A DNA stretch of 64,000 bases, taken from positions 16,265 through 80,264 of the IMG/VR virus record IMGVR_UViG_3300047409_000726; one strand, 5' to 3'. This document shows, one piece after another, positions 1-64,000 of the stretch (position 1 is the stretch's first letter; the number at the start of each line of letters is the position of its first letter). A program made the translations under genes and the position numbers. This DNA comes from a virus. The notes beneath the pieces were generated by a model. It was not told the origin of the DNA. It saw only the letters and a program-made list of their open reading frames with translations, and did no database searches.

Positions 1-2
1 GC

Positions 3-131
3 GCGCTCCACGTAGAACCGGACGTCATCGTTCCGGATCGCGCCGGGCAGTTAGTCGTTTTTCCGCAGAGCCTCTGGCACTGGGTTCCTAGCGTCGACGT
101 CGAGCGTGTGACGATCGCTGCGAACCTCTAA
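3..131 (+). CDS. 2OG-Fe(II) oxygenase-like protein, C-terminal end (partial)
   Basis: Open frame entering from the left edge and stopping at TAA 129-131; 42 codons are visible. The end reads AGQLVVFPQSLWHWVPS, then ERVTIAANL. This matches the C-terminal part of putative 2-oxoglutarate/Fe(II) oxygenases found in many phages: a G-x-L-v-x-FP strand, the distal iron-ligand His in LWHWV, and the Arg that binds 2OG, followed by iaxN. It converges with thyX. The N-terminal HxD motif lies outside the window, so the substrate (nucleobase, protein or small molecule) cannot be inferred. Confidence 0.6.
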   Translation, partial: ALHVEPDVIVPDRAGQLVVFPQSLWHWVPSVDVERVTIAANL

Positions 132-140
132 CCCCTCTCA

Positions 141-1037
141 TCAGATCGCCTCTTGTACTTCGGGGCCCATACTCTTGAAGTGAAGCGCCCACGTGCGCGG
201 GAACGCCTTCGAAATAGCGTCACCGACGCACCAGGCATACTGTCGGATCTCGAACTGCGCGTGCGGATCCATGCGAAGCGTGAGAAACGCGAGCCAGTTA
301 CGAAGGTTTCCGGTCGCGCGCATTCGCGAGTAGCGAGCAACGGGCGTGTCGATGCGCGCTATCTCCTTCGCGACGCCGTAGGAAAGCATCTGTTCGTAGG
401 TCGCGTAGACACGCTGTTGTTCCTCGCGAATCATCTCTTGGATACTCTCAGCGGCAACGCGCTCATAATCGTTCGCTCGTAGTCCGGGGATTTCGAGCGC
501 GCCCTTGCCACTCGCTTGCCGGTTCCCGCTCTTCTTCGCCGAGTCTACGATGCGCCGAACGCTCGGCACGTAGTGCAGGTTCGGCATCTGCACATACCGA
601 GCGCTCATCTCGCTGTACGACTGCGTCCGGTGCCGGTGCCACTCGCGGTACACCATGATCGGCGCTTGGCACTCGATCGTGAGCCCGGCGAACTCGAACG
701 GGGTCGAGTGCTTGTGCTCGTAGAGGTACGCGAGGAGCTTCGCGTCGCCGGGGATCGATCCTTTGCCGCCACAGTCGTGACAACTGTGGCGCTCGTCACT
801 CACTGAATCTTTGAGCTCCCCTTCTCCTGTTCCGTTGCAACTCGGGCACGGGCCCGGCTCCCAACCTAGGAATCCCTTGTCCGTCGACATGCGCGCCGTC
901 TCGATGATCTCCTCGTCGGAGCCCCAAGTGCGCTTCACCTTGAGATAGCCACGGTCGAGCACGTCGTAGCTGAGGTTGTCGCGCAATCGCCACTCTCGTT
1001 CACCTTCGTATGGAGCGTTTTCTACGTGAAGTTTCAT
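141..1037 (-). CDS. thyX: Flavin-dependent thymidylate synthase
   Basis: Makes dTMP from dUMP with methylene-tetrahydrofolate, FAD and NADPH. The ThyX signature is RHRTQSYSEMSARY at residues 135-148, preceded by HKHSTPFEF. At 298 aa it is longer than most ThyX proteins because an insert at about residues 60-97 carries two DnaJ-type knuckles, CPSCNGTG (64-71) and CHDCGGKG (86-93), a likely zinc ribbon. Start fixed by AGGAGAAGAAT directly upstream of ATG 1037. Last gene of a minus-strand nucleotide-metabolism and replication operon, downstream of the dNMP kinase after a 110-bp gap that contains a small CTCGGC/GCCGAG hairpin. Confidence 0.96.
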   Translation of the reverse strand: MKLHVENAPYEGEREWRLRDNLSYDVLDRGYLKVKRTWGSDEEIIETARMSTDKGFLGWEPGPCPSCNGTGEGELKDSVSDERHSCHDCGGKGSIPGDAKLLAYLYEHKHSTPFEFAGLTIECQAPIMVYREWHRHRTQSYSEMSARYVQMPNLHYVPSVRRIVDSAKKSGNRQASGKGALEIPGLRANDYERVAAESIQEMIREEQQRVYATYEQMLSYGVAKEIARIDTPVARYSRMRATGNLRNWLAFLTLRMDPHAQFEIRQYAWCVGDAISKAFPRTWALHFKSMGPEVQEAI

Positions 1038-1147
1038 ATTCTTCTCCTATCGCTCGGCGTCCAGCCGAGAAAGTACAGACTACGTTGAGCTCCGGCGAAG
1101 TCGCCGCTGATCTTTGACCATCTCGTTCCGTCGCGTGATCGTGATTC

Positions 1148-1879
1148 TCATCTGAACAACCACTGTTCGATCTCATACGTAACGGCCAACTCCAGACCGG
1201 TGAGCGTGCCACCGTTCACGATCACACCATCGAACTCAGAATCCGGAATCGAAGTTTGCTCGGTCTCGCTTCGGTGCTGTCCGGCGCTTCCAGAGAGCCC
1301 GGCGTTCGGTCGCGTGATGCGAATGAGCTTGCCGCCGGCAGTTTTGATCGCGTCGACCTCGTTCTCGAAACGAACATCCGGGATCACGACGCTCGCTTTC
1401 CAGTTCTCATCTCCAGGGCGCCAGTCGTGCGACAACCCGCTCACGTTCGTGTAACTGTAGCCACCTTCGACGTCGAGCTTCTTCGCGACACCGATCGCGT
1501 AGTCGACCCACGTGCTCGAGTAGCAGACTCGGCCCCACTCACTTCCGAGCTGTTGGAGTGCAAACCTCGGCGTGAGGTAGCAAGGATTCTGCTTCCCGCG
1601 TGCTATCGCTTCTGGGAGTGTGTACCCGCTCGTTTTCAATCCGCAACAAGCGCAACTGCCGTCACGATACGGCCCATGCTCTCGCGGGAGCCGCTCATCG
1701 GGCGCGTTCCGCGCCGAGCTTCGACCCCACATCTGGTCGAACGAGAAGCCGTAGACGTCACGGCAGATGCGCTTCATCGGATCAGCGAAGCTCACCTTCA
1801 CGAAACCGTGCTTTCGAACGAGGAAGTCCGCGCACGTGTCCTTGCCGCTGTTCGACAATCCGGAAATACCTATGATCAT
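1148..1879 (-). CDS. Deoxynucleoside monophosphate kinase
   Basis: P-loop kinase of the phage dNMP kinase family (T4 gp1-like), phosphorylating dNMPs for phage DNA synthesis. P-loop GLSNSGKDT at residues 6-14, followed by VSFADPMKRICRDVYGF, typical of the family, and VVIPDVRFENEVDAIK, the family's DVRF.nE segment near the C-terminus. 243 aa. A cysteine pair (CACC) near residue 77 suggests a small metal-binding loop. Supplies dNDPs alongside ThyX and the MazG-like enzyme of the same operon. It follows a very short ORF (1889-1987) after a 9-bp gap. Confidence 0.93.
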   Translation of the reverse strand: MIIGISGLSNSGKDTCADFLVRKHGFVKVSFADPMKRICRDVYGFSFDQMWGRSSARNAPDERLPREHGPYRDGSCACCGLKTSGYTLPEAIARGKQNPCYLTPRFALQQLGSEWGRVCYSSTWVDYAIGVAKKLDVEGGYSYTNVSGLSHDWRPGDENWKASVVIPDVRFENEVDAIKTAGGKLIRITRPNAGLSGSAGQHRSETEQTSIPDSEFDGVIVNGGTLTGLELAVTYEIEQWLFR

Positions 1880-1888
1880 GTGTTTGCC

Positions 1889-1987
1889 CTATCCTTCGGC
1901 CAACGACCTAACGCCGGAATTCTCGCTCCAGTTATCCCAACGGAGTTGCACCGCTTCGACGACCACAGGTTTCTTTCGGAACTTCAT
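1889..1987 (-). CDS. Short phage protein with MKFRKKPVVVEAVQ start (32 aa, probably truncated)
   Basis: A 32-codon ORF whose ATG overlaps the stop of the upstream MazG-like gene (ATGA, 1984-1987). The N-terminus MKFRKKPVVVEAVQLRW is the hallmark start of a widespread phage protein family of unknown role whose members are normally about 80-120 aa. Here the frame stops after VRSLAEG, and the dNMP kinase ATG comes 9 bp further on. Most likely a deletion remnant that still has a coupled start. It could instead be a genuine mini-protein. Confidence 0.6.
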   Translation of the reverse strand: MKFRKKPVVVEAVQLRWDNWSENSGVRSLAEG

Positions 1988-2346
1988 CGCGGCCTCCCCG
2001 AGTTCGCGAACTTCTCTTGCGCCTCGATGGCGAGATCGAGACACTCGAGCACGTCGAGGCCGAGATCGTCGATCCAGCGGATGGTCGAGAAGACGATGTT
2101 GCCGAGCTCTTTCTTGAGCTCGCGCTGGTACTCGTCTAGGGTCGGAGCACTACTTCGCGCGAGCCGCGCCAAGTCGCCGACACCGATCATGAGGCGTATG
2201 ACGACGCCGGCCAGTTGGAGCTTGTGCAATTCGCCGTTGCCCCAAATCTGCCGCGCCTGCACTTTGAGCGCCAAGAGCCCAGCGCGTACGTCCGCACGCA
2301 CCTGCGGATGTTTTCGAATGTCGATTTCCATTCCGTCGTAGTTCAT
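1984..2346 (-). CDS. MazG-like nucleotide pyrophosphohydrolase family protein
   Basis: 120 aa, mostly helical. The C-terminal half, ELKKELGNIVFSTIRWIDDLG then LECLDLAIEAQEKF, has the all-alpha NTP pyrophosphohydrolase pattern (EE..E plus a helix ending in ExxD). The last acidic metal ligand appears as Asn (ELGN instead of ELGD), so activity is uncertain. Its ATG overlaps the stop of the preceding gene by four bases, and its stop overlaps the next start. Family role: removal of non-canonical or excess dNTPs. A second, more canonical MazG lies at 22472-22882. Confidence 0.6.
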   Translation of the reverse strand: MNYDGMEIDIRKHPQVRADVRAGLLALKVQARQIWGNGELHKLQLAGVVIRLMIGVGDLARLARSSAPTLDEYQRELKKELGNIVFSTIRWIDDLGLDVLECLDLAIEAQEKFANSGRPR

Positions 2347-2966
2347 CTCGATGCTCTCCTTCGTGCTTTCTGCTCGGCTTTGAGTTGCACTCGCATACGC
2401 TCGTCCGTCCTTTTCAAGCTGGCGATCGTTTCGACGTGTTTCTCGATGATCTCGCGCTGCGCGCGGTTCGTCGCCTCGAGCGAGCGATACGCCTTGAGCA
2501 CGACGAGCACGAGCGTGGGTTCTACGACGCCTTCACGCTTCTCGATTTCGGCGAGCATCGCGTCGACCGGGCGGATGACGGGCTCGGGGCGCTTTCGCTC
2601 ATGCCACACGCCGAGCTCCGGGTGCATCTTGCCGCCGGTCAGTGTGCGCCAAACCCAATCGAACGCGATGGCGCTCGGCGCGTCCTTGGCGATGCGGCTC
2701 TTCTTGCCGTGCGAGTAGCGCAAGCCGTCGTCGCCGTCGTTGTCCGAACCCGTCAACACCGCCACAAAGTGCGAAGGGCCTAAGCTGACATCGCCAGGGT
2801 GGCACTGACGAACCTGGACGCGGTAGGTGAACCTCGTCCCCGTCCGACGGCTCTGGAACGTCACGTGGGCGCTTCCAGCGAGCAGGAACCGGACGGTCAC
2901 GGCGGGGTCGACGAGCTCGGCGCGAGGACCTGGTTGATCGTCGAGAATCGTCATTTGCTGGAGCAT
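2343..2966 (-). CDS. Phage protein with small beta domain and C-terminal coiled coil
   Basis: 207 aa, function unknown. Residues about 25-80 (TVRFLLAGSAHVTFQSRRTG, then RFTYRVQV and FVAVLTGSDNDGDDG) resemble a small beta domain seen in many phage hypothetical and primase-associated proteins. Residues about 135-200 form a charged helix rich in Glu, Lys and Arg, likely coiled coil. Met5 (2954) is an alternative start. First gene downstream of the AT-rich inverted-repeat region and coupled to the MazG-like gene. Confidence 0.7.
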   Translation of the reverse strand: MLQQMTILDDQPGPRAELVDPAVTVRFLLAGSAHVTFQSRRTGTRFTYRVQVRQCHPGDVSLGPSHFVAVLTGSDNDGDDGLRYSHGKKSRIAKDAPSAIAFDWVWRTLTGGKMHPELGVWHERKRPEPVIRPVDAMLAEIEKREGVVEPTLVLVVLKAYRSLEATNRAQREIIEKHVETIASLKRTDERMRVQLKAEQKARRRASR

Positions 2967-3260
2967 ATTTCTGAGACGGGCGGCACCGCCTTCTATTCAC
3001 CTACCGTACACTTTTTTTGGAGAGGTTCGGGGGTCAATCACCCCGTTCTGGTTTTTCGCCATTTTTCGTGACGAAAATACCTGGAATCATTTTCGGCATT
3101 TATTTCGTTAAATCTTGACTGGAATGATTGTGGTGATGATTTAATTTAAGTGACTGTGTGACTCTAGGTGACTCAGTTTTGGTTATCGTTCCGAAAAAAT
3201 AAAAACGGACCCCTGATTTGGAAAAATCCCGAAGCGCCTCTTGGGGAGAGTCACCTAGAG
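2967..3260. other. AT-rich intergenic region, possible replication origin or control region
   Basis: About 290 bp without a supportable gene, clearly more AT-rich than its surroundings (runs such as CATTTATTTCGTTAAATC and AAAAAATAAAAA). It lies between two minus-strand genes of the replication operon and contains a long inverted repeat made of GTGACT hexamers. AT-richness, iteron-like repeats and the adjacent primase-helicase fit an origin. A regulatory region for the 2966 gene is the alternative. No clear promoter could be assigned. Confidence 0.4.
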
Positions 3261-3264
3261 TCAC
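3158..3264. repeat. 17-bp perfect inverted repeat built from GTGACT hexamers
   Basis: Left arm 3158-3174 (GTGACTCTAGGTGACTC) and right arm 3248-3264 (GAGTCACCTAGAGTCAC) are exact reverse complements, separated by 73 bp. A third GTGACT precedes the left arm at 3150 and a third AGTCAC follows at 3267, so each side has three copies. The right arm runs into the stop codon of the nuclease gene. The long spacer argues against a simple terminator; a dimeric protein-binding site or origin iterons fit better. Confidence 0.75.
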
Positions 3265-3839
3265 TGAGTCACCTGCGGGCTTTTCCACTGCATGTGGTTG
3301 CTGGCGTTGGCCCAGCGCCGATCAAAGTAGTCTTTGACGAAGCCGAGGTGACCGCCTTTGCCGTTGCTAACGCACCCGGTGACGGAACATCGACAACCTT
3401 TTCCGTGTGTGCTGTCGTGGAAGAACGATGCCTTTTTACACTCGATGCAGTTGAAAAATTGGACGGAGCTCCATTCGTTCGTTGTTGGTGAGTAACCAAA
3501 ACCGAAGATGTGGTCGTCAGGGAAGAAAAAAGTTTCGGAATCGTCGTCGAACTGATCGCTGTAGTGGAGGGTTGCTCCGGCGATCACGATCTCTCCTTCC
3601 CAACCGGAGTGAAGGATTTTGTTTTTGTGTGGTTTCAGTTCTTCGAACGTTGTCGACGATTTGATCTCAACTAACACCGGAGTTTTTAGCTTCAGGATGA
3701 AGTCTGGGATGTAGCCGTTCAGATCGATCGGCTCGTAGTCCCATGCCCACGTTAGGGCGTCGAACATCGCCGCCCATCGTGCTTCGATGCGACTCCTGAA
3801 TTGAACGCCTTCGTATTTTGTAGGAATGCCTTTGTTCAT
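3261..3839 (-). CDS. PD-(D/E)XK phage endonuclease with C-terminal zinc-binding segment
   Basis: 192 aa from ATG 3839, chosen because it overlaps the primase stop (ATGA) and precedes the conserved start; an upstream frame to 3866 is open. The N-terminal half has the nuclease core YEGVQFRSRIEARWAAMFD, then YIPDFIL and PVLVEIKSS (E..E, PD, ExK). This is a family often annotated as phage Holliday junction resolvase-like or restriction-type nuclease. The C-terminal Cys/His cluster (CIECKKASFFHDSTHGKGC.C...C) could bind zinc. Likely a structure-specific nuclease working with the primase. Confidence 0.75.
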   Translation of the reverse strand: MNKGIPTKYEGVQFRSRIEARWAAMFDALTWAWDYEPIDLNGYIPDFILKLKTPVLVEIKSSTTFEELKPHKNKILHSGWEGEIVIAGATLHYSDQFDDDSETFFFPDDHIFGFGYSPTTNEWSSVQFFNCIECKKASFFHDSTHGKGCRCSVTGCVSNGKGGHLGFVKDYFDRRWANASNHMQWKSPQVTQ

Positions 3840-6223
3840 GGTGTTTTTATTCGTGCGACGAACCACGGAGTGCCTCCGCCTTGTTTCGGTCGGTGGTCGA
3901 ACATGCGGCCTCCGACGTTTTGTTTTTTGTGTTTTTTAAGTTTCGCGCCGACTTCTCTCGCTGTGAGTTTTTCGGGTGCGCATTCACAGAGTTCGGCGAG
4001 GGCTGTCTTGAGTTCTAGGTGTGCGAACGCCGTTGCACCTATTTCGTTCAGAAGATCCGAAACAAGTGTGGGCTTGCCGAGTTTCTCCCACGCAACAAGA
4101 ACTTTTTCGAGAACACTAACTTCAGAGTCTCCAGATTCCACGAGCTCAGCACGACCGACGTAGGGATCGGGCATGTCTGACCACACGAGCGCGCCGCGGA
4201 TGATACGGCTCCAGTTTTCGAAGCTTCCCCACGATGAAAGTTTTTGGTCGGGACATCCGGCGGCGAAGTAGGCGCGCAAGATGGTGAGCACGGCGACGAC
4301 GAGCGTCGGACGAACTTTGTTTACATGAGGTAAGAGTGGGTAGTACTTGAAGCCGCCCCGATCTTCGGGATGTTCCATAAAGGACTCGAGCCGGACGTGA
4401 AGGGCGCGTCGGATGAGCTCGGTCGACAAGGTGAGGTTCTTCGCCGTGATGAGCCAGAGCGCTCGCATTGGCATCGGGATCATCTCAGAGACCCCGAGCT
4501 TGCGTTCAGAAATAGTGCCGCTCGTGATCGTTGACGCAAGCACGGCAGAGTTGAGAGAGCCTTCTAGGTTATCAAGCAGTACGACAGAGTCACCGGAGAT
4601 TGCGAGCGCGAGGATTCGTTTTCTCATTTCTGTTTCGTCGGCTAGCGCTATTTTTGGGAGTCCTCTGCCTGAGCAGACTGTACCGATGATGTCAGCGAGC
4701 ATTCCTGCGCCGGCTCCGTTCACGTTCTTGTCGAGAAGTCCGAACGGAATTGGGCCATCGATTGCAGGACGAGCGAACGGCGTGAGAAGGAGAGCTAACC
4801 ACGCGGAAACGTGTTCGTCTGTTTGCCAAGGAAACTCGTCGATGACGTCCAGGAGTGTAAGAATTGAGCTTCGTGCGTCGTCAATGGTTGGTTCGGTAGG
4901 AACGGGTGGGTAGTCCGCGTTCGGTTCGTAGAAAATGCCCGTCATCCGATCGTAGCCGGGTGTGTCGAGTATCGTGCCGTCTGGACGAAACACCGGGGAC
5001 TCTGCAACGGTTTCGAGATAACGAACCCCGGGCCATTCTCCGCGTTTGTGAAGTTCGTTGACAGGATCGTCCGGGACGCTGCATTGAACGAGTTTCGGGA
5101 TGCCGTCGCTTCCGGTCTTCCAACGTTGGAACAGGCAGACATGCGAAGCAAGTGCGCGGGTTCGTTCTTTTGGTATTGCAGAGATTCGTGGCGATTCGGG
5201 TTCGCGCACGATGTCGTCTTCTTTGGTTTTAACGTCGTCGCGGAGGATCTGTACGAGCTTCCATCCGCGTTTGAAAACGTTCGGTAGTTTTGCGATTGGC
5301 GAGAGCATTTGATCGGCGATTTCGAGTTCGTCGAAGCCGATGGTGATGGCTATTTTTTCTGTGTCGGTAGGAAGAGAAGGTTGAACGGGTGCGAGCCATT
5401 TCCTTATCTTTTTTACGAGCTTTTCTCCACCAACGCCGCCTCCGAGTGGCCGGTCTTTAATCAGGTCTTTTACTTTCCCCCATCTCGTGACGTTTTCGCC
5501 CGCGTCCATTTTTTCTTTCGTGCCGGTGACGCTCGCGCTGCGCGCTTTTGGGTTGTCCGAGCCTCCGGCCCAGGCGACGAGGTAGACGAAGAGCTCGGCA
5601 TGCTCCGGTGTCCAACCTTCTTGAAGAAGGCCACCGCCAAGTGCGAGACAAAAATCGTGACGACCTTTTGCTGGAAAATATCTTGCGAGAAGACACGCCG
5701 CTGCGAGTTTTTTGACGGCTTCTTCAAGCTTCTTGGCGTCGACGACCGGAATTTTCGTTACGTCGCAACCGTCTTCGAAGTCGATGAACTCGCCCGAGAC
5801 GTGGTGGCTTCCTGGAAACACCGTCTGTACGCCGCCCGTGCGCAGCTCGACGATCGTGCCGCCGTTGGGATCTTCGAACTTTTGGTGTTTCGGAACGTTC
5901 GAGAAGTAGAGCCAATGTGATGCGCGCTTCGATGCACGGCCGAACCTGCCCGACGTCGCAGGTAAGAAGTACGGTGCAAGTGCGAGCGCTTCGGGGCAAT
6001 CGATGTCGATGTCGACTAGACCCTTGGACGCTTCGCCGAGAATGATGCCTATGTTTTGCGGGATGCCGTTGAAGTACTGCGGCGCGGTCTCGTGAGTGAT
6101 CCGCAGGTTTGTCCAGTCCGGGAGTGTCGGCCCTTTCTCACGGTATGGGATGGGCACCGGCTGCCATCCCAGATTTATGTATTCGATCGCTAGATCGAAA
6201 ACCGTGAAGGGTGATGACGACAC
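3836..6223 (-). CDS. Bifunctional primase-polymerase/helicase-like replication protein
   Basis: 795 aa. The N-terminal prim-pol domain (residues about 8-190) shows LGWQPVPI, KGP, the catalytic acidic run DIDID (71-75), SHWLY (102-106) and ELRTGG...PGSHH (126-141). The C-terminal domain (about 440-720) looks like a SF3/D5-type phage helicase with a Walker B-like SVVLLDN. The expected Walker A GxGK(T/S) is replaced by NGAGAGMLAD near residue 505, so the lysine is missing. First gene of the minus operon, divergent from 6412. Likely synthesises primers and may load at the nearby AT-rich region. Confidence 0.87.
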   Translation of the reverse strand: MSSSPFTVFDLAIEYINLGWQPVPIPYREKGPTLPDWTNLRITHETAPQYFNGIPQNIGIILGEASKGLVDIDIDCPEALALAPYFLPATSGRFGRASKRASHWLYFSNVPKHQKFEDPNGGTIVELRTGGVQTVFPGSHHVSGEFIDFEDGCDVTKIPVVDAKKLEEAVKKLAAACLLARYFPAKGRHDFCLALGGGLLQEGWTPEHAELFVYLVAWAGGSDNPKARSASVTGTKEKMDAGENVTRWGKVKDLIKDRPLGGGVGGEKLVKKIRKWLAPVQPSLPTDTEKIAITIGFDELEIADQMLSPIAKLPNVFKRGWKLVQILRDDVKTKEDDIVREPESPRISAIPKERTRALASHVCLFQRWKTGSDGIPKLVQCSVPDDPVNELHKRGEWPGVRYLETVAESPVFRPDGTILDTPGYDRMTGIFYEPNADYPPVPTEPTIDDARSSILTLLDVIDEFPWQTDEHVSAWLALLLTPFARPAIDGPIPFGLLDKNVNGAGAGMLADIIGTVCSGRGLPKIALADETEMRKRILALAISGDSVVLLDNLEGSLNSAVLASTITSGTISERKLGVSEMIPMPMRALWLITAKNLTLSTELIRRALHVRLESFMEHPEDRGGFKYYPLLPHVNKVRPTLVVAVLTILRAYFAAGCPDQKLSSWGSFENWSRIIRGALVWSDMPDPYVGRAELVESGDSEVSVLEKVLVAWEKLGKPTLVSDLLNEIGATAFAHLELKTALAELCECAPEKLTAREVGAKLKKHKKQNVGGRMFDHRPKQGGGTPWFVARIKTP

Positions 6224-6374
6224 GCGAGGGCAGTCCTCCTACGGGGGCAAGTTCCCCCCGGCCGTCATTTACCGCGCGAGGTACCAGCGACAGGTTCACG
6301 ACGGACGAGGGATTCATGGAGGTACACGAGAAAAGAAACCGAGTCCAGATATTCTCAGGCTCTAGAGAAAAAAC

Positions 6375-6403
6375 TTGACGACCTGGTCGGGGTAACGGAT
6401 AAC
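6375..6403 (+). promoter_or_regulatory. Sigma70-like promoter for the plus replication operon
   Basis: TTGACG (6375-6380), a 17-bp spacer, then GATAAC (6398-6403). The predicted transcript start is about 7 bp further on, almost at ATG 6412, so the nuclease mRNA would be nearly leaderless. It lies in the divergent gap between the primase (minus) and the nuclease (plus). Confidence 0.55.
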
Positions 6404-6411
6404 GCAGAGGA

Positions 6412-7863
6412 ATGGGTGCGCTCTTCGTTTCGGCGTCGGAGATTGAAGTTTGGGATTTGTGTCCGAGGAAATGGGCGTTTGGTTACATCGAAGGCCGGCG
6501 CTTGCCTCCGAACGAGTCCGCGGCTTTGGGCACTCGAGTTCACGCGATTCTCGAGAAGTGGCTCAAGGAAGGTGCGGCTCCCGACCTGCTAACGAACGAA
6601 GGTGAGATCGCTGCTTCTGGTTTGCATTTTCTTCCACCGCCTCGGACGCCGACGCTCGTCACCGAGGAGAAATTTTCGTTCACGAGCCAGCGTGCTTGGT
6701 ATACGGGTTTTAAGGATTTTCGATACCGCGACGCTAATGGTTTGCTCCACGTGGGGGATCACAAGACAACCAAGGCGTTCACTTGGGCCAAGACATTGGA
6801 CGAGATTCTTTGCCACCCGCAGGCGCTTGTTTACGCAGTCGACGAGTTTTTCCGAAACCCGAACGACGATCGCCTTGCCCTCGATTGGATCTATTACAAA
6901 ACGACGGGTTCGCGGAAAGCAGAGCTTCGTTCTCAGATCGTGACCAAAGATGTGGTTGCCGAGATGTTTTTCGAGCACGTGGATCCGGTTGCGGGGCACA
7001 TCACGCAAATGCACGATGCGCCGCCCGGCACGTCCGCGCTCGAGTTCCCTCCCGACTTCCGAGCGTGCGATGCGTTCGGAGGCTGCGCATTTTTGAGTAT
7101 TTGTAACCCGACCCCAACACAGAGAGTTCAAGCAACCATGACCCAGGCAGGAATGTCCCTCACCGACAAGCTCAAGGCGATGAAGGCGGGCCGAGCGCCG
7201 AGCCCAATCCACCCTCCGGAGGCGTACCAGGCGCCCGCAGGGCCCGCGGCGGCGCCGCAGATGCCCCAAGTGCCGGCGATGCCACCTCAGATGCAGTTCG
7301 CCCTTCCGACGCCTCAGGGCGCGCCTGTGGCGCCGCAGGCGCAGCAACAGTTCTATCCTCCTGTCGAGGGCCAGGCAGCGCCCTTAGCGCTTCAGCCCGT
7401 GTCAGGGCCAGGGATGGCTCCTCAGGTACCTTTCCAACCTGTTGCCGCGCCCCAGCCCCCGCCCGCACCGGCGGCGACGCCCGAGCCCCCGGCGACGCCG
7501 GCCGCTCCCAAGAAGCGCGGACGCCCGAAAGGGTCGACGGCCGAGGCCGCACAGAATGAGGGCGGCTTTACCCTCTACGTCGGCTGCGCGCCGATCGGCA
7601 GTCACGTGACGAACGCTCTCGAGTACGTGAACGCCGCGCACGATCAACTGAGAGCGGCTCGTGGTGTCACCCACTACCGGGAAATGGAGTACGGCAAAGG
7701 TCCGAGCGAGCTCTGCGCGGCGCTCGAGGCGCTCCTCGCGCTCTGTGAAGGGACCCCGAACGCGCCCGCGGGCGACGTCGTGCTCGGCGGCGCGCAGATC
7801 GAGGAAGACACGGCGTCGGTTTGGTTCTCAAAGGCGGCGAAGATCGTGAGGGCGTTTCGGTGA
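6412..7863 (+). CDS. Cas4/RecB-like PD-(D/E)XK exonuclease with Fe-S cysteines and low-complexity extension
   Basis: 483 aa. Residues 5-235 form a RecB/Cas4-type nuclease: SEIEVWDLCPRKW (C17), His44, active site GDHKTT (D116, K118), and a C-terminal cluster C219, C225, C231 that with C17 makes the four-cysteine iron-sulphur signature. Residues about 255-370 are Pro/Gln/Ala-rich and disordered and end in an AT-hook-like KKRGRPKGS. Residues about 380-483 form a separate small domain. Probable 5'-3' end-resecting exonuclease for recombination. It overlaps the next small gene by GTGA. Confidence 0.86.
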   Translation: MGALFVSASEIEVWDLCPRKWAFGYIEGRRLPPNESAALGTRVHAILEKWLKEGAAPDLLTNEGEIAASGLHFLPPPRTPTLVTEEKFSFTSQRAWYTGFKDFRYRDANGLLHVGDHKTTKAFTWAKTLDEILCHPQALVYAVDEFFRNPNDDRLALDWIYYKTTGSRKAELRSQIVTKDVVAEMFFEHVDPVAGHITQMHDAPPGTSALEFPPDFRACDAFGGCAFLSICNPTPTQRVQATMTQAGMSLTDKLKAMKAGRAPSPIHPPEAYQAPAGPAAAPQMPQVPAMPPQMQFALPTPQGAPVAPQAQQQFYPPVEGQAAPLALQPVSGPGMAPQVPFQPVAAPQPPPAPAATPEPPATPAAPKKRGRPKGSTAEAAQNEGGFTLYVGCAPIGSHVTNALEYVNAAHDQLRAARGVTHYREMEYGKGPSELCAALEALLALCEGTPNAPAGDVVLGGAQIEEDTASVWFSKAAKIVRAFR

Positions 7864-8027
7864 TAGTCGGTCCCGCACCGCCATCGCAAGCGGAGATTCG
7901 TTTCGAACGCGATACAACTCTCGTAGATTTTCAGTTTTTCGTGCAAGCAATCACAAGAGGCGATTTCAAATTTGCGCTCGAGTGTTTTGTCGCTCGTTTG
8001 GAATACCCACCACGCGATTTAAATTGA
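7860..8027 (+). CDS. Small protein of unknown function (55 aa)
   Basis: GTG start overlaps the nuclease stop (GTGA 7860-7863) and the stop lies two bases before the helicase ATG, the same coupled spacing as in the rest of the operon. Composition is normal for a small alpha/beta protein (DFQFFVQAITRGDFKFAL). No recognised domain. Confidence 0.6.
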   Translation: MIVGPAPPSQAEIRFERDTTLVDFQFFVQAITRGDFKFALECFVARLEYPPRDLN

Positions 8028-8029
8028 AA

Positions 8030-10339
8030 ATGCCCGACTTTAAAGAAGCAGAACCGTCGCACGTCTCTCCGCCCGTCGTCGTGTCGGCCATCGACCAGTT
8101 ACGGTCTTATCAGAAGCGCGATTACCGTGACGTGCTTGCGCGTTGTGAGGCGGTGCGTCGTGTCTTGTACGTTGCGTTCATGGGTTCCGGTAAGACAGTG
8201 CTCGCGGCGGCGTTGATTCGCACGTGGGTTGCTCGTGGCGAACACATTCTCATCTTGACGCACACGCGAGAGATTCTTCGACAGACGCACGACAAGTTGT
8301 TGAGCGCCGGCATTCCGGAAGAACAGATCGGGTGGATCTGGCGAGATCACGTCCGAACGAATTCGAAGGCGTTGATTCAGCTCGCGAGCCTCGACACTCT
8401 CGTGCGACGAGATTTTCCGAAAGGGATCACACGCATCGTCATCGACGAGGCCCATCACGCAACCGCGCAAAAGTGGCGCGGCGTGCTCGATGCTTACCCG
8501 GAAGCTCGTGTGCTCGGGCTCACAGGAACGCCGGTGCGTTTGGACGGGCAACCGCTTGGCGCCGTGTTCGAAGAGATGATCGAAAGCGAGCCGGTTGAAA
8601 GTTTGATCGAACAAGGTTGGATCGCACGTCCTTCGTATTGGACGCCGATGTGGAATGTCGAACTACCGCGCCGTTCCGGACAAGACTTCGGTGATCTTGT
8701 TGCTGCGGAGATGATACCGCATGCGAGAGTGCTCGAGAGCATGGTCGCGGAGTATTCGAAGCACGCCGCCGGGTTGCCGGCACTTGGCTTCGCCGCCACT
8801 CGCGAAAAGGCCGAGCAGTACGCAGCACACTTCACTGCGTCCGGCATTCCGGCTGATACCCTCTTCGGTTCGGACACGGATCTTAAACGACAAGGGACGT
8901 TGGCGCGTCTCCGTAAAAGAGCGCTTCGTGTGCTCTGGACATGCAACGTGTTAGGCGAAGGTTGGGATTACCCTGGACTTCGTTGCGTGATGCTCGCGCG
9001 CCCGACGTTGTCGATCGCGCGGTACCTTCAACAAGTTGCGCGATGCATGCGTCCTGGGGATCCGCCTGTGGTGCTCGACTTGTGGGGGGCATGGAATGTT
9101 TTCAGCCCGCCTTGGTCCGATTTCGGATGGAGCTTAGAGGCAAAAGCGCGCAGAAGATTGTATAAAGGCGAGCGTAGTACCGACGGCGAGGTGACGTGGC
9201 TACCTCCTGTTGAGGTCGAAGGGCAACTTGTGCGTGCGGATACGTTGGTGCAGACACCGTGTTCGGTGTGTGGTGCGCCAGCAACTCGTGCGAGCGCGGC
9301 AAATGCGGCGATTGGAAAAAATAAACCGTACTGTGCGGCGCACGCTAGAGGTTTGAATTACGGTCTTCCGCCGCTCCCGTGTGCGATTTGTGGTGAGCCG
9401 GCAACTAAAATGAGTTCACAGAATGCGCGAGCTAAGGGCGGCGCACGGAAGCCTTACTGCGAGAAACACAAAGGCGGTCTTCTTACGAAAATTACGCGGC
9501 TTCCGTGTGCGGTCTGTGGTGCGCCCGCAACTCTTAACAGCACAAAGATGTCTCTCAACAGAGGCGACAAGCCGTACTGCGTGCAGCACAAAGGAGGGCC
9601 TTCCGCAAAACTTCCACTGCTCCCGTGCACGATCTGTGGCGCGCCTGCGATTAAGAGTAGTTCACAGAATGCGCGGCTGCGCGGGCAAAAGCCATATTGC
9701 GAGAAACACAAAGGCGGCCCCTCCGCAAAACTCCCGCCGCTCCCGTGTGGGATCTGTGGGAAACCGACATCGCGCATCGCTTCGTTGAGCGCTCGGTCTC
9801 GTGGTGGAAAGGCGTATTGTAAAGAGCACCGTTACGGCGGCCGCAAAACTTCCCAAAACTTCCCGTTACTTCCGTGTGCGATCTGCGGGAAGCCGGCTAC
9901 TAAGATGAGTTCGGAAACTGCGCGACTTCAAGGGCACAGACCGTATTGTAGCGACCACAAGGCAGGCTCACATCCGTTACTTACTTGTGCTATTTGTGGG
10001 AAACCAGCTAGTAAAGGCAGCTCTAACAGCGCACGATACAGAGGGGGCGGTGCGAAAGCGTATTGTAAAGAGCACAGGAAAGGGCCCGTAGCGCCTAAGC
10101 CGTTACTTCCTTGCGCGATCTGCGGAGAGCCAGCGACCAAAAGCAGTTCGTTGCAAGCAGGCTACGAAGGGCGCAAGTCGTATTGTGAGAAACACAAAGG
10201 AGGAGGCCACAAACCCCCGTTACTTCCTTGCGCGATCTGTGGGGCGGTGACGAACAGCCGGAATTCGACAGCCGCGCGTTACAGAGGCGGCAAAGCATAT
10301 TGCGTGAAGCACAAGTACGGACGGAACGCGGATGCCTGA
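8030..10339 (+). CDS. SF2 DNA helicase with nine C-terminal tandem zinc ribbons
   Basis: 769 aa from ATG 8030, chosen because it follows the 55-aa gene by two bases; a GTG at 7982 is in frame. Residues about 20-400 carry RecG/UvsW/type III restriction-like SF2 motifs: RSYQKRDYRD (Q-like), MGSGKT (I), IDEAHHA (II), LTGTPVRLDG (III), TCNVLGEGWDYPGL (V), QQVARCMRPG (VI). Residues about 410-765 are nine repeats of LPCAICGxPATK...PYCEKHKGG (CxxC...CxxH), each about 38 aa. Ring-array helicase of unknown purpose, possibly binding branched or single-stranded DNA, or RNA. Confidence 0.88.
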   Translation: MPDFKEAEPSHVSPPVVVSAIDQLRSYQKRDYRDVLARCEAVRRVLYVAFMGSGKTVLAAALIRTWVARGEHILILTHTREILRQTHDKLLSAGIPEEQIGWIWRDHVRTNSKALIQLASLDTLVRRDFPKGITRIVIDEAHHATAQKWRGVLDAYPEARVLGLTGTPVRLDGQPLGAVFEEMIESEPVESLIEQGWIARPSYWTPMWNVELPRRSGQDFGDLVAAEMIPHARVLESMVAEYSKHAAGLPALGFAATREKAEQYAAHFTASGIPADTLFGSDTDLKRQGTLARLRKRALRVLWTCNVLGEGWDYPGLRCVMLARPTLSIARYLQQVARCMRPGDPPVVLDLWGAWNVFSPPWSDFGWSLEAKARRRLYKGERSTDGEVTWLPPVEVEGQLVRADTLVQTPCSVCGAPATRASAANAAIGKNKPYCAAHARGLNYGLPPLPCAICGEPATKMSSQNARAKGGARKPYCEKHKGGLLTKITRLPCAVCGAPATLNSTKMSLNRGDKPYCVQHKGGPSAKLPLLPCTICGAPAIKSSSQNARLRGQKPYCEKHKGGPSAKLPPLPCGICGKPTSRIASLSARSRGGKAYCKEHRYGGRKTSQNFPLLPCAICGKPATKMSSETARLQGHRPYCSDHKAGSHPLLTCAICGKPASKGSSNSARYRGGGAKAYCKEHRKGPVAPKPLLPCAICGEPATKSSSLQAGYEGRKSYCEKHKGGGHKPPLLPCAICGAVTNSRNSTAARYRGGKAYCVKHKYGRNADA
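9251..10324 (+). repeat. Nine tandem zinc-ribbon coding repeats
   Basis: Nine in-frame units of about 111-126 bp, each encoding CxxC, about 21-23 residues, then CxxH. Units differ at the DNA level but share words such as CTCCCGTGTGCGATCTGTGG and TATTGTGAGAAACACAAAGG. Units 2, 4 and 8 are closest to each other. The array looks grown by duplication, with copy number likely to vary among relatives. Confidence 0.85.
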
Positions 10340-12113
10340 TCCCATCGACCTCTCCAACATCTTCGCTGCCGTTGCCGAAGCAACCAACGGCGCGCGGCGA
10401 GGTACGGCTCTCGGTAAGATTCGAGAAGCTGAAGGCGTAAGACACACGCCCGAGCTCGATAGGATCATCATGATCCCACGGCGTGTGCCCCTCACGCCCG
10501 ACGAGGAAGCCGAACAGATCGATCTGCTCACGAATCATCTCCGCACGCCGGGCGGGACGATGCGGCTCCGCCCGGTGCAGTCCCAAGCTCTCTACGAGAT
10601 GCACGACTACGGTGGCCTCTTCGGGCCCATCCGAGTCTCCGGCGGCAAGACGCTCATCTCCCTCCTCGCGCCGCTCGTGCTCGAGGCGCAGCGGCCGATG
10701 CTCATCGTCCCCGCTGCCTTGATCGAAAAGACACGCACCGAAGCCAGCAAGCTTGCTCAGCACTGGAAGCTCCCGCCGTTCCTTCACATCGTGAGCTACC
10801 AAGCGCTTGGCCGTGTCTCTGGTGCGGAGACGCTCGAGAAGGCAAACCCTGACCTCATCATCTGCGACGAGGCGCACAAGCTCAAGAACAAGCGCGCTGC
10901 CGTCACGAAGCGTGTCGCCAGGTATATGCACGACCACCCCGAGACGCGCATGGTCATATTGACCGGCACGATCTCGAAGCGTTCGCTTCATGACTTCTCG
11001 CACCTTTTGCTCTGGTCTTTGAAGCTCCGAACACCACTTCCGCGGCACTGGACCGAGCTCGAGGCGTGGGCGCTTGCGCTCGACGAGCGACCGAATTCAG
11101 TTGTGCCGCCGCTCTACCCGGGGGCGATTTTGAAGCTTGCGACCGAGGAAGACACTGGTGGCGCGACAGAGCGGGCGCGCAAAGCAGTGCGACGTCGGAT
11201 CAATGGCACGCCCGGTGTCGTGACGGCTTCCGGTCCGGGTTGTGACGTGAGTCTTCGGGTGCAAGGGCACATCGTCGAGACGTTGGAAGTGACCGAGGAA
11301 GCGTTTGACCGACTTCGTTCGAAATGGGAAACGCCCGATGGTTGGCCGCTCTCTGACGGGTTTGCGATTTGGCGACACGCACGCGAGCTCGCTTTAGGGT
11401 TTTATTATCGATGGGAAGTTCGACCGCCCGACGAATGGCTCGAGGCGCGGAAAGCCTGGTCGGCGTTTTGTCGGAAAGTTCTTGGAAGTAATCAACGCCG
11501 GCTCGATTCCGAGATGCAGGTTGCGCTCGCGTGCAAGGATCATCCTGAATGGTACGGTGACCAAGAGTACAAGGCGTGGGTCGCGATTCGTGACACGTTC
11601 AAACCGAAGACCGTTGCGGTGCCGTTCGACGACTCGGTTCTGGAGTACTGCCAAGAGTGGTCCAAGCACGGCGGACTCATCTGGTGCGAGCACATTGATT
11701 TTGCGAACCGGCTCTCGTCCATGACGGGCATTCCGTACTTCGCTGGTGAAGGTCTCGATGCGCACGGAAATTCGATCGAGACCTACGACGGTACGACGGC
11801 GATTCTTTCGATCGAGGCGAATCGAGAGGGTCGGAACCTTCAACGGTTTTCGAGAAATCTCGTGAGTTCGGTACCGCAGCAGGGCGACCGAATGCAGCAG
11901 CTCCTCGCGCGTACGCATCGTGACGGGCAAGAAGCCGATGAAGTGATCTGCGACATCGTAGTCTCGTGCGCCGAGCACGTTGAGGCGATGCACATCATGC
12001 AGAGCGACGCGCGCTACCAAGAGGACATCACCGGAGATCATCAGAAACTTTTGCTCGCGGACATCGTCGTGCCGAACACGATGCACTTGAAAGGAGCGGT
12101 TTGGAACAGATGA
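10332..12113 (+). CDS. SNF2-like SF2 helicase/ATPase
   Basis: 593 aa, overlapping the previous gene by 8 bp. Motifs: RLRPVQSQAL (Q), VSGGKTLISLL (Walker A in short GGKT form), LIICDEAHKLKN (DEAH), MVILTGTIS (III), SIEANREGRNLQ (V), QQLLARTHRDGQ (VI). This is the phage SNF2/helicase pattern that often sits beside DNA polymerase. Likely translocates on DNA for replication restart or recombination with the upstream helicase and RuvC-like resolvase. Confidence 0.87.
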   Translation: MPDPIDLSNIFAAVAEATNGARRGTALGKIREAEGVRHTPELDRIIMIPRRVPLTPDEEAEQIDLLTNHLRTPGGTMRLRPVQSQALYEMHDYGGLFGPIRVSGGKTLISLLAPLVLEAQRPMLIVPAALIEKTRTEASKLAQHWKLPPFLHIVSYQALGRVSGAETLEKANPDLIICDEAHKLKNKRAAVTKRVARYMHDHPETRMVILTGTISKRSLHDFSHLLLWSLKLRTPLPRHWTELEAWALALDERPNSVVPPLYPGAILKLATEEDTGGATERARKAVRRRINGTPGVVTASGPGCDVSLRVQGHIVETLEVTEEAFDRLRSKWETPDGWPLSDGFAIWRHARELALGFYYRWEVRPPDEWLEARKAWSAFCRKVLGSNQRRLDSEMQVALACKDHPEWYGDQEYKAWVAIRDTFKPKTVAVPFDDSVLEYCQEWSKHGGLIWCEHIDFANRLSSMTGIPYFAGEGLDAHGNSIETYDGTTAILSIEANREGRNLQRFSRNLVSSVPQQGDRMQQLLARTHRDGQEADEVICDIVVSCAEHVEAMHIMQSDARYQEDITGDHQKLLLADIVVPNTMHLKGAVWNR

Positions 12114-12125
12114 AGGAAAACTGAT

Positions 12126-12203
12126 CGTGAGCTAGGCACGAACGGGGCGACACCTCTCAGGAGGCATCTGACGTTTCGTGCCTAGCTCGCGGGAATTTTT
12201 CCC
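12126..12203 (+). promoter_or_regulatory. Long stem-loop plus short hairpin in leader of the SSB-like gene
   Basis: A 14-bp perfect stem (GAGCTAGGCACGAA 12129-12142 / TTCGTGCCTAGCTC 12175-12188) extends to 17 bp with one G-T pair (12126-12191). Its loop contains a nested CCTCTCAGGAGG. It is followed at once by GGGAA-TTT-TTCCC (12191-12203). Could be a terminator/attenuator, an RNase-resistant 5' end, or a protein-binding leader; the downstream gene has its own AAGGAAT ribosome site. Confidence 0.6.
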
Positions 12204-12227
12204 GTCTACGAAAAGGAATATCAAAAC

Positions 12228-12989
12228 ATGCCCCCCATCGATTGGTCCCAAATTGGAGCTGCGCCGATTTTCGAACGTGGAAACTACTTCAACCCAGGAA
12301 GGTACAAGCTCCGCTTGCTTCGGTGCCTGAGCAAGCAGACGCAAAAAGTTGGAGTGGCGTTCATCGCCGAATTCGAAGTCTTGGAGAGCGACAACCCCGC
12401 GCACCAGATCGGGAGCAAGGGGACGTACTTCGTCAAGATGGCTCAACAGCAGCAAGCGTTTTCCAACATCCTCGAGATGATGGCGGCGCTTCTCGGATTC
12501 GATATCACGAACAAAGAACACGTTACGCAAATCGATCAGCAACTGAGGCCCCAGCTTGCGGGGCTCATGACGGCGCTCGAGACGCAGGGCACGGCCGTGC
12601 TCGGCGGACGCGAGACGATTTCCGTCGAGTGTCGGATCACGCTGACCAAACAGCAGAGGGAGTTCACGCTTCACGTGTGGACGCCGTGGACACCTCCGCC
12701 AGGTTGGCAGCCTGTTCCGACGCCGGCACAGGCGCAGATGCCTCAGAGGTCAGCGGCGCAACCCGTCGCTCAGCCTCAGGGGTATCCGGCTGCGTACGCC
12801 CCACCGGCGTTTGCGCAGCCCGCGCTGGCGCAACAGGCGCCTCAGCAACCGCCGGGGTTCGCTCCGGCACCGATGCAGGCGCCTCAGCAACAGGCGTTTG
12901 CTCCGGCACCTCAGCAGATGCAAGCCCCCTACGGACAACCCGCCATGCCCCCGGCTGGCGCGTTGCCTCCGTGGATGACTCCTCGGTGA
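12228..12989 (+). CDS. Putative single-stranded DNA-binding-like protein with Pro/Gln-rich tail
   Basis: 253 aa. Residues about 10-155 are beta-rich with the pattern of phage OB-fold-like or DUF proteins placed before DNA polymerase (GNYFNPGRYKLRLLRCLSKQ, then VGVAFIAEFEVLES, GSKGTYFVKM, TISVECRITLTKQQREFTLHVW). Residues about 160-253 are Pro/Gln/Ala-rich and disordered, ending GALPPWMTPR, reminiscent of an SSB tail although not acidic. ATG 12228 has AAAAGGAAT upstream and follows a structured leader, so it probably has its own expression level, as expected for SSB. Function not proven. Confidence 0.6.
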   Translation: MPPIDWSQIGAAPIFERGNYFNPGRYKLRLLRCLSKQTQKVGVAFIAEFEVLESDNPAHQIGSKGTYFVKMAQQQQAFSNILEMMAALLGFDITNKEHVTQIDQQLRPQLAGLMTALETQGTAVLGGRETISVECRITLTKQQREFTLHVWTPWTPPPGWQPVPTPAQAQMPQRSAAQPVAQPQGYPAAYAPPAFAQPALAQQAPQQPPGFAPAPMQAPQQQAFAPAPQQMQAPYGQPAMPPAGALPPWMTPR

Positions 12990-13000
12990 AGTGAAAGAGA

Positions 13001-13037
13001 GCCCCGCTCCGGTGCCCGGCCGGAGCGGGGCGAGTTT
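13001..13037 (+). terminator. Intrinsic terminator-like hairpin before polA
   Basis: Perfect 12-bp GC stem GCCCCGCTCCGG (13001-13012) / CCGGAGCGGGGC (13020-13031), 7-nt loop, then GAGTTTT. It ends four bases before the polymerase ATG, so it may attenuate polymerase expression relative to the SSB-like gene. Confidence 0.75.
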
Positions 13038-13040
13038 TCG

Positions 13041-14894
13041 ATGCAGTCCTTCGACACTGAAACCTTCCTCATCACCGACGGCAACCTTGCCCCGGATCTC
13101 GTGTGCATTTCTTTCGCCGGGCCCGACTACGTTGCCGAGCTTTACCACGCGATCGACGGCTCTCCGACGTTCCGCGCGATGGCCGACTGCGCCTTGGCCA
13201 AGAACACTCCGGTGATTGGTGCGAACACCGCCTACGACATGGGCGTCATGCTTGCGCACGATCCGTCGCTCGCTGATCGGATCTGGACGCTCTACGACCA
13301 AGGGCTCGTGCGCGACGTGATCATGCGTCAGAAGATGATCGATATCGCGAAAGGTTGCTACGGCGGATTCAGGCGCGGTGAAGACGGCAAGGCGTACAAG
13401 ATCGGGTACAGCCTGGCCGATCTCACGAAGCGGCACTTGGGTCATGAGCTCGACAAGGGTGCGGACACCTGGCGTCTCAGGTACTCGGAGCTCTACGAGG
13501 TGCCTTTGCCTGAATGGCCAGCGGAGGCGCAAGGGTATGCCAAGGACGACGCGGTCGCGACGGTCGCCGTCTATCAGGCACAGGAGGCCGACGCGGCGCT
13601 GCTCCTCGACGAGCCGGCACGGTGCCGCACGGCGTGGATGCTCCACCTCATGTCCTGCTACGGGATCAAAACGGATCCGGAAGCCGTCGCCGCGTTCGTT
13701 CGGGCCACAGAGAAGAGCGTCGAAGAACTCAAAGCCGTTCTAGTAAATTGGGGCTTAGTACGTCCAAGCGGCACGCGAGACACGAAAGCTGCGAAGGCTC
13801 TTATGGTCAGCGTGTGCGCGGCCAAGGGTTTGGAGATCGTAAAAACCGACGGCGGTGACGTCGCCCTCGACGACGCGACGTGCAAGAAGACAGGTGATCC
13901 TGTTCTCACCGCTTACGCAAACTTCTCGAGCCTTGCGAAAGTCGTTTCGACTGACATCCCGATCCTTCTCAAAGGCGTCGACACGCCGATTCAGACTCGT
14001 TTCGAACCGCTTCTAGAAACCGGTCGCACGTCGTCGAGCGCGCCCAATATTCAGAACATCAAGCGCCTGGTCGGGATGCGCGAGTGCTTTCGGCCTCGTC
14101 CTGGGTACGTCTTCGTCGACGCGGACTACGCGATGCTTGAGCTATGCACGTGGGCGCAGACGTGTCTCTGGGCCTTGGGGTACTCGAGGCTCGCGGAAGT
14201 TCTGAACGCCGGTGACGATCCGCACTTGGCCTTCGCGGCTCAGATCCTTGGCATCACCTACGATGAAGCGAAGGCGCGACGTAAGGGCGGTGACAAGGAA
14301 GTCGAGCAACGACGTCTCGTGGCGAAGGTCGGAAACTTCGGTTTCCCTGGCGGCCTCGGCAAAGACAGTTTCGTCGAATACGCCGCGTCTTCGTACAAGG
14401 TGAGCATCACCGTTGAGAAAGCCGCGGAGCTGAAGAGTTTCTGGCTAGCACAATGGCCAGAAGCCCGAGCGTACTTCGATTGGATTGCGAAGAAAGAACA
14501 GGACAGCGGAATTTCGATGCAGCGCTTCGTCGTTGGATCGTGGCGCTCCGGTATGCGGTACACGGTCGCGTGCAACGACCCGTTTCAGAGTCTCGGTGCG
14601 ACGGCCGCGACGTGGGCCGGTTACGATCTCGCGCGGGCCTGCTACTACGAGCGAGACCATATTCTCTTCGGCTCGCGGCCCGTGAACTTCATCCATGACC
14701 AATACCTCGTCGAAGTACTCGACGACTACTACGCGCACGATCGCGCGATGGCCGTGGCGAGCATCATGGTCGCGGCGGCGAAGCGAGCGATCCCTGACGT
14801 GACGCCGAAGGTCGAGCCTCTCTTGTGTAGGTACTGGAGCAAGGACGCGAAAGAAGTCTTCAAGGACGGGAGGCTCGTGCCGTGGCCCTCATAG
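13041..14894 (+). CDS. polA-like: Family A DNA polymerase with 3'-5' exonuclease domain
   Basis: 617 aa. Exonuclease motifs: FDTET (D5, E7), NTAYD (D66), YAKDD (166-170). Polymerase: RTSSSAPNIQN (329-339), motif A VDADYAMLEL (359-368; D362, E367), motif B RRLVAKVGNFGFPGG (424-438), motif C IHDQ (551-554). Deviations from the E. coli pattern: Cys instead of Arg after motif A (ELC), and Gln in HDQ for Glu. The catalytic aspartates are present. Replicative polymerase of the phage. The RuvC-like gene starts inside its end. Confidence 0.95.
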   Translation: MQSFDTETFLITDGNLAPDLVCISFAGPDYVAELYHAIDGSPTFRAMADCALAKNTPVIGANTAYDMGVMLAHDPSLADRIWTLYDQGLVRDVIMRQKMIDIAKGCYGGFRRGEDGKAYKIGYSLADLTKRHLGHELDKGADTWRLRYSELYEVPLPEWPAEAQGYAKDDAVATVAVYQAQEADAALLLDEPARCRTAWMLHLMSCYGIKTDPEAVAAFVRATEKSVEELKAVLVNWGLVRPSGTRDTKAAKALMVSVCAAKGLEIVKTDGGDVALDDATCKKTGDPVLTAYANFSSLAKVVSTDIPILLKGVDTPIQTRFEPLLETGRTSSSAPNIQNIKRLVGMRECFRPRPGYVFVDADYAMLELCTWAQTCLWALGYSRLAEVLNAGDDPHLAFAAQILGITYDEAKARRKGGDKEVEQRRLVAKVGNFGFPGGLGKDSFVEYAASSYKVSITVEKAAELKSFWLAQWPEARAYFDWIAKKEQDSGISMQRFVVGSWRSGMRYTVACNDPFQSLGATAATWAGYDLARACYYERDHILFGSRPVNFIHDQYLVEVLDDYYAHDRAMAVASIMVAAAKRAIPDVTPKVEPLLCRYWSKDAKEVFKDGRLVPWPS

Positions 14895-15358
14895 CGATCG
14901 ATCCGGGCACGCGCGAACAGAACGCACACAAGTCTGCGGAGAAGACAGGCGTGGCAGTGTTTTTAGGAGGCGCACTAATTTTCGCGACAGCTTGCACAGT
15001 TGAAGAAGCTCTTCTCTCCATAAAAGACGCGATGATTGGTGCGGATGACGATTGCATCATTGAAGTTCCTCAAGTTTATCCAACACAACACCAGAAGAGC
15101 GATCAGAATGATCTGATTGCCCTAGCTGTTACGGTGGGCCGATATGTTGAGCGCGCGACGTCGTGTGGCTTCCGGATTAAGCTTGTCAAGCCTCGCGAGT
15201 GGAAGGGGCAGCTTCCTAAGGACGTGTGCTGGGAACGCGCTAAGGAAACTCTGACGCCGACGGAGCTCGCCACGATCCCCGAGCTTCCAAAATCTCACGC
15301 GCACAACATGTACGACGCAATCGGTCTCGGAACCTGGTTCCAGAAAAGGTGGAGATGA
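14882..15358 (+). CDS. RuvC-like Holliday junction resolvase
   Basis: 158 aa, GTG start overlapping polA by 13 bp. RNase H-fold signature: ALIAIDPGTR (first Asp), CIIEVPQVYP (Glu), and a C-terminal HNMYDAIGLG with the last Asp. This is the phage RuvC-like layout. Probably resolves branched replication intermediates made by the helicases and nuclease upstream. Confidence 0.85.
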   Translation: MALIAIDPGTREQNAHKSAEKTGVAVFLGGALIFATACTVEEALLSIKDAMIGADDDCIIEVPQVYPTQHQKSDQNDLIALAVTVGRYVERATSCGFRIKLVKPREWKGQLPKDVCWERAKETLTPTELATIPELPKSHAHNMYDAIGLGTWFQKRWR

Positions 15359-15594
15359 AGGTGGCCAAGAAAACGATGACGCTCAAAGCGTGGTTCGAAA
15401 GCACGCTCCCGAAAGGCATGACAAAGACCGCCTACGCCCAGATTTTGGCAGATCGAGCGGGCGGCAAGATCGGAATGTCGACGATCTTGAACACCCTCAA
15501 GGGCCACAGGCTCACGAGCTACGCCAAAGGCAAGGCGATCAGCGATCTCACCGGTGGCAAGGTTCCGCTCACAGAAATCGTGGAAACATTATGA
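15355..15594 (+). CDS. Small HTH-like DNA-binding protein
   Basis: 79 aa from ATG 15355 (ATGA overlap with the RuvC-like stop); GTG 15349 is an alternative. Residues about 25-60 (TAYAQILADRAGGKIGMSTI, then KGKAISDLTGGKVPLTEI) match a Cro/CI-like helix-turn-helix with the TGG.V...EI ending typical of Cro-like proteins. Possible regulator of the early operon. Confidence 0.6.
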   Translation: MKVAKKTMTLKAWFESTLPKGMTKTAYAQILADRAGGKIGMSTILNTLKGHRLTSYAKGKAISDLTGGKVPLTEIVETL

Positions 15595-16190
15595 CCGCTA
15601 TTGAGCCTGTCGCAGTGGCAGACAGCGTTTGGCTTCGGCGCCCAAACGATCTTGAAAGCAAAGAAGCGCTCGCGGAGCTTTCGGCATCGCTTCAGGATCT
15701 TCCGTGCACGTCTCTCACGTACCCGGGAATTTGCGAAGCGCTCATCGAGGTCAAGGCGCGTGTGAAGAACTTGATCGCGCAGCGCGAGACGGTGCTCGGG
15801 CCGCTTCGAGAAGCAGAGCGCGCGGCGCGGGAGTGGTTCCGAGCTCCGCTCGAGACGTATCAGATGATCGAGAGCGTCTTGAAAGAACGTGTCGCCGGGT
15901 ATCAAGAAACGCTTCGTCAAGAGAAGCACGCGGCGATTGTCGCGGCCGGTCAGGCTCCGACACCGACGGCCATGGCGCAGCTCACGGCGCTCGCGACCCC
16001 TCCGACGCCGACGGCGATCACATTTCGGAAGACGTGGGAGGTCGAGATCACGGATCCGAACCTTGTGCCTCGGGAGTATCTACTCATCGACACGGCGGCA
16101 CTTCGGAAGGTTTGCGTGGCGACCAAAGGCCAGATCCAGGTGCCCGGTGTACGTTTCTTTCAGAAAGACGGCGTGGCGGTAGGCACGTGA
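15591..16190 (+). CDS. Phage coiled-coil protein with IPG-type C-terminal motif
   Basis: 199 aa, ATGA overlap with the HTH gene. Residues about 35-115 form a long charged helix (AREWFRAPLETYQMIESVLK). The C-terminus, VPREYLLID.AALRKVCVATKGQ followed by VPGVRFFQ, matches a motif common in phage recombination-region proteins (Gp157/DUF-type) next to SSB and exonuclease genes. Possibly a recombination accessory factor; exact role unknown. Confidence 0.7.
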   Translation: MTAIEPVAVADSVWLRRPNDLESKEALAELSASLQDLPCTSLTYPGICEALIEVKARVKNLIAQRETVLGPLREAERAAREWFRAPLETYQMIESVLKERVAGYQETLRQEKHAAIVAAGQAPTPTAMAQLTALATPPTPTAITFRKTWEVEITDPNLVPREYLLIDTAALRKVCVATKGQIQVPGVRFFQKDGVAVGT

Positions 16191-16465
16191 GCTACGACTC
16201 CGAAGAACTCCAGATCGGCATCCTCGAGACGTTCGCGAGTACCGCGGCCCTCAGCCGGTACAAGGCTGACTTCGGGGAGCTCCCGGCCCGCACCCGGAAG
16301 TCGAAAGCACGCGCCGGATCGCTCGGCCCCGGCATCAACACTCAGGAGTCCTGGCAGAAGATGGTCACGGAGAGGATCAAGAGAGGGCACGTGTGCTGCC
16401 CACATTGCGGCGCCATCGCGCCTTCGCACCGTTGTCCGGTCTTCATCGTGGGGGTGTCGACGTGA
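16187..16465 (+). CDS. Small zinc-binding protein
   Basis: 92 aa, GTG start with GTGA overlap. N-terminal helical part with basic stretch RTRKSKARAG; C-terminal CCPHCGAIAPSHRCP could hold one metal. Unknown function. First of a run of small coupled genes. Confidence 0.65.
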   Translation: MSYDSEELQIGILETFASTAALSRYKADFGELPARTRKSKARAGSLGPGINTQESWQKMVTERIKRGHVCCPHCGAIAPSHRCPVFIVGVST

Positions 16466-16680
16466 AGAAGCAGCAGGTGGTCGTGCGGCAATACGGACGA
16501 AAGATGAATGGTCCCTGGCATCTCGTGCGCGACGACACGTTCACCATTTGTGGGAAAAGCCCAGCGCGTCTGCGCCTGCAAACAGTGACGACGCTCGGGC
16601 CGCTTAACATTTACCGGATATGCGTTCGCTGCGAGCACGTGGTCAGCGCTACCGGCACCACCCGACTAGCAAAGCCATGA
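16462..16680 (+). CDS. Small cysteine-containing protein (72 aa)
   Basis: GTGA overlap with the previous gene. A beta-rich 72-aa protein with TICGKSPARL and ICVRCEHVVS, giving three cysteines with CxxC spacing near the end. Unknown. Confidence 0.65.
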   Translation: MKKQQVVVRQYGRKMNGPWHLVRDDTFTICGKSPARLRLQTVTTLGPLNIYRICVRCEHVVSATGTTRLAKP

Positions 16681-16901
16681 CGACGCTCTCGAGGCGCGAT
16701 CTCTGGAAGCTTCGCGTGTACTACGCCAAGCAAGTGCTTCTCGGCCGTGGCTGGGTGTACTGGGAGCTCTTCGTGTACGCGATGCGCCGATCACCTGGCG
16801 TGGACACCTCGACGCCAGGACTCTGCGGCGCGTGCTCTGCTGGCAAGCACGAAGACTGCTCTAACTGGTGCTACTGCAACTGCGAATTTAACCGGGAGTA
16901 A
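16677..16901 (+). CDS. Small cysteine-rich protein (74 aa)
   Basis: ATGA overlap. N-terminal amphipathic region (RRDLWKLRVYYAKQVLLGRG), then CGACSAGKHEDCSNWCYCNC, seven cysteines in about 20 residues, a probable zinc knuckle. Unknown. Confidence 0.65.
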   Translation: MTTLSRRDLWKLRVYYAKQVLLGRGWVYWELFVYAMRRSPGVDTSTPGLCGACSAGKHEDCSNWCYCNCEFNRE

Positions 16902-16903
16902 AC

Positions 16904-17377
16904 ATGAAGAGCATCGTTCAAGATTGGGCCTGCAAGCTCGGGCTTCGTCACCAGGGCGTCTTGATGACAGCGATCCGTGGTTGCGACGGGCTCGAGAAGA
17001 ACCACATCTCCAAGCGTGTCGCGCGACAGCTTCGCGCCGACGTTCTCAATTCTCACGTCGGCGATCCTCGAAAGTCGCGGTCGTTCATCCAAGTTTTCGA
17101 CGAGGGCGTCTTCACCGACATGATCGAGGAGCTCACGAGCGAGCTCGACGTTTACCCGCTCCACTACATCATGCACCTCGCGCACGCGGCAGAGGTGCTC
17201 GGATACAAGCACCCGGACCTAAACACGAACACGCGATGGCGGATCCTCTACTTTCGGGTCTGCAAGCGGCTGCACGTGAATCCGGAAACGGAAGAACAAC
17301 TCGATCGCCGCCTCGGTGCTTCCGAGGAAGAGTTTGCGGCGGACGGGAACAACGTGAACGATCTCATCCCTAACTGA
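16904..17377 (+). CDS. Conserved-type phage protein (157 aa)
   Basis: Starts two bases after the previous stop. All-alpha composition; KLGLRHQGVLMTAIRGCDG, PLHYIMHLAHAAEVLGYKHP and an acidic C-terminus resemble a recurring phage hypothetical family of unknown role. No catalytic motif seen. Confidence 0.72.
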   Translation: MKSIVQDWACKLGLRHQGVLMTAIRGCDGLEKNHISKRVARQLRADVLNSHVGDPRKSRSFIQVFDEGVFTDMIEELTSELDVYPLHYIMHLAHAAEVLGYKHPDLNTNTRWRILYFRVCKRLHVNPETEEQLDRRLGASEEEFAADGNNVNDLIPN

Positions 17378-17386
17378 AAGGAAACC

Positions 17387-17410
17387 ATGAAGAAGCCCAA
17401 GTGGGAATGA
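17387..17410 (+). CDS. Possible leader mini-ORF (7 aa, MKKPKWE)
   Basis: ATG 17387 has a good Shine-Dalgarno (AAAGGAAACC) and its TGA overlaps the ATG of the next gene (ATGA). It may exist only to deliver ribosomes to 17407, or be the remnant of a displaced start. Confidence 0.35.
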   Translation: MKKPKWE

Positions 17411-17826
17411 TGTCGAAGAGCCCGAGCCCGCAGAAGAAGCCCTGTCCGCAAGTCCACCCGAACGGCGAGCGCTGCGCTCTCGAAGCCGGGCACGAAGGCA
17501 ATCACCAACTCTCGTACGCGCATCGGTGTCACGCCCGTGGTTGCGCCGCTCGCGTTCGCCCAGAGATGTTGATGTGTCGTTCGTGTTGGTTCCGTGTCCC
17601 TAGGCGGATTCAGAGCGCCGTCTATGCCGCCTACCGCCGCGGCCAGTGCGACGACATGAACCCAAGTGAGTCTTGGCACGAAGCGGCCGACGCGGCGATC
17701 GGCTACGTCGCGACGCTCGACGACGAGCCGTTACGTGTCTCGGAGATGAACGCTTTGAGGAAGTTCGGATACATGGTTCAGGAATCGAACGGCGGGCTCA
17801 GGGCTGTGCTCGTCGGGAGGGCGTAG
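17407..17826 (+). CDS. Zinc-finger protein of phage C..GC..C..C type
   Basis: 139 aa (MMSKSPSPQ start, coupled to the mini-ORF). A Cys/His segment CALEAGHEGNH is followed by CHARGCAARVRPEMLMCRSC, then VPRRIQSAVYAAYRRGQ, a small zinc domain that recurs at 27375-27656. Unknown; nucleic-acid binding is plausible. Confidence 0.7.
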   Translation: MMSKSPSPQKKPCPQVHPNGERCALEAGHEGNHQLSYAHRCHARGCAARVRPEMLMCRSCWFRVPRRIQSAVYAAYRRGQCDDMNPSESWHEAADAAIGYVATLDDEPLRVSEMNALRKFGYMVQESNGGLRAVLVGRA

Positions 17827-17829
17827 GCG

Positions 17830-18033
17830 ATGTCTCCTCTCGTGTTGATAGTTCTCGAGTGCGATGAGTGCTCTAGAACGACCAAAGGATCAGCGCGAAT
17901 TCGGGTCGCCGAAAACGGAATCGAGATCGAGTACTACGATATCTGCGTTGTCAGGGGCAGCGATTGGTTGTTCGAGGAGTTGTTTCAAAGAGCGTTTTGT
18001 CCGAAGCACGGGAAAGAGAGACGAAAACGATGA
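17830..18033 (+). CDS. Small zinc-ribbon protein (67 aa)
   Basis: LECDECSRTTKG and FCPKHG give CxxC plus CxxH, one probable zinc site. Unknown. Three bases after the preceding stop. Confidence 0.68.
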   Translation: MSPLVLIVLECDECSRTTKGSARIRVAENGIEIEYYDICVVRGSDWLFEELFQRAFCPKHGKERRKR

Positions 18034-18194
18034 CACGTCGAAGCGACATGATGCTCGAGGACATCTTCGGGTGCGACCACACGCCGGAGACGCCTATCGT
18101 CGACGATTCGGGTGAGATTCTCTACTGGGTGTGTCGTTGTGGGAAGATGCATTCGGTACCTGAGAAAACCGCTCAAGAAAAGGAAGAGCCTTGA
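18030..18194 (+). CDS. Small protein with CRCG motif (54 aa)
   Basis: ATGA overlap. An acidic 54-aa protein; GCDHTPETP and YWVCRCGKMH give four possible metal ligands. Unknown. Confidence 0.62.
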   Translation: MTRRSDMMLEDIFGCDHTPETPIVDDSGEILYWVCRCGKMHSVPEKTAQEKEEP

Positions 18195-18544
18195 AAGTAA
18201 TCTACTTGGCACACCCACTCAGCGCCCCCACCCAAGAGGGCATCGACGAAAACCGCCGCAGGGCCGCGCTGTGGGCCGCGTGGGCACTCACGGTGTGCGG
18301 CGTTTCGCCGGTCTGCTCATGGATCGTGCTCACGGGCGTGCTCCCTGAGACGTCCGAGAACCGCAGGCTCGGGCTCGAAGCCGACAAGGCGCAGGTCGCG
18401 CTCTGTGATGAGCTCTGGTACGTCGGCGGGCGCATCTCGAGCGGCATGCGTGAGGAAGCCACCGTCGCGAAGAAGATCGTCGACTTGACGCACTTGGGAG
18501 AACGTCCGCCCAACGGTGTCCTGACGATGCTCGAACAGCAATGA
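18191..18544 (+). CDS. DUF4406-like (nucleoside 2-deoxyribosyltransferase fold) protein, copy 1
   Basis: 117 aa, TTG start (TTGA overlap). VIYLAHPLSAPTQEGIDENR, then CSWIVLTGVLPETSENRRLG and EATVAKKIVDLTH, match the short nucleoside 2-deoxyribosyltransferase-like family common in phages. Family members cleave or exchange N-glycosidic bonds of deoxynucleosides; the role here is inferred as nucleotide salvage. A paralogue is encoded at 19514-19975, and both precede a ribbon-helix-helix gene. Confidence 0.75.
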   Translation: MKVIYLAHPLSAPTQEGIDENRRRAALWAAWALTVCGVSPVCSWIVLTGVLPETSENRRLGLEADKAQVALCDELWYVGGRISSGMREEATVAKKIVDLTHLGERPPNGVLTMLEQQ

Positions 18545-18816
18545 CGATTGATCTCTCCACCCGCCCCCTAACCGACGGCGAGCTCGTTCGGCTTAAGGCG
18601 CGCCTACGTGAGTTCCGGTTCCAAGCGACGGCAGCCCGAGCGCTAGGCGTGTCCGTTGAGACGATCCAGGGCGCGCTCGAGGGGAAACGGGTGCAGTGCG
18701 CGAAGCGAGAAAAACTTCTTGCCAACCCCCTGTCACTCGCTGTACCTTGCGTGCTGCATGAGAAAACTGAAGAAGCCGCCGCGTCAAAAACAGATTCGGA
18801 TGGGCGAAGACCTTGA
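18541..18816 (+). CDS. Helix-turn-helix protein
   Basis: 91 aa, ATGA overlap. FQATAARALGVSVETIQGALEGKRV is a compact HTH of the type found in small phage regulators. Its C-terminal 20 codons overlap the start of the next gene. Possible early regulator. Confidence 0.68.
   Translation: MTIDLSTRPLTDGELVRLKARLREFRFQATAARALGVSVETIQGALEGKRVQCAKREKLLANPLSLAVPCVLHEKTEEAAASKTDSDGRRP
18719..18746 (+). promoter_or_regulatory. Candidate promoter of RHH gene, copy 1
   Basis: TTGCCA (18719-18724), 16 bp, TGTACC (18741-18746), ATG 39 bp from the start of TTGCCA. The same arrangement (TTGCCA, 16 bp, TATCGT, ATG at 38 bp) precedes the paralogue at 19999, so it was either kept after duplication or is functional. 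It lies inside the HTH coding sequence. Confidence 0.35.
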
Positions 18817-18943
18817 AGCGCAGATTCATGAGTACCGAAAGATGCTCACCGACCAGACTGGAATCGAGGCTACGTTTTCTGACGCGACGCGAGCGCTTAT
18901 CCGGAAGGGCCTCAAGACTTTGGGGATCAAGGCGTTCCGATGA
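18758..18943 (+). CDS. Ribbon-helix-helix-like regulator, copy 1
   Basis: 61 aa, overlapping the HTH gene by 59 bp. KQIRMGEDLEAQIHEYRKML, then TFSDATRALIRKGLKTLGI, has the RHH/CopG pattern: a beta strand, two helices, and the S.A.R.LI.KGL ending. Close relative of 19999-20214. Probably DNA-binding and possibly autoregulated. Confidence 0.68.
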   Translation: MRKLKKPPRQKQIRMGEDLEAQIHEYRKMLTDQTGIEATFSDATRALIRKGLKTLGIKAFR

Positions 18944-19179
18944 AGTTCTCTCGCGTCAGTCGCAAGCTACCCGTCGGAGTCGTGATTCACACCGACGTGC
19001 ACGAGACGGCGAAGATGTTCGACAGTCTGTTCCGGACCGGAACGACGAAACAAATGAAAGTGGAGTCGAACACGCCGATGACGTTGACGCTCGAGGTACC
19101 TGACGGTCACGACAAAGCAGTTGCCGCGGCGCTTCGAGAGATGGCGAACGAGCTGGACGGGATCAAGGCGCAGCGATGA
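18940..19179 (+). CDS. Small protein of unknown function (79 aa)
   Basis: ATGA overlap. Alpha/beta composition (GVVIHTDVHETAKMFDSLF, MTLTLEVPDGHDKAV). Unknown. It separates the two halves of the duplicated cassette. Confidence 0.65.
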   Translation: MKFSRVSRKLPVGVVIHTDVHETAKMFDSLFRTGTTKQMKVESNTPMTLTLEVPDGHDKAVAAALREMANELDGIKAQR

Positions 19180-19517
19180 GCGACACCGAGAACAAGTTGC
19201 GGCTGTTTGCGAAGATCCTCTGCGAGCTGGCCTGGGATCAAGATCCGCCGAGCGGCTACTTCGAGACTTCTCTCGATGACGCTCTCACGGAGCACAACAT
19301 GACCCGCGACGGCCTAGACGCACTCGCCAAAGAGCTCGGGTTCGAGTGGCGATGCCAGGACGAGCCGGATGATCCGAAAACTCTTTGCAAAGCTTGCGGT
19401 GGCGGCTTCTTCGGCAGTCGGACCCGTAACCTCTGTTGCTGCGCGGAGGGCGCGAAAGTCGATCGTGGGGCCGAGCTTCGAGAGAAGCTTCGACGATTGG
19501 AAGGAGCCCTCATATGA
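19176..19517 (+). CDS. Zinc-binding small protein (113 aa)
   Basis: ATGA overlap. Helical N-terminus, then LCKACGGGFFGSRTRNLCCC, a probable zinc knuckle, and a charged C-terminal helix. Unknown. Confidence 0.65.
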   Translation: MSDTENKLRLFAKILCELAWDQDPPSGYFETSLDDALTEHNMTRDGLDALAKELGFEWRCQDEPDDPKTLCKACGGGFFGSRTRNLCCCAEGAKVDRGAELREKLRRLEGALI

Positions 19518-19975
19518 TCGCCGCCTATCTTGCCCACCAACTTTCCGCTCTGACCCGTGAGGGTATCGAGCAGAACCGTCGCAACGCCGCGAAGTGGGCC
19601 GCGTGGCTCTGGCGGCAAGGCTTCTCGGTCGAGTGTTCGTGGATCGTCTGCACCGGCGAGCTTGAGGAGACACCGGAGAACCGCGAGCTTGGGCTCAAGT
19701 CTGATTGCGAGCAGGTTCGTCGATGCGACGTCATGGTCCTCTGCGGCCCGCGCATCTCGAGAGGCATGCTCATCGAGGCCGGCGCGGCGAAGCTCATCGT
19801 CGACTTCACGCATCTCGGGCTGTCGCTTCCGAGCGAAGATCTCGAGTGGTGCGACGGCATGCCGGCCACGCTCGCCCACGTCGATGAGATGGCTGCGGCG
19901 TACAATCCGAGCGGGCCGGAGCTCGTGCAAAGCGATCAGCTCGAGATCGATAAAAACAGGTTGCCATTTACGTAG
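19514..19975 (+). CDS. DUF4406-like (nucleoside 2-deoxyribosyltransferase fold) protein, copy 2
   Basis: 153 aa, ATGA overlap. IAAYLAHQLSALTREGIEQN, ECSWIVCTGELEETPENREL, then RISRGMLIEAGAAKLIVDFT align with 18191-18544 along their length; this copy has about 35 extra C-terminal residues. Possible role in deoxynucleoside turnover; active-site assignment not made. Confidence 0.75.
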   Translation: MIAAYLAHQLSALTREGIEQNRRNAAKWAAWLWRQGFSVECSWIVCTGELEETPENRELGLKSDCEQVRRCDVMVLCGPRISRGMLIEAGAAKLIVDFTHLGLSLPSEDLEWCDGMPATLAHVDEMAAAYNPSGPELVQSDQLEIDKNRLPFT

Positions 19976-19988
19976 ACCGTTGTATCGT
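19961..19988 (+). promoter_or_regulatory. Candidate promoter of RHH gene, copy 2
   Basis: TTGCCA (19961-19966), 16 bp, TATCGT (19983-19988), then ATG 19999. The leader would be only a few bases. Matches the arrangement upstream of the copy-1 RHH gene. Confidence 0.4.
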
Positions 19989-19998
19989 TTCGTAGCTC

Positions 19999-20214
19999 AT
20001 GCCATCACCGTCGAAGACCAAAAAACACTGGAAGCAGGGGTTTAAGGTCAAGCACCACTCGCTCGGAGCACCCGTGCAGCTTCGTCTGAGCGAAGATCTC
20101 AAAACCCGTATTCTCATGTACCAGGTGCAGGTGTTCAACAAGCTCGGCGTCGAGATGTCTTTCTCTGTGGCTTTGCGTTCGCTCATCGAGAAGGGACTAG
20201 AGGCTTCCCAATGA
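19999..20214 (+). CDS. Ribbon-helix-helix-like regulator, copy 2
   Basis: 71 aa. Basic N-terminus (PSKTKKHWKQGFKVKHH), then VQLRLSEDLKTRILMYQVQ and SFSVALRSLIEKGLEASQ, an RHH pattern paralogous to 18758-18943. Downstream of a DUF4406-like gene as in copy 1, so the pair was duplicated together. Confidence 0.68.
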   Translation: MPSPSKTKKHWKQGFKVKHHSLGAPVQLRLSEDLKTRILMYQVQVFNKLGVEMSFSVALRSLIEKGLEASQ

Positions 20215-20549
20215 CCCCCCGCGCGTCAGTCGGTGCCGTTCTCGCCTCTGCCCTTCGCAAGGTCGTGGGAAACCACCTCTCGCGTAGCGGTCTCGGACAC
20301 GTCTGGAAGGACGATTTCACATGGCTCGAACTCGCGCGAGAAATTGATGCGGCTCTGCGCGGTCATCTAGTGCTTGTCGACAAGAAGATCTACGACGAGC
20401 TCGTTGCCGACGCGAATCAGATGCGTTACGCCCGCAAGTGCATCGAGGAGTACAAGGCGCGACTTCCACCGGACAAGAAGAAGGATGGGGTAAAAAACCC
20501 TTACGTGCGATGGGCGCTCGAACACATGCCGCCGAAGGAGGGGACGTGA
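20211..20549 (+). CDS. Small protein of unknown function (112 aa)
   Basis: ATGA overlap. Mostly helical; basic C-terminal region with PPDKKKDGVKNPYVRWAL. No recognised domain. Confidence 0.65.
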   Translation: MTPRASVGAVLASALRKVVGNHLSRSGLGHVWKDDFTWLELAREIDAALRGHLVLVDKKIYDELVADANQMRYARKCIEEYKARLPPDKKKDGVKNPYVRWALEHMPPKEGT

Positions 20550-20890
20550 GCAAGAAGAAGGATCCTCGCTCGTCGTTTCTCAATGTCGACGATGATGAAC
20601 TCGGAAGAGTAGATTTGCACCACGTGGGGGCGTGGAAACGTGTGCCGTCAACACGCGAAATGTTGATCGACACACTCGCTGCTGCTACGAACGCGAAGCA
20701 CGCTATTGCGATCGTTGAAGCGCTTGAAGCGTACCTTGCGGAGCCTGCTGATCGTGTCGCTGGATTAATTGTCTTGCCTCCTGATCCTAGCCAAGAACTA
20801 CGTGTGCTTCGTAGAGAGCGTGATGAAGCCGTAGCCCGCGCTGAGAAGGCTGAACAAGAGTTGGCGAAACGTGACGAGGAGGGCTCGTGA
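20546..20890 (+). CDS. Coiled-coil small protein (114 aa)
   Basis: GTGA overlap. The C-terminal LRVLRRERDEAVARAEKAEQ is a strong heptad helix. Unknown; may oligomerise. Confidence 0.62.
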   Translation: MSKKKDPRSSFLNVDDDELGRVDLHHVGAWKRVPSTREMLIDTLAAATNAKHAIAIVEALEAYLAEPADRVAGLIVLPPDPSQELRVLRRERDEAVARAEKAEQELAKRDEEGS

Positions 20891-21186
20891 GCAAGAAGGA
20901 CCAGATCCGAATCGGCCAAGAGGTCGGCCCCAACACGCGCCTCGTCGAGCGCCGCAAGAACGGCCGCACGAGTGTCGGCACGCTCACGCCGATGAAGGAC
21001 GGACAATCGCTTCTCACCGGCGCGGAGATCGTGAAGGTCTCCCTCGACGAAGACGACGAGTGGCACGACGTCGAGACGATCTACGCGCCTGAGCCGGCGC
21101 TCAGCGGGCCGCCGCAGGTCGCGACGCCCGCGTACAAGAAGGGCTACGACCGGATTTTTGGAAAGCAGAAGGTGGGGCTCGCGTGA
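20887..21186 (+). CDS. Small beta-rich protein (99 aa)
   Basis: GTG start, GTGA overlap. Residues 5-65 (IRIGQEVGPNTRLVERRKNG, LTPMKDGQSLLTGAEIVKV) suggest an SH3-like small barrel. Unknown. Confidence 0.62.
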   Translation: MSKKDQIRIGQEVGPNTRLVERRKNGRTSVGTLTPMKDGQSLLTGAEIVKVSLDEDDEWHDVETIYAPEPALSGPPQVATPAYKKGYDRIFGKQKVGLA

Positions 21187-21503
21187 GGTTCTTGCCGGAA
21201 GGTCGAACGTCGATGAAGTCGCGCTATCGCTACGCGCTTCGGACTCTCACAAGTCCACCACAGCGCCTCACGCTTGAGGCCGGACCGTTTGATGCCTCAG
21301 AGGCAATGGATTTCGGAGAAGCGGAAGCGAATAAACAGACCGTGCTCACCGGGCGCGAGTGGGTGTACGACTACCAGAGGATTGTCGAGGCTCAACCGGG
21401 GTCGCCGCGCGTTTCGTTGCTCATGCCTGAGTACGTCATGCATTTGTTGGCGGTCGTGATCTTCGTGTTGACAGCGATCATGATTTTCGAACGTTGCACG
21501 TGA
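21183..21503 (+). CDS. Tail-anchored small membrane protein (106 aa)
   Basis: GTGA overlap. Soluble N-terminal 80 residues, then one predicted transmembrane helix HLLAVVIFVLTAIMIF and a short ERCT end. Unknown. Confidence 0.66.
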   Translation: MRFLPEGRTSMKSRYRYALRTLTSPPQRLTLEAGPFDASEAMDFGEAEANKQTVLTGREWVYDYQRIVEAQPGSPRVSLLMPEYVMHLLAVVIFVLTAIMIFERCT

Positions 21504-21519
21504 AAGGATCGAAGTAAAA

Positions 21520-21771
21520 ATGGCTACTAGAGACGCAAAAGAAAAAGAGCTGTGGGCCGCGTTCGCGGTGGCGGCGATGCAGTCGTACAGCCCCGACGTC
21601 GCCGACGCCGACGACATGGATGAAGTGATCGACGGCATGGTCGAGGTCGCGTCGACGTTCGCCGACGCGATGCTCGACGCTATGGACGCGCGGTACACCG
21701 AGAAGGGGCGCCGGGGCGCCAAGCGTCGCCGCGCGAGTGACGCGGACGATGATGACGACGAGGACGACTAG
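21520..21771 (+). CDS. Small acidic-tailed protein (83 aa)
   Basis: Helical protein ending in RRGAKRRRASDADDDDDEDD, a basic patch followed by an acidic tail. ATG preceded by AAAGGATCGAAGTAAAA. Unknown. Confidence 0.65.
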   Translation: MATRDAKEKELWAAFAVAAMQSYSPDVADADDMDEVIDGMVEVASTFADAMLDAMDARYTEKGRRGAKRRRASDADDDDDEDD

Positions 21772-22071
21772 ATGGCGAACTTGAAAGAAGAGAAGCGCCA
21801 GAAGGCGAAAAAGCTCATCGAGCTCGCGTTTGACAACCCCGACAGCGAAGAGGGGGACGCGGCCGCGTGGCGCGCGCTTCGCATCATCCGGAAGTATAAG
21901 TTGCTCGACACGCCACCGCTCGACGGCATTCTCGAGAACGAAACCGTGCGCGCGGTGAAGAACGTCGCCGACGTGGTCACGAATCCCGAGTTCGTCGGCA
22001 ATTTGAAAAGTCTCGGGCAAACGCTCGGGGGGTTGGCGGCGGCAGCCAAGGCACGGAGGCGACGAGGATGA
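21772..22071 (+). CDS. DUF2786-like small protein (99 aa)
   Basis: Starts directly after the previous stop. Residues 10-50 (KAKKLIELAFDN, then EEGDAAAWRALRIIRKYKLL) look like the helical DUF2786-type N-domain. Gly/Ala and Arg C-terminus (LGGLAAAAKARRRRG). Unknown. Confidence 0.65.
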   Translation: MANLKEEKRQKAKKLIELAFDNPDSEEGDAAAWRALRIIRKYKLLDTPPLDGILENETVRAVKNVADVVTNPEFVGNLKSLGQTLGGLAAAAKARRRRG

Positions 22072-22475
22072 CAACAAAATTGATCCGTTCGTGTACCGCG
22101 TGCGGGACTTCGTTAGGTGAAGGTCATGAACGAGGCCCGTGGGTTTCGTTTTCTTTCAGTTTGGAAATGTTCCCAGGATATTCAGACTCGAAAGCTGTGC
22201 AAAGCAGTGAACACATCGACGTGTGCTCTGGTGCGTGTGCGAGAGAAGTGCTCGACAAAGCGGTTCGCGAATTCGAAGAATGCGTCACCGAGAAGCTAGC
22301 AGCAAACAGTACCGGCTCTGGCAATTTCTCGGGACCGTGCCCAGGTTGTGGGAATGCGCTGACGATTAACATGTCCGGTGGTGTAGATGTGGCACGACAC
22401 GTCGGACGATCTTGTGAATGGTTCAGTTCACGTCCGCTTTTCAAGATACTTGAACTAGTTCGGAGTGGAGTGTGA
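22068..22475 (+). CDS. Double zinc-ribbon small protein (135 aa)
   Basis: ATGA overlap. Two Cys clusters: SCTACGTSLGEG with HIDVCSGAC (about 9-55) and GPCPGCGNALT with RSCEWF (about 88-120). Unknown; candidate nucleic-acid binder. Confidence 0.66.
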   Translation: MTTKLIRSCTACGTSLGEGHERGPWVSFSFSLEMFPGYSDSKAVQSSEHIDVCSGACAREVLDKAVREFEECVTEKLAANSTGSGNFSGPCPGCGNALTINMSGGVDVARHVGRSCEWFSSRPLFKILELVRSGV

Positions 22476-22882
22476 CCGGCTCCGGCGACTTCTCGATCGG
22501 CAGCAAAGTCTGGCCGGGCACCTCGAAGCTTCTCGAAGAGATGGGCGAGCTTCAACAGGTGCTCGGTAAGCTCATCGCCGTCGCGGGGAGCACCGAGCAT
22601 TGGGACGGTGACCTCAGACCGAGGCTCATCGAAGAGATCGGTGACGTCTCAGCAGCGCTTGGTTTTTTCATGGAGCAGAACTTCGTGGGCGATGAATCTT
22701 TGATCGCTAATAGAATCGTGGAGAAGCTTCGACTCTTTCGAAAGTGGCACACCGGGCAAGATCAACACATTCGATGCTCTGGGCGCAGTCCTATGGGAAA
22801 TCGATGCGAAAAATTCAGCGGTCATCTTGGCTCGTGTCACGCGAATGACGGCGAGCACGTCGAAGATTGGATGAACACATGA
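22472..22882 (+). CDS. MazG-type NTP pyrophosphohydrolase with C-terminal zinc tail
   Basis: 136 aa, GTG start. Canonical all-alpha NTP-PPase: LLEEMGELQQVLGKL (EExxE) and RLIEEIGDVSAALGFF (ExxD, with a further E). The C-terminal 40 residues contain IRCSGRSPMGNRCEKFSGHL and CHANDGEH, a possible zinc clip. Hydrolyses nucleoside triphosphates, limiting dUTP or modified dNTPs, next to dCMP deaminase. Confidence 0.82.
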   Translation: MTGSGDFSIGSKVWPGTSKLLEEMGELQQVLGKLIAVAGSTEHWDGDLRPRLIEEIGDVSAALGFFMEQNFVGDESLIANRIVEKLRLFRKWHTGQDQHIRCSGRSPMGNRCEKFSGHLGSCHANDGEHVEDWMNT

Positions 22883-23328
22883 GACCGACTTGGCCCGAAA
22901 CTTGGATGTCGATCGCGCGTGTCATCGCCGAGCGATCCTACGACCCTCGCCTCAAGGTCGGCGCGATCATCGTCACGAGCGACAACACACAGATGCTCTC
23001 CGGCGGCTACAACGGTAACTACGCCGGTGGCCCACACGAGCACGAGTCGCCTGAGCCTGGGCAGAGTGGGTTTATCCACGCCGAGGTGAACGCGCTCGTG
23101 AAGCTCGACTTCAACAACCCGAAAGAGAAACACCTGTACCTCACGCATTCGCCGTGCAGAATGTGCGCAAAACTCATCATCAACGCCGGCATCAAGCGTG
23201 TGGTGTACGGCGAGGCGTACCGAGACCCGAGTGGTGTGAAGCTCTTGCAGGGGGTTGGCGTCGATACGTATTCGTTTGAAGATGCTGTTTGGGCTGCGAA
23301 GAATCCGGGTGCTGGGCCGTCTCGATGA
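22879..23328 (+). CDS. Deoxycytidylate deaminase
   Basis: 149 aa, ATGA overlap with MazG. Zinc motif FIHAEVNAL (HAE) and SPCRMCAKLI (PCxxC), typical of dCMP deaminases; also YDPRLKVGAIIVT and GYNGNYAGGPHE. Converts dCMP to dUMP, the ThyX substrate, linking this block to the minus-strand operon. Confidence 0.94.
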   Translation: MRPTWPETWMSIARVIAERSYDPRLKVGAIIVTSDNTQMLSGGYNGNYAGGPHEHESPEPGQSGFIHAEVNALVKLDFNNPKEKHLYLTHSPCRMCAKLIINAGIKRVVYGEAYRDPSGVKLLQGVGVDTYSFEDAVWAAKNPGAGPSR

Positions 23329-23474
23329 AAATTCTTGTGCCGTTTTGGTCTTGTGACGTTCCCGTACCGGTGTGCTCGTCAAGATCACGTGACGGGTTGC
23401 GGTATGCGGTTGGACACTATTTTTGGAAGGACAGATTGAAATTTATTCACCATCGCATACCGTGTACACCGTGA
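23325..23474 (+). CDS. Small protein of unknown function (49 aa)
   Basis: ATGA overlap with dCMP deaminase, and its stop overlaps the next start (GTGA), the operon's usual arrangement. Contains FWSCDVPVPVCSS and HRIPC. Unknown. Confidence 0.5.
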   Translation: MKILVPFWSCDVPVPVCSSRSRDGLRYAVGHYFWKDRLKFIHHRIPCTP

Positions 23475-23833
23475 AAATCCACCGCTCCACCGGCTACATT
23501 CACATCGATCTCTCCGGGGCCGAGGCTGCGGTGCTCTTCGAAGAGCTCGAGAACGTCCGCGGCGGATCGAAGCTCCCGAAGGTTCGTCAGGTGTGCGAGG
23601 GGCTCAAGGAGTCGCTCGGGCTCAATGCTCTGATGGCCGTGTCGGAGTCGTACAGGCGGAAATACGCCCCCAGGAAGACACTATCGCTCGTCGTCAACGA
23701 CGCGCCACGTGCCGATCACGCTCAACACGAAAAGCACGTGAGCCACGATCGCGGTGGCGATGGCGACGTGAGTACGAGGGACGCCACTGACGACCCACGC
23801 GAATGCGAGCGTGAGCCCTTGAACGATCGCTAG
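23471..23833 (+). CDS. Small protein, 3' end overlapping a convergent gene (120 aa)
   Basis: GTG 23471 chosen for the GTGA overlap. Residues 1-75 (STGYIHIDLSGAEAAVLFEE, KVRQVCEGLKESLGLNALM) look like a normal alpha/beta protein. The last 45 residues (His, Asp and Arg rich) lie antisense to the minus-strand gene 23681-23860 and look like accidental read-through, so the functional end may be shorter. Confidence 0.55.
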   Translation: MKIHRSTGYIHIDLSGAEAAVLFEELENVRGGSKLPKVRQVCEGLKESLGLNALMAVSESYRRKYAPRKTLSLVVNDAPRADHAQHEKHVSHDRGGDGDVSTRDATDDPRECEREPLNDR

Positions 23834-23860
23834 CCCCGTCAGGCGTGTGGCGCGGCTCAT
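23681..23860 (-). CDS. Two-TM small membrane protein (59 aa)
   Basis: ATGA overlap with the upstream minus gene. Two hydrophobic helices, LTGLAIVQGLTLAFAWVV and VAIATAIVAHVLFVLSVI, with a short loop and a charged end (VVDDER). Holin-sized, but the context gives no lysis clue. It overlaps the end of the plus gene by 153 bp, a convergent overlap. Confidence 0.68.
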   Translation of the reverse strand: MSRATRLTGLAIVQGLTLAFAWVVSGVPRTHVAIATAIVAHVLFVLSVIGTWRVVDDER

Positions 23861-24084
23861 GCCTCAGGTGCTCCGGGGATCTTCCGGTTCGTGATTATTT
23901 TGAGCGCGATCGAGAGCAGCGGGCCCTCGATGTGTTTCGGTACCAAGATGCCGAGTTCGCGCTGTGCCCGATCAAGCGCAGCGCCGAATGTTAGGTTGTT
24001 GTCGGCCGTGAGAATGTCGATGACCCTCTCGAGCACCGGTGCGCAGTGTCGCGCGTCGCGTAGCGCTTCTTCGACGGCTGTCAC
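23857..24084 (-). CDS. Small helical protein (75 aa)
   Basis: GTG 24084 overlaps the upstream TAG by one base. AVEEALRDARHCAPVLERVI, then NNLTFGAALDRAQRELGILV. Unknown. Confidence 0.6.
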   Translation of the reverse strand: MTAVEEALRDARHCAPVLERVIDILTADNNLTFGAALDRAQRELGILVPKHIEGPLLSIALKIITNRKIPGAPEA

Positions 24085-24578
24085 TAGTCGTCCCCGTTGA
24101 ACAACACGACCTGCGCAGCCTGCGCGCAGGCGTCCTGAAGCGATTCGCCTTGAAAGAACCCCTTCACTTCGTAGCCGTCGTTGGAGAGGCTTGCCTCGAA
24201 CATCTTGATCTCTCGCTTGCCTTCGGCGTTGACGCCCATCTCGATGGATCGGACGCCGGCCTCGCGTGCACGGAGCCACCGGTCGAGCGCTTCGAAGATC
24301 CGCACAGCTCCCTCGCCCTCGGCTTGGCGTATCTCGGCTTCTCGTGACTCGACCTGCGCGCGTACGGGCACGATGGTGACCGTTTTCATACGGAAGATGA
24401 GCTTACACGCTAGGTCGAGGTAGGCGCTCTCAGGGTTCGCTCGAACGTATAGCTCGTCGATCTCGTTGATGGTGTCGCGGAGCGCTTCTGCGAGCTCGTG
24501 AATCACGTCCTCGGACGTCATGGGAGCGGGGCGAGGGGGCGAGGAGTGTTTCGAGCGGGTAAGCGGGGCGTCGTTCAT
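24084..24578 (-). CDS. Phage protein of unknown function (164 aa)
   Basis: Helical N-terminal half (EDVIHELAEALRDTINEIDE), then EGAVRIFEALDRWLRAREAG. Start supported by AAAGGAACCCAAG directly upstream; that ribosome site lies in one of the interspersed repeats of 24579-25078. Unknown. Confidence 0.7.
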   Translation of the reverse strand: MNDAPLTRSKHSSPPRPAPMTSEDVIHELAEALRDTINEIDELYVRANPESAYLDLACKLIFRMKTVTIVPVRAQVESREAEIRQAEGEGAVRIFEALDRWLRAREAGVRSIEMGVNAEGKREIKMFEASLSNDGYEVKGFFQGESLQDACAQAAQVVLFNGDD

Positions 24579-25078
24579 CTTGGGTTCCTTTGTGTGTAGA
24601 AACGGTCCTTTGGTTTGCTCGGCTGTGCGCAGCGATGCGTAGCCCGGCGGCGCGCCGATTCGGGTGGCTTTGCTGAGCGCTGCTTTGTTGAGCGGTGCGT
24701 GGCGCTGCGGTGCCGAGACTTGCCGAGCATTGCTTTACAACGCGACGTTGCGCCATGCTGAGCACCGTACCGCTCAGCGGAGTTTGTTGGGTTTGAAAAA
24801 AAGCTGTTCGGCACGGGGTTCGTTGAAAGTGTCCTTTGGTTTGCTTGGCAGTGCGTCACGACGCGGGGCAGGGTCGCGCGACGATCCGCTTCCCGGTGCA
24901 CTGATCTGCTTGACCGTGCTGGGCACAGCGCCGCACTGCGATGAGGGTTTTGAAAAAGTTGTTTGTGCGCGGGTTGTGCGAAAAGTGTGACTTTGATTTG
25001 CTGGGCTGAGCACGACTGAGCTTCGCGTCGCGTCGCTGGGCCGGGTTTCGCGAGGCGCTGCGTCGCTGGGTTTCTTTT
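24579..25078. repeat. 500-bp non-coding region with interspersed 50-70-bp repeats
   Basis: No supportable gene. Three copies of a degenerate unit with core CCTTTGGTTTGC lie near 24605-24630, 24787-24859 and 24953-25025; the last two align over about 70 bp (GGGTTT-GAAAAA..., then GAAA-AGTGT, CTTTGATTTGC or CTTTGGTTTGC, and ending GCAC or TCACGAC). A fourth copy is at 25726-25780. Between them are GC-rich stretches full of GCTGAGC-like words. In minus orientation, two copies supply the ribosome site of a real gene (24578 and 25723). Confidence 0.6.
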
Positions 25079-25723
25079 CTAGGCCACCTTCCGTTTCATC
25101 GCAGCCGTCCCGTCGACGCAGTCCCATGCGACGACGTGGAAGAGCCCAAACGGCCCGCGCTTCTCAGGGCGGAAGGCGCCGATACCTAGTTGTTCTCCGG
25201 CCTCGGTGAGGAGCTGTCTCACGAACGCCGGATCCATGAGGTTCTCGTTGATGCGGATCGTGCACTTCAACGTCCAGCGTTCGATGCGTGGACGGTGAGC
25301 GAGCAGTGCGCCTTTCGTGCTTGGGTTGACGACCCGGCGACTGTCCACCTCGTAGGTCGTGATGCGCGTTTTCCGGTCTTCATTGTAGAGCGGTGCAAGC
25401 TCGTCGAGAACGAGCACCGCGGCCGGCACGCGATACTTCATCGACTTGCGGGTGCCCTTCTCCTTGTGGTTGCCGCCGGCTTCGACGATCGCGCGTTGTA
25501 CACCGGTGCCAGGGAACACGAGTGGGGAGTCGAGCTTCCCGTTCTCGCGGTAGCAGCTCTTCTCGGCGATCTCTCGCGGAGTGAGTTGCTTGACGGCTGT
25601 GATAGATGGCCGAGTGCCTGGGCCACTGCCGCCGGGTACGTTTTCGGCTGCTTCTGTTCCAAACGCCGCCATAAGTAGCGGCATCGTTCCTTCGATCCAA
25701 GTTTCTGTGTATTGAAAAGACAC
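25079..25723 (-). CDS. Phage protein of unknown function (214 aa)
   Basis: GTG 25723 with AAAGGAG upstream. Beta-rich body: FPGTGVQRAIVEAGGNHK, VPAAVLVLDE, RRVVNPSTKGALLAHRPRIE, TLKCTIRINENLMDP, LGIGAFRPEKRGPFGLFHVV. This resembles a recurring phage hypothetical family with RPR..W and FRP..GPFG signatures. No function known to me. Confidence 0.75.
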   Translation of the reverse strand: MSFQYTETWIEGTMPLLMAAFGTEAAENVPGGSGPGTRPSITAVKQLTPREIAEKSCYRENGKLDSPLVFPGTGVQRAIVEAGGNHKEKGTRKSMKYRVPAAVLVLDELAPLYNEDRKTRITTYEVDSRRVVNPSTKGALLAHRPRIERWTLKCTIRINENLMDPAFVRQLLTEAGEQLGIGAFRPEKRGPFGLFHVVAWDCVDGTAAMKRKVA

Positions 25724-25888
25724 TGAGATTCTCCTTTGGTTGAAAATGAGCTTTGGTTTGCGCGGCTGAGCGTGGCGATGCGGTGCGCTGCGAGGCGTAG
25801 ATCTGCTGAGGGCCGCTCTGTTGTGCGGGGGCGCGCTAGGCGGGGCGGCGATATGCTTTGCCGGGGCCTGCCCTGCGGCGCGGTGAAT
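25724..25888. repeat. Fourth copy of the interspersed repeat and spacer
   Basis: 165 bp between two minus genes. Contains GTTGAAAATGAGCTTTGGTT followed by TGCGCGGCTGAGCG, matching the repeats of 24579-25078, then a GC-rich spacer. Its minus strand carries the ribosome site of the 25723 gene. Confidence 0.55.
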
Positions 25889-26434
25889 TTAGGTGAACGA
25901 CCTTCCTCTCTCGCCGATGGCGTTCGCGAAGAGTGCAGCAACGACGCCGACGAACAGGCCGCCGATGTGGGCACCGACACTGACGTCGCCACCGTTGCCG
26001 GTTAGTGCCTGCCAAGTGCTGACAGCGCAAAAGGCGAAAGCGAATCCGATGAATCGGCGGTCGACCGCTACGGAGTACGTGACCAGGCCGCAGACAGCCC
26101 CGGAGGCGCCTACCATCGGGATTGAAGAGCCTGAAGCTACGATAATGTGGAGAGCGGCTCCGGCGACCGCTGCGAGGGCGTAGAGGCAGAGGAACCGAGC
26201 GCCCCCGATGACCCTCTCGACCAGGCTGCCGAAAACGGCCAAAAAGGCCATGTTACAGCCCAGGTGAACGAGGGTCCTAGGGTCGTGCAGGAAGGAGTAG
26301 GTGAGGAGCGAGCCCAGGCCCGGATGGGCCGGAACTAGGCCGAATTTCTCGCAGACCGGCATCCCGCCACTCGAGAGCTCGAGGGCGTAAACGGCCGCGT
26401 TCAGCGTCACGAGAAGGAGGGTCACGAGGGGCAT
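25889..26434 (-). CDS. Rhomboid-family intramembrane serine protease
   Basis: 181 aa, about six hydrophobic helices. Motifs: HLGCNMAFL (57-65, the HxxxN/M helix), catalytic GASGAVCG (Ser111) and GAHIGGLFVG (catalytic His156). Cleaves transmembrane segments near helix-destabilising residues; rare in phages. It is divergent from a plus operon, with a shared dyad between them. Possible substrates are the virion proteins with C-terminal transmembrane signals in 47-58 kb; host membrane proteins are the alternative. Confidence 0.9.
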   Translation of the reverse strand: MPLVTLLLVTLNAAVYALELSSGGMPVCEKFGLVPAHPGLGSLLTYSFLHDPRTLVHLGCNMAFLAVFGSLVERVIGGARFLCLYALAAVAGAALHIIVASGSSIPMVGASGAVCGLVTYSVAVDRRFIGFAFAFCAVSTWQALTGNGGDVSVGAHIGGLFVGVVAALFANAIGERGRSFT

Positions 26435-26449
26435 ATGGGGTAGACGGAT

Positions 26450-26521
26450 ACCATACGAGGGTATTCAAGGTCAATCATTCTTTAGACGGCTGTTGACGTT
26501 GAATACCCGGCGTGGTAGGGT
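26450..26521. promoter_or_regulatory. Divergent promoters with a 16-bp operator-like inverted repeat
   Basis: Inverted repeat GGGTATTCAAGGTCAA (26459-26474) / TTGACGTTGAATACCC (26493-26508), 15 of 16 positions matching. The plus half supplies -35 TTGACG (26493-26498), then 17 bp and -10 TAGGGT (26516-26521) for the 26557 operon. The minus half supplies TTGACC (26474-26469) and TATGGTA (from 26455) for the rhomboid gene, with a short 13-bp spacer. One regulator could control both directions. Confidence 0.6.
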
Positions 26522-26556
26522 CCGTCTGCTCTGCCATGACCTTCACAGGAGACCCA

Positions 26557-26781
26557 ATGCCCAAACGCCCAAACGGTCGCTATTCGGGCGTCGAACCGAC
26601 CGGCACCCCCGCGGCGGTCGACCGGGCGCTCAAGAAGAACTCGAGGGACGACATGCGGGGCTACGACACGGACGCCCACGCTATCGCGAAGGTGCTCGTT
26701 CGCCACTACGGCGACGAGGCCGATGCGGTGCTCAAGCGCACGTTGGAGCTCCTTGGGGACGCACGGAGAACGAAGCGATGA
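26557..26781 (+). CDS. Small protein of unknown function (74 aa)
   Basis: ATG 26557 with ACAGGAGACCC upstream; earlier in-frame starts at 26512 and 26536 overlap the promoter. Basic N-terminus PKRPNGRYSG, then a helical body (AHAIAKVLVRHYGDEADAVL). First gene of the operon, so possibly regulatory. Confidence 0.65.
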   Translation: MPKRPNGRYSGVEPTGTPAAVDRALKKNSRDDMRGYDTDAHAIAKVLVRHYGDEADAVLKRTLELLGDARRTKR

Positions 26782-26963
26782 CCGACCCACGCAAGCCTCA
26801 AACCAAAGACGGCGCCGTGGCCTTCGTGTCCGCCGTGCTCCGAAACGAGCCAGCGCTTCAGTCGCCGGACTTCAAGGTCGCGATGGATCTCAGCGAGTGT
26901 TTCGACATTCGCGCGAAGGACTTACTCGAGTACCGAAAGGGGATGGTTGAAAATGGCCGCTGA
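26778..26963 (+). CDS. Small helical protein (61 aa)
   Basis: ATGA overlap. DGAVAFVSAVLRNEPALQSP, then MDLSECFDIRAKDLLEYRKG. Unknown. Confidence 0.62.
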   Translation: MTDPRKPQTKDGAVAFVSAVLRNEPALQSPDFKVAMDLSECFDIRAKDLLEYRKGMVENGR

Positions 26964-27378
26964 AGAAAAACACACGTTCTCTTGCATAGGCATCACCAAG
27001 CAGCTCGAGGCGCTCACGAAACTCGCCGGCATCGGGCGGGGCATCGTGGTCACCGAGGAATTAGCTAGCAAGTTGGCTGACCGGCGCAATCGACGCGAAA
27101 AAATGGATCTCATCATCGACGAGCTTTGGCGCCGGTACAAGTACGCGGCAGATCCAGTGATCGACGGCGCCTGCCTGTTCGTCGTAACGCTCGCCCAAGG
27201 GTTTGGTATTCGGTGCCGTTTCACGATGGCACGCTACGGCCGAGCAAGTTGGACCCTCTTCGTCGCGTACGAAAACGAAGAGGGGCTCTGGCAAAACATC
27301 AACGTGCTTCGACAGGAAACAGCTCAGGTGCCAAACGAGCTCGTGATGGGGCCGATCCCAGGAGACGACGTTACATGA
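26953..27378 (+). CDS. Phage protein of unknown function (141 aa)
   Basis: ATG 26953 overlaps the previous gene by 11 bp; a TTG six bases upstream is also possible. Helical N-terminus (ITKQLEALTKLAGIGRGIVV), beta-rich C-terminus (ARYGRASWTLFVAYENEEGL). Unknown. Confidence 0.65.
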   Translation: MAAEEKHTFSCIGITKQLEALTKLAGIGRGIVVTEELASKLADRRNRREKMDLIIDELWRRYKYAADPVIDGACLFVVTLAQGFGIRCRFTMARYGRASWTLFVAYENEEGLWQNINVLRQETAQVPNELVMGPIPGDDVT

Positions 27379-27656
27379 ACCCTCCGACCGAGAGCGCCTG
27401 CCGTACGCGTGGCTGCGGCAAGGCCATCCCGATCCGGCAGTCGTTCTGCCGGAACTGCCTGAGCAAGCTCCCGAGCGAGATCCGGCATGCGTTACTGTTC
27501 GCGTCCGCCGAGATACGGCTCGAGGCGCTCAACAGAGCCGACAAGATCCTCTCCGGCGTCTCGGAGTCGATTCGTCCGGGCTCGGCGAAAGAACGGTTTC
27601 GAGCCGCACGCGATCACGCTGCGGCGGCCATGAGAACTCTGGAGAGAAAACGATGA
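27375..27656 (+). CDS. Small zinc-finger protein (93 aa)
   Basis: ATGA overlap. ACRTRGCGKAIPIRQSFCRN, then CLSKLPSEIRHALLFASA: C...GC...FC..C with the LPSEIR helix, the same small domain as in 17407-17826. Unknown. Confidence 0.68.
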   Translation: MNPPTESACRTRGCGKAIPIRQSFCRNCLSKLPSEIRHALLFASAEIRLEALNRADKILSGVSESIRPGSAKERFRAARDHAAAAMRTLERKR

Positions 27657-27835
27657 GTCCAAAACAAGAAGAACAAGTGCAACTGTGCGTCCGGTACCCC
27701 GAGTCGTTCACGAAGCGGCTAGACAAACTCGCAGAGCGTATGTCCGAACCTGGCATGCGCGTTACGCGCGTCGAGGTGCTCCGGCTCGCGGCGTTCCGTG
27801 GCGTCGAGCAACTCGAGACAGAAAAGAAGAAGTGA
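27653..27835 (+). CDS. Ribbon-helix-helix-like protein (60 aa)
   Basis: ATGA overlap. VQLCVRYPESFTKRLDKLAE, then RVTRVEVLRLAAFRGVEQLE, gives a strand and two helices of the CopG/Arc type with the R.EVLRLA..RG ending. Probable DNA-binding regulator and a candidate for the operator at 26459-26508. Confidence 0.65.
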   Translation: MSPKQEEQVQLCVRYPESFTKRLDKLAERMSEPGMRVTRVEVLRLAAFRGVEQLETEKKK

Positions 27836-28149
27836 TGAAACGCAAACAACCGCCAGACATGATGGAACCGGTTCGGGCGCCGCCACCACCGCCATCAATT
27901 TCACACGAGGTTGAGAAGCGTCTGCGTTCTTCTAGTAAAGAGACCTGGGAGCGAGAAGAGATCGCATGGCTTCAGGCGTCCGAGATCGCGTGCGCCGTCG
28001 CCGATGCGTGGGTCTCTACCATCAACAAGTCGGTTCTCACGTACACCACAAAAGCGTTGCGGGTGAGCGTACCCGAAGACTTGTTCTCCGCGCTCTCTCG
28101 TCTCGAGCTCGTCACGCGCCCGAGTGCGATGCGAAAGGTGCGACCGTGA
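27835..28149 (+). CDS. Small protein of unknown function (104 aa)
   Basis: TGATG overlap. Pro-rich N-terminus, then helical (IAWLQASEIACAVADAWVST). Unknown. Confidence 0.6.
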   Translation: MKRKQPPDMMEPVRAPPPPPSISHEVEKRLRSSSKETWEREEIAWLQASEIACAVADAWVSTINKSVLTYTTKALRVSVPEDLFSALSRLELVTRPSAMRKVRP

Positions 28150-28421
28150 CACGGTACGCGCTCGATAGGACGGACGTCATCGCGTTCGTGGTTGTCGCTT
28201 TTGGTGTGTTGATCGCGCTGATCATGTTTTTTCCGTTATTCGGCACGAAGGAACCGCCACCGCCGCCGGCCCGCCGGTGTCAAACCATCCCCGCCGAAGT
28301 CGCAGCGTGGGGGCTCTCGGTGCAGAGCACGCCCTCAGGGCTCTACTTTTGCTATCAGCAAGGCGCCGGGCAGGGGATGATCGAGGTCGTTTGCACGCCG
28401 ATGAAGGATTGTAAACCATGA
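28146..28421 (+). CDS. N-terminally anchored small membrane protein (91 aa)
   Basis: GTGA overlap. One transmembrane helix VIAFVVVAFGVLIALIMFF, then PPPPPARRC and a 60-aa periplasm-type domain with four cysteines. Its place just before the lysozyme suggests a spanin- or antiholin-like role, unproven. Confidence 0.65.
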   Translation: MTRYALDRTDVIAFVVVAFGVLIALIMFFPLFGTKEPPPPPARRCQTIPAEVAAWGLSVQSTPSGLYFCYQQGAGQGMIEVVCTPMKDCKP

Positions 28422-28645
28422 AGACCGCTCTTCTCCTGCAACTCCCGGACGGCCGTTATTTGGCCGACGACTTCACGACGTGGGTCGAGAACATCGCTGC
28501 CGCTCACCGCTTCATCCCCGGCGCGGCGCTCACCGCTTCATCCCCGGCGCGGCGCTCAATCATTGCTGGGAAGAGTTTCGGCGTCTCGGTGCGAAGGTCG
28601 TGCCTGTGCAAGCTAATACGCCGCTGTGATAGGGTGCGACCATGA
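28418..28645 (+). CDS. Small protein frameshifted by a 26-bp tandem duplication
   Basis: 75 aa as it stands: MKTALLLQLPDGRYLADDFT, then ENIAAAHRFIPGAAL. From the duplication (28503-28554) on, the frame yields an Arg/Ser-rich unnatural tail. Removing one copy gives a normal ending, NHCWEEFRRLGAKVVPVQA, then NTPL and a stop at 28627-28629. The present frame ends in an ATGA overlap with the next gene. Either a recent mutation or a phase-variable length switch. Confidence 0.6.
   Translation: MKTALLLQLPDGRYLADDFTTWVENIAAAHRFIPGAALTASSPARRSIIAGKSFGVSVRRSCLCKLIRRCDRVRP
28503..28554 (+). repeat. Perfect 26-bp tandem duplication
   Basis: Two identical adjacent 26-bp units (28503-28528 and 28529-28554), each starting CTCACCGCTTCATCCCC, followed by CTCAAT. 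26 is not a multiple of three, so the downstream frame of the host gene changes. The exact identity points to a recent event. Confidence 0.95.
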
Positions 28646-29181
28646 ACACTGTCGTTTCTGTGATCGTCGTGCTCAAGGTCTTTCTCATGCAAGCCCCGTT
28701 CGATTGGGATCGCTCGCTCTCGGTCGAGGAGCGCACCGAATTCACGCGGCCCTATGCCGAAGCCGTTGCGCAGGCGGCGCACACGTACTGGGAAGCGGCG
28801 CTTCTCATGGCGCAGGCCATCTCCGAGACGCACATGGCGAGCTACGTGATCGAGGGTCGATGCATGGAGGGCCCGGTCGGGTATCGGTGCGATCCGAAGC
28901 ACGGGGTGCCTCGAGCTCGAGGGCCGTGGCAGCTTCATCTCGAAGCGTGCCGTAGCGCGTACGAGTTTCCCGAGACGTCGAACGAGTCGGTGATGGCGGA
29001 AGCCGAGTGCGCGATGCAGGCGATGAGATACTTCGCGCACGTCGGTAAGGATCACGCTCAGACGCCGAATCACGCGGCGTTCTGCGGCATGGGTCCGAAG
29101 CCTTGGGACTGGCCTGGCGCGAATAAACGGGTGAACCTCGCAAAAACCATCTACCGACAGCTAACGAGCGTAGCGCAATGA
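28642..29181 (+). CDS. Lytic transglycosylase-like lysozyme
   Basis: 179 aa. Hydrophobic N-terminus (VVSVIVVLKVFLMQA) as export signal or anchor, then an SLT-like core: LLMAQAISETHMASYVIEGR (likely catalytic Glu in ISETH), GVPRARGPWQLHLEAC, and RVNLAKTIYRQL. Probably cleaves peptidoglycan in the lysis block between 28146 and 30220. Family assignment is by motif only. Confidence 0.68.
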   Translation: MNTVVSVIVVLKVFLMQAPFDWDRSLSVEERTEFTRPYAEAVAQAAHTYWEAALLMAQAISETHMASYVIEGRCMEGPVGYRCDPKHGVPRARGPWQLHLEACRSAYEFPETSNESVMAEAECAMQAMRYFAHVGKDHAQTPNHAAFCGMGPKPWDWPGANKRVNLAKTIYRQLTSVAQ

Positions 29182-29306
29182 CGGCCCTGGTGCTTCTTAC
29201 GGCTCTCGCGTTTTTCGTCCCGTTCGGTACCGGGTATTACGTGGGGCACGATGTGGGCGTCAACGCCGAGCGCCGCCGAAAGGAACGCGCCCGTCGTCGA
29301 GCCTAG
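29178..29306 (+). CDS. Single-TM mini-protein with basic tail (42 aa)
   Basis: ATGA overlap with the lysozyme. TALVLLTALAFFVPFGTGYY is one transmembrane helix; the end is GVNAERRRKERARRRA. Likely a holin- or spanin-type lysis accessory given its position. Confidence 0.6.
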   Translation: MTALVLLTALAFFVPFGTGYYVGHDVGVNAERRRKERARRRA

Positions 29307-29321
29307 CGGTGCCTTTTTCCG

Positions 29322-30008
29322 ATGAGCAAAGTAATCATATCGTCTCGTTGTGAGGGATGCGGAAAAGAGTTTGTGGGGCGTCGACCGGACATCAACAGAA
29401 AGCCCGCGAAGTTCTGTTCGCGCGCCTGTCGCAGTAAGTTGGTGTCGAAACGGTGCATCCGATGCGGAGCTCAGTTTCAGGTAAAGGCGTATCGGATAAC
29501 GACAGCGCTCTACTGCTCGAAAGCCTGTCGCAGAGACCAGGTGGAGCGTCTATGCGTGCAGTGCGGTGTCGTTTTTCACGTAGCTCGCTGTCGAGAGACG
29601 ACAGCGTTGTACTGCTCGTTGAAGTGCAAAGACGACGCGCACACGGTGCGCGCGAAGGATATGTCACGCACGCTGGCTAGATTTTGGCGGAACGTTGACA
29701 AGAAAGGACCGACACCGAAGCACGTGCGAAGACTGGGTCCGTGTTGGCTTTGGCGTGGTACTTTGGACGATAACGGGTACGGAATGATTTCCACGAAAAC
29801 GTTGTCGAAGCACTCCCCGATCGTGAAGGCGCACCGTTTCTCGTTCTTCCTTGCGCACGGTCGATGGCCGAAGCTCTTCGTTTGCCATCGCTGCGATAAC
29901 CCGGCGTGTGTTCGTCCGGACCATCTTTTCGAAGGCACTCAAGCCGACAACATGACCGACATGGCGCGCAAGGGGCGCGGTCGTCGCGCGGCGCACCACT
30001 ACCTGTGA
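29322..30008 (+). CDS. HNH homing endonuclease with N-terminal zinc ribbons
   Basis: 228 aa. Three Cys clusters [10 protein letters not shown]...[16 protein letters not shown]...YCSKAC and [10 protein letters not shown]...YCSLKC (residues about 10-105), then the HNH core [19 protein letters not shown] and [16 protein letters not shown] free-standing selfish nuclease type frequent in phages, inserted between lysis genes and overlapping the convergent 29999-30220. Confidence 0.88.
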
Positions 30009-30220
30009 CGAGGGAGCACAGGACCGCCCCACGGCATTGCAACGCCAAAGAATCCGGCGATGAGTGAGAGCGCCCACAATGCGACCGCCACTATCACGAC
30101 AACTTTTATTACCTGCTTCAACGGCGGGTTGCCGGGCCAGAGCGCGAGCAAACGGTCGCCGCCCCAAAGAAGCAGCGCCGCGATGAGAAGCGTGAGAACG
30201 AGTCCTAGGATGCTTGTCAT
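29999..30220 (-). CDS. Two-TM small membrane protein, holin candidate (73 aa)
   Basis: ATG 30220 preferred; GTG 30226 is possible. Helices [20 protein letters not shown] and [20 protein letters not shown] with a WPGNPPLK loop, of the Thivi_2564-like small membrane protein type. Size, topology and neighbouring lysozyme fit a holin, on the opposite strand. Confidence 0.65.
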
Positions 30221-30232
30221 GCGCACAGAGTA

Positions 30233-30823
30233 TCACGGCTTCCAGGTGACGTACGGCGACGGATCGTGGCCAATTGCCTCATGTCCACGCAACGTTGCGC
30301 GCCACACAGTGGAAGCGCCCGGTTTCGAGATCATACCGCCTTCTGTTTTCGGCTTGTCGATGTACTGCCAGTTCCCGGTGCGTTTGATGAACTTCATCGC
30401 GTATCCGGTGTCTTCGAGCAATCCCTCAGCCTCGAGTTTCCTGGCTATTTTCGTGACTGTCGCGGTTGAGATGCCGAGGTCTTGAGCGACAGCTCCGCCA
30501 GGGCGGCCGTTCTCCTCTTTGAATTCGTCTAGGAGTTTTCGCTCGAGGTCGGTCAGTTCGATTTGTGATGTTTCGTTTACTTCTGGCCCCAACTCGTTCG
30601 GCGGGATGATTCGCACGATGTGGCTGATCGGAATGGTGTGTTCCTGGTGATACCACGGGCCCGTAGGCGAAAAGCGCACGTCGATCGAGGCACGCACGTT
30701 CACGCGGCCGATTTTGACTACTTTGAACACTCCCCCACCGGAGCCGTAGGACACACGTCGTGATGGATCTTGTACCTCAATCCAGTCACCAGGTTTGAGG
30801 TCTCGTTTGTCAATCTCGGTCAG
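30233..30823 (-). CDS. Winged-helix DNA-binding protein with SH3-like N-domain, CTG start
   Basis: 196 aa from CTG 30823, which overlaps the upstream stop (CTGA); the frame upstream is Arg-rich and antisense-like, and no ATG, GTG or TTG suits. Residues 5-65 (KPGDWIEVQDPSRRVSYGSG, VFKVVKIGRVNVRAS) are beta-rich. Residues about 95-155 are a MarR/LexA-like winged helix (AVAQDLGISTATVTKIARKL). Probable regulator. Confidence 0.65.
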   Translation of the reverse strand: MTEIDKRDLKPGDWIEVQDPSRRVSYGSGGGVFKVVKIGRVNVRASIDVRFSPTGPWYHQEHTIPISHIVRIIPPNELGPEVNETSQIELTDLERKLLDEFKEENGRPGGAVAQDLGISTATVTKIARKLEAEGLLEDTGYAMKFIKRTGNWQYIDKPKTEGGMISKPGASTVWRATLRGHEAIGHDPSPYVTWKP

Positions 30824-31950
30824 CGACGCTTCTTGCGCGCCGACCTCTTGGCTTTTGGGCGGCGTCGGGCCTCGCTCGCGCGATTGCCTTCGAGCTCGCG
30901 CTTCTTGGTTAGAAGCTCGTCCGCTAGCCACTCTCGAGAGGTGTCGCAAGCGCCGCGGAAGCCCTCGTAGAAGGCGTGTATCTCCTCGCGCGTGGCGTCC
31001 GATCCGAGCGCTTCTTGCGCTGCGCCCTCGCGTTGCGCGTCCCACACGAGCTGTTGGAACATTTTGCGCGAGATCTCTAGTGCATCAGCTTTCGTTTCGA
31101 GCGGATTCACCTGATCGGGAGGCATCTTGCTCGCCTCGACGAGTTGGTCGTAGACCCAGTCGAGGAAGTGGTCGCTTCTGATTTGATCCTGACCGTATTT
31201 CTCACCGGCGGCGTAGGCGTGCTCTTCTGGAGTCGACTTAGAACGTCCGCCGCGCTTCGCCTCGCTCGCCCCCGGCCGCACGAACTTGACGACGCCCGCG
31301 GTCCCTGCTGCCCGCTTCATGTCGCTGTAGCTCTTGGAGGGCCCGGCGATGCGGCGGCCGCGGTTGTCGACGGCCTCGTAGTCGCGGACGGTGGTGCCGG
31401 GGCGCGGGGCGCCGAGTTTGAACTGGGGTTCGGCCGCTCGCCGTGCATGCCCTGCAATCGGCTTCGCCCCCGCCGGTAGCCTTGCGACGCCCGTACGCGC
31501 GCCCGGCCCCTGCGCGTGCCAGTAGCCGCTCTTCCGCCACACGGTGGCTTCCTCGTAGGGGTGCTGCCCGCCGCGAGGGAAGTAGATCTTCGTGTGGGCG
31601 TCGGAGCCGCTCGTGTGAGTTGCGCCTAGGTCGCGGGCGGCGTGCTCGACGAGGTCGCCCAAGGTGTTGAAGTCACGGACGATGCGGGGGGCGCGAGCCT
31701 CTCGTGTGCCTTTGCCGTGGTCGAGGAACGTGTAGTCCGCGTAGTCGCCAGCGAGTCGCCCGTAGTCGCCGCGGTGTCGGAATTCGGAGTCACCGACGTC
31801 GACGGGCGAACCGAGCCCTATGTCCGCGATGGCGGCATCGGCTTGCGCGATATCGTCGTCATCGATTCCTGAGGCGTCGCCGTTGATCAGGTAGGACGCC
31901 CAGTAGATGGGCATCGAGTAGGTGACGGTGGTGATTCGAGAACGAGCCAT
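30820..31950 (-). CDS. Phage accessory protein with Lys/Arg-rich end (376 aa)
   Basis: The N-terminal YSMPIYWASYLINGDASGID matches a short motif recurring in phage and plasmid hypothetical proteins (LPSYWASALINGD type). Middle region Gly/Arg-rich (KSYSDMKRAAGTAGVVKFVR). The C-terminal helical domain (RSDHFLDWVYDQLVEASKMP) ends in a basic tail (RRRPKAKRSARKKRR). Unknown. Confidence 0.7.
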   Translation of the reverse strand: MARSRITTVTYSMPIYWASYLINGDASGIDDDDIAQADAAIADIGLGSPVDVGDSEFRHRGDYGRLAGDYADYTFLDHGKGTREARAPRIVRDFNTLGDLVEHAARDLGATHTSGSDAHTKIYFPRGGQHPYEEATVWRKSGYWHAQGPGARTGVARLPAGAKPIAGHARRAAEPQFKLGAPRPGTTVRDYEAVDNRGRRIAGPSKSYSDMKRAAGTAGVVKFVRPGASEAKRGGRSKSTPEEHAYAAGEKYGQDQIRSDHFLDWVYDQLVEASKMPPDQVNPLETKADALEISRKMFQQLVWDAQREGAAQEALGSDATREEIHAFYEGFRGACDTSREWLADELLTKKRELEGNRASEARRRPKAKRSARKKRR

Positions 31951-31953
31951 GTG

Positions 31954-33174
31954 TCAACTCCCGTGGATCTGTCCGTCGTCACCGACGTACAAGTCGAATG
32001 TTCCGTAGCTTTTAGCGGCTTCCTGCAATTCGTCGAGGCCGTCGTCGAAGAACCCGGCGCCGTGACCGTTGCGCGAGAGCCAGAAGTTGTGCCCAGCGCG
32101 CCCACTGTCGATGTTTTCCGCGGCGGCAAGTAAGTCCGCGTACCGATCCTGGAAGTCGGCGCAGTCAGCGATCATCTTGGCGCGCGTTTCGGGCGCGATG
32201 TCGCTGATCGAATAGTTATCGTCGAGCGGGTCGCCGCCATCGTCGATGGAGCTCCAGAGCGCAGCGTCGAAATACGCTTGCGTGAACGAGTCGAGACGCG
32301 GTGCTTGAACTTCCTTCGCCCGACCCCTCGCCGGGACTCGTCCTCGTTTGTACGCGCTCCAACCTTGACCTCGAAGCGTGGCGTCGGGAGGGTACCATCC
32401 ACCACGTTTGCCGCGCGCTAAATCTATTTCGGCTTGTTCTATGAGGGCGGCCGAGATGTGTCCGATGACACGGCCGTCGCCTGAGATCACTTCGAACGTG
32501 TTCGGCAGTCCGCGCGTTTCGCGAGCTTCGTGGTTTCCTGACTCGCTTACTAAGCCGCTAGCGAACGCTTCTGCTTCCGCGTAACCTAGCGCCGTGTAGA
32601 TGCCGTTGTCCGGTCCGAAGTAGTCTTGCTTCGGTGAAGCGTTCTTGAAGAAACGATACCGAGTGACGCCGTCTCCTGGCGAGTACGTATAGATAGCGTA
32701 GCCTGGCGGCAGATCTGCGCGTAACTTGTCGAGACGTGTCTTGCCGCGGGCGTCGACGTGTTCCTCGACGACTTCTCCGACGCCGACGCGCGTGTCGACG
32801 TGGTCGTACTCCCCGTTCTCGACCGAGCTCCGGAAGCTCGCCTCGAGTTGCTTCGCCGCTTCGTGCCGCGTCGCGGGGTTGAACATCGTGCTCCAATTTT
32901 TCTCGGAGTCGAATTCTTTCGCGTACCGTTTTGCGCCCGCTTCGGTGAGATATTCGAATAGGCGCACAGCGAGCGCCGGGTCATAGGTTTTTTTGCGCCA
33001 CTTGCGGAGCGCGTTCAGGAGCACGCTTCGCCCCTGCCCGCTCGGGCCGTCGGGAGATAGGTCGGACGTGTTCTCGATGTACATGACGAGCTCGGTTGCT
33101 GCTTGCTCATCCGTGGGCTCGCGGTGAGTCGGGCTTTTTCGTTTCGCTTTCGCTTTTGCTTTTGTGCGGGCCAT
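31954..33174 (-). CDS. Multi-domain phage accessory protein (406 aa)
   Basis: ATG 33174 overlaps the upstream TAA by one base. Basic N-terminus (MARTKAKAKAKRKSP). The C-terminal 110 residues, FTQAYFDAALWSSIDDGGDP, NYSISDIAPE, FWLSRNGHGAGFFDDGL and YVGDDGQIHG, form a small domain seen repeatedly in phage accessory regions. The middle part (GYAIYTYSPGDGVTRYRFF, then GYAEAEAF) looks like a second small domain. Unknown. Confidence 0.72.
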   Translation of the reverse strand: MARTKAKAKAKRKSPTHREPTDEQAATELVMYIENTSDLSPDGPSGQGRSVLLNALRKWRKKTYDPALAVRLFEYLTEAGAKRYAKEFDSEKNWSTMFNPATRHEAAKQLEASFRSSVENGEYDHVDTRVGVGEVVEEHVDARGKTRLDKLRADLPPGYAIYTYSPGDGVTRYRFFKNASPKQDYFGPDNGIYTALGYAEAEAFASGLVSESGNHEARETRGLPNTFEVISGDGRVIGHISAALIEQAEIDLARGKRGGWYPPDATLRGQGWSAYKRGRVPARGRAKEVQAPRLDSFTQAYFDAALWSSIDDGGDPLDDNYSISDIAPETRAKMIADCADFQDRYADLLAAAENIDSGRAGHNFWLSRNGHGAGFFDDGLDELQEAAKSYGTFDLYVGDDGQIHGS

Positions 33175-34025
33175 TACTCGTCCTCTTCTTCCTCGAACTC
33201 TTCGTCGTCTTCCTCTTGGGATCGTTGAGCGACCTCTTCGATTTCGTCCGCGTCCGTCACTTCGTGAGCGTGAACCTCGTGAGAGATGACATGCGTGCCG
33301 CTCTTGAGCGTCGTCCAACCGATCGTGATCAGATCGGCTTCTGCGTGCTCTACGATCTTTTCGTAGTCGCGATCATCAAACGGAGTCCACGTCCCTCCGA
33401 ATTCTTTTCGCCCGACAGCGCCCCCATCAGACCACGCCTCGTCCCATTCGATGCCGAGGTCTTCTGCGGCTTCTTTGAGATCGTCTTCTGTAAGTGTGAC
33501 GAATACGCCGCGAGCGTTGTCGTCGGCCCACTCTATGGCGATCTCTTCGGCGTCCTCGAAACTAGCGGCCCACACGTAGACTTTTTTGTCGGCGTAAGCT
33601 CCGAACTGGAATTGATACAGTGACATTCTGCTGTATCGTTCGCCGTGGTCGCAATCTTCTGGGTTCGCGATCGGAACTTCCCTGTCGTCGGCGACTTGTC
33701 GCTTCGCGGTCACTCGTCCGGTTCTAGGCTCGTCTAACTCATCGTCGTCGCCCCCCGTCGCCTTGTGCTCTCGCGCCTGCTCGATCAGGTCTCGCGCGAT
33801 GTCCTTCGAGTCGAACCGCCGGTTGTTACCTGGCACTCTCGACGAGCCCCAGTACCCGCGATGATCCTGATCGTAGTCGGACAAGCCCCAGTTCACCGTC
33901 CAGGTGCTGTCAGGCATGACCTGCAACCGAACGTCGATCCCTTCGTCGGCGTCGTCCGGTTCGAGTGTTTCCTTGTTGATTCGCCGAAGCTCGGCCGACA
34001 CGTCGTTGATACTCGGGAAACGCAT
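33174..34025 (-). CDS. Acidic phage accessory protein (283 aa)
   Basis: ATG 34025 (MRFPSINDVSAEL), one base after the upstream stop. Two alpha/beta regions, DVRLQVMPDSTWTVNWGLSD and KKVYVWAASFEDAEEIAIEW, and a strongly acidic end (SQEEDDEEFEEEEDE). Unknown; the acidic tail hints at DNA mimicry or chaperoning of basic partners, speculative. Confidence 0.7.
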   Translation of the reverse strand: MRFPSINDVSAELRRINKETLEPDDADEGIDVRLQVMPDSTWTVNWGLSDYDQDHRGYWGSSRVPGNNRRFDSKDIARDLIEQAREHKATGGDDDELDEPRTGRVTAKRQVADDREVPIANPEDCDHGERYSRMSLYQFQFGAYADKKVYVWAASFEDAEEIAIEWADDNARGVFVTLTEDDLKEAAEDLGIEWDEAWSDGGAVGRKEFGGTWTPFDDRDYEKIVEHAEADLITIGWTTLKSGTHVISHEVHAHEVTDADEIEEVAQRSQEEDDEEFEEEEDE

Positions 34026-34026
34026 C

Positions 34027-34275
34027 TTACTCGTCCTCTTCTTGTTGTTGGCGTGCTGATTCTTCGTTTTCCCAAGCGACGCCAGTATGATCTTCGACGA
34101 TGACTGCACGACGTCTCGAGAGGGTGTTTGCAAAATTGACTGCGGATTGAAAGTCGGAACGACTGGTGAACACAGCGCGTACAACACCTTCTTCTGTTAC
34201 GAAGATTAGTTGACTGTTTGTCGCGCCTACTTCTTTTGTTGCTAGTTTTTCTAGCGTTGGTACTTTGCTCGCCAT
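34027..34275 (-). CDS. Small protein of unknown function (82 aa)
   Basis: ATG 34275 (TGATG overlap). ATNSQLIFVTEEGVVRAVFT, acidic/Gln-rich end (ARQQQEEDE). Unknown. Confidence 0.62.
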   Translation of the reverse strand: MASKVPTLEKLATKEVGATNSQLIFVTEEGVVRAVFTSRSDFQSAVNFANTLSRRRAVIVEDHTGVAWENEESARQQQEEDE

Positions 34276-34664
34276 CACGTCCTCCATTCGATCCACGCCC
34301 GATCAACGTCGAGCGGTAACTTTGTCGTGGGCACGCCCACCGTTTTCAATACGTCGCGGAGCGCTCTCCATTCCTCGCCCGCGACTTCTAAAAAATACTC
34401 GCGCTCGGAGTCGCTCTCGATGCCGTAGAGTCCTCCGCTCGTGAGCGTTTGCACGATGTCTTCGATGACGACGTCGGCTTCGGCGCGGACGTAGACGAAG
34501 TTGAACTCGCCGCGATCGTAGGCGGCACGCCTGTCCTCGAGCTCGTCTTGGTCGAGGTACGACGGATCCGGACTCGGATCGCTACCCACGACCACGCGGA
34601 CGGACTCGAGCCGCACCGGGGACCGGCGGCGCTTGGGTTCGTAGGAGCGATGCTTCTTGGCCAT
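34275..34664 (-). CDS. Conserved-type mobile-element accessory protein (129 aa)
   Basis: ATG 34664. SPDPSYLDQDELEDRRAAYD, FVYVRAEADVVIED, then SGGLYGIESDSEREYFLEVA, a pattern common in phage and plasmid hypothetical proteins (GLWGIESDSd..Y). Unknown. A short 73-bp gap separates it from the upstream gene. Confidence 0.72.
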   Translation of the reverse strand: MAKKHRSYEPKRRRSPVRLESVRVVVGSDPSPDPSYLDQDELEDRRAAYDRGEFNFVYVRAEADVVIEDIVQTLTSGGLYGIESDSEREYFLEVAGEEWRALRDVLKTVGVPTTKLPLDVDRAWIEWRT

Positions 34665-34737
34665 CGTGCTTCCCGTGCGCCCCCGTGGGGAGCGCTCATC
34701 TTGTCTCGAACAGTGTCCACCGACCCCAGGGGTGTCG

Positions 34738-35163
34738 TCAAGGGATGACTTCGTTGCCGAAAATATCCTCGAACATGAACCAGGTCGTGTCCGAGTAGCA
34801 CTCGGCAATGTCCAGCGTGTCGTGGTCGACGAGGTCGTACACGGCCGACGTGAGGGCCGTTCGCCAGTCGGAACCGGTCCACTCCGGGCTCGTCGGCGTG
34901 AGGCGCGTACGGCCCACGTCGTAGGCTTCTGCCGTGTAGAGCACGGCGACCCAAAAGTACCCGGGTTTCGGGTCGTTGGTGGGGCAAATGAGAAGCGCGA
35001 CGTCGCGCTCGCCGACGTACCGGCCGCGCTCTTTGCTAAGCGATGTGCGAAGCCACTTGTTGGCCGCACCGACCGCGTCGAGCTTCTTTCGGAGCTCGAT
35101 CTGGTCGTGCTCGATTTCGGCTGCCTCGAGTTCCATATCCCTGGAAGCGTTTTCTGGGTTCAT
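34738..35163 (-). CDS. Phage protein of unknown function (141 aa)
   Basis: N-terminal charged helix (MELEAAEIEHDQIELRKKLD), then beta-rich (PGYFWVAVLYTAEAYDVG, DTTWFMFEDIFGNEVIP). First gene of the minus accessory operon, divergent from 35267. Confidence 0.65.
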   Translation of the reverse strand: MNPENASRDMELEAAEIEHDQIELRKKLDAVGAANKWLRTSLSKERGRYVGERDVALLICPTNDPKPGYFWVAVLYTAEAYDVGRTRLTPTSPEWTGSDWRTALTSAVYDLVDHDTLDIAECYSDTTWFMFEDIFGNEVIP

Positions 35164-35266
35164 GCTCTAAAGACGCGGGAAACCGGTGGGATCTGACACC
35201 TAGAACTAGGGCGAAAAAAGGTGTATGGTACGTGAATAGACGGCGAACGCCGTCGTCCTACCTCGC
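35164..35266. promoter_or_regulatory. Divergent regulatory region with two short dyads
   Basis: Contains CCTAG-AA-CTAGG and, further on, GACGGCG-AA-CGCCGTC, both perfect short dyads around AA. A TATGGTA (from 35224), shared with the intergenic regions at 26455 (minus) and near 39646, could be a -10 element for 35267. No clear -35. Confidence 0.4.
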
Positions 35267-35554
35267 ATGACCGAAAGACTCGTAATCGCGATCTTCGGCG
35301 TCATTCTCACGCTCGGGGTGATGTTACTGATCGCGCATCTTCTTGAGCGTATGGCAGAGGATCTGCCGAAGCTGACCGTCGTCGGATTCGAGAAGCTCGA
35401 GGGCGACCAAGCCATCGTGACGTTGTCCGACGGTCACAAGTTTCGCGGCAGCGGTACGGTCTGGCACTCGTGGCCGATGGGCAAGCGCGCGTCGACGAGC
35501 ATCGAGATGATCTGTTCGGACGAGTGGACGAGGCAGATGTGGGAGCTCGAATGA
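35267..35554 (+). CDS. N-terminally anchored small membrane protein (95 aa)
   Basis: One transmembrane helix LVIAIFGVILTLGVMLLIAH, then a 65-aa beta-rich soluble part (QAIVTLSDGHKFRGSGTVWH). Unknown. First gene of the small plus operon. Confidence 0.67.
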   Translation: MTERLVIAIFGVILTLGVMLLIAHLLERMAEDLPKLTVVGFEKLEGDQAIVTLSDGHKFRGSGTVWHSWPMGKRASTSIEMICSDEWTRQMWELE

Positions 35555-35733
35555 TGACCGCGGTCGAGCGCGTTTGGTACTGGACAGCGGGCGTGCTCGC
35601 CGGCACCGCCAACAATTGGAGCGCCTACGTACAAGACGGCTACGTCGTGTGCGAACATTGGAATCTCTGGGATCTACGGTGGGAAGAGATCCGTCGGCCG
35701 ATCTCGGACTTCGAAGAAGGAGTGCCGGTATGA
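35551..35733 (+). CDS. Small Trp-rich protein (60 aa)
   Basis: ATGA overlap. MTAVERVWYWTAGVLAGTAN, NLWDLRWEEIRRPIS. Unknown. Confidence 0.6.
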   Translation: MMTAVERVWYWTAGVLAGTANNWSAYVQDGYVVCEHWNLWDLRWEEIRRPISDFEEGVPV

Positions 35734-35975
35734 GCGAAGAACTGGAACGACGTGTCGCAGCGCTAGAAGAGCGTAGTCGCGAGCAGGACAAGTTCCTTGC
35801 GTGGGTTTATGCGCGAACACTACCGAACCCGTATTCGTTGTCGGTCACCGAAGCCGAGAAATTGTCTTTGAAGGAGTTGAAAGAGAAGATGCGCCAAGTG
35901 ATCTCGGGGGAAAAACGAGTGCGATCGTGGAACCTCGAGTACGGCAAACCCCTCTCGCCGGAGCTAGAAGAATGA
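35730..35975 (+). CDS. Small coiled-coil protein (81 aa)
   Basis: ATGA overlap. The N-terminal ELERRVAALEERSREQDKFL is a strong heptad helix. Unknown. Confidence 0.62.
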   Translation: MSEELERRVAALEERSREQDKFLAWVYARTLPNPYSLSVTEAEKLSLKELKEKMRQVISGEKRVRSWNLEYGKPLSPELEE

Positions 35976-36229
35976 AACGATCGTTTGAAAAGTTCTCGAA
36001 GAGGCTCGAGGCGGTCGGGCTGTTCGACGAAGTTCTCGACCTCTCCTTACAAGAGCATGTTACGCTTCGCGACCTCTATGAAGGTCCCGTTCGTGCTCCG
36101 TCGATCGCGAATGCGCGTAGAAAAATCTACAAGTGGCTCATGAAGGAAGGCAAGGGGCTCAACGAGGTTGCGCGGCTATTCGACCGGGCGCCGAGTGGGG
36201 TGCTCAAGCTCACGAGGGGGCGAGGGTGA
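35972..36229 (+). CDS. DnaA C-terminal-like HTH protein (85 aa)
   Basis: ATGA overlap. Residues 28-80 (HVTLRDLYEGPVRAPSIANA, RRKIYKWLMKEGKGLNEVAR, FDRAPSGVLKL) follow the order of the bacterial DnaA domain IV: AR..iY.lL......evar.f.r..s.V. Could bind DnaA-box-like sites or act as a small regulator; the exact box-contacting residues are not conserved enough to be sure. Confidence 0.6.
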   Translation: MKRSFEKFSKRLEAVGLFDEVLDLSLQEHVTLRDLYEGPVRAPSIANARRKIYKWLMKEGKGLNEVARLFDRAPSGVLKLTRGRG

Positions 36230-36298
36230 GCGAGAGCGAAAAACAACCAGTACCGAAGACAGCGACGTAAGAACTTCGCGAAGAGCTAGCGCGTTGCG

Positions 36299-36436
36299 GT
36301 GTTAGAAGCAACAATCACACTGCGCTCGCGGTGTTCGCGCTGCGGCGAACAAGGCGTCGAATTTGGAATGGACCCGATCGGATCGCTTCGGTGCATGAAG
36401 TGCTGCAACCGTTGGTGGAAGGGTGGAGGGCAATGA
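36299..36436 (+). CDS. Mini zinc-ribbon protein (45 aa)
   Basis: GTG start. RCSRCGEQGVEFGMDPIGSL, then RCMKCCNRWW, gives a clean CxxC...CxxC ribbon. Its stop overlaps the next ATG (ATGA). Just upstream a 14-codon ORF (36226-36270, GTGA-coupled) ends in TAA; 36230-36298 otherwise holds a CTTCGCGAAG palindrome. The pair may be one older gene broken by a stop and a frameshift. Confidence 0.6.
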   Translation: MLEATITLRSRCSRCGEQGVEFGMDPIGSLRCMKCCNRWWKGGGQ

Positions 36437-36540
36437 AAAAACAGGTGTCGGGATATTTATGTGGAACTCCGTTCGAAGTGCGAGTTCAGATTTTGGAGTG
36501 GTGGCTACGCCACTTGCACGGGACTGCGGTGTCAGGATGA
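36433..36540 (+). CDS. Mini-protein of unknown function (35 aa)
   Basis: ATGA overlaps on both sides. KKQVSGYLCGTPFEVRVQIL, then EWWLRHLHG. Unknown; coding status rests on the overlap pattern. Confidence 0.5.
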   Translation: MKKQVSGYLCGTPFEVRVQILEWWLRHLHGTAVSG

Positions 36541-37127
36541 AGCAGTCGAGAACCGCAGCTCGTGAACGCCGGGTCCGGAGGCCACTTGCTTCTACGGTGG
36601 TCGGCCCACCTAGATATTTCGCTTACGCCGATCCGCCGTACCCGGGACATACGAAGCGCGGTCTCTATGCGGCGGACCCCAAGTGCGCCGAGGTGGATCA
36701 CGCCGAACTCGTGGCCCGCCTCGTTCGCGACTACCCGGACGGCTGGGCGCTCTCGACCGGTTCGACGAACCTTCGTGAGGTGCTCTCGCTTTGCCCCGAA
36801 GGGGCTCGCGTGGGCTCGTGGGTGAAGCCGTTCGCGATCTTCAAACCCGGCGTGAACCCCGGCTATTGCTGGGAACCGGTCATCTTCTGCGGGGGCCGTA
36901 GACTCGGGCGAGATATCCCCACGGTGCGCGATTGGGTCAGCGCCAACGTGCTCATTCAAAAGGGCTGCGCTGGCGCCAAGCCGGACGCGGTCATCGATTG
37001 GATCTTCTCGATGCTCGGCGCGATGCACGGGGATTACTTGGACGACATTTACCCGGGCTCCGGGGCCGTCTCTCGTAGGTGGTCCGAAACCTTCGGGCTG
37101 GGTAGGGAAAGCAGGGCGCAATCGTGA
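36537..37127 (+). CDS. Putative adenine-specific DNA methyltransferase (MT-A70-like)
   Basis: 196 aa. Catalytic DPPY in FAYADPPYPGHTKRGLY; RVGSWVKPFAIFKPGVNPG, EPVIFCGGR and DYLDDIYPGSGAVSRRW fit phage MT-A70-like N6-adenine methylases. Coupled to the Dam gene; together they may protect phage DNA or mark origins. Confidence 0.78.
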   Translation: MKQSRTAARERRVRRPLASTVVGPPRYFAYADPPYPGHTKRGLYAADPKCAEVDHAELVARLVRDYPDGWALSTGSTNLREVLSLCPEGARVGSWVKPFAIFKPGVNPGYCWEPVIFCGGRRLGRDIPTVRDWVSANVLIQKGCAGAKPDAVIDWIFSMLGAMHGDYLDDIYPGSGAVSRRWSETFGLGRESRAQS

Positions 37128-38008
37128 AGCAGCCGCAACTCGCAATCCCGCCCACCGTCGCGCATCCATTTTTGAAATACGCGGGAGGCAAGACCGCTCT
37201 CTTGTCGGAGATCCTTCCTCGGCTCCCGAAGAAGATCAAAACCTACTACGAGCCGTTCGTCGGTGGTGGCGCGGTGTTCTTCGCGCTCGCGGCGGAAGAG
37301 AGGTTCAAGGAAGCGATCATCTCGGATTCGAATTCCGAGCTTGTATCAACTTACGCCACTCTGTGGACGCCGTGGGTCGAAGAAGTTATCGACAGGTTGA
37401 AATGGCACGCGAAGAAACATTCGGAAGCGCACTACTACGAAGTTCGCGGGCTTGACATACGCGCCGGTCGCCACTCCGTAGAGCGAGCGGCGCGCATGAT
37501 CTACTTGAACCGCACCTGCTTCAACGGTCTTTACCGCGTGAACAAAGGCGGGCGATTCAATGTTCCGTTCGGACGCTACGCGAATCCGACAATCTGCGAC
37601 GAAGAAAACCTTCGAGCGGTAGCGAAACTGTTCAACGAGAGGGTGCGTGCCGATAAGATGAAAGTCGGTATAGCTACGAGCGACTTCGAAAATGCGATTG
37701 TTTTTGCTCGTCGCGGCGACGCCGTCTATTTCGACCCTCCTTACGTGCCCGCCTCGGCGACGGCGAACTTCACCGCCTACAGCAAGGACGGCTTCGGTCC
37801 GTTGGATCAAATGCGTCTCTGTCGCGTCGCGACGAAACTCGCCAGGAAAGGCGTCCACGTGCTGCTCTCGAATTCCGACACGCCGTTCGTGCGCAAGCTC
37901 TACAAGGGGTTCAAGATCGAGCGTGTTGAGGCGCCTCGACGGATCAACTCGAAGGGCGGCAAGCGCGGCAACGTCGGCGAGCTGCTCATCTCTGGGAGAC
38001 GAACGTGA
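37124..38008 (+). CDS. dam-like: Dam-type DNA adenine methyltransferase
   Basis: 294 aa, GTGA overlap. Motif I region FLKYAGGKTALLSEILPRLP and YYEPFVGGGAVFFAL, target-recognition stretch LNRTCFNGLYRVNKGGRFNV, catalytic YFDPPYVP. D12 class (Dam, DpnM). Methylates adenine, probably in a short palindrome such as GATC; the specificity cannot be read directly. Confidence 0.93.
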   Translation: MKQPQLAIPPTVAHPFLKYAGGKTALLSEILPRLPKKIKTYYEPFVGGGAVFFALAAEERFKEAIISDSNSELVSTYATLWTPWVEEVIDRLKWHAKKHSEAHYYEVRGLDIRAGRHSVERAARMIYLNRTCFNGLYRVNKGGRFNVPFGRYANPTICDEENLRAVAKLFNERVRADKMKVGIATSDFENAIVFARRGDAVYFDPPYVPASATANFTAYSKDGFGPLDQMRLCRVATKLARKGVHVLLSNSDTPFVRKLYKGFKIERVEAPRRINSKGGKRGNVGELLISGRRT

Positions 38009-38211
38009 GACACGAGACGTTGGAAATCGAACGACAGGCGCGCGTCGAGGCCCTGTGTTGGGTTGCCGACGAGCTCGAGGCGCAGATCGAAGAGCTCCGG
38101 CAAGATTGGGTGAAGGTACTTCTCTCGGCCGGCGCTCGGAGTCGCATCAACGCACTCTCTGAGGTTGCCGCGATGTGCCGAAAAGCCGCCACGCGAAAAG
38201 GGAAGAAATAG
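38005..38211 (+). CDS. Small coiled-coil protein (68 aa)
   Basis: GTGA overlap. Helical throughout (ALCWVADELEAQIEELRQDW), basic end (RKAATRKGKK). Unknown. Confidence 0.62.
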   Translation: MRHETLEIERQARVEALCWVADELEAQIEELRQDWVKVLLSAGARSRINALSEVAAMCRKAATRKGKK

Positions 38212-38249
38212 ACCGCTCTCGACGTAGCTTCTATAAGGAGAGATTCACC

Positions 38250-38909
38250 ATGAAACGGCTGCTTACCCTCATCGTTTTCTTGTCCGGCTGTTCCGGTGGC
38301 GATTTCACGTCGGGACTTTTCTATGGCGTCGATGCCCCCGATGCGGGTGAAGCGCACACCGACTCCGCCCCATTCCTGGCAGGGGGCGCATCAGGCAAAG
38401 GTGGCGCACCGGGGTCGGGCGGCGCTCCTGAGCTCGACGCAGGTCAAGGATCGGGCGGTTCGTCTCACGGTACCGGTGGTTCGTTTCAGGGAACAGGCGG
38501 ATCGTTTCAGACCGGGGGCGCACCAGGGACGGGTGGTGGTTCTGGTGGTACCCCAGGAACGGGCGGAGTGGTGAGTACTGGCGGTACGGTAGGAACCGGT
38601 GGCGCAAGTGTCGACGCCGGGTGCGCGCTCGTCACGCACACCAACGGCCTCGGACAGACGTGGCAGGACTGCGTTCCGCTTAGTACCTACGACAAGGCGC
38701 AGGCGACGAAAGCGTGCGAGGCGTGGTGCGCGGTCAACGGCGGCTGCGCGTGCCAAAACGGTACGTTGTGCAACGACAGTCACGAAAGAGTGTTCGTCTA
38801 CAGGAATACCTTTTTCATGTCGTGGCCGTGGCAAGGCACAAACGCAGGCGACGCAGTGCAATCGGGGGCCGGGTGCGATCCTTATTTGTTGATCGGCAAG
38901 TGGAACTAG
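38250..38909 (+). CDS. Secreted lipoprotein with Gly/Thr-rich spacer
   Basis: 219 aa. Signal peptide with lipobox LIVFLSGCSG (Cys about 14). Residues 20-125 are low-complexity Gly/Ser/Thr (GTGGSFQGTGGSFQTGGAPG). The C-terminal 95 residues carry about ten cysteines in a compact domain (QATKACEAWCAVNGGCACQN). ATAAGGAGAG ribosome site. This architecture is typical of myxobacterial surface lipoproteins. In a phage it may be a superinfection-exclusion or host-surface moron gene, possibly acquired from the host. Confidence 0.75.
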   Translation: MKRLLTLIVFLSGCSGGDFTSGLFYGVDAPDAGEAHTDSAPFLAGGASGKGGAPGSGGAPELDAGQGSGGSSHGTGGSFQGTGGSFQTGGAPGTGGGSGGTPGTGGVVSTGGTVGTGGASVDAGCALVTHTNGLGQTWQDCVPLSTYDKAQATKACEAWCAVNGGCACQNGTLCNDSHERVFVYRNTFFMSWPWQGTNAGDAVQSGAGCDPYLLIGKWN

Positions 38910-39637
38910 GCGACGGACGCCGGATCGTCGTCGCCATCGTCGGGCTCTTGCACGGCGCGCCTCAGGTTCTCGGAAACGAGTGCGAGGACACGCGCCCGAT
39001 CGTCGTCGCTCGGACGGTAGCCGATTAGCGGGAGCGGTAAGAGCAATCGGTTTTGATCAAGCTCCGCAGGTTTGAATGATCCGCCTGGGCCGTTGGGTAC
39101 GAAAGGGCCCACGCGATGTTGGTGAATCGTCGCTGGCATGTTCCCTGGTGTTGCAGGTAGAGCATCACGATAATGGGCGCACCACAGTGGGCGATGAAGA
39201 ACCCACTCGGGCTTGCCGAGCATGCTCCAACCGCGTTGCGTGATGTACACGAGCGCTTCACCGTATTCGCTGACGAGTTTTTCGACGAACGCTTGGCAGC
39301 GGTCGGACCATGCCGGCGAGACTGCTTCCGGAGAGATCGGGTCGTCCTCGATGTCGAGCGCCGGCACGATGTCTCCTGTGCCGACGTTGGCCCCATCGGC
39401 GACACTTCGAAGCGCTTGGAGTTGATCCGTCCAGCTTTGGCTTGGGCGAAAAAATGTGTAGAGACCTACTTTTGCGCCGATGCCACGTGCACGGCTGATG
39501 TGCGCTTTCGCTCGGTTGTCGAGGACGACACCGAAACTCGCCCGTGCGATCACGAAGTCGACTCGGCCTTGAAACTCGGCCCACGGTAGGGCTGCCGGGT
39601 CTTGAAAATGGCTGAGATCGAGGCCGTACCCAATCAT
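38906..39637 (-). CDS. GH25-family lysozyme (endolysin candidate)
   Basis: 243 aa. YGLDLSHFQDP (N-terminal Asp of GH25), FVIARASFG, GLYTFFRPS, PALDIEDDP (catalytic D.E), YITQRGWSMLG and RPLWCAHYRD follow the order of the muramidase TIM barrel. Acidic C-terminus. Cleaves MurNAc-GlcNAc bonds. Alone on the minus strand, it overlaps the lipoprotein gene by 4 bp; no signal peptide, so it would need a holin. Confidence 0.85.
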   Translation of the reverse strand: MIGYGLDLSHFQDPAALPWAEFQGRVDFVIARASFGVVLDNRAKAHISRARGIGAKVGLYTFFRPSQSWTDQLQALRSVADGANVGTGDIVPALDIEDDPISPEAVSPAWSDRCQAFVEKLVSEYGEALVYITQRGWSMLGKPEWVLHRPLWCAHYRDALPATPGNMPATIHQHRVGPFVPNGPGGSFKPAELDQNRLLLPLPLIGYRPSDDDRARVLALVSENLRRAVQEPDDGDDDPASVA

Positions 39638-39664
39638 GGTGAACGTATGGTAACATGCCTTTCA

Positions 39665-40075
39665 ATGGAGCTCGAGACCACGGGAACGCTCAGGACCGGT
39701 TTGGAGTTCGCGCCCAACACGTCCGAGGATTGCAAGAAACTCATCGGCAGGCTCCACACGCCCGCCTCGATTCTCGGCGCGTACAGGGCCGCGCGAGAGC
39801 AGTTCGGGACCAGTGACATCGTGCTCGCTGTGTCCGATCAGGTGGGCCACATCGAGTACATGACGCGGCGCACGTACTGTGAGCATCTGAAGCAACTCTT
39901 CGGAGATAAGGCTCAAGGGTTCAAGCTGTGGCACACGTCAGCGCAGACGCTCATGAAGCTCCCCCGAGAGTCGGAAGCGATGTGGTTCGTCGTGGACATA
40001 CGTGGCGCTGACTACCCGTCCATGTGCGTCATCTACGCGACACCGTACAAGGTCGAAGCCGCCGAGGCGAACTGA
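39665..40075 (+). CDS. Phage protein of unknown function (136 aa)
   Basis: ATG 39665 (MELETTGTL) chosen because earlier in-frame Mets (39602, 39647) lie in or next to the divergent promoter gap. SILGAYRAAREQFGTSDIVL, HIEYMTRRTYCEHLKQLFGD, then SEAMWFVVDIRGADYPSMCV. Alpha/beta, unknown. Confidence 0.65.
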   Translation: MELETTGTLRTGLEFAPNTSEDCKKLIGRLHTPASILGAYRAAREQFGTSDIVLAVSDQVGHIEYMTRRTYCEHLKQLFGDKAQGFKLWHTSAQTLMKLPRESEAMWFVVDIRGADYPSMCVIYATPYKVEAAEAN

Positions 40076-40314
40076 TGAACTCGAAAACAGGTTTCTGGAG
40101 CGCGTTCGGCGCACTCGTCGGTGGAGCGGCAGGCGCCGCCGCAGGGTACTACGCGGCGCAGGCGCGCCCTGCGTTCCGCTACGCGGGCGCGCACCGCGGT
40201 CGCGGTCAAGAGCTCGAAGACGCGATGGTCGTCGGCGGTTCAGCAGGCGCGGTCGTCGGCGCGTTCATCGGCGGCGCGGTGTCTGCCGACGACGCACCTC
40301 AGCTTCCGAGGTAG
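40075..40314 (+). CDS. Gly-zipper small membrane protein (79 aa)
   Basis: TGATG overlap. Two Gly/Ala-rich helices, FGALVGGAAGAAAGYYAA and VVGGSAGAVVGAFIGGAV, of the glycine-zipper type, like the small proteins at 41901-42164 and 55044-55525. Likely membrane-inserted; structural or lysis role unknown. Confidence 0.65.
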   Translation: MNSKTGFWSAFGALVGGAAGAAAGYYAAQARPAFRYAGAHRGRGQELEDAMVVGGSAGAVVGAFIGGAVSADDAPQLPR

Positions 40315-40316
40315 CG

Positions 40317-40466
40317 ATGCTCATGCGGTTTCATTGGTGGTGCATGCGTTGGGCGGCGCACTACGACCGCTCAGGGTACTCGCTCCGATCGTGGGCTTTC
40401 GATTGGATCGGTGGTCGCGCGGCAGATCTCCACGCGGCGCTCAGTTTCTCGTTCGATGAGCACTAA
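40317..40466 (+). CDS. Small aromatic-rich protein (49 aa)
   Basis: Starts two bases after the previous stop. RFHWWCMRWAAHYDRSGYSL. Resembles membrane-surface or Trp-rich phage mini-proteins. Unknown; overlaps a convergent gene by 4 bp. Confidence 0.5.
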   Translation: MLMRFHWWCMRWAAHYDRSGYSLRSWAFDWIGGRAADLHAALSFSFDEH

Positions 40467-40774
40467 GGCTTGGGCTTCGGTTTCGAGTTTTCGATGTCCT
40501 TAGCGGTGGGCGTCTCGAACGGTGTCGGCTCGTTGTCCCGTTGTTTGAGCATGACCTCGAGCACGAGCCCCGGCACGTACTGATTCAAGAGCTCCTCGAG
40601 CTTTCGGCGCGTCGCGTGTATGTCGACACGAGATTCGGCGAGTTGTTGGATCGATTCGTCTTGTTCGAGAAGAAGCGAGTACACCTCGACGAGCACCCTC
40701 TTGGGGATGAGCACCATCTCCGAGGAAAGCGTGCGCGGTCCTGGTGTTGTTGGACGAGAACCGGAGTCGCTCAT
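40463..40774 (-). CDS. Helical small protein (103 aa)
   Basis: LIPKRVLVEVYSLLLEQDES, then RRKLEELLNQYVPGLVLEV; Lys/Pro-rich end (ENSKPKPKP). Unknown. Last gene of the minus membrane-protein block. Confidence 0.62.
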   Translation of the reverse strand: MSDSGSRPTTPGPRTLSSEMVLIPKRVLVEVYSLLLEQDESIQQLAESRVDIHATRRKLEELLNQYVPGLVLEVMLKQRDNEPTPFETPTAKDIENSKPKPKP

Positions 40775-40777
40775 CGC

Positions 40778-41095
40778 TCATCTCCTGAATCTTGGCGGCG
40801 TGCTTTGGCCGTCAACGTAGGCTCGGAGCCGATCGTCTTCCTCTTTCCGGCGACGTTTTTTCTCTTCCTCGAATTGCTCGAGGATGTCCTTCCGCCGGTT
40901 TCTGATGTCGGTTTTTTCTTCCCACTCCTGAGGATCATCTTGTGGGCTGCGCTTCACCTCTGCCGCCCACCGGTCGATCCAGTCCTTGCGTTCGACTTCA
41001 ACGGCGCGGAGCTTTGCCCAAAGCGCGGTGATGATCGCGGCGACGGCGCTCCCTAGCGCGACTAGTGCTGCCCACGGTATGTTGACAGCGCTCAT
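40778..41095 (-). CDS. TM plus coiled-coil protein (105 aa)
   Basis: MSAVNIPWAALVALGSAVAA begins one transmembrane helix; then a long charged helix (ILEQFEEEKKRRRKEEDD). Start at 41095 or GTG 41104. Could be a spanin-like inner-membrane subunit or holin-associated protein; unproven. Confidence 0.62.
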   Translation of the reverse strand: MSAVNIPWAALVALGSAVAAIITALWAKLRAVEVERKDWIDRWAAEVKRSPQDDPQEWEEKTDIRNRRKDILEQFEEEKKRRRKEEDDRLRAYVDGQSTPPRFRR

Positions 41096-41151
41096 TTGTG
41101 CCACAAATTAGCACGTCTGCCCGAAATCTGCGCCGGCTACCCCATGAGGTA

Positions 41152-41904
41152 TCAGGTAGGTGCCGGTTCCGGCACTTTTGGCCGCGGTGCGTAATAGACG
41201 ATGAGCACGCCGCCCACGACGACCGCTGCGACAGTCGCAACGATGGCAACGGTGCGTGCTGTGCTCGGGATCGCTTTCGCCGCGTCGGTGAGTCCCTTGG
41301 CCGTCGCGTCCGCGATGTCTCGAGCTTCGCCGAGTAGTGAGCTCGCCGAGTAGCCGATGAGCTGTATGACGCCCTTCGTCGCGATGTAGGCGCCTTCGAT
41401 GCGAGCGCGAAGTTGTGCTTGCGCGCTGAATGACGGTACGTCCGGGAGTACGGGTGGGTTCAGGCGCCAAGACTTGTGAAGATCGAGGAGTTCCTTCGTG
41501 TAGATCCCACCGACGCGCATGACGGTGTTCTGGTGCGACTCGAGCATCGAAGCGGCGCCCGCGACGATGTCGGCGCTCGACTTGTCCTTCCAGGCGTTCC
41601 ATTGCGTCAAGATCCCACCGGGATCGGTAGGGCTCACACGTGCGCGAGAGAGTGAGAGCGTGACGCAGAACCCTGTTGGATCGTCCTTCACTGCTGCGGC
41701 CGTGAAGATCCCGGGTGGGCACTTCTGCGCTTCCGGTTGTCTCTCGAGAAGCTCGTTCAGGTCTCGCCAGAGCTCGAGATGCGCGCCGATGAACGGCTCC
41801 CACTCTTGACGGTACGCGAGCAAGTCTCCGACGTCGCCGAGCGCGAAGGGCGGCGCGCCGAACCCGACCACGCGGTGTGATCCGAAGAAGAGTGTTTCGT
41901 TCAT
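41152..41904 (-). CDS. Tail-anchored helical membrane protein (250 aa)
   Basis: ATG 41904 (ATGA overlap). Helical soluble body (DLLAYRQEWEPFIGAHLELW), then TARTVAIVATVAAVVVGGVL as a C-terminal transmembrane helix and the short end APRPKVPEPAPT. The architecture echoes the C-terminally anchored virion proteins, without the basic end. Confidence 0.67.
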   Translation of the reverse strand: MNETLFFGSHRVVGFGAPPFALGDVGDLLAYRQEWEPFIGAHLELWRDLNELLERQPEAQKCPPGIFTAAAVKDDPTGFCVTLSLSRARVSPTDPGGILTQWNAWKDKSSADIVAGAASMLESHQNTVMRVGGIYTKELLDLHKSWRLNPPVLPDVPSFSAQAQLRARIEGAYIATKGVIQLIGYSASSLLGEARDIADATAKGLTDAAKAIPSTARTVAIVATVAAVVVGGVLIVYYAPRPKVPEPAPT

Positions 41905-42164
41905 GGGAATGAAGCCGTTGTTACGGCGTAGGTTGGGTATGTAGGTTGCGGACTTGGATCTACAGGCTTGAATATGCCCGTTCCCGAGCGCTGACCGAGT
42001 ACGATGAAAACAGGTACCCCGATAGCGGCCCCCGTAACCGATCCGATCAGAGCCCCGCGTATGTGTTTGTTCTTTCCGGATGCCAGCGCACCAATCGTCG
42101 CTCCGACGACTAACCCAAGCGACGCGCCGCCCATCGCGTAAACCGAAGTCCAACGATCCGTCAT
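41901..42164 (-). CDS. Gly-zipper membrane protein ending in FP (87 aa)
   Basis: ATGA overlap. YAMGGASLGLVVGATIGALA and GALIGSVTGAAIGVPVFIVL are two Gly-rich helices; C-terminus TTASFP. The topology and FP ending match 55044-55286 (NPEFP) and 55283-55525 (NPRFP), suggesting a virion or assembly role. Confidence 0.65.
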   Translation of the reverse strand: MTDRWTSVYAMGGASLGLVVGATIGALASGKNKHIRGALIGSVTGAAIGVPVFIVLGQRSGTGIFKPVDPSPQPTYPTYAVTTASFP

Positions 42165-42343
42165 CGTCGACGCTTCCTTTTTCGTACGGCGCGAGCAGCT
42201 TCTTCTATGACCCAACCCGTCGCCGCGCTGATCACGCTGGTCGCGACTGCGAACACCCAAGGCGACGGAGCGCGAACGACCGGCGCCGCGACGGTCGGCT
42301 CGCCGAGCCCGGAGATGGCTCTTCCGTTGTGGTAGATCGTCAT
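42161..42343 (-). CDS. Small membrane protein with basic tail (60 aa)
   Basis: ATG 42343 (ATGA overlap). PSPWVFAVATSVISAATGWV forms the transmembrane helix, followed by AARAVRKRKRRR. Similar layout to the LSTG-TM-basic proteins but lacks the LSTG motif. Confidence 0.64.
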   Translation of the reverse strand: MTIYHNGRAISGLGEPTVAAPVVRAPSPWVFAVATSVISAATGWVIEEAARAVRKRKRRR

Positions 42344-42753
42344 TTGCCCCACGTTGCCAGCGTTGCCACAGTTCCGACGACGAGGCTCACGACCGTGAAC
42401 ACGCCGACTGCTTTATCGAGCTTGGTTGTCGTGGGCGGTGTGATCGTTCCGGCACCTTCGGGAGCGTCGTCCGGTAAGTAGATACCGCTCGTGCGGAAAC
42501 ATCCTTGCACGAAATTTCCTTGCGCGTCGCGGCTCCAAGCGCGCGGCTCGACACGAATGAGCGTCGTCACGCCGGGAAGCGGATAGCTTTCGGTGACGCC
42601 GAGCGGGATGTTCGTGTCGGCGGCGAGAGCGGCGGCTCGTTTTGAAAGTCCGTCAGGGATCGGACCCTCGGCGTCGGTCCACGATCTCCAGCCGTCAGGT
42701 GGCGCCACGTGCGAGCATTGCGCCGCGAGCTCGGGGCCAGCGCCAAATTGCAT
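42340..42753 (-). CDS. Tail-anchored protein (137 aa)
   Basis: Soluble beta-rich body (PLPGVTTLIRVEPRAWSRDA, GCFRTSGIYLPDD), then AVGVFTVVSLVVGTVATLAT as C-terminal helix. First gene of the minus membrane-protein block, divergent from 42839. Unknown. Confidence 0.65.
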   Translation of the reverse strand: MQFGAGPELAAQCSHVAPPDGWRSWTDAEGPIPDGLSKRAAALAADTNIPLGVTESYPLPGVTTLIRVEPRAWSRDAQGNFVQGCFRTSGIYLPDDAPEGAGTITPPTTTKLDKAVGVFTVVSLVVGTVATLATWGK

Positions 42754-42838
42754 CGCCCCTCAGTCTACGTGCGTCGTCTTGACACGTCTAGGCGGCTCGG
42801 TGCAGTATACCAAAAGTCTACCGAAAGGTGTCCCAACG
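42754..42838. promoter_or_regulatory. Divergent promoter region before the late operon
   Basis: 85 bp. Plus strand: consensus -35 TTGACA (42779-42784) and a TATACC 21 bp further on, a long spacer. Minus strand: the same segment reads TATACT, 5 of 6 of the -10 consensus. It is the only obvious start region for the long structural transcript other than 50083-50338, and is adjacent to the RHH gene that could autoregulate it. Confidence 0.4.
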
Positions 42839-43015
42839 GTGCACGTAGCGACGAAGACCAAGCGTGCGGTCGTCAAACTGACTCCTGAGCAATATCGAGC
42901 TATTGAGCAACGCGCAGCGCGGTGCGGGGTGCGCATGACGGCGTGGATGAGATCGATATTGCTACAGGCCGCAGCCGGCAAACGGATTCGAGAACCGAGT
43001 GGAGCGCTCATATGA
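42839..43015 (+). CDS. Ribbon-helix-helix-like regulator (58 aa)
   Basis: GTG 42839 with GAAAGGTGTCCC upstream. RAVVKLTPEQYRAIEQRAAR, then RMTAWMRSILLQAAAGKRI: the RHH/MobC-like pattern LT.EQY..IE.RA...G....W.R..L. First gene of the late operon; probable repressor or activator of the divergent promoter. Confidence 0.68.
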   Translation: MHVATKTKRAVVKLTPEQYRAIEQRAARCGVRMTAWMRSILLQAAAGKRIREPSGALI

Positions 43016-43620
43016 TCTGGCAAATCATCGGCATCATTTCGGTCATCGTCATAGGGCTTGCGTGGGCGCACGCCGAGCGCCGCGCTCGTCGAGCCGAGGC
43101 TCGAGTGCGTCAACTCACCGCACCGAAACCGAGTCCGGCTCAGGCGAAAATGATGGGTCTCGAGAGCCCCGGCGATCAGAAGGTACCGATCACGGTACGA
43201 GATTGGGATGCGCTGAAGCGCGCTCTTTGGCGTTCGAAGATCGTCCTCGAGATTGCCGAACGTCAGGCGAGCGTCATCCTCGAGCAGTGCTCGCACATGC
43301 CCCTCTGTCCTGGCAAGACGAGCGAAACCGAGCCGTGTTTCAAGGGCTGCGTCGATCGTGAGAAACGCTTGAGCGCGTGTGTCATTCTGGCTGCCGCAAG
43401 ACAATTGACCGCAGCCGTCAATGCCCGCAAGCCCCCGGACGGCCCGTACTACGCGCCGACCCGCGAGTATTTCAGCGAGACGTTGTCGGCCCTTGCGGCA
43501 GCGCAGGTGGAGATCGAGATCCTGCGGGCGGCCTTGCGAGGAGAGGGTGTTGACTCGCTAGACATCGCGCTTACATTGAACCCGCCATCGACGCCGGCAC
43601 AACTCGAGGAGCCCAAGTGA
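43012..43620 (+). CDS. N-terminally anchored protein (202 aa)
   Basis: ATGA overlap. WQIIGIISVIVIGLAWAHAE is one transmembrane helix, followed by a charged helix and a domain with six cysteines (EQCSHMPLCPGKTSETEPCF). Unknown, possibly a membrane-anchored scaffold. Confidence 0.65.
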   Translation: MIWQIIGIISVIVIGLAWAHAERRARRAEARVRQLTAPKPSPAQAKMMGLESPGDQKVPITVRDWDALKRALWRSKIVLEIAERQASVILEQCSHMPLCPGKTSETEPCFKGCVDREKRLSACVILAAARQLTAAVNARKPPDGPYYAPTREYFSETLSALAAAQVEIEILRAALRGEGVDSLDIALTLNPPSTPAQLEEPK

Positions 43621-44000
43621 AATTCATTCCCAGAAACGACCACATCGTCGGCCGCATGATGATCAAGCGGTCGGACTCGACGATCATTCTGAACGACGCA
43701 ACGAAGGTCACGAAGTACGTGTTCGTCGACGCCGTCGGTCCCGGCGCCGCAGAGAAGGGGATCAAGGTGGGCGACGTCGTGGTGATCACGAAGCTCATGA
43801 GCATCGTGCAAGACGCCGGGCGAGTTTACATTCCGTTCTGTGAAGAGAAAGACGTGGCGCTCTTCGCGACGGACGTGGACATCGAGAAAGATCTCTTGAT
43901 ACAAGTCCCGAGCGGTAGAGAGTTCGTTGCGTTCGATCACGACCAGGCGATGCAGTCGGTCGGCGTTGACCCGGCGGTGCGCGAAGATAAGGCGGCGTGA
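43617..44000 (+). CDS. GroES-like co-chaperonin (gp31/Cpn10-like)
   Basis: 127 aa, GTGA-type coupling. FIPRNDHIVGRMMIKRSDST, TIILNDATKVTKYVFVDAVG and GPGAAEKGIKVGDVVVITKL follow the Cpn10 barrel pattern (PLNDRV...GIIL...VVAVGPG...VKVGDVV). Phage co-chaperonins enlarge or retarget host GroEL for capsid folding, which suits its place just ahead of the structural genes. No GroEL gene is seen. Confidence 0.7.
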   Translation: MKFIPRNDHIVGRMMIKRSDSTIILNDATKVTKYVFVDAVGPGAAEKGIKVGDVVVITKLMSIVQDAGRVYIPFCEEKDVALFATDVDIEKDLLIQVPSGREFVAFDHDQAMQSVGVDPAVREDKAA

Positions 44001-44623
44001 TGCAAGGCAACCCCTTGCTGCGAGATGGTTGCGCGTGCCGCGCCCCGACGACGCGTACGCGCCGTAACCCGTTCTTGCGTTCGGGGCGTGTGCTCGGAGC
44101 TTCGCGTCGTGGGCGCTCCGTAGAGCCGGTCGAGCTCGAGGGGCGCGAGCCCGGTTCGTCGTGCAGACCGTTCCTCATCGTCCAAAAGGATCCGGAGCGG
44201 TTCGCGGCGTGCAACGCGCTCGCCGACGAGATCGGCGAGCTCAACGATCCGAAGAAGGTGTTCAGGTTTCTCGAGGGCTACTTGAGCAATTCGCCCAACG
44301 AGGTCTTCGGCGTTTTGACGCTCGACCTTCATGGGCGCATGAAGGGATACGCGGAAACAGGACGCGGTGAGGCGTCGAGCGTGATGGCGCCCGTGCTTCC
44401 TACGCTCCGAGCGGCAGTACTCGGCGGCGGAGAGGGCGCGATCATTTTCCACTGTCACCCTTCCGGGATCGAAGCCGAACCAAGCGGCGCGGACAAGGAC
44501 ACGACGAAGGCGTTCGCCGACGCATTCGAATCGATCAGCATGCCGCTCATCGATCACATCATCGTCGGGGGCGACGCTCGAAGGCGCAGCTACTACTCGT
44601 TCGCAGAGGACGGAAAGCTATAA
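44000..44623 (+). CDS. JAMM/RadC-like metalloprotease-fold protein
   Basis: 207 aa (GTG 43997 also possible). Basic, disordered N-terminus (about 45 aa), then a JAB/RadC-type domain: FGVLTLDLHGRMKGYAETGR, IIFHCHPSGIEAEPSGADKD (zinc motif HxHPSG...S..D), MPLIDHIIVGG. RadC-family proteins are mostly of unknown role. Between a GroES-like protein and the structural genes it could be a maturation protease in place of the usual prohead protease. Confidence 0.75.
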   Translation: MQGNPLLRDGCACRAPTTRTRRNPFLRSGRVLGASRRGRSVEPVELEGREPGSSCRPFLIVQKDPERFAACNALADEIGELNDPKKVFRFLEGYLSNSPNEVFGVLTLDLHGRMKGYAETGRGEASSVMAPVLPTLRAAVLGGGEGAIIFHCHPSGIEAEPSGADKDTTKAFADAFESISMPLIDHIIVGGDARRRSYYSFAEDGKL

Positions 44624-44627
44624 ACAG

Positions 44628-45095
44628 ATGGCACGAGAAGAGACGATTCAGCAGTACATCGATCGGTCGGTGCCGCCCGATCCGCAGTTCCCGCGCCTCA
44701 GTCGCGTAGGCTCCATTTCACCGGTCGGCAAAGCAGAAGTGGTGCAGTGGATTTTGCACCACGACCACCCGCTTTCGCCCGGGTTCGTTGTCATGCGCAT
44801 GTACCGCCGCCTCACCGGTATCAAGATCTACTCCGTGAGCACCAGCGGAGAGATGGGGCTCTTGAATTTTCTACCGATCGCTCAGGTGAGCCTCACCGAA
44901 GAGATCATGGGGCCGCCGATATTGCTCGCAGAGATCGCTGCCTGCGAGGCGGGCGAGGACGACAAGGAAGAGATCGACGACCCAGAAGAACCGGAAGGCG
45001 AAGACGATCCGGAAGACGGTGAAAAGGTCGATCGTCCAACACCCGCGCCTCAAGCCTCACCGCCCGCCACCTCGAACGGCCCGGCCGCATCCTGA
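44628..45095 (+). CDS. Phage protein with acidic Pro-rich tail (155 aa)
   Basis: Body: QQYIDRSVPPDPQFPRLSRV, VVQWILHHDHPLSPGFVVMR; acidic region PEEPEGEDDPEDGEKVD; Pro/Ala end. First gene of the presumed structural set. Unknown. Confidence 0.68.
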   Translation: MAREETIQQYIDRSVPPDPQFPRLSRVGSISPVGKAEVVQWILHHDHPLSPGFVVMRMYRRLTGIKIYSVSTSGEMGLLNFLPIAQVSLTEEIMGPPILLAEIAACEAGEDDKEEIDDPEEPEGEDDPEDGEKVDRPTPAPQASPPATSNGPAAS

Positions 45096-45101
45096 GTCGC
45101 G

Positions 45102-46718
45102 ATGACCACGAAGAAGAGAGAGGATCGCGAGGGGAGGAACGCGCTGAACGTTCCGGCGCAAGAGGACGAGGCGGACATCGTCGACGAGGTGCGTGCCGAA
45201 CAAGACGAAGAGACCGGTGAGCTCTCGGCAGACGCGGAACGAGTTCGCGAAGCAGGCGCGCTCGATCCTGCGAGTGTGCGTCAGAATCGCCACATAAATC
45301 GTGTCGCGGACAAGAAGCGCAAAGGCGAGAAGGTCTCGTTCGGCATCGACGATCCGATCGTGCTCTACGAAGCGCTCAACAAGGTGTGGCCTAACGACAA
45401 GGTGAACGTGCACGCACAGAATCTGGTTACCAGAGAGGTGCACATCATCCGAAGTCACCCTCGATCAGGCGCTGATCTCTACGAACTTCTGAGGGCGATT
45501 CACGGGCCGCGCGAAGCGCAAGAGTACAAAATCGAATTTCGGAGCGCGTCTCGTCAGGAGTATCTCGGCATTGCGCGCCTCACGATGCCCGACGCCAGGC
45601 CATCGGGGCAACAGGGGCAACCGTCGTACTACCAGCCGCCTCCTCAATACTCGCCGCAATCGCCAGCCGCGCAGGCGGCGCCTGTGCCTCAACCAACTCC
45701 GACGTTCGTTATGCCTCCCCCCGGAGGCGATCCGATGGCGATGGTTGGGCAGGTGTTCGACCTATTCCAACGCTTTCAGGCGCAGATGGCGCCGCAAGCC
45801 CAACCGCAGCAACACCCCAACGTGCCCAACGTGTTGCCGCCGCCGCCTCAGACATCCGATCCCGCGGCGATGATGAATTGGATGCAGCAGGCTTTCGGGA
45901 TTTTCCAGCAGATGCAATTGGCCGCCAGAGGTCAGCCGCAGCCGCAGGCGCAACCTCAGGCGGCGCCACCGAGCGGTGCTCCGATGGGCATGCCGCCGTT
46001 CCAACCGCCCCCGGGCACAACGTGGGTGTACGTACCGAATGCGGGATGGGTTGCGCAAGCGCTCGGCGTCGGTGTCGGCAGCAGTGGCGCCCCGCCGCAA
46101 CGAAGTCCGTTCCAGCGTCCGGCTTACTACCCGCAGGGCGATCCCAACGGCGGCGCCCCGCCGCAAGATCCTCGCTATCCACCGTACGGACAGCGCGTCG
46201 CGCCCGAGCGATCACCGATACAGGCGTTTCGAGAATCCGTTTCCATGATGCGCGACGCGCGCAACGTCGCCCAAGAGTTCAGTGACATCTTCGGTGGGGG
46301 CGGCGGGCCGGAACCTCCCGAAGTCGCCGAGGACGACGATGACAGCCCCATCAAGATCATCGAGACAGGGCACGGGAAACTCGCTGTCAACAGAAGCGAC
46401 GGCGCGCTTCGTTGGGCCGAGACGGGACTCATGCTCCTCCCCGACGTGTTCAAGTGGATAGGCGAGCAGCACGACAAGATTCAGACGGCGCAACGTCAAA
46501 AACAGCAGCCGGCGCCACCGAGACGAGTGTTGGCGCCTGGTTACGTCGAAGTCGATCAGAACTACGTACCGCCAAAAGGTTACGTCGCTGTGCCCATCGA
46601 AGCTACGCAAGACGAGCTGCCGGAGCCGCCCCCGAACGTGCCGCCTGCGATCGACGAACAAGAGGAAGAGCAGCAGCGCCCGGCTTGGGGCGCTCCGGTG
46701 ATTCCGCAGAACGGCTAA
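45102..46718 (+). CDS. Large Pro/Gln-rich protein, virion or assembly candidate (538 aa)
   Basis: Residues 1-80 acidic (EDEADIVDEVRAEQDEETGE). Residues about 80-165 are a folded alpha/beta region (FGIDDPIVLYEALNKVWPND, ADLYELLRAIHGPREAQEYK). Residues 165-385 are Pro/Gln/Met-rich low complexity. The C-terminal 150 residues contain HGKLAVNRSDGALRWAETGL, then a Pro-rich end. No ATPase or portal motif. The disordered core resembles those of 6412-7863 and 12228-12989. Confidence 0.7.
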   Translation: MTTKKREDREGRNALNVPAQEDEADIVDEVRAEQDEETGELSADAERVREAGALDPASVRQNRHINRVADKKRKGEKVSFGIDDPIVLYEALNKVWPNDKVNVHAQNLVTREVHIIRSHPRSGADLYELLRAIHGPREAQEYKIEFRSASRQEYLGIARLTMPDARPSGQQGQPSYYQPPPQYSPQSPAAQAAPVPQPTPTFVMPPPGGDPMAMVGQVFDLFQRFQAQMAPQAQPQQHPNVPNVLPPPPQTSDPAAMMNWMQQAFGIFQQMQLAARGQPQPQAQPQAAPPSGAPMGMPPFQPPPGTTWVYVPNAGWVAQALGVGVGSSGAPPQRSPFQRPAYYPQGDPNGGAPPQDPRYPPYGQRVAPERSPIQAFRESVSMMRDARNVAQEFSDIFGGGGGPEPPEVAEDDDDSPIKIIETGHGKLAVNRSDGALRWAETGLMLLPDVFKWIGEQHDKIQTAQRQKQQPAPPRRVLAPGYVEVDQNYVPPKGYVAVPIEATQDELPEPPPNVPPAIDEQEEEQQRPAWGAPVIPQNG

Positions 46719-46722
46719 GCGC

Positions 46723-46923
46723 GTGCGTTATCGTATCCTGATGAGCATCGAAGTTCGGGCGGCAGACGAGCGCCAAGCTCGAGAGCACGCGAAGAAACTC
46801 GGAGAGCTGCTCAAGTCGCCGCTCGTCAAAATGGCCGTCGAAGGAGAGGGCGTCGAGCTCGCAAACGGCGGAAGCCCCATCGTCTACCAGCCCAAAACAC
46901 CGTCGTTTTTCGGGCTTCCCTAG
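46723..46923 (+). CDS. Small protein (66 aa)
   Basis: GTG start. ILMSIEVRAADERQAREHAK suggests a ferredoxin-like alpha/beta unit; GGSPIVYQPKTPSFFGLP end. Unknown. 53 bp without a gene follow. Confidence 0.62.
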   Translation: MRYRILMSIEVRAADERQAREHAKKLGELLKSPLVKMAVEGEGVELANGGSPIVYQPKTPSFFGLP

Positions 46924-46976
46924 ACGAATACCGATCGTGCATCAGCCGCGACGCGAATTCGTGTAATCTTCTTGGT

Positions 46977-47627
46977 GTGCGCGTCATAGACCTCACTGGG
47001 CAACGGTTCGGGAGACTTCGCGTTCTCGGGCGAGTCGGTAGTCTACGAGGCGCGTTGTGGGAATGTTTATGCGATCCGGAATTTGGTGGTTGCGGCAACG
47101 TTACGCACGTTTGTTCCGGTGACCTTCGACGCAAACGTCCTGTGCGTTCGTGCGGTTGCAATAGAGGAGGGTACGGAAGATTTTCCGCCACTCATGGGCA
47201 TACGGTGGGAGAGCTTCGACTACACGGCGGATCTCCTGAGTATTGTTGTTGGCAATCGATGCTCCAACGGTGCAAAAACAAAAAAGCCCCAAGCTGGCGG
47301 CTGTACGGAGGGCGCGGTATTCGTGTTCACCAGGCTTGGATAGAAAGTTTTGAAGCGTTCTTGGAGTACATGGGCCCGAGACCGTCGATCGCATATTCTG
47401 TAGATCGGTTTCCGAACCAGAACGGAAACTACGAACCAGGGAACGTGAGATGGGCTACCGCGAAGCAGCAAGGGCGCAATACACGCTCTTGCAAACTAAC
47501 CGAAACGGACGCGGCTTTCGTTCGGCACTGGTGTGCTAGAGGATTCAGGGTCAAAGACATATCTGAAGCGTTCGGCGTTACCACGTCAACCATATCTGCG
47601 GTCAAATCTGGGAAAACTTGGGCATGA
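46977..47627 (+). CDS. HNH-type homing endonuclease-like protein
   Basis: 216 aa, GTG start. GQRFGRLRVLGRV and WECLCDPEFGGCGNVTHVCS are a NUMOD/AP2-like DNA-binding lead. YGGRGIRVHQAWIESFEAFL, YSVDRFPNQNGNYEPGNVRW and ATAKQQGRN are the nuclease core. A C-terminal HTH (VKDISEAFGVTTSTISAVKS) aids site choice. Free-standing mobile gene inserted into the structural operon; its stop overlaps the next ATG. Confidence 0.85.
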   Translation: MRVIDLTGQRFGRLRVLGRVGSLRGALWECLCDPEFGGCGNVTHVCSGDLRRKRPVRSCGCNRGGYGRFSATHGHTVGELRLHGGSPEYCCWQSMLQRCKNKKAPSWRLYGGRGIRVHQAWIESFEAFLEYMGPRPSIAYSVDRFPNQNGNYEPGNVRWATAKQQGRNTRSCKLTETDAAFVRHWCARGFRVKDISEAFGVTTSTISAVKSGKTWA

Positions 47628-48442
47628 AAACCCATACTGTTCAAGCAAATGAAACACCCGCGTCGATTGCAATTTTTTACGCCGGGTGCCCAAAATGTTC
47701 AGCGGATCTCATCAAATCGAATCCGCACAAAGAGTCGATCACGCACCCCAACGGGTACAAAACCTTCTCGTCGTTGTTAGCCGGAGAAAAACTGAACCTT
47801 CCGGAAAAATGGAGCAACGGAGAGTTAGATCGTCGTCCGCCGGTGTACTTCGCGGCATTGCCGTACCACGACGGCGTGACACCTTCGACGCTCGGTGATG
47901 CCGCGGCTGGTGTACTCGCCGACTACGCGACCATCGACGCGATCGTCGCTCAGATCGGTGCACTGCCGCAGATGAACGATCAGGAGTTCGCGACGACCGC
48001 GACGCTCCTCGGCAACATGATCGATCAAGCGGTCACGCAAGCTGGCTCGGTACCTCAAGCACAAGACGCTGGTGCCGCCGCAGAATGGGTGCGAGGACGC
48101 GCGCTCCAGATGGCAGGATCAATCATCAACAACGACACGGCTGCCGTCGCCGAAGCACGATCAGAGATCCAGAACGTGCTGCTCACCGGGCTGGACAATG
48201 CGCGCGGAGCGCTTCAAACGTACTACGCGCAGGTCACTCCGGCGCCTGCGCCAGCGCCGACACCGCATGCGGCGCCGCGTCCGTCGCCGCCGGATCTGCT
48301 TCCGACGCCAACGCCGCCGGCTCCTACGCCCGAACCTGGCCTCAGCACAGGCGATATGTTCGGGTACGGATTGCTCGTTGCGAGCGTCGCGGGCGGAACG
48401 ATCTACCTTGCCACTCGTCCGAGGCGTCGGAGACGTCGATGA
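47624..48442 (+). CDS. LysM-like virion protein with LSTG-TM-polyArg end
   Basis: 272 aa, ATG 47624 (ATGA overlap). Residues 1-65 look LysM-like (THTVQANETPASIAIFYAGC, LLAGEKLNLPEKW). Helical middle (residues about 90-195), Pro/Ala linker, then LSTGDMFGYGLLVASVAGGT, the transmembrane helix, and YLATRPRRRRRR at the C-terminus. First of four proteins with this terminal signal. Probably binds peptidoglycan while anchored in a membrane by its end. Confidence 0.75.
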   Translation: MKTHTVQANETPASIAIFYAGCPKCSADLIKSNPHKESITHPNGYKTFSSLLAGEKLNLPEKWSNGELDRRPPVYFAALPYHDGVTPSTLGDAAAGVLADYATIDAIVAQIGALPQMNDQEFATTATLLGNMIDQAVTQAGSVPQAQDAGAAAEWVRGRALQMAGSIINNDTAAVAEARSEIQNVLLTGLDNARGALQTYYAQVTPAPAPAPTPHAAPRPSPPDLLPTPTPPAPTPEPGLSTGDMFGYGLLVASVAGGTIYLATRPRRRRRR

Positions 48443-50082
48443 TCCAGGACAAGCCTGCGCCGAACGTTCAGACGGATGTGCGTCCTCATCCTGGTGGCAA
48501 GAAGGGCGCGAAACTTTCGCTCGAGGAGGTCGGCAAGCGCGCATGGGCCGCGCGCATGAGCCCGAGGCTTCGTGCGTGGGCGACGCAGGTGCTCGACAAG
48601 GCCGGCGTTTCGCGCGGCACGCGAAGGCAAAAAGCAAAAGCGATCCTCGATGAGTATCGCGCGAAAGTTCCGTACATCGCCGATCCAGTGATGGGCGAGT
48701 TCATCGCGCATCCGGACCAAACACTCTGTCTCGACGAAGCGGGGCTCTGCATCGTGGGCGGCGACTGTTTTCCGGAGGGGACGTTGCTACTGCGGGACGA
48801 TTTCGAATTCGTACCGATCGAGCAGATCAAAAAAGGAGATCGCATCTGGGGGAAGGACAAATGGTCGATCGTCACCGAAAAATGGGCGAAAGGTAAGTTG
48901 CCCGTCGACGCCATCGAACTGTCCACCGGATCGACGATGTATCTGACGCACAATCACAAAGTCTACGTGGGCGCGTGTGAACACGGACGAGGATGCAATT
49001 TGGATCGGTGTTCATACGCCAACAAGCGGAACGTGTTCGATAGAATTTACGTTGAAGACCTGCGCGAAGAAGACGTGCTGCTTCAACCGGAACGCATTTC
49101 GTTCGGCGTCCAAGAAACAGATCCAGACCGCATGTATGTGGAAGCGCTCGCCCTGGCCGACGGTTGGACGAAAGCCAGCAAAAATCCGGATCTGCCTCAC
49201 ATTTGTTTCTACGTCGCGGGCCGAGACGGAATGCGCAAAGAGGCGCAAAAACACGAAGTCGTCAAAATCTGCGAACGATTGGGGATCGAGACGTTGTGGC
49301 ATCCACGATACGTCGTCGTGAAAGATCGAGAGTGGGCGTCGAAAATCGCGGAACTAGGGTCTCGAGCGCGGTTCAAACACCTAGAGACGATCAATTTGAA
49401 CGAGCCTGCGGCCAAAGCTGCGTTGCGCGGCCTAATGGCCGACAGCACGGCGAACACTTCCGGAAGTGCGCGCACGTACTCAACGACTAGCCGAATGATG
49501 ATGCTTCAGGTGCGCGTGCTTCATCGAATGTTCGGCAAGATGACGAGCGTCCGTATGTTGACCCCGGAACAACACGGAGGCGCGGGGAAATTTCCGCTTT
49601 GGCGCGTCGGACAACGAGAAAAGCAAGGACTCTCTGTTGTGGTCCGTTCGATCGAAAGAGCTGTGCGAGAAGTTCCGTGCTGGGACATCTCCACGGATGA
49701 TCACTACATCTACTTGCCTGAACACGACGTAACGGTTTCGAATTGCGACGACGCCGCAGTTACGATTTCGGCGGCAGTGATGTCGATCGGAATTCCTGCG
49801 AAGATCGTAGGGAGCTCGCACCGACCGCCCGCCGACGTGCCGACGCACGTGTACATGGCGTTCGAAGATGATCTCGGTGAGTGGGTTCGCATGGACGGGA
49901 CGACGCGGCTTCCTGTCGGAAAGGCGCCACCGAGACTCCGCGAGTGGTGGATCGAGCCAGGCAAAGACGCGAAAGCGAAAGGCGAAGGGGACTTCGTCGG
50001 GATGAGTGGCACGCTCGAGGGACCGTCATCACGGCACGCGACGATTCGCCTTGCCGATCTGCTCTATCCGACGATTCGCTAG
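48439..50082 (+). CDS. Transglutaminase-like enzyme interrupted by an intein
   Basis: 547 aa, ATGA overlap. N-extein residues 1-109 (basic start, YIADPVMGEFIAHPDQTLCL, IVGGD). Intein residues 110-435. C-extein 436-547 begins CDDAAVTISAAVMSIGIPAK, then PTHVYMAF (H470) and WVRMDGTT (D486), giving the Cys-His-Asp triad of phage transglutaminase-like proteins. Splicing would join GGD to CDD and so create the active site; the mature protein would be 221 aa. Possible capsid cross-linking or peptidoglycan/amide chemistry. Confidence 0.88.
   Translation: MIQDKPAPNVQTDVRPHPGGKKGAKLSLEEVGKRAWAARMSPRLRAWATQVLDKAGVSRGTRRQKAKAILDEYRAKVPYIADPVMGEFIAHPDQTLCLDEAGLCIVGGDCFPEGTLLLRDDFEFVPIEQIKKGDRIWGKDKWSIVTEKWAKGKLPVDAIELSTGSTMYLTHNHKVYVGACEHGRGCNLDRCSYANKRNVFDRIYVEDLREEDVLLQPERISFGVQETDPDRMYVEALALADGWTKASKNPDLPHICFYVAGRDGMRKEAQKHEVVKICERLGIETLWHPRYVVVKDREWASKIAELGSRARFKHLETINLNEPAAKAALRGLMADSTANTSGSARTYSTTSRMMMLQVRVLHRMFGKMTSVRMLTPEQHGGAGKFPLWRVGQREKQGLSVVVRSIERAVREVPCWDISTDDHYIYLPEHDVTVSNCDDAAVTISAAVMSIGIPAKIVGSSHRPPADVPTHVYMAFEDDLGEWVRMDGTTRLPVGKAPPRLREWWIEPGKDAKAKGEGDFVGMSGTLEGPSSRHATIRLADLLYPTIR
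48766..49743 (+). mobile_element. Intein with degenerate LAGLIDADG endonuclease
   Basis: 326 codons, Cys1 (CFPEGTLLL) to Asn326 (TVSN) with Cys+1. Block A: CFPEGT...VPIEQIKKGDRIWG. Block B: STGSTMYLTHNHKVYV (TxxH). LAGLIDADG-like blocks YVEALALADGWT and LRGLMADSTANTSG, then SRMMMLQVRVLHRMFG. Block F: CWDISTDDHYIYLPEHDVTV. The penultimate residue is Ser instead of His, a tolerated variant in some inteins. The insertion point is the catalytic cysteine of the host enzyme. Confidence 0.9.
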
Positions 50083-50338
50083 TGACCGAAAGTGCACCTG
50101 TGGGGTGCCCCGACGGTGGCCCGTGCATGTTAGCGATCACGTGACTCGACACCGTGCGCGAATGCGCTGATCGTCGCTTCATGGATCTCAGCTAACTGAT
50201 TGGTTTGGTTACCGTTTCATATTGCGCGACCGATCACACGTCAGAGGAGCGCGCGGCAACATAACCACTCGCTCGCGCGAGTCCACTTTTCGTTTTCTTG
50301 ACCTGCCAAACGCGCATTGAAACTCTTGAGAGCGCACC
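50083..50338. other. Intergenic region before the basic protein gene
   Basis: 256 bp. A 20-codon ORF (GTG 50082 to TGA 50144, MTESAPVGCPDGGPCM...) overlaps the stop of the transglutaminase by one base and may or may not be made. TTGACC at 50298-50303 is a possible -35 with no convincing -10. Otherwise nothing recognisable. Confidence 0.35.
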
Positions 50339-52030
50339 GTGGGTCTTTATGACGATCGATTGGCCGACCTCAGTGAAGCGCGACGAAACACGTCGCGTGT
50401 CCGTCGATCGATCTTTCCGAGACCTTTCACGCGCCCCGCGCCGGTCGCCGCTCCAAAAAAGCGAAAGCCGAAGAAGCCTCCTACGAAGGTGCAGACGCTC
50501 CTCTTCAGCCGCAGCGCAGGTTGGACGGCGAGCAAAGCCAAGGCGTGGGCAAAGTCCCACGGCTACAAGTACGGGAAGGTGCACGTCACCGACCAGTACA
50601 TCCGCATTCGTCAATTCAGCCCGAAAGGGAAAGCGACGATGCGGACCATCCCGTTCGGTACGAAAGGCATCCGTGCCGTAGTTGCACGAGAAAGTACGAG
50701 CACAAGAGGTCCCATGGCACGAACTGTTCAAGCACGTAGGCGTCGGCGTCGGAAGGTCAAAGCAGAGGCACCGAAGCGTAGGCGACGGCGTCGGGCGAGC
50801 TCGCGCAAGCGCACGAGCCGTCGTAGGCGTCGGCGTGCAGTGAAGGTCGAAGCGAAGAGGACTCGTCGGCGTCGTCGTGTCGCCGCCGTCGCGGCTCCGC
50901 GTCGCAGGCGTCGCCGTCGCGTGTCGGCGTGGCGTCGCGACAAGGAAGGCCACTCGAAGGCGGCCCGCAAGGGTTGGCGTCGGCGCAAGAAGAGCTCGAC
51001 TCGTCGGCGTCGCCGTCGGGTGCGCGCAGCCGTGGCCGAGGCGCCGCGTAGGCGAAGGCGTCGCCGTGTCGCGGCAGCAGTCGCTACTCCGCGCAGGCGT
51101 CGTCGACGTCGGATGCACGCGGCTCCCGTGATGCAAGCGCGTCGGCGTCGGCACCACATGCGTGCGAGCGGTCCCGGAATGAGCGGCGGCGAGCTCGCGC
51201 TCGGCGTGCTCTTCGGCGGCGTCGGCTTCGCCGCTGCGGACGCACTCGATCGCTTCCTCGCGACGTACGACCCGTCGGCCGCCGAACGTCCGAAGGACAA
51301 GTTCACGTCGGACGGCACGGGAACTTTGGCGAATACTCTGAACGTTGCGAATCGTCCGGGCCTAGTCCGTCTCGGAGCCGGCATCGGCGTGACCGCGGTT
51401 CCCGCGATCTCGTCGATGTACATCCGGCACGCGGGACTCAGGAGTTCGCTCCAGGGCATGTCGATCGGTGCAGGCGTCAGCCTGTTCAAGTCGATCTGGA
51501 ACAACTTCCTGATGCCGATGCTCATCGGCAAGGATACGTCGCCGACGACTTTGCAGAAGTCGTACATCGCACGGCTCTACCCGGCCGAGGTTGCTGCATC
51601 GATCAACATGCGTGCAATCGACGCAGCGAAGAAGGCAGGGCAGACGCCAGCGATGAACGTGTCCTCGGGATCTTCGGGTCTCTCGGGTCCGGACGTCGGT
51701 CCGCACGCGCTCTCGGGCGACAGCCCGTACCCCGACGCGGTGCAATCGCTTCGTCGGCGCGCGGGCGTCAGCGACGAGATGTACCCCGACGCGGCATCGG
51801 AGCTTCGGCGCAGGACCGGCATGAGCGGCCCGTCGAGCTACCCGGACGCGGCGGACGTGCTCCGTCGTCGTGCGGGCGTCGGATACGAACCCGCGGGTCC
51901 GCCCGAAGGCGGCACCGGGCCGCAGGCGGAACCCCACAAGGATCCCGCGTGCGGCTGCGTCGGAACTCCCGGCGCTCGGTACGCGATGTTCCTTGGCGAC
52001 GACATGAGCGAGTCAGACAACACCGGCTGA
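50339..52030 (+). CDS. Protamine-like arginine-rich membrane virion protein
   Basis: 563 aa, GTG start. Residues about 45-115 form a small domain, FSRSAGWTASKAKAWAKSHG, DQYIRIRQFSPKGKATMRTI, GIRAVVAR, similar to one found in phage head or protease proteins. Residues 125-275 consist of about ten blocks of RRRRRR separated by Ala/Val linkers, protamine- or H1-like. Residues 280-450 include hydrophobic helices (GELALGVLFGGVGFAAADAL, LVRLGAGIGVTAVPAISS). The C-terminal repeats SYPDAADVLRRRAGV occur three times. Likely condenses genome DNA at a membrane or capsid surface. Confidence 0.78.
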   Translation: MGLYDDRLADLSEARRNTSRVRRSIFPRPFTRPAPVAAPKKRKPKKPPTKVQTLLFSRSAGWTASKAKAWAKSHGYKYGKVHVTDQYIRIRQFSPKGKATMRTIPFGTKGIRAVVARESTSTRGPMARTVQARRRRRRKVKAEAPKRRRRRRASSRKRTSRRRRRRAVKVEAKRTRRRRRVAAVAAPRRRRRRRVSAWRRDKEGHSKAARKGWRRRKKSSTRRRRRRVRAAVAEAPRRRRRRRVAAAVATPRRRRRRRMHAAPVMQARRRRHHMRASGPGMSGGELALGVLFGGVGFAAADALDRFLATYDPSAAERPKDKFTSDGTGTLANTLNVANRPGLVRLGAGIGVTAVPAISSMYIRHAGLRSSLQGMSIGAGVSLFKSIWNNFLMPMLIGKDTSPTTLQKSYIARLYPAEVAASINMRAIDAAKKAGQTPAMNVSSGSSGLSGPDVGPHALSGDSPYPDAVQSLRRRAGVSDEMYPDAASELRRRTGMSGPSSYPDAADVLRRRAGVGYEPAGPPEGGTGPQAEPHKDPACGCVGTPGARYAMFLGDDMSESDNTG

Positions 52031-52044
52031 GCACCACAGCCGTA

Positions 52045-52084
52045 CACCTCGCCCCGGTAGGCTTCGAGCCCCGGGGTTGAGGTG
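52045..52084 (+). terminator. Long three-part hairpin upstream of the capsid-candidate gene
   Basis: CACCTC-G-CCCCGG-TA-GGCT-TCG-AGCC-CCGGGG-TT-GAGGTG forms a nearly continuous stem. No T tract follows, so it may be an RNA-processing or stability element rather than a terminator; the next gene has its own strong ribosome site. Confidence 0.55.
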
Positions 52085-52144
52085 TCAGAAGGTTCCGCGT
52101 CGGCCCAATGAAACCGGTGGAACTACACAGGAGAAAAGTTTTCC

Positions 52145-53431
52145 ATGGCCAAGCAAGCAAGAGACAAGAGAAGCATTCTCGGGCGCAAGATTCACGCTTT
52201 CGAACGAGACAACCGGTACGCACGTCTGCCATTCGGTCGCGGTGTCGATCCGACCACCATCGGTGTCGGTGAAGCAATCGGACTCGCCGAGAAGTGCATT
52301 CGATGCAGCTTCGGCAACATCCCCGTGATCGAAGAGGTCGTGTGGACGATCCCCATCCCGCTCACGGCGGAAGAGGCGCTCTCGACCCTCGGTGACGTGA
52401 TCAACCTGCTCTCGGGTTCCTCGAGCGTCCCCGGCGTCGCGTCGATCGACTCGACGTTCCTCATCAACGGCATCCTCCAGACGGACATCCTCGCGCAAGG
52501 CGTGGGCGTGCACGTGTTCTGCGAGCCGCTGTCGTTCTCGACGATCGGCAACGCCTTCACGGCGCCTGCCACGACCGTCGCGCCGCCCCCGAGCCCGGAC
52601 GTCTTCACGACGAACGATCTCGCGAACGGTGCGTTCCCGGATACGGTCGAAGTGGACGGTTCGAACTTCACCCCGGCGGTGTTCGAGTTCGGCGGCCCGG
52701 TGTGGCGCGCGGGCTGGAACTTCATCAACGCCTACCAGTTCCAGTGGAAGACCTCGCAGCGTGAACTCGTGCTGAACGAGCTCGCGGCGGACGTCAGCTA
52801 CTTCGGCTCCTTCGCGGACGCCGAAGCGGCGGGCACGAGCGAGGTTCCCGTCATCGAGTTCGTCGCTCAGGTCAATGCGACCTACCGCTCGAAGGGCTCC
52901 GGGACGATCTTCCTCCCGGCGAACTTCCGCCGCGTGGGAAGCGTTACCACCGCAAGCGTAACCGCAAACATCGGCATCTTCCACCCGACGCGCGATTTCG
53001 ATCTCGCGCCGGTGACCTGGGGCGGTCTCAGGTGGCAGGGCTACGGTTGCCGCGGTCAGATGTACCGCCCGATCGAGAGCCCGTGCTTCCTCGAGCGCGG
53101 CATCCCCATCGGCATGTTCTTCCAGGTGCAAGACGCCGTGCACCAGGCGCTCATGCTCGAAGCCGTCACGATCAACAACGAGCCTCTCGGCACGAACGTC
53201 AGCATCGACGAGAACCTCTCGACCACGACTGGCGGCGGCGCCCAGGTCATGGCCGAGCAGACACTCGACACGGTTCCGCTACTCGCGCCGCAAACCGTCA
53301 ACACCGAGCGTCAGACCTTCAAGGGCGGCATCTTGAAGATCGGCATCAAGATCAAGGGCTGGGAAATGCCCGGCGGCTGGAAGGCGTTCTGCGCCGACAA
53401 CCTGCCGCAGCTCGTTTCGAAGTCTGCCTGA
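52145..53431 (+). CDS. Major virion protein candidate (428 aa, beta-rich)
   Basis: ATG 52145 with ACAGGAGAAAAG. Basic N-terminus (MAKQARDKRSILGRKIHAFE), then an all-beta body with VIEEVVWTIPIPLTAEEALS, WRAGWNFINAYQFQWKTSQR, FVAQVNATYRSKGSGTIFLP, PTRDFDLAPVTWGGLRWQGY, IKIKGWEMPGGW. No HK97 features. Flanked by two strong hairpins with its own ribosome site, as expected for a highly made protein. Best capsid candidate; jelly-roll or spike are the alternatives. Confidence 0.6.
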   Translation: MAKQARDKRSILGRKIHAFERDNRYARLPFGRGVDPTTIGVGEAIGLAEKCIRCSFGNIPVIEEVVWTIPIPLTAEEALSTLGDVINLLSGSSSVPGVASIDSTFLINGILQTDILAQGVGVHVFCEPLSFSTIGNAFTAPATTVAPPPSPDVFTTNDLANGAFPDTVEVDGSNFTPAVFEFGGPVWRAGWNFINAYQFQWKTSQRELVLNELAADVSYFGSFADAEAAGTSEVPVIEFVAQVNATYRSKGSGTIFLPANFRRVGSVTTASVTANIGIFHPTRDFDLAPVTWGGLRWQGYGCRGQMYRPIESPCFLERGIPIGMFFQVQDAVHQALMLEAVTINNEPLGTNVSIDENLSTTTGGGAQVMAEQTLDTVPLLAPQTVNTERQTFKGGILKIGIKIKGWEMPGGWKAFCADNLPQLVSKSA

Positions 53432-53457
53432 TCGAAAAAACGGTCGGTGTAAAGCAG

Positions 53458-53500
53458 CCAGCGGCGTGGCGAAACCAAACGCCGCGCCGCTGGTCGCGTT
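53458..53500 (+). terminator. Strong terminator-like hairpin
   Basis: 14-bp stem CCAGCGGCGTGGCG (53458-53471) / CGCCGCGCCGCTGG (53480-53493) with one mismatch-type pair, 8-nt A-rich loop, then TCGCGTTTT. Probably sets the ratio between the two capsid-type genes. Confidence 0.75.
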
Positions 53501-53531
53501 TTAGGCGAACGAATTTAGGAGAAACGAGCCA

Positions 53532-54137
53532 ATGCAACCGAAGGATCAACAAATCCACAATTTGGCTTTGTACGCGCCCCGGGTAGCTTACGCCATGATG
53601 ATCGGCGTACCCCGCGTGCCGTTCATCGCGGACATCCCGATCCAGTTCTCGTCATCGACGGTGAACGCGCCGCCGGTGGTGCAGAGCTTCGACAACAACC
53701 TCACCCAGGACACGCTGATCGAGCGAGTCTCGTTCAACCTGTTCCAGCAGAACAGCTTCCCGGGAAGCCCCTTCCAGCCTCTCTACTTCAACCAGTTGAA
53801 GCAAAGCGGGCAGACCGGCGTCGGCATCAACATGCAGGTCTACGGAGGCCCGAAGTACGCCGTCAACGACAACTTCACCGACCTCGGAAACCTCATCGAC
53901 GTGTTCGCTGCGACGTGGCCACAGGGATGGCCGCTCTACCGTCAGTCGAACGTGAAGGTCTCCGCGATCCTCACGCAAACACCGGTGAGCGTGCCGTACA
54001 ACATCCTCATCACGTTCATGGGATTCCAGTTCCTAGACAAAACGATAGACGATCTCTCGGACGCCGACGCGCGAGCCAACCTGCGAAAACTCGGCATCAG
54101 CACACCGGATCTCAGCGTGCTTCTCCCGCAGGCTTGA
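53532..54137 (+). CDS. Virion protein candidate (201 aa)
   Basis: Strong TTTAGGAGAAACGAGCCA ribosome site. Beta-rich: AYAMMIGVPRVPFIADIPIQ, SFNLFQQNSFPGSPFQPLYF, QVYGGPKYAVNDNFTDLGNL, NVKVSAILTQTPVSVPYNIL. Next to the 428-aa protein and about half its size, like the small/large capsid pairs of some membrane-containing viruses; could equally be a decoration protein. Confidence 0.6.
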   Translation: MQPKDQQIHNLALYAPRVAYAMMIGVPRVPFIADIPIQFSSSTVNAPPVVQSFDNNLTQDTLIERVSFNLFQQNSFPGSPFQPLYFNQLKQSGQTGVGINMQVYGGPKYAVNDNFTDLGNLIDVFAATWPQGWPLYRQSNVKVSAILTQTPVSVPYNILITFMGFQFLDKTIDDLSDADARANLRKLGISTPDLSVLLPQA

Positions 54138-54150
54138 TCCGCACCACAAA

Positions 54151-55047
54151 ATGGGCGCCAAAACCGACAACGTAATCCGACTCCAAAAACACCCAGACGG
54201 TGTCGCGGCTGGGGTGCGTTCGGTTCTGAACTCGGGTCGATACGAGCTCGTTACAGGAGGGCCGAACGCCGAGTTCGGTTTCATCGGGAGCGACCCTTAC
54301 GAGACCAACTCCGGAACCGGTCTCATCGTCCCCGCGACGCCCAGCGCCTGGATCGACAACGCCCGCTACCTCCTGGTGCTCGCTCGGGCTCGATTCGGTC
54401 ACGGTGAGCAGAGCTCGGACAAGTGCGGCGTGCGCCTCGTCGGCATTCGACAGTACGCCGAGCTCATCGCACGGATCCCTGCGCGTACGTGCCCGCCGCT
54501 GAACACCGAAGTGGGCCCCGCTACCGGTGCGACCGTCGTTTTCCGCAAAGAGATCACGAGCCCGCTCTGGCACTTTCCAGACGGTGACATCTCCTGGCAC
54601 GTGATGGTCGTGAACCGCGTGCAGCGCGACACGCGAAACCCGGCGAACAACGACGGCTTCATTTACCAAGACGCGATCTCGCCGGCACTCCTCTACCAAG
54701 TCGCGGCGCCGTACTCGCCCCCGAACGGCGGGCGTCCTTGGGGGCGTCCCATCGGCGCGTCGCTCGGCAACATGCACGATCTTCGCTACCCGTGGCGCAC
54801 CCCGCGGAGTGAGCGAGTACTCGACATCCCGATCCCCGCGCCGTGCGATGTCATCTTTTTCGCGAGCGTTCGCCAGAACGATCCGCGGGCGACGAATCCG
54901 ACGCTTTGCGACACCGTCGACTGCTCGGCACTCACAGCGCTCGGTCCCGAAGATCAGTTCATGGTCGCGTACAACGAGTTCGCTCAGTACGGCGCCGTCG
55001 CGGGGGCACTCGTGTTCGACGAGAACCTGGGAGAGGACGTGCCATGA
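54151..55047 (+). CDS. Virion protein candidate (298 aa)
   Basis: Beta-rich, no known domain: GTGLIVPATPSAWIDNARYL, VVFRKEITSPLWHFPDGDIS, WHVMVVNRVQRDTRN, ERVLDIPIPAPCDVIFFASV. Six cysteines. Starts 13 bp after the 201-aa gene and is followed by coupled membrane-protein genes. Possible penton, vertex or spike-base protein. Confidence 0.62.
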   Translation: MGAKTDNVIRLQKHPDGVAAGVRSVLNSGRYELVTGGPNAEFGFIGSDPYETNSGTGLIVPATPSAWIDNARYLLVLARARFGHGEQSSDKCGVRLVGIRQYAELIARIPARTCPPLNTEVGPATGATVVFRKEITSPLWHFPDGDISWHVMVVNRVQRDTRNPANNDGFIYQDAISPALLYQVAAPYSPPNGGRPWGRPIGASLGNMHDLRYPWRTPRSERVLDIPIPAPCDVIFFASVRQNDPRATNPTLCDTVDCSALTALGPEDQFMVAYNEFAQYGAVAGALVFDENLGEDVP

Positions 55048-55286
55048 GCACGCGCCTCGGAGTAGGGCTGGCGGCTGGACTCGGTTGCGCCGCGGGGGGT
55101 GTGATCGGCATTGTTGCCGGCCCCGCTATCTCGCCGAATATGACCAAGGACGATGCCGCGATCGCCGCGGGAGCGATCGGCGCAATTCTCGGCTCCGTGA
55201 TCCTGGCGACGGTGGCGGCGAGCGATCCGCCGAAGCAGATACAGACCGGCGTGAGCGGTGCGTTTCACAACCCGGAGTTCCCATGA
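55044..55286 (+). CDS. Gly-zipper two-TM protein ending HNPEFP (80 aa)
   Basis: ATGA overlap. GVGLAAGLGCAAGGVIGIVA and AAIAAGAIGAILGSVILATV are Gly/Ala-rich helices; C-terminus TGVSGAFHNPEFP. Tandem paralogue of 55283-55525. Likely a virion membrane protein or pore. Confidence 0.72.
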   Translation: MSTRLGVGLAAGLGCAAGGVIGIVAGPAISPNMTKDDAAIAAGAIGAILGSVILATVAASDPPKQIQTGVSGAFHNPEFP

Positions 55287-55525
55287 TCAACAACGGCCTC
55301 ACCATGATCGCGCTCGCCGGCATCGGCGGCATGATTCCTGGTGCCATCGGCGCGGCCGCCGCCGAAGGAAATCACCCGGTGCTGAGAGGCGCTCTCGTGA
55401 CGGGGATCGCCAACGTTGTTTTGACCGGTCTCTACATCGTTGCGGTCAACACCGCAGACCAGGAGCGGCTCACACAAGGGATGAACGGTCTCTCAGGCGC
55501 TCTCCACAACCCGAGGTTTCCATGA
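55283..55525 (+). CDS. Gly-zipper two-TM protein ending HNPRFP (80 aa)
   Basis: ATGA overlap. GLTMIALAGIGGMIPGAIGA and GALVTGIANVVLTGLYIVAV; C-terminus NGLSGALHNPRFP. Same length, topology and end as the preceding gene, hence a tandem duplication. Confidence 0.72.
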   Translation: MINNGLTMIALAGIGGMIPGAIGAAAAEGNHPVLRGALVTGIANVVLTGLYIVAVNTADQERLTQGMNGLSGALHNPRFP

Positions 55526-55944
55526 TGGCACTAGCCTTCAATGGATTTTCTCTCGGAGAAGATCAGCAAACGTTTCAGGCCGGCGATGTTTGGGTGATTG
55601 ATGTCACGTCCGACAAGCCCGTCACGCCTGAGCAATTTTTCGCTTTTGTCGCGAAGGTTCAGCCCAAAGCGAGTATGCCGATCAAAGTCTTGTCGTTCAT
55701 GCCGATCGATCAGACTCACTTTCAAGCGGTCGTGCAGATGCAATCGACAGGATCTTTCAAAGGCGCCGGTCACACGGATATGGTCGATGGTGTTGTGTTC
55801 ACTGTCACGTCTGCGCACCCGCAATCGGAGACAAGCAAAGGTCTTTCAACCGGCGCAATAGCCGGAATCGTCGCCGCAGGTGCAGCCGCTTTTGGCGGCA
55901 TCGTCTACCTCGCAACTCGCAAACCTAGGAGACGACATCCATGA
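55522..55944 (+). CDS. Virion-type protein with LSTG-TM-basic end (140 aa)
   Basis: ATGA overlap. An alpha/beta N-domain of about 100 aa (FQAGDVWVIDVTSDKPVTPE, HFQAVVQMQSTGSFKGAG), then LSTGAIAGIVAAGAAAFGGI as transmembrane helix and VYLATRKPRRRHP. Shares the terminal signal with 47624, 55941 and 56688. Confidence 0.72.
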   Translation: MMALAFNGFSLGEDQQTFQAGDVWVIDVTSDKPVTPEQFFAFVAKVQPKASMPIKVLSFMPIDQTHFQAVVQMQSTGSFKGAGHTDMVDGVVFTVTSAHPQSETSKGLSTGAIAGIVAAGAAAFGGIVYLATRKPRRRHP

Positions 55945-56660
55945 CCCCAGCGCAAGCAAGCGGACACCCGAATTTCGTCACGGACGTTCCTGTTCAAGGT
56001 CCGGTCGACGAAGGCATGCGCGCGGCGGATTGTTTTCACGCTCAACGAAAGCTACCGGCGCAGCCCGCGTGCGTCGATTGCAAAGGACCAATTCCAATGT
56101 GGGCTCAGCATTCACTCTCGGCAACTTCATCCGGCGCACGCGGCCCCTACTCCGGGATCGGCGAGCGACTCTCGTTCGGCACCGCGGGTGTGAAAGGCTT
56201 CGCTCTCGAAGGCCCAGGCGATCCAGAAGTTTGGAGCCACCTCTCGGCGGCGCAACAGACGTGGATCGGGGACACGCTCTCGAAGCTGAACGGAATCATC
56301 GTGAAGGCCACCGGCACGACGTGCCCGACGTGGGCTCCCGCGATCGATCGCGCGAGCGGTTGCTTTCAGGGTTGGTTCAACGGCGCCAAGTTCGGATTCA
56401 CGAAGGCGAACGGCGCGCCGCTCGTGCTTCGTACCGACGGCGTGTTCGACCAAGACACGCTCGACGCGCTTCGCACCGTCGCAGCGCTGAACCCCAAGAA
56501 CTTTACGACGGCGTTCCCAGGGACCGAGCTACCTGGCACGGGCGTGACTCAGAAGAAGCTTTCCACCGGCGCAATAGCCGGCATCGCGACGGCCGGCGCC
56601 GCGGCGATCGGCACGGTCGCGTACCTCGCCACTCGCAAGAAGAGCCGGAGACGCCGCTAA
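55941..56660 (+). CDS. Peptidoglycan-binding-like protein with LSTG-TM-basic end (239 aa)
   Basis: ATGA overlap. Residues about 60-200 carry WSHLSAAQQTWIGDTLSKLN and LRTDGVFDQDTLDALRTVAA, a PG_binding_1-like unit (DG.f...T..Al). Then LSTGAIAGIATAGAAAIGTV as transmembrane helix and AYLATRKKSRRRR. Probably engages the cell wall during entry while anchored at its end. Confidence 0.74.
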   Translation: MTPAQASGHPNFVTDVPVQGPVDEGMRAADCFHAQRKLPAQPACVDCKGPIPMWAQHSLSATSSGARGPYSGIGERLSFGTAGVKGFALEGPGDPEVWSHLSAAQQTWIGDTLSKLNGIIVKATGTTCPTWAPAIDRASGCFQGWFNGAKFGFTKANGAPLVLRTDGVFDQDTLDALRTVAALNPKNFTTAFPGTELPGTGVTQKKLSTGAIAGIATAGAAAIGTVAYLATRKKSRRRR

Positions 56661-56687
56661 GACCGCAACTCGTAGGAGACGACGAAG

Positions 56688-58247
56688 ATGCTGTATCGAG
56701 TGAAAACCGGCGAGACCCCCGCGATCATCGCGCGCACGTACGGCGTGCCGTTCGATGCACTCATCAACGCCAACCCGAGGAAGCCAACGACCATCGTTTC
56801 CAACGGACGCGGCCCTGTCCGTACTTGGCGGGAGCTTTTGGTGAACGAGGAGATCATCGTTCCGGTTGGCGGACTCGTTGGCGCTCCCGCAGACGACGTC
56901 GTGAGCATTCTCGTTTCGGCGGGCGGTCCGTGTCTCAAAGCAAACGCGGGCTACGTCTGCCAGATCCAGAGCATCCTCGGGCTCAAGGTCGACGGAAAGT
57001 GGGGAAACGACACCGCGGCTGCGGTTCGCGCTCTCGTACCGGGCGCGCCAGGCGCGTGCTCTCCGACGCCGAGCTGGTGGGTGAGAGGTGTGAGCGCATG
57101 TCCCGCGGGCGCCGTCGCTCCGTCGCCCGCGCCTGCTCCGTCGTCCGGCCTCTCCTCGGCGGCAAACGCGGCGCTCGCTGCGCTCAACGCGGATTCGAAC
57201 TACTGCGCAAGCGTCTCGAGAGTCGGATCGGCCGTCAACAGCGCTATCCACAACTTCAAAGCGGCGTGGAACGCTTCGCATCCGTCAACTCCTGTTCCGA
57301 TCGGCACCGGCAAGTACGAGCCGTCCGTTGCAGATGCGCTCTCGACAGCGCTCGGCGGGCTTCCCGTGCCCCCCGGTTGCGGCGCCACGCCTGCGCCTTC
57401 GCCGACTCCGATCGTCACGCCAACACCGACGCCCGCTCCGCGCGGAGCCGTTCCGTCCGCCGTGCTCGCGCTCCTAGGAATCAATCCGTGCGATCCGTCA
57501 AGCGCATCGGACGTGTGCGCGGCTCAGCGCGCGCTCGGTGTGTCTCCAGACGGAAAGTACGGAGTGGACACGGCGACAGCCGCACGTCGAGTGCTCCCGG
57601 AAGCGCCCCCTGGGTGCTCGCCTCGCCCCTCGTGGTGGGCGCCAAAGGGCCAAACGAATTGCGGAGGCGCAGCCGTACCTCCGCCGCAACCGGCACCGAT
57701 CCCGCCGCCGGCTCCGACACCTGGGCCCGCGCCCACGCCGTCACCTACAGCAGCGGCCCCGGCAGCCGTCTTGATGCTCGCCACGATCAATCCCTGCTTG
57801 CAGGCGAACGTCGAAGTGGTCCGGAACGCGCAACGCGCGCTCGGTCTCACACCGGATGGCAAGTACGGAAACGATACGATGAGCGCCGCTCGCCGGCTCG
57901 GCGTGAGTGTGCCGGCGGCTTGTAGCCCCGCGCCCATGTGGTGGGGCGCGAAGGGTGTACCAGCGCCGCCCGGACCGCCGGCACCTGTTCCGGGTCCGAC
58001 GCCAGGCCCTTCTCCGGCACCGGGTCCGATCGTCCAGACAGAGAAGAAGATCTCGACTGGCGCAATCGTCGCGGGCGCGATCGGCGTCGCGGCGCTCGTC
58101 GGGCTTACCGTCGTCGCACTGTCCGGCAAGAAGAAGCATCACCGCCGTACGCGCAAAGGCGCGCACAGGCCGAAGCGGAAATCGCACGGGCATCACCACA
58201 AGCCGCATCACAAGGCCCATCGCAAATCGAAACGGAGAAGCAGATGA
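56688..58247 (+). CDS. LysM plus triple peptidoglycan-binding protein with TM and His/Lys/Arg tail
   Basis: 519 aa. LysM (LYRVKTGETPAIIARTYGVP, 1-60). Three PG_binding_1-like units, ILGLKVDGKWGNDTAAAVRA, ALGVSPDGKYGVDTATAARR and ALGLTPDGKYGNDTMSAARR, each followed by CSPxPxWW, joined by Pro/Ala linkers. Then ISTGAIVAGAIGVAALVGLT as transmembrane helix and a 45-residue tail of Lys, His and Arg. A membrane-anchored wall-binding protein; the tail may touch nucleic acid. Confidence 0.82.
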   Translation: MLYRVKTGETPAIIARTYGVPFDALINANPRKPTTIVSNGRGPVRTWRELLVNEEIIVPVGGLVGAPADDVVSILVSAGGPCLKANAGYVCQIQSILGLKVDGKWGNDTAAAVRALVPGAPGACSPTPSWWVRGVSACPAGAVAPSPAPAPSSGLSSAANAALAALNADSNYCASVSRVGSAVNSAIHNFKAAWNASHPSTPVPIGTGKYEPSVADALSTALGGLPVPPGCGATPAPSPTPIVTPTPTPAPRGAVPSAVLALLGINPCDPSSASDVCAAQRALGVSPDGKYGVDTATAARRVLPEAPPGCSPRPSWWAPKGQTNCGGAAVPPPQPAPIPPPAPTPGPAPTPSPTAAAPAAVLMLATINPCLQANVEVVRNAQRALGLTPDGKYGNDTMSAARRLGVSVPAACSPAPMWWGAKGVPAPPGPPAPVPGPTPGPSPAPGPIVQTEKKISTGAIVAGAIGVAALVGLTVVALSGKKKHHRRTRKGAHRPKRKSHGHHHKPHHKAHRKSKRRSR

Positions 58248-58774
58248 CCGAATTCGTTGGACGCGGACCGGGCGGACGCCCCTACTCTTACGTGGAAACA
58301 CCGAAGGGCGGCGGCTTGGGGGCGCTCGCGCGAAACTTCGCTGTAGGACCGGCAGAAGGTACCGCCGTAACTACCGGCGGCGTCCAAATCCCCTGGGGTA
58401 CGACGGACGTGCCCGGATTCACTTTCGCGGACGTACCGATCACCCCGAGGGTCTCTGGAATCGTTCGCGTTACTGCTGTGGTTTGCGTCGCGAACAGTAC
58501 ATCAAACCCGGCCACGCTTATCGTCGAAGTCCAAGTAGACGGAGTGACACAAATTCGACCTCTGCACGAAGAGGTCACAGTGCCGTTCACCAACGGTGGC
58601 GAAGAAACTAGCGGGTTCGCAGCGGTTCCAATCGAGACCGAGATTCTCGGGTTAGTGCTGGGAACCGCAGTGAACATACAAATCAAAGTAACGGCGCTCA
58701 CAGCCGACGCTCTCACGCTAACCACGAACAACTCGTCGATCGAAGTACAGGAAGTGCTCCCCTCAACCGGCTGA
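58244..58774 (+). CDS. Tagged jelly-roll-like surface protein A (176 aa)
   Basis: ATGA overlap. Tag MTEFVGRGPGGRPYSYVETP, then LARNFAVGP, TTGGVQIPW and a beta-sandwich body (VPITPRVSGIVRVTAVVCVA, VNIQIKVTALTADALTLTTN). Paralogue of 59036 and 59547. Likely trimeric surface knob or fibre. Confidence 0.72.
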   Translation: MTEFVGRGPGGRPYSYVETPKGGGLGALARNFAVGPAEGTAVTTGGVQIPWGTTDVPGFTFADVPITPRVSGIVRVTAVVCVANSTSNPATLIVEVQVDGVTQIRPLHEEVTVPFTNGGEETSGFAAVPIETEILGLVLGTAVNIQIKVTALTADALTLTTNNSSIEVQEVLPSTG

Positions 58775-58785
58775 AGAGAATCAAA

Positions 58786-59034
58786 ATGCAGGTCGTCATC
58801 CCGAAAGAAAAGCTCGAGGCTCTCAAAGCCTGCGACGCTTACATCAAATCACCGGAGTGGAACGGCGAAGCGCTCGTCTACTCCGACTGGGACGCGACGG
58901 TGCGACGTCTGATGTCTACCGGACCTGGGATCACCTTTCTCGGATATCTGGTCAAGAACGAGCTCGTGCCGATGACCAAGGAAGAGTTCAGGCAGGCGCG
59001 AGTGACGCACATTTTCAAGAACGAGGAGCGCTAA
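58786..59034 (+). CDS. Small protein between tagged paralogues (82 aa)
   Basis: Helical (KEKLEALKACDAYIKSPEWN, VRRLMSTGPGITFLGYLVKN). Unknown; possibly a chaperone for the neighbouring surface proteins. Its stop is adjacent to ATG 59036. Confidence 0.62.
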   Translation: MQVVIPKEKLEALKACDAYIKSPEWNGEALVYSDWDATVRRLMSTGPGITFLGYLVKNELVPMTKEEFRQARVTHIFKNEER

Positions 59035-59035
59035 C

Positions 59036-59542
59036 ATGGGCGAGTTCAGAATCGGACGCAGGTTCGCACAGCACACCTACCCCGACACACCAAGAGGGGG
59101 AGGGGCGCTGGCGTTCGCGCGAAACTTCGCGATGGGTCCGGCTACGCCCACCACCATCACGACCGGCGGCGTTCAGGTTCCGTGGGATTTCATCGAAAGC
59201 GGTGCCCCCTCCGGCGTCAACGTGCCGATCACACCGCGTGTCACCGGGCGAATGCTCTTCTCCGGCGTCGTTCAGGTCACGAACAACGACGACGCGCCTG
59301 TGACCGTACAGGTGCAGATTCAAGTGAACGATGCCACGGCACTCGTTCCACTTGTTCAAGAGACGGTCGACGCGAACGGCGAAGCAGCTATCGCTTTCGA
59401 GATTATGTACATCGCGTCGCTTCCGGTCGGCGTCACCGCTCAGATCCAATTACTGGTCACGTCTACAGCAGACGTCGACGTCGTTTTGAGCACGGACAAC
59501 TCAACGCTAGAAATCGAAGAAAAATCGTTCGCGACCGGGTGA
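59036..59542 (+). CDS. Tagged jelly-roll-like surface protein B (168 aa)
   Basis: Tag MGEFRIGRRFAQHTYPDTPR, LARNFAMGP-type segment (FARNFAMGP), TTGGVQVPWDFIESG, then VPITPRVTGRMLFSGVVQVT and STDNSTLEIEEKSF. Strongly similar to 59547-60059. Confidence 0.74.
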   Translation: MGEFRIGRRFAQHTYPDTPRGGGALAFARNFAMGPATPTTITTGGVQVPWDFIESGAPSGVNVPITPRVTGRMLFSGVVQVTNNDDAPVTVQVQIQVNDATALVPLVQETVDANGEAAIAFEIMYIASLPVGVTAQIQLLVTSTADVDVVLSTDNSTLEIEEKSFATG

Positions 59543-59546
59543 ACCC

Positions 59547-60059
59547 ATGGGTGAATTCAGAATCGGCCGCAAATACGCGCACCACTTCTACCCGGACACA
59601 CCACGGGGAGCGGGAGCGCTGTCGCTTGCGCGAAATTTCGCGATGGGCCCTGGGGATGCAACCGACGTCGTCACGTCCGGTGACGGTGGCACTCAGATCC
59701 CTTGGGATTTCATCGAGAGTGATGCCGCCCTAGGCGTCGACGCGCCGATCACCCCAAGAGTCACTGGGCAAATCCTTTTCAAAGGCGTGATCGTTTTCAA
59801 AAACAACTCACTGTCTCCGGTAAACGTGACGGCGCAAGTCGAGGTGAACGACTTGGCAATAGCGCCTCCGGTCGTTGAAGAGACAGTCGCAGCAAACGGG
59901 TTGGCCGCCGTACCTTTCGAAGTGCTCATCGATACCCCACTCGCCCTCGGCGTCACAGCGAACATACAAGTCATCGTGACCGCGTCGATAAACGATGCGA
60001 TCACGCTTACCGTGGACAGTTCGACCATCGAAATCGAAGAAGTTCCGTTTGCGGCGTGA
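59547..60059 (+). CDS. Tagged jelly-roll-like surface protein C (170 aa)
   Basis: Tag MGEFRIGRKYAHHFYPDTPR, LARNFAMGP, IPWDFIESD, then APITPRVTGQILFKGVIVFK and TVDSSTIEIEEVPF. Third of the paralogous set; duplicated tandem array of surface proteins. Confidence 0.74.
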   Translation: MGEFRIGRKYAHHFYPDTPRGAGALSLARNFAMGPGDATDVVTSGDGGTQIPWDFIESDAALGVDAPITPRVTGQILFKGVIVFKNNSLSPVNVTAQVEVNDLAIAPPVVEETVAANGLAAVPFEVLIDTPLALGVTANIQVIVTASINDAITLTVDSSTIEIEEVPFAA

Positions 60060-60077
60060 TGCAAAGGAAACTCGTCA

Positions 60078-60269
60078 ATGCCCAAGAAAATTCACCAGGA
60101 GACGATGTGCTGCGGTAGCAAGCGGTGTCCGACGGTGACGTTGTTCGATGACGGTTCGATGGAGATCTTCGACAACGACGCGCAGAAGAACTCCGTCGGA
60201 AACATCAAGCTCGACCCCGATCAAGTTTCGAGACTCGTCGAGCTTGCGAACAAAAAATCGGCAGAATGA
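60078..60269 (+). CDS. Small Cys-containing protein (63 aa)
   Basis: ETMCCGSKRCPTVTLFDDGS, then GNIKLDPDQVSRLVELANKK. Three cysteines near the start. Unknown. Confidence 0.63.
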   Translation: MPKKIHQETMCCGSKRCPTVTLFDDGSMEIFDNDAQKNSVGNIKLDPDQVSRLVELANKKSAE

Positions 60270-60272
60270 TCC

Positions 60273-60902
60273 ATGAAAACCACAGGCAGAAAATCGCAAG
60301 AGGTCTACCCGGAAAGATCACCCGGAGCTTCGGGATCTGGCGCGCTCGTACGCGTCGGTTACGACGGCACGACCGAAGAGTTCGAAATCGAATCGGGTAA
60401 CGCATACCTCCCGCGAAACGCCGCACTCGATCCGCTCCAGGTGACGTTCCCCTCGTTCACGCTCGGAGACACGCTCGAGGTCGATTTCAGGCTGAACGGC
60501 TCTGTTTCTGCAGAAGAGCCGACCACTGCTCAAATCAACACACAAATCGTGGTGAGTTTGGACGGCGGCGTGACGTTCTACACGCTCACGCCTTCGGACT
60601 CGGCGGTCGGCGTCACCACCGACAGCGGAGCAGACAACGTCATCCTTCTCAGAAGCCTCGATTCTATCCAGATCGTCAATCCAATGCCGGTCGTCGTGAA
60701 CGGCGTTCCGAGCACCATTCCGGTCACGTCTCCGCCCATCGTGCGTGTCATCTACCAGTACGCCGATGACACCATGGTCGTTTTGGTCAACGGCGGCACG
60801 GACGAGCTCACGCTACCGGGCGCTATTCTGAAGTGCAGCGAGCTCTTGGCTGCGTCCGTGTTCCAGGGCCCGCTCGGACAGCTCGCGATCGCCATCGCCT
60901 GA
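60273..60902 (+). CDS. Tagged beta-rich surface protein (209 aa)
   Basis: Diverged tag MKTTGRKSQEVYPERSPGAS, then beta-rich (LQVTFPSFTLGDTLEVDFRL, QIVVSLDGGVTFYTLTPSDS, AIVR-like strand IVRVIYQYADDTMVV). No known fold by eye. Confidence 0.68.
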   Translation: MKTTGRKSQEVYPERSPGASGSGALVRVGYDGTTEEFEIESGNAYLPRNAALDPLQVTFPSFTLGDTLEVDFRLNGSVSAEEPTTAQINTQIVVSLDGGVTFYTLTPSDSAVGVTTDSGADNVILLRSLDSIQIVNPMPVVVNGVPSTIPVTSPPIVRVIYQYADDTMVVLVNGGTDELTLPGAILKCSELLAASVFQGPLGQLAIAIA

Positions 60903-60913
60903 AAGGTCACCAA

Positions 60914-61477
60914 ATGAAACTCATCGGCAGAGGCAGATACGCGACAGAGGCTTACCCGGGAGGATCCTCGGCGGCGGGCGCCGCTTCAGCAGCGCTGCGC
61001 AACCGAAACGTCGCTCTTCCAGGCGCGCTTGCAGTTCCGTTCACGCCCACCAACGCTGTGCTCGCGGCCGTCTTGTTCACACCAAGCGTCAGCGGCGTCA
61101 TTCAAATAGCTGCCTCGGCTTTAGTGGAGAACGGAACAGACGCCGAAACCTACCTGATTGGCATGGAAGTGATACCAGGTACCGGGCTCACCGTTACAGG
61201 CGGCGACATGACCGTCGATGGCTGGGTAGTAGGTACCACATCAGCTCCGGTAGTAGGCGGCGTCACGGGATCGCCTGTGATGGCGCTAGAGGATTTAACG
61301 GCACCGCTCCTCAGTGGTGCAAGCGCAGCGCTGTCGGTATTCGGTATTTCCGACAACGTGTCTCCGTTGCCACTCGGGGTGCCTGTAGTGATCGTCGTCA
61401 TACTAGGCGAGGTTGGTAGCGGCCACGCGATAGCTCAACTTGCGGTTACGAACCTCTCGGTAATGGAACTCCCGTAA
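60914..61477 (+). CDS. Tagged beta-rich surface protein (187 aa)
   Basis: ATG 60914. Tag [19 protein letters not shown], then FTPSVSGVIQIAASALVENG, GVPVVIVVILGEVGSGHAIA and VTNLSVMELP. The V.FTPSVSG strand resembles PITPRVSG of the paralogues 58244-60059. Confidence 0.7.
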   Translation: MKLIGRGRYATEAYPGGSSAAGAASAALRNRNVALPGALAVPFTPTNAVLAAVLFTPSVSGVIQIAASALVENGTDAETYLIGMEVIPGTGLTVTGGDMTVDGWVVGTTSAPVVGGVTGSPVMALEDLTAPLLSGASAALSVFGISDNVSPLPLGVPVVIVVILGEVGSGHAIAQLAVTNLSVMELP

Positions 61478-61481
61478 GTAG

Positions 61482-61766
61482 ATGAATGACCTGCTCCTCA
61501 CTCTTGCCCTCATCGGCGCGACGCTCATCGTCACGCGCGGGACGATTTTTCGTCTACTTCGACGTATCTGGCCAGAGTTTCTCGAGTGCCCGCTCTGTGT
61601 CGGTTTCTGGATCGGCGCGGCAGCAGGCGGAAGCAGTGTCGTGTCGCTCGGCAACGGGAAAATTCTCGACGCCTTCATCGTCGGTTGCGCAACGAGTTTT
61701 CTCTCGATGCTCGCCAACGCTGTGTTGATCAAATTGCTCGACGACAACGAACCCGTCGGGCCGTAG
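61482..61766 (+). CDS. Small membrane protein of DUF1360-like type (94 aa)
   Basis: LLLTLALIGATLIVTRGTIF, ECPLCVGFWIGAAAGGSSVV and VGCATSFLSMLANAVLIKLL: three hydrophobic helices with the ECPxCxGFW signature known from small phage and Bacillus membrane proteins. Function unknown. Confidence 0.75.
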   Translation: MNDLLLTLALIGATLIVTRGTIFRLLRRIWPEFLECPLCVGFWIGAAAGGSSVVSLGNGKILDAFIVGCATSFLSMLANAVLIKLLDDNEPVGP

Positions 61767-61793
61767 ACCCCGAAAGAGGAAGAGAGACATCCC

Positions 61794-63014
61794 ATGGGTA
61801 ACGTTATAGGTAGAGGTCGATACGCGCGTGATACATACCCGGGACCCCCGGCAGCGCCCGCTACTGTCGACGACAGAATCGACGTGCTCACGGCGATTCT
61901 GGAACACAACGTACAGCTTCAAGGTGACGCCACGCAAGTGAGCGGCAGCGTCGTCGCGCTCGACTCGCCGCTTTACACGTTGGTCCCCGGGGTCACTGTC
62001 TTCCCGGGATCTCCGACCGTAGAAGTGACCGGAAGCATAACGGTGCACGGCACTCCTGGCTCGAACGTGCTCTTCGAGCTCGTGCGGGATCGCGGAAGTG
62101 AAGGAGAACTGGTACTCACGCATCAAGATGCCACGATCAGCGGCGCTGCTGGCGATCTGGCGACCATCACGCTCGTGTCGCTAGACGTAAACCTAGAAAA
62201 GGGCTCGACACACACGTGGTCCATACGCGCAACAGGTGCAGCGGCGATCACCTCTCCCGATCCGGCACTCATCCTGGTCGAACAAAAGCCGTCCGGAACC
62301 GCAGTCGTCATTCCTACCCCGCCAACACAAGCGGTTGAGCTGAACACAGCGGCCGACTTCGCTGCATTCGGCGGAACCGGCATCACGACGACGGGCGGCT
62401 CAAGCATCGACGGAGACATCGGCGTGAGTCCCGCCGTCACGTCCGCCGCCATCACGGGCTTCGCACTCGTGCTCGACGGCTCCGGGCAATTCTCTACGTC
62501 CTCGCAGGTGCACCCTAGCGTACCCACGGGACAGCTCGGACACGTATTCGCGTTCAACTACGCGGTGCCTACGCCCGCAAAGGTCAATCAGGCGAACCTC
62601 GACATGATCACGGCGTACAACGACGCCGCTGGGCGCCCTGCGGACACGACAGCGGCAGGCGGTGACATCAGCGCCGACTCGCCGCTCGCAGCAGGGGCGG
62701 TCTACCGCTACACCGGAGCGTCCAGCGTTACGGCAGGAGCTCTGACACTGAACGGCGGACCCACCGACGTCATCATCATTCAAGTGGCCGGTGCGCTCGA
62801 CATTCACCAAGACATTCTGCTCACGGGCGGATTGCTTCCAGAGAACGTCTTCTTCGTTGCGGCAGGACAGGTCACCATCTTCGGCGGCATCACGGTCAAC
62901 GGAGAGTTCTTGGGCCAAACCGGCATCGCCATGCAAGCAGGCACGACACTCAACGGTCGAGCACTCGCTCAGACCGCAGTCACGCTCATCAACAACACGA
63001 TCGTTGAGGCGTGA
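61794..63014 (+). CDS. Tagged surface protein with ice-binding-like (DUF3494) domain
   Basis: 406 aa. Tag MGNVIGRGRYARDTYPGPP, a beta sandwich (residues 25-175), then residues about 185-406 matching the DUF3494/IBP beta-solenoid: ELNTAADFAAFGGTGITTTG, SSIDGDIGVSPAVTSAAITG, ITAYNDAAGRP, AGALTLNGGPTDVIIIQVAG, PENVFFVAAGQVTIFGGITV, QAGTTLNGRALAQTAVTLIN. Known members bind ice or act as adhesins. Here it is probably a rigid receptor-binding or adhesive fibre. Confidence 0.83.
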   Translation: MGNVIGRGRYARDTYPGPPAAPATVDDRIDVLTAILEHNVQLQGDATQVSGSVVALDSPLYTLVPGVTVFPGSPTVEVTGSITVHGTPGSNVLFELVRDRGSEGELVLTHQDATISGAAGDLATITLVSLDVNLEKGSTHTWSIRATGAAAITSPDPALILVEQKPSGTAVVIPTPPTQAVELNTAADFAAFGGTGITTTGGSSIDGDIGVSPAVTSAAITGFALVLDGSGQFSTSSQVHPSVPTGQLGHVFAFNYAVPTPAKVNQANLDMITAYNDAAGRPADTTAAGGDISADSPLAAGAVYRYTGASSVTAGALTLNGGPTDVIIIQVAGALDIHQDILLTGGLLPENVFFVAAGQVTIFGGITVNGEFLGQTGIAMQAGTTLNGRALAQTAVTLINNTIVEA

Positions 63015-63037
63015 AAAGACTGAAAGCGTAACAAACC

Positions 63038-63925
63038 ATGTCTAAAATCATTGGAAGAGGACGTTACGCGACCGATACGTACCCGCAACCGTCTTTCGGA
63101 TCTGGATCTGGCACCGGTACGACGGGCTCAACGGGCCCAACCGGTCTACAAGGAGTCGGGATCGGATTAACGGGGCCGACAGGGCCAACAGGACGAACCG
63201 GAGCAAGCGGCCCCACTGGTGTCGCCGGAGCTGCAACGAACACCGGTGCGACCGGTGTAACGGGACCGAGCGGGCCCAGCGGGAGCACCGGAGCAACAGG
63301 ACCTACTGGCCCCACCGGCGTTTCTGGTTCTGCAACCAACACCGGCGCCACAGGCCCAACGGGATCAAGTGGTCCTACTGGTACCGCTGGTGGTGCAGCC
63401 AACACCGGCGCCACAGGTCCGACTGGACCAAGCCCAGGATCAACCGGACCGACAGGAAGCACGGGACCGACAGGATCGACGGGCAGCACGGGCCCAACAG
63501 GCTCAACAGGCCCGACAGGGCGAACCGGATCAACGGGACCCACCGGTGCGGCATCGACAGTCACGGGACCCACAGGTCCAACGGTTTTTGCGACAGAGAC
63601 GCGCGCCAACAAAAACATGGCTGCGTCTACGACGGTCAATGACGGCGATCTCGCTTGCGCCACGGCCGTCGCGTTCACTCCCGCCGCCTCTTCTACGAAC
63701 GGCGGCTACATAGGCGTCGGCATAAACCCTGCGTTCCCGTACAACGTCGGCGACGGAACGAAAGTAAACGTCGACTGCTACTTCTCCGGTGACGCCGGAG
63801 CTACAGCGCGCTCGCTGAAAGACGTCATCGCGGGAGATTTGCTGTTTTGGAATCAGAGCGTTGCCGGGTTCAACCTGGACGCAGCCACCGACGTGGTCAG
63901 TTTCTTCTATTCGGTAATCGTGTAA
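63038..63925 (+). CDS. Tagged collagen-like fibre protein (295 aa)
   Basis: Tag [19 protein letters not shown]. Residues about 25-185 are Gly-X-Y repeats, mostly GPTGxTG, with NTGATG interruptions. The C-terminal 105 residues form a globular trimer-type domain ([60 protein letters not shown]), like the knob of bacterial collagen-like proteins. Long thin fibre, likely for adsorption. Confidence 0.85.
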
Positions 63926-63929
63926 AAAA

Positions 63930-64000
63930 GTGGCTTCTATCCAGCCGAAGCAAATCCGCGCATCCCGACTGAAACAAGTCGGGGTGGCGGCCGGCATGAT
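63930..64000 (+). CDS. N-terminus of next virion-region gene (partial)
   Basis: GTG 63930, five bases after the collagen-like stop, open to the window edge. MASIQPKQIRASRLKQVGVA looks like a normal protein start without the IGRGRYA tag. Could be another surface protein; too short to say. Confidence 0.45.
   Translation, partial: MASIQPKQIRASRLKQVGVAAGM

Follow-up and report, generated by a model that had tools for sequence, protein, structure and literature searches.

The window (the whole stretch of 64,000 nucleotides of viral DNA analysed here) carries an intact gene of a rhomboid intramembrane serine protease and, at a distance, four genes of proteins anchored by a C-terminal membrane helix, at whose edge lies a conserved motif that covaries with the presence of the enzyme among related phages. 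On the basis of these sequence comparisons we lean towards the view that the GlpG-like phage rhomboid is active and cuts the phage's own LSTG-TM proteins (those with an LSTG-type motif at the membrane helix) as its main substrates, which would free their wall-binding ectodomains. To our knowledge, most substrates of bacterial rhomboids have yet to be identified. In the present case a single compact genome holds the enzyme together with its likely substrates, the cut can be predicted to the exact bond, and relatives lacking the enzyme provide natural matched tails that look uncleavable; what a rhomboid does physiologically, and whether phage assembly, egress or entry includes a further, new step, thereby become directly testable.

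By every sequence and structure test run, the gene product is assigned to the rhomboid protease family. Its translation contains the complete motifs HLGCNM, GASGAVCG and GAHIGG, as the preliminary description had stated, and matches the Pfam Rhomboid model PF01694 (4e-19, 69.7 bits at a cut-off of 22.6 bits). Phage homologues share 40-72% identity with the window rhomboid, and the two catalytic and two oxyanion residues are invariant in 18/18 phage copies. Pairwise dN/dS values of about 0.2-0.43 indicate purifying selection. The AlphaFold (AF2) model, built from a 39-sequence alignment, displays six helices (pLDDT 89.6, pTM 0.86), and a PDB search with it returned GlpG of E. coli as the top match (E 3.8e-6, TM 0.77). 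Considering the unchanged active site, the dN/dS values and the structural match to GlpG, a chance origin of the gene is excluded, and the product is a real, constrained and probably active protease.

Exactly one rhomboid copy is present in the whole 80,264-bp record. In the phylogenetic tree the phage copies form a single clade (support 83/82), which is at most about 41% identical to its cellular matches, these being spread over scattered phyla, and is marked by the loop-1 signature ELxxGGxxxCxxxGLVP with the Cys kept in 17/18 copies. One contig (G002; 28% GC, rhomboid 29% identical) was set aside as unrelated, and a tblastn search of 50,697 cultured-phage records found neither the rhomboid nor the marker protein of the lineage (see the table). 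The rhomboid of a close relative, G001, is near identical to that of the window over the first ~75 residues and diverged over the remainder; the neighboring genes of the two are mostly 85-100% identical, suggesting possible recombination inside the rhomboid gene.

The source record (80.3 kb, with ends overlapping by 127 bp) is probably a complete circular phage genome. It carries genes for Prim-Pol, PolA, ThyX, dCMP deaminase and a methylase of the Dam type; no capsid, portal or terminase gene was recognisable in the structural block. The rhomboid slot is conserved beside two genes, whose products had zero Pfam matches, and lies ~20 kb away from the tail genes. The marker protein of the lineage is labelled 'MCP', and a capsid role for it is a guess: it had zero matches in Pfam, PHROG and PDB, its AlphaFold model reached a pLDDT of 29.7 only, and it was absent from the GTDB genomes searched.

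Table. Features of the window relevant to the rhomboid and its candidate substrates (vertical bar in a motif given as a slash: predicted cut)
Feature	Position	Strand	Description
Rhomboid intramembrane serine protease	25889..26434	(-)	181 aa; catalytic Ser111 (GASG) and His156 (GAHIGG); oxyanion His57/Asn61
Soluble conserved protein	24084..24578	(-)	164 aa; usually near the rhomboid in relatives (synteny); possible operon partner
Small conserved protein	26512..26781	(+)	divergent, upstream of the rhomboid; marker of the conserved slot
Lineage marker ('MCP')	52145..53431	(+)	best-conserved large protein of the structural block, 70-78% identity
Candidate substrate 1 (P0002)	47624..48442	(+)	LSTGDM tail, TM helix, Arg tail; ORF 47618-48442 in the preliminary description
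P4-P2' hexamer LSTG/DM, candidate 1	48341..48358	(+)	from translation; predicted cut after Gly
Candidate substrate 2 (P0003)	55522..55944	(+)	LSTGAI tail, TM helix, basic end; ORF 55258-55944, start probably ATG 55522
P4-P2' hexamer LSTG/AI, candidate 2	55843..55860	(+)
Candidate substrate 3 (P0004)	55941..56660	(+)	conserved Cys-containing domain, LSTGAI tail, TM helix, basic end
P4-P2' hexamer LSTG/AI, candidate 3	56559..56576	(+)
Candidate substrate 4	56688..58247	(+)	LysM and PG_binding_1 repeats, ISTGAI tail, TM helix, long Lys/Arg/His tail
P4-P2' hexamer ISTG/AI, candidate 4	58050..58067	(+)

Three of the candidate substrates had been pointed out earlier and proved real, and a fourth protein, reading ISTG, was found to end in the same tail. 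Common to all four are a linker, the six-residue motif, a Gly/Ala-rich helix and a basic end, and matches to the tail profile are confined to four orthologous groups, all of the structural block. Candidate 4 has Pfam-supported wall-binding domains (PG_binding_1, 2.6e-11; LysM, 1.3e-4); the N-terminus of P0002 is LysM-like by eye, with no Pfam score, and is followed by a Pro-rich linker. The basic C-terminal tails and the peptidoglycan-binding domains agree with a periplasmic N-terminus and a cytosolic C-terminus, from which the N-out/C-in topology is inferred; this topology is the weak point of the substrate idea, since a simple hydropathy check detected no signal peptide in most copies of the tail proteins.

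Mutagenesis of the AarA/TatA pair has defined cleavage by diverse rhomboids through a large hydrophobic residue at P4, a small one at P1 and a hydrophobic one at P2' (Strisovsky et al., 2009; PMC2941825). The corresponding motif [LIM]-x-x-[GAS]-x-[IMVL] stands at the N-terminal edge of the membrane helix in 36/37 tails of the phage proteins, with Leu/Ile/Met at P4 and Gly/Ala/Ser at P1 in 37/37 each, Ile/Met/Val/Leu at P2' in 36/37, and P2 and P1' variable. The pattern (BIGxxSMALLxBIG) is met by 36/37 tails at this one register and by at most 12/37 at any other, while about 8% would be expected by chance from shuffled helix composition. The letters LSTG as such are ruled out as the conserved signal, as IGVAGI, ISTAGM and MSAASM occur among the tails. 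Taken alone, the motif match is no more than suggestive, because the register was chosen post hoc and the tails share a common ancestry; besides, motif matches, even good ones, were cleaved in only 5/13 tests in P. stuartii (PMC2941825). P0002 of the window has Asp at P1', a residue that the TatA scan found disfavored at most positions (PMC2941825).

The preliminary description held that a rhomboid in relatives lacking every LSTG-TM protein would refute the connection, and proposed co-occurrence as a check. All five closed rhomboid-bearing genomes (G000, G003, G005, G007 and G023) possess LSTG-type tails, and the rhomboid contigs without such tails are fragments, as the entire structural block is missing from them. 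The refuting case was not encountered; simple co-occurrence, however, is uninformative, because the relatives found initially represent one lineage. Viral contigs were therefore searched with the marker protein, ignoring the rhomboid. This blind scan yielded 14 new contigs, two of which (G025 and G027) have the rhomboid and the others do not; those without it include the closed genome G028 (124.6 kb) and four further long contigs (three of 117-120 kb, one of 110 kb), whereas some shorter ones are fragments and hence uninformative on absence. In G032 both slot neighbors are present and the rhomboid between them is absent.

The tails of rhomboid-bearing phages, G025 and G027 included, read LSTGAM, ISTGAI, LSTGAV or ISTGSV, whereas orthologous tails from phages without the enzyme read LSTLAK, LSTPAK, LSLPMK, LSLYAK, LPMPMK, MSTGAK, WSSWTI or WSLGTV: P1 is changed to Leu, Pro, Tyr or Trp and P2' is usually Lys, while the membrane helix and often LST are kept. 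Counted at fixed register, with rhomboid-lacking tails that are impossible to place in register excluded, 29/30 tails conform in the presence of the rhomboid and 0/14 in its absence (3/14 if Trp is permitted at P4). Since the helix stays and LS/MS is retained in 9/14 of the rhomboid-lacking tails, the anchor is preserved and the determinants of cleavage disappear. Pro at P1, which is rejected by rhomboids, occurs in two rhomboid-lacking P0004 tail types besides that of G032. A register-free motif scan gave a weaker contrast (28/29 against 10/18; Fisher p 0.001 without correction for relatedness), because Gly/Ala-rich helices hold chance motifs. The MCP tree needs three switches between presence and absence of the rhomboid, and a five-protein tree, with a weak backbone, allows two to three; p values at the level of tips are consequently optimistic and tip counts exaggerate significance, as the independent switches number only 2-3. 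There are two exceptions: G023 has the rhomboid, yet its P0004 reads LSTGMK, and G010, a contig that is not closed, has conforming tails and the usual slot without the rhomboid. A CPBP/Rce1 protease as a replacement was searched for in the rhomboid-lacking relatives and not found. The covariation of P1 and P2' with enzyme presence supports the substrate idea.

The covariation could also be a phylogenetic coincidence, if the rhomboid-lacking lineages had inherited a divergent tail type along with a different gene set. One clade does hold six of the rhomboid-lacking genomes, and the few switches and the weak backbone leave room for such an explanation; we nevertheless regard it as very improbable, as G025, with its rhomboid and conforming tails, groups in the MCP tree (90/84) with G026, whose P1 residue is Val, and G032, the latter having no rhomboid and reading LSTPAK, and G034, which reads MSTGAK, is a separate lineage. 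A different reading takes the tail motif for a helix N-cap, i.e., a capping box Ser-x-x-Glu with a hydrophobic staple Leu...Ile with which the membrane helix begins, and has the rhomboid act on membrane proteins of the host, for instance receptors, targets of superinfection exclusion or envelope factors. An N-cap would fit Ser at P3, which is found in 34/37 tails, is more conserved than the residue at P4 or P1 and is no requirement for rhomboids, as well as Asp/Glu at P1' in three tails and the hydrophobic P4 and P2'. The location of the rhomboid far from the tail genes, amid non-structural ones, would suit a host target, and the authors of the DLP5 report class their phage rhomboid as a 'moron'. 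A cap, however, does not need a small P1 residue, and in relatives without the rhomboid LST and the helix often persist while the small P1 and the hydrophobic P2' are gone, which argues against a mere helix cap; we consider this reading rather unlikely.

The motif and covariation evidence would be identical if the phage rhomboid served quality control, clearing the host membrane of tail-anchored phage proteins that are in surplus and unassembled. This is a known bacterial role, GlpG and Rhom7 removing orphan HybA in Shigella (PMC7232013). Quality control alone, however, leaves the near-uniform motif across four tail families unexplained, and relatives without the rhomboid manage anyway, so we hold it to be improbable.

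Under the preferred reading, cleavage of the phage's own tail proteins by its rhomboid, the substrates would be cell-wall-binding proteins with one C-terminal membrane helix as an anchor and a basic cytoplasmic end; the cut would fall at the extracytoplasmic helix edge, at the P1/P1' bond of the motif, and the LysM/peptidoglycan-binding ectodomain would come free of the membrane in the course of virion assembly, egress or entry. Such release is probably an added control and not an obligate step, because sister phages keep uncut anchors. More tentatively, the rhomboid and the self-encoded, C-terminally anchored wall-binding proteins may co-evolve, the tails gaining or losing the cleavage site together with the enzyme, by which the phage would control the release of these proteins from a membrane. 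The original suggestion, processing of the LSTG-TM proteins by the rhomboid, is strengthened by the motif and by the loss of P1 and P2' where the enzyme is missing; LSTG as the conserved signal and the analogy to rhombosortases did not hold.

Comparison with known systems places the enzyme next to the GlpG/AarA-type rhomboids (MEROPS S54, PF01694), with which it shares the six-helix fold (TM 0.77-0.79 to GlpG), the Ser/His dyad, the HxxxN oxyanion motif and a single helical domain, its candidate substrates bearing the same P4/P1/P2' motif (PMC2941825); it differs in belonging to a phage-borne clade with its own Cys-containing loop 1. Providencia AarA cuts TatA at IATA/AF beside a single TM by the same motif logic (PMC2941825), but TatA is cleaved near its N-terminus, whereas the anchor of the window proteins is C-terminal. 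The rhombosortase/GlyGly-CTERM system (TIGR03902) resembles the phage pair in its many-to-one pairing and its tripartite C-terminal tails of motif, helix and basic cluster (PMC3237569); the phage tails, unlike those, have no GlyGly motif, are seen without a signal peptide in most copies and gave zero matches to NCBIfam CTERM models. Rhombosortase identity is ruled out for the window rhomboid by its TIGR03902 score of 19.4 bits (cut-off 84) and by the missing active-site His marker (SGMLH), the position of GlpG Tyr205 being occupied by Cys in the window copy and by Phe in most phage copies.

Rhomboids encoded by phages have been described before: the Stenotrophomonas phages DLP3 and DLP5 carry them (PMC7326821, PMC5834331), and further ones appear among BFVD matches. 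A search of an available literature collection found no description of a phage rhomboid paired with phage-encoded substrates; in the accessible parts of the literature such enzymes are only listed in genome annotations, once as a moron, and those of the DLP3 and DLP5 papers propose no rhomboid substrate (PMC7326821, PMC5834331). The DLP3 rhomboid lies outside the clade of the window enzyme, on a long branch.

Several other genes deserve mention. A transglutaminase-like protein (48439-50082, (+)) is seemingly split within GGDC/DDA by an intein-like Hint segment (CFPEGTLL...VTVSN), whose Pfam Hint score is under the cut-off. The structural-block protein at 50339-52030 (+) is Arg-rich, with many RRRRRR runs and hydrophobic segments, and is possibly a DNA-condensing or membrane virion protein. 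In G003 a HerA/FtsK-like ATPase was recognised by eye (54928-56991(-), GGKGMGKT; no Pfam support), with homologues in G005, G006, G011 and G014; such an ATPase, together with the lack of a detected terminase in the lineage, may reflect a virion of unusual type. An ice-binding-like protein (61794-63014, (+); PF11999, E 4.6e-45) may be an adhesin, and paralogous tandem pairs are formed by 18191-18943 with 19436-20214 and by 59036-59542 with 59547-60059.

Follow-up and report, generated by a model that had tools for sequence, protein, structure and literature searches.

The window examined here is a stretch of viral DNA of 64,000 nucleotides, comprising bases 16265–80264 of the 80,264-base IMG/VR record IMGVR_UViG_3300047409_000726. 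It contains a block of genes around candidate capsid genes, here termed the capsid module, and, on the opposite strand, a gene for a rhomboid intramembrane protease (table 1). Four proteins of the block (tail proteins 1–4) end in a C-terminal tail that consists of an [LI]STG motif, a Gly/Ala-rich hydrophobic helix and a cluster of basic residues; all four tails were found where a preliminary description of this DNA had placed them.

Table 1. Features of the capsid module and the rhomboid locus (positions in the window).
Feature	Position	Strand	Basis
Rhomboid intramembrane protease, virus-encoded	25889–26434	−	Pfam Rhomboid (PF01694) 4e-19; both catalytic residues intact (serine of GASGA, histidine of H-x-G-G)
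Tail protein 1, 274 aa: N-terminus LysM-like, then Pro-rich linker and LSTG-helix-RRRRRR end	47618/47624–48442	+	ORF; tail LSTGDMFGYGLLVASVAGGTIYLATRPRRRRRR at about 48341–48439
Transglutaminase-like enzyme, interrupted by Hint/intein-type domain	48439–50082	+	Pfam Transglut_core 5e-5; Hint 6.9e-4, below its cut-off
Polybasic protein, 563 aa: long Arg arrays, hydrophobic segment(s), conserved C-terminus	50339–52030	+	Predicted function
Probable capsid protein, 428 aa	52145–53431	+	64–76% identical in 27 relatives
Probable jelly-roll capsid protein, 201 aa	53532–54137	+	AF2 model and PDB match
Conserved capsid-module protein, 298 aa	54151–55047	+	In 27/27 relatives
Tail protein 2, 140 aa: LSTG tail on an N-domain of unknown kind	55522–55944	+	ORF; tail LSTGAIAGIVAAGAAAFGGIVYLATRKPRRRHP at about 55843–55941
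Tail protein 3, 239 aa: LSTG tail	55941–56660	+	ORF; tail LSTGAIAGIATAGAAAIGTVAYLATRKKSRRRR at about 56559–56657
Tail protein 4, 519 aa: LysM and PG_binding_1 repeats, ISTG tail	56688–58247	+	Pfam; tail ISTGAIVAGAIGVAALVGLTVVALSGKKKHHRR, then long K/H/R end, at about 58050–58244

The 428-aa gene retrieves 27 loci from IMG/VR, and the 201-aa and 298-aa genes retrieve the same records (about 27 each time); no deeper relatives emerged from IMG/VR scans with these three proteins. Gene order is kept in the relatives and runs from a Pro/Gln-rich protein through tail protein 1, the transglutaminase, the polybasic protein, the capsid candidate and the 201-aa and 298-aa proteins to tail protein 3 and, usually, tail protein 4. 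The N-domain of tail protein 1 is conserved in 22 relatives and tail protein 3 has homologues in 27/27, while tail protein 2 has a clear homologue outside its tail only in record L010. Neither the 428-aa protein nor the rhomboid matched the INPHARED phage collection, where tail protein 3 gave no match below E 0.1. GTDB genomes scanned with the capsid protein yielded no provirus and no host, and the GTDB scan with the rhomboid gave no host signal.

When one tail was used to search the whole record, exactly the four tail-protein loci were returned. The pattern [LIM]STG, uncharged helix and basic end occurs in 4 of 367 six-frame ORFs, compared with a mean of 0.001 in 2000 shuffles; it was drawn up after the tails had been seen and serves as a check, not as an independent discovery. 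The YLATR motif that had been described as shared is absent from tail protein 4. Tails 1, 2 and 3 resemble one another beyond composition (0–3 of 5000 block shuffles were as good), and tail 4 is weakly similar to the other three (26, 1256 and 45 of 5000). For proteins 2 and 3 the likeness extends to DNA, with 22/23 bases identical over the motif and 67/99 overall, which suggests that these two tails descend from a common source.

The tails are carried by unrelated N-domains, and this identifies the C-terminal end as a shared module. The preliminary description had labelled these N-domains LysM-like, PG_binding-like and unknown; within the window Pfam supports LysM (1.3e-4) and PG_binding_1 (2.6e-11) for tail protein 4 only, the LysM of tail protein 1 being called by eye. 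Tail protein 3 of the window has no peptidoglycan-binding match in Pfam, and one of its relatives (L016) contains a PG_binding_1 domain. The polybasic end of a relative of tail protein 4 weakly resembles histone-like HC2, below the cut-off.

The module is real and family-wide. A tail profile, the check that the preliminary description had proposed, matched all 25 family records searched (IMG/VR, 29–125 kb), mostly in or near the capsid module with a few weak matches elsewhere, and the motif is enriched relative to shuffles; ten of the family genomes supplied part of the profile, so that strong matches in them arise by construction, and the long rhomboid-free genomes, L010 excepted, lie outside its training set. 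The same profile found nothing in 25 other rhomboid-bearing viral records. Relatives retain the tail without strictly retaining LSTG, and the variants (LSVG, LSRG, LSFG and GIGF) are found mainly in protein 1. Additional tail proteins are encoded by some rhomboid-free members; one of these has a Pro-rich N-domain and the clade-specific tail LSTLAKVGIG, which differs from the LSTG tail and is common to two unrelated proteins of that clade. Identities are modest on average: 0.49 for tails 1 and 3, which are paralogues, inside the rhomboid-bearing clade, and 0.37–0.42 for orthologous tails compared across clades.

These comparisons bear on the idea that the tails converged on a generic helix-capped Gly/Ala transmembrane segment and constitute no module with a common partner. 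Such convergence would fit the drift of motif positions, the lack of likeness beyond composition between tails 2 and 4, and a weak match of one viral tail to the transmembrane end of Giardia surface proteins (VSP; PF03302, 2.5e-4, below cut-off), as expected of a generic helix-start motif. It is decidedly improbable given the mutual likeness of tails 1–3, the near-identical motif bases of proteins 2 and 3, and the LSTLAKVGIG tail on two unrelated proteins.

The capsid module gives some indication of the type of virus. The AF2 model of the 201-aa protein (pLDDT 83.8, pTM 0.77) has as its best PDB match the SPV1 capsid protein 6oj0_A, with a probability of 0.97 and an E value of 2.6e-3, which is above 0.001; weaker matches include the jelly rolls of the STIV turret and the FLiP capsid. 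TM-scores are low throughout, and unrelated proteins, furin for one, are interspersed among these matches. The model is suggestive of kinship with the jelly-roll capsid protein of SPV1, a virus in which a protein shell covers a lipid layer, i.e. an internal membrane (PMC8459092). The model of the 428-aa candidate (pLDDT 34) is too poor to assign a fold, and PDB searches with profiles of the three capsid-module proteins returned nothing useful. The polybasic protein is possibly a DNA-condensing or membrane protein of the virion. In the transglutaminase-like gene, the Hint/intein-type insertion sits at the region of the catalytic cysteine; the gene is similarly long in L007, L010 and L029 and short in most other relatives.

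No terminase, portal or tail PHROG families were detected in the subset of ORFs scanned. A Walker A motif scan of the record itself and three near-complete relatives found no packaging ATPase of the FtsK type, the motifs present lying only in helicase-like or unlikely ORFs; the record itself and L007, L026 and L030 (80–118 kb) have no recognisable packaging ATPase or terminase. The Odin group and FLiP likewise lack a packaging ATPase (PMC5894146). Taken together with the jelly-roll match, these absences make a tailless, membrane-containing virus likely. A capsid region that is probably tailless and membrane-associated agrees with part of the interpretation given in the preliminary description.

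In each of the four proteins the tail segment is the only candidate transmembrane helix, with an apparent dG of −0.06 to +1.57 compared with at least +3.1 elsewhere, as calculated with our own implementation of a published scale; in tail protein 1, for example, the helix scores +0.90 and the next best segment +3.90. The helices are only marginally hydrophobic. No second hydrophobic segment resembling a signal peptide was seen in any of the four in the hydrophobicity scan, so that tail-anchor insertion would leave the basic end outside. The positive-inside rule disfavours passage of a strongly basic C-terminus across the inner membrane of a bacterium, and an outside-facing basic end would be awkward for the long K/H/R end of protein 4. 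For the opposite topology, the N-domain would have to be exported with no signal peptide to direct it. In PRD1-like assembly, a patch of the host cytoplasmic membrane pinches off and is coated by capsid proteins (PMC6356626). By analogy, such a tail would point into the lumen, towards the genome, which is what the preliminary description had guessed.

We favour the reading, with a probability of roughly 0.55, that the tail is a family-wide, virion-specific membrane anchor for peptidoglycan-binding entry proteins. It draws on the family-wide occurrence of the tail, its status as the only transmembrane candidate, the peptidoglycan-binding domains of protein 4 and of a protein 3 relative, the suggestive jelly-roll match of the 201-aa neighbour, the lack of terminase, portal and tail families in the ORFs scanned, and the Gly-rich transmembrane segments beside Arg in virion-region proteins of the membrane phage P23-77. 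The tail proteins would be synthesized without a signal peptide, and the LSTG-capped Gly/Ala helix (G-x-x-x-G) would insert into membrane taken up beneath the probable jelly-roll capsid. On one face of that membrane the basic end may bind phospholipid head groups or the genome; on the other, the N-domains would be displayed towards capsid and vertices, so placed that their LysM and PG_binding modules could engage peptidoglycan at entry. In this reading the membrane of the virion, the presence of the tail proteins in it, their topology and their part in entry are predictions. If correct, the anchor would show how cell-wall-binding proteins come to be placed in the particle of an uncultivated, apparently tailless family whose records reach 125 kb.

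The same domains would also suit proteins that act in the envelope of the infected host, as peptidoglycan-binding membrane anchors for lysis, egress or superinfection exclusion. A GH25 lysozyme is encoded elsewhere in the genome, and a neighbouring 168-aa protein has a weak holin PHROG match (0.0064). This role appears unlikely, however: in relatives the tail genes belong to the conserved block that surrounds the candidate capsid genes, the four proteins showed no muralytic domain, and they have no signal peptide with which to reach the periplasm.

The virus-encoded rhomboid is a new observation, missed by the preliminary description. It is present in 11 of 26 family records, and its catalytic residues are invariant in 11 aligned viral copies. 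All 25 close viral rhomboid loci (40–72% identity) belong either to family members or to contigs that carry family genes, while none of the bacterial homologues found exceeds 39% identity; on these identities the viral rhomboids form a clade specific to this family. Contigs behind L111–L115, L119, L120, L122, L123, L125, L127 and L131–L134 have rhomboid-region genes in common with the family; capsid and tail profiles gave no match in those of them that were searched, and they are probably fragments.

Possession of a rhomboid makes an analogy with rhombosortase testable. The tail could be a virus-encoded sorting signal, cut near LSTG by the virus's own rhomboid so that the N-domain is freed or re-anchored, as rhombosortase acts on GlyGly-CTERM proteins. 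The protease appears catalytically intact and family-specific, and LSTG tracks it: the motif is present in proteins 3/4, the two main tail proteins, of 11/11 rhomboid-positive genomes and 1/8 rhomboid-negative ones (Fisher p 1.6e-4, uncorrected for phylogeny). LSTG was scored by eye in records of unknown completeness; L024 was scored as absent since its MSTG is in protein 1, and L011 and L016 were counted as rhomboid-positive through longer records of apparently the same virus (L012 and L026). Because the genomes share ancestry, the Fisher test was rejected as proof of a link. The tree implies four changes of rhomboid state, but its supported branches yield only two independent contrasts, which either both agree or include one tie, according to how L010 is treated; with two contrasts the sign test gives p 0.5 and significance is out of reach. 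One example is L029, which lies inside the rhomboid-positive clade: the usual neighbour ORF of the rhomboid is present (weak, E 2.6e-4) with no rhomboid beside it, and LSTG is lost in all three tails.

Cleavage by the rhomboid is nevertheless doubtful as the purpose of the tail. Tails persist in rhomboid-free members, L010 (possibly truncated) has LSTG and no rhomboid, and the tails of protein 1 stray from LSTG in rhomboid-positive genomes. There is also no signal peptide to bring a cleavage site to the periplasmic side. The fuller proposal, that the virus runs a C-terminal sorting system of its own in which a dedicated virus-encoded rhomboid recognises and cuts LSTG-helix-Arg tags on several virion-region proteins, is similarly doubtful, if anything slightly more so, and with only two independent contrasts is best treated as a hypothesis. 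With tail and rhomboid paired in one virus, simple co-expression would allow a direct test of whether a viral sorting protease is at work.

Known C-terminal tags offer a further comparison. In the GlyGly-CTERM and rhombosortase system, a C-terminus of motif, helix and basic residues is carried by several proteins per genome alongside a rhomboid, and co-distribution links the two (PMC3237569, PMC13393428). The viral tails share this layout, including a rhomboid in the same genome. They differ in that the motif is LSTG, not Gly/Ser-rich, and in the absence of the N-terminal signal peptides that GlyGly-CTERM proteins possess (PMC3237569). The GlyGly-CTERM model TIGR03501 had no match in the four proteins at E values up to 1, and the viral rhomboid scored 19.4 against the rhombosortase model TIGR03902, far under its cut-off of 84. 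MYXO-CTERM, which acts with myxosortase, is likewise a tripartite C-terminal tag (PMC11980579), and like it the viral tag is found on unrelated proteins; unlike it, the LSTG tails have no invariant cysteine, and the MYXO-CTERM model (TIGR03901) matched none of the four. Identification of the tails as GlyGly-CTERM or MYXO-CTERM was therefore rejected: no model matches, no segment resembles a signal peptide and the motif drifts. On the same grounds, the cleaved form of the sorting tag considered in the preliminary description is a hypothesis.

The probable jelly-roll gene beside the tail genes invites comparison with internal-membrane viruses (PRD1, PM2, P23-77 and SPV1), some of which encode LysM or GH25 proteins (PMC5894146). 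In the membrane phage P23-77, the virion-region proteins VP20, VP22, VP23 and ORF31 have single Gly-rich transmembrane segments beside Arg, much like the viral tails with their adjacent basic residues, although these segments are N-terminal where the tails are C-terminal. Profile comparison with the P23-77 capsid proteins VP16/VP17 gave no match; these comparisons used single sequences and have low power. Many family records span 60–125 kb, compared with about 17–20 kb for P23-77 and SPV1, and the context points to unusually large jelly-roll-type prokaryotic viruses.

Further genes of note were observed in the window. At 58249–63014, several proteins whose bodies differ have in common an N-terminal motif such as MGEFRIGR or GRGRYA..YPG, which may be a second module shared among surface proteins; the final one (61794–63014) ends in an Ice_binding-like domain. 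A small ORF on the minus strand (42161–42352), with a hydrophobic stretch and a KRKRRR end, has a similar counterpart in L014 and may encode another small membrane protein.

Follow-up and report, generated by a model that had tools for sequence, protein, structure and literature searches.

The product of gene g116 is probably a virion-surface adhesin, in which an N-terminal peptide (tag A) docks to the particle, a middle region forms a stalk or base, and a DUF3494 (ice-binding-like) domain is the exposed head for a repetitive-surface ligand, possibly ice. The gene lies within the window (the whole 64,000-nucleotide stretch of viral DNA analysed), and the open reading frame originally predicted here is borne out. 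Its parts and its upstream signal are as follows.

61776..61786, + strand: purine-rich ribosome-binding-like stretch GAGGAAGAGAG, 5′ of g116, from sequence
61794..63014, + strand: g116, tagged DUF3494 protein, 406 aa, ATG start
61794..61841, + strand: N-terminal tag A, MGNVIGRGRYARDTYP, residues 1–16, an N-terminus common to 37 proteins
61842..62318, + strand: g116 middle region, residues 17–175, beta-rich in a low-confidence model
62319..63011, + strand: DUF3494 beta-solenoid, residues 176–406 (Pfam match 193–403), from Pfam, phmmer and the model
62571–62633, + strand: bracing helix, residues 260–280, from the AlphaFold model

The C-terminal half of g116 is a genuine DUF3494 domain, as judged from profile matches and a predicted fold. 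The original prediction had reported a long match to the DUF3494 pattern and proposed a profile search as a check; in that search PF11999 (Ice_binding, DUF3494) matches residues 193–403 with E=4.6e-45 and 154.3 bits (curated cut-off 28.7), spanning practically the whole profile (3–207 of 208). All of the motifs quoted in support are present: GDIGVSP (207–213), AYNDAAGR (274–281), ENVFFVAAGQV (350–360) and LNGRALAQTAVTL (386–398). At E<0.001, phmmer retrieves 24 DUF3494 proteins of solved structure, with 9lhr scoring best (~1e-35). An AlphaFold model, for which g116 was aligned with viral and bacterial homologues, has block-mean pLDDT values of 76–98 (mostly >90) for residues 181–406, including the bracing helix, and shows the discontinuous triangular beta-solenoid of the family with its long helix. 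This part of the model superimposes on DUF3494 crystal structures with Z scores of 28–35, and the best 25 structural matches listed belong to DUF3494 without exception, almost every one being described as an ice-binding or antifreeze protein. The closest is the ice-binding protein of Candidatus Cryosericum odellii (9li0; Z 35.1, rmsd 1.2 Å over 218 residues, 44% identity), for which no paper was found. A chance resemblance or a different beta-solenoid family is ruled out by the profile and structural matches.

The N-terminal portion of g116 is less readily classified. Residues 17–175, a separate beta-rich region with low model confidence that the original prediction had omitted, have no homologue among the viral loci compared, and no fold is claimed for them, as the best structural matches to the low-confidence model are weak (WSSV VP37, Z 5.2; adaptin ear, Z 4.2). 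The protein contains no cysteines and has no visible signal peptide; the top 19-residue hydrophobic stretch within the first 60 residues scores 0.58 (Kyte-Doolittle). A PHROGs search with the 406-aa protein returns no family at E≤1, hence no tail fibre or receptor-binding protein profile, and an Rfam scan of positions 58000–64000 returns no family.

Tag A constitutes the first 16 residues of g116 (IGRGRYARDTYP) and is widespread among relatives of the virus. The consensus M-x-[RHY]-[IV]-[IV]-G-[RK]-G-R-Y-A-x-E-T-Y-P occurs in 37 proteins with 23 unrelated body families (single linkage, blastp E<1e-4, collagen masked), such that an N-terminal module common to variable heads is present. It starts 2–3 residues after the Met in 34 of the 34 cases with an in-frame Met, and has no match in the 219,726 residues of the bacterial control loci. 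The bodies include collagen-like proteins, a family of 390–412 aa, smaller proteins and one DUF3494 domain; Collagen and Ice_binding are the sole families recognised by Pfam in 35 of the tagged proteins. Seven have collagen-like repeats, which are common in virus fibres. What had been called a phage docking tag is a real N-terminal sequence common to many proteins, although we infer, rather than observe, its docking to the virion. The tagged array is directly downstream of a block of conserved genes that includes the capsid candidates. The block (g91–g102, g106 and g107) is retained in most loci, whereas the array is variable among relatives. The array and its neighbours in the window are listed below.

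58244..58774, + strand: g108, 176 aa, paralogue of g110 and g111
59036..59542, + strand: g110, 168 aa, tag-like N-terminus RIGRRFAQHTYPDTPRG, paralogue of g111 and g108
59547..60059, + strand: g111, 170 aa, tag-like N-terminus RIGRKYAHHFYPDTPRG, from sequence comparison
60273..60902, + strand: g113, 209 aa, degenerate tag MKTTGRKSQEVYPE; the homologue in locus L007 bears full tag A
60914..61477, + strand: g114, tag-A protein, 187 aa
61482..61766, + strand: g115, small membrane-type protein, 94 aa, slot marker, in relatives conserved immediately 5′ of the gene for tag B or DUF3494
63038..63925, + strand: g117, tag-A protein with collagen triple-helix repeats (PF01391 E=2e-15)

The g117 protein also matches tail-fibre PHROGs, through its collagen-like repeats.

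The gene slot occupied by g116 has a defined order in most of the relatives compared: g115, then tag B or a DUF3494 gene, then a tag-A protein. Tag B is a conserved basic protein of 67–80 aa (MRRKLKNLKNKxGHSENGAPRQ...SRPRDQAISLR) that stands alone in most relatives; it is encoded immediately after g115 in loci L006, L007, L009, L012, L013, L014, L023, L027 and L030, among others. Two relatives, L002 and L032, have a tag-B protein that runs on into DUF3494 in a slot equal to that of g116, whereas the window has tag A, the middle region and DUF3494. Tag B is apparently missing from the window's virus, judging by its sequence; the best profile match in the record (E=0.099) lies in another frame of g116 itself and is not significant. 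Because L002 and L032 join DUF3494 to tag B and g116 joins it to tag A, the gene comparison indicates that the DUF3494 head has been moved between the two platforms. In L002, an HNH/AP2-type homing-endonuclease-like open reading frame (recognised by eye; 2698–3465, - strand) separates the g115 homologue from the DUF3494 gene.

The DUF3494 domains of L002 and L032 share 74% and 68% identity with that of the window, and the three form a single clade (support 100/99), whereas identity to the bacterial DUF3494 sequences found is at most ~47%. The dN/dS values among the three copies are about 0.15–0.27, indicating purifying selection at the sequence level. At the DNA level the tag-B versions resemble the window from approximately codon 175 onwards, and a single acquisition of DUF3494 followed by a swap of the N-terminal platform would be the simplest account. 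The domain is seen in 3 of 29 records of the virus family (the window and 2 of 28 relatives, several records being fragments), and is therefore not essential to the family.

A second and unrelated group of viruses also encodes DUF3494. Contig L074 (IMGVR_UViG_3300015195_000008; 50,270 bases) encodes a portal and an adaptor of SU10 type together with a phage capsid protein, and a 541-aa protein encoded between the capsid and adaptor genes (5761–7386) contains DUF3494 at residues 92–275 (PF11999 E=1.8e-56); another contig, L075, has an identical domain. The L074 domain occupies a separate tree branch with Chloroflexota- and Actinomycetota-type sequences, and by its phylogenetic position the SU10-like phage acquired DUF3494 separately from the window's family. 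Like g116 the L074 protein is a virus-encoded DUF3494 protein, in this case within a head gene module, but it differs in its branch, in having an internal insertion and in carrying neither tag A nor tag B. The presence of DUF3494 near capsid genes in two unrelated virus groups favours display over secretion.

The INPHARED phages yielded no relative of g116, of a flavobacterial DUF3494 protein or of the SU10-like 541-aa protein, and the sole significant viral matches in BFVD are Hyperionvirus DUF3494 proteins with 16–19% identity. In PMC11515562, PF11999 genes of Arctic marine vOTUs are interpreted as auxiliary metabolic genes for host cryoprotection, and S-SKS1 is named as associated with viral PF11999 homologues; our search of S-SKS1 yielded no PF11999 match, and the controls were likewise without a match. 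The IMG/VR scans were based on short peptide patterns, and further viral DUF3494 copies may exist.

The IMG/VR record containing the window is 80,264 bases long and has a 127-base direct repeat at its ends (window 63874–64000, equal to positions 1–127 of L003), so that it closes to a circle of ~80.1 kb and the gene following the collagen open reading frame is the 1002-aa gene at the start of the record. The virus encodes a family A DNA polymerase, a Prim-Pol, Thy1 and a deoxynucleotide monophosphate kinase, together with several peptidoglycan-active proteins (GH25, SLT and LysM/PG-binding); this gene content makes a bacterial host likely. Terminase, portal and tail families do not appear among the matches listed for 87 record proteins against PHROGs and Pfam, with 25 families shown in each list, and targeted profile searches with PF03237, PF04860 and PF01580 gave no terminase, portal or tail match. 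The marker used for finding relatives is as follows.

52145..53431, + strand: g100, candidate major capsid protein, 428 aa

The putative capsid role of g100 derives from its conservation and position. It has relatives at 27 IMG/VR loci (64–76% identity, mean column identity 69%), and no match in profile searches of Pfam, PHROG and PDB; its predicted model has a pLDDT of 41, and no fold is claimed. A scan of GTDB genomes gave no relative, so no host is named. The segment at 52145–55047, and the record as a whole, possibly belong to an undescribed structural lineage, with kin of g100 on contigs of up to 125 kb. Elsewhere in the window (47624–48442 and 55522–58247) there are conserved proteins, some of them LysM/PG-binding, that end in a hydrophobic segment and a strongly basic tail (e.g. 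KLSTGAIAGIATAGAAAIGTVAYLATRKKSRRRR); these C-termini look as if they were membrane-anchored, in the virion or the host. In a conserved 547-aa protein (48439–50082), a Hint-like stretch (PF01079 E=7e-4) that may be an intein precedes or interrupts a transglutaminase-like core (PF01841 E=5e-5).

We infer a virion location for g116 from its tag, from synteny and from the separate SU10-like example. Of the possible roles, the one originally proposed, receptor binding or environmental adhesion, has the best support, and the evidence points neither way on ice. That g116 is a true ice-binding protein, with a b-face that binds ice so that particles adsorb to it or survive in freezing soil water, is possible but unlikely. 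The structural neighbours speak for it, including the origin of the top solved match in Candidatus Cryosericum odellii. Against it, DUF3494 is also present in habitats where ice is scarce. The face itself is ambiguous. Seven b-face rows (SSID, TGIT, TAVT, TGIA, GQVT, GALD and SSVT) were assigned from the DSSP strands of the model and from the sequence register of known proteins, and their three candidate face positions are 86% T/S/A/G/N compared with 51% across the whole domain. For the regular Thr/Ser face, suggested earlier as a diagnostic feature, the signs are mixed: exact T-A/G-x-T/N rows number two of the seven (TGIT and TAVT), and D206, D336 and Q359 lie on the candidate face. In the second column the residues are S,G,A,G,Q,A,S, whereas alanine down this column is tied to strong ice binding, with S/G/T possibly weaker (PMC12337378). 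The candidate face, which retains an ice-binding-like character, is almost identical in L002 and L032; its features as a whole would suit either a weak affinity for ice or a different repetitive ligand.

Two further roles have less to recommend them. An auxiliary gene whose product is released and protects the infected host from freezing would agree with the earlier proposal for Arctic marine viruses (PMC11515562), but is very improbable: g116 is without a signal-peptide-like stretch, its tag is common to collagen-like fibres, the gene is within a tagged array of surface type, and the L002 and L032 copies have another conserved viral module as N-terminus. We give equally little credence to a ligand-free solenoid that serves just as a rigid spacer or as decoration. 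The stability of beta-solenoids and the many bodies that the family swaps behind tag A speak for it, but the face residues and loops are strongly conserved between the viral copies, and an unrelated phage gained the same domain separately.

As a surface adhesin, g116 would be fixed to a common particle site by tag A as the docking peptide, with the beta-rich middle region as stalk or base and the C-terminal solenoid as the exposed binding head. The head would attach to a repetitive surface, with a polymer or particle of the host envelope or the environment as the likeliest candidate and ice as a possible one, and would thereby keep the virion near or on its target. The g116 slot would act as a module-exchange site, with the same head on tag B in two relatives and on tag A plus a stalk here.

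This proposed arrangement has parallels in known systems. The solved DUF3494 ice-binding proteins (FfIBP 4nu2, TisAFP 3vn3/5b5h, LeIBP 3uyu and Candidatus Cryosericum 9li0) have the same fold and bracing helix as the g116 model (Z 31–35, rmsd 1.2–1.6 Å, 35–44% identity), whereas g116 is viral and tag-borne, lacks a recognisable secretion signal and is less regular on its candidate ice face. In bacteria, DUF3494 ice adhesins are tethered by Ig-like or collagen-like repeats in a range of listed architectures (PMC9957290). Such adhesins (e.g. Shewanella frigidimarina SfIBP, 6bg8) resemble g116 in having a DUF3494 head on a longer surface protein, but have a cell-envelope anchor in place of its virus-specific peptide. 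The N-terminal tail of the adenovirus fibre is a short conserved peptide on variable fibres; the likeness to tag A, whose docking is putative, is in working only, and no sequence relation is claimed. The Arctic vOTUs and Hyperionvirus similarly have DUF3494 encoded by a virus, but the Hyperionvirus proteins are distant and the portions of PMC11515562 available describe no common docking tag for the Arctic genes. In the literature searched, itself a partial collection, no report was found of DUF3494 on a common virion tag.

In its most far-reaching form, the proposal would be of a lineage of large dsDNA bacterial viruses, lacking any recognisable terminase, portal or tail gene, that mounts swappable heads on a universal docking peptide, one of them a working ice-binding solenoid partitioning virions to ice or freezing interfaces, with SU10-like phages reaching the same display separately; we regard this full combination as improbable. 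Viral DUF3494 has so far been read as a host-protecting auxiliary gene, whereas that of g116 is on modules apparently built for virion display. Tag A provides a means to recognise surface proteins in a virus family for whose structural genes the databases used contain no matching family. The exchange between two platforms and the parallel case of an unrelated tailed phage open the virion display of an ice-binding-like adhesin to direct testing, and suggest that viruses display DUF3494 as an interchangeable adhesive head.
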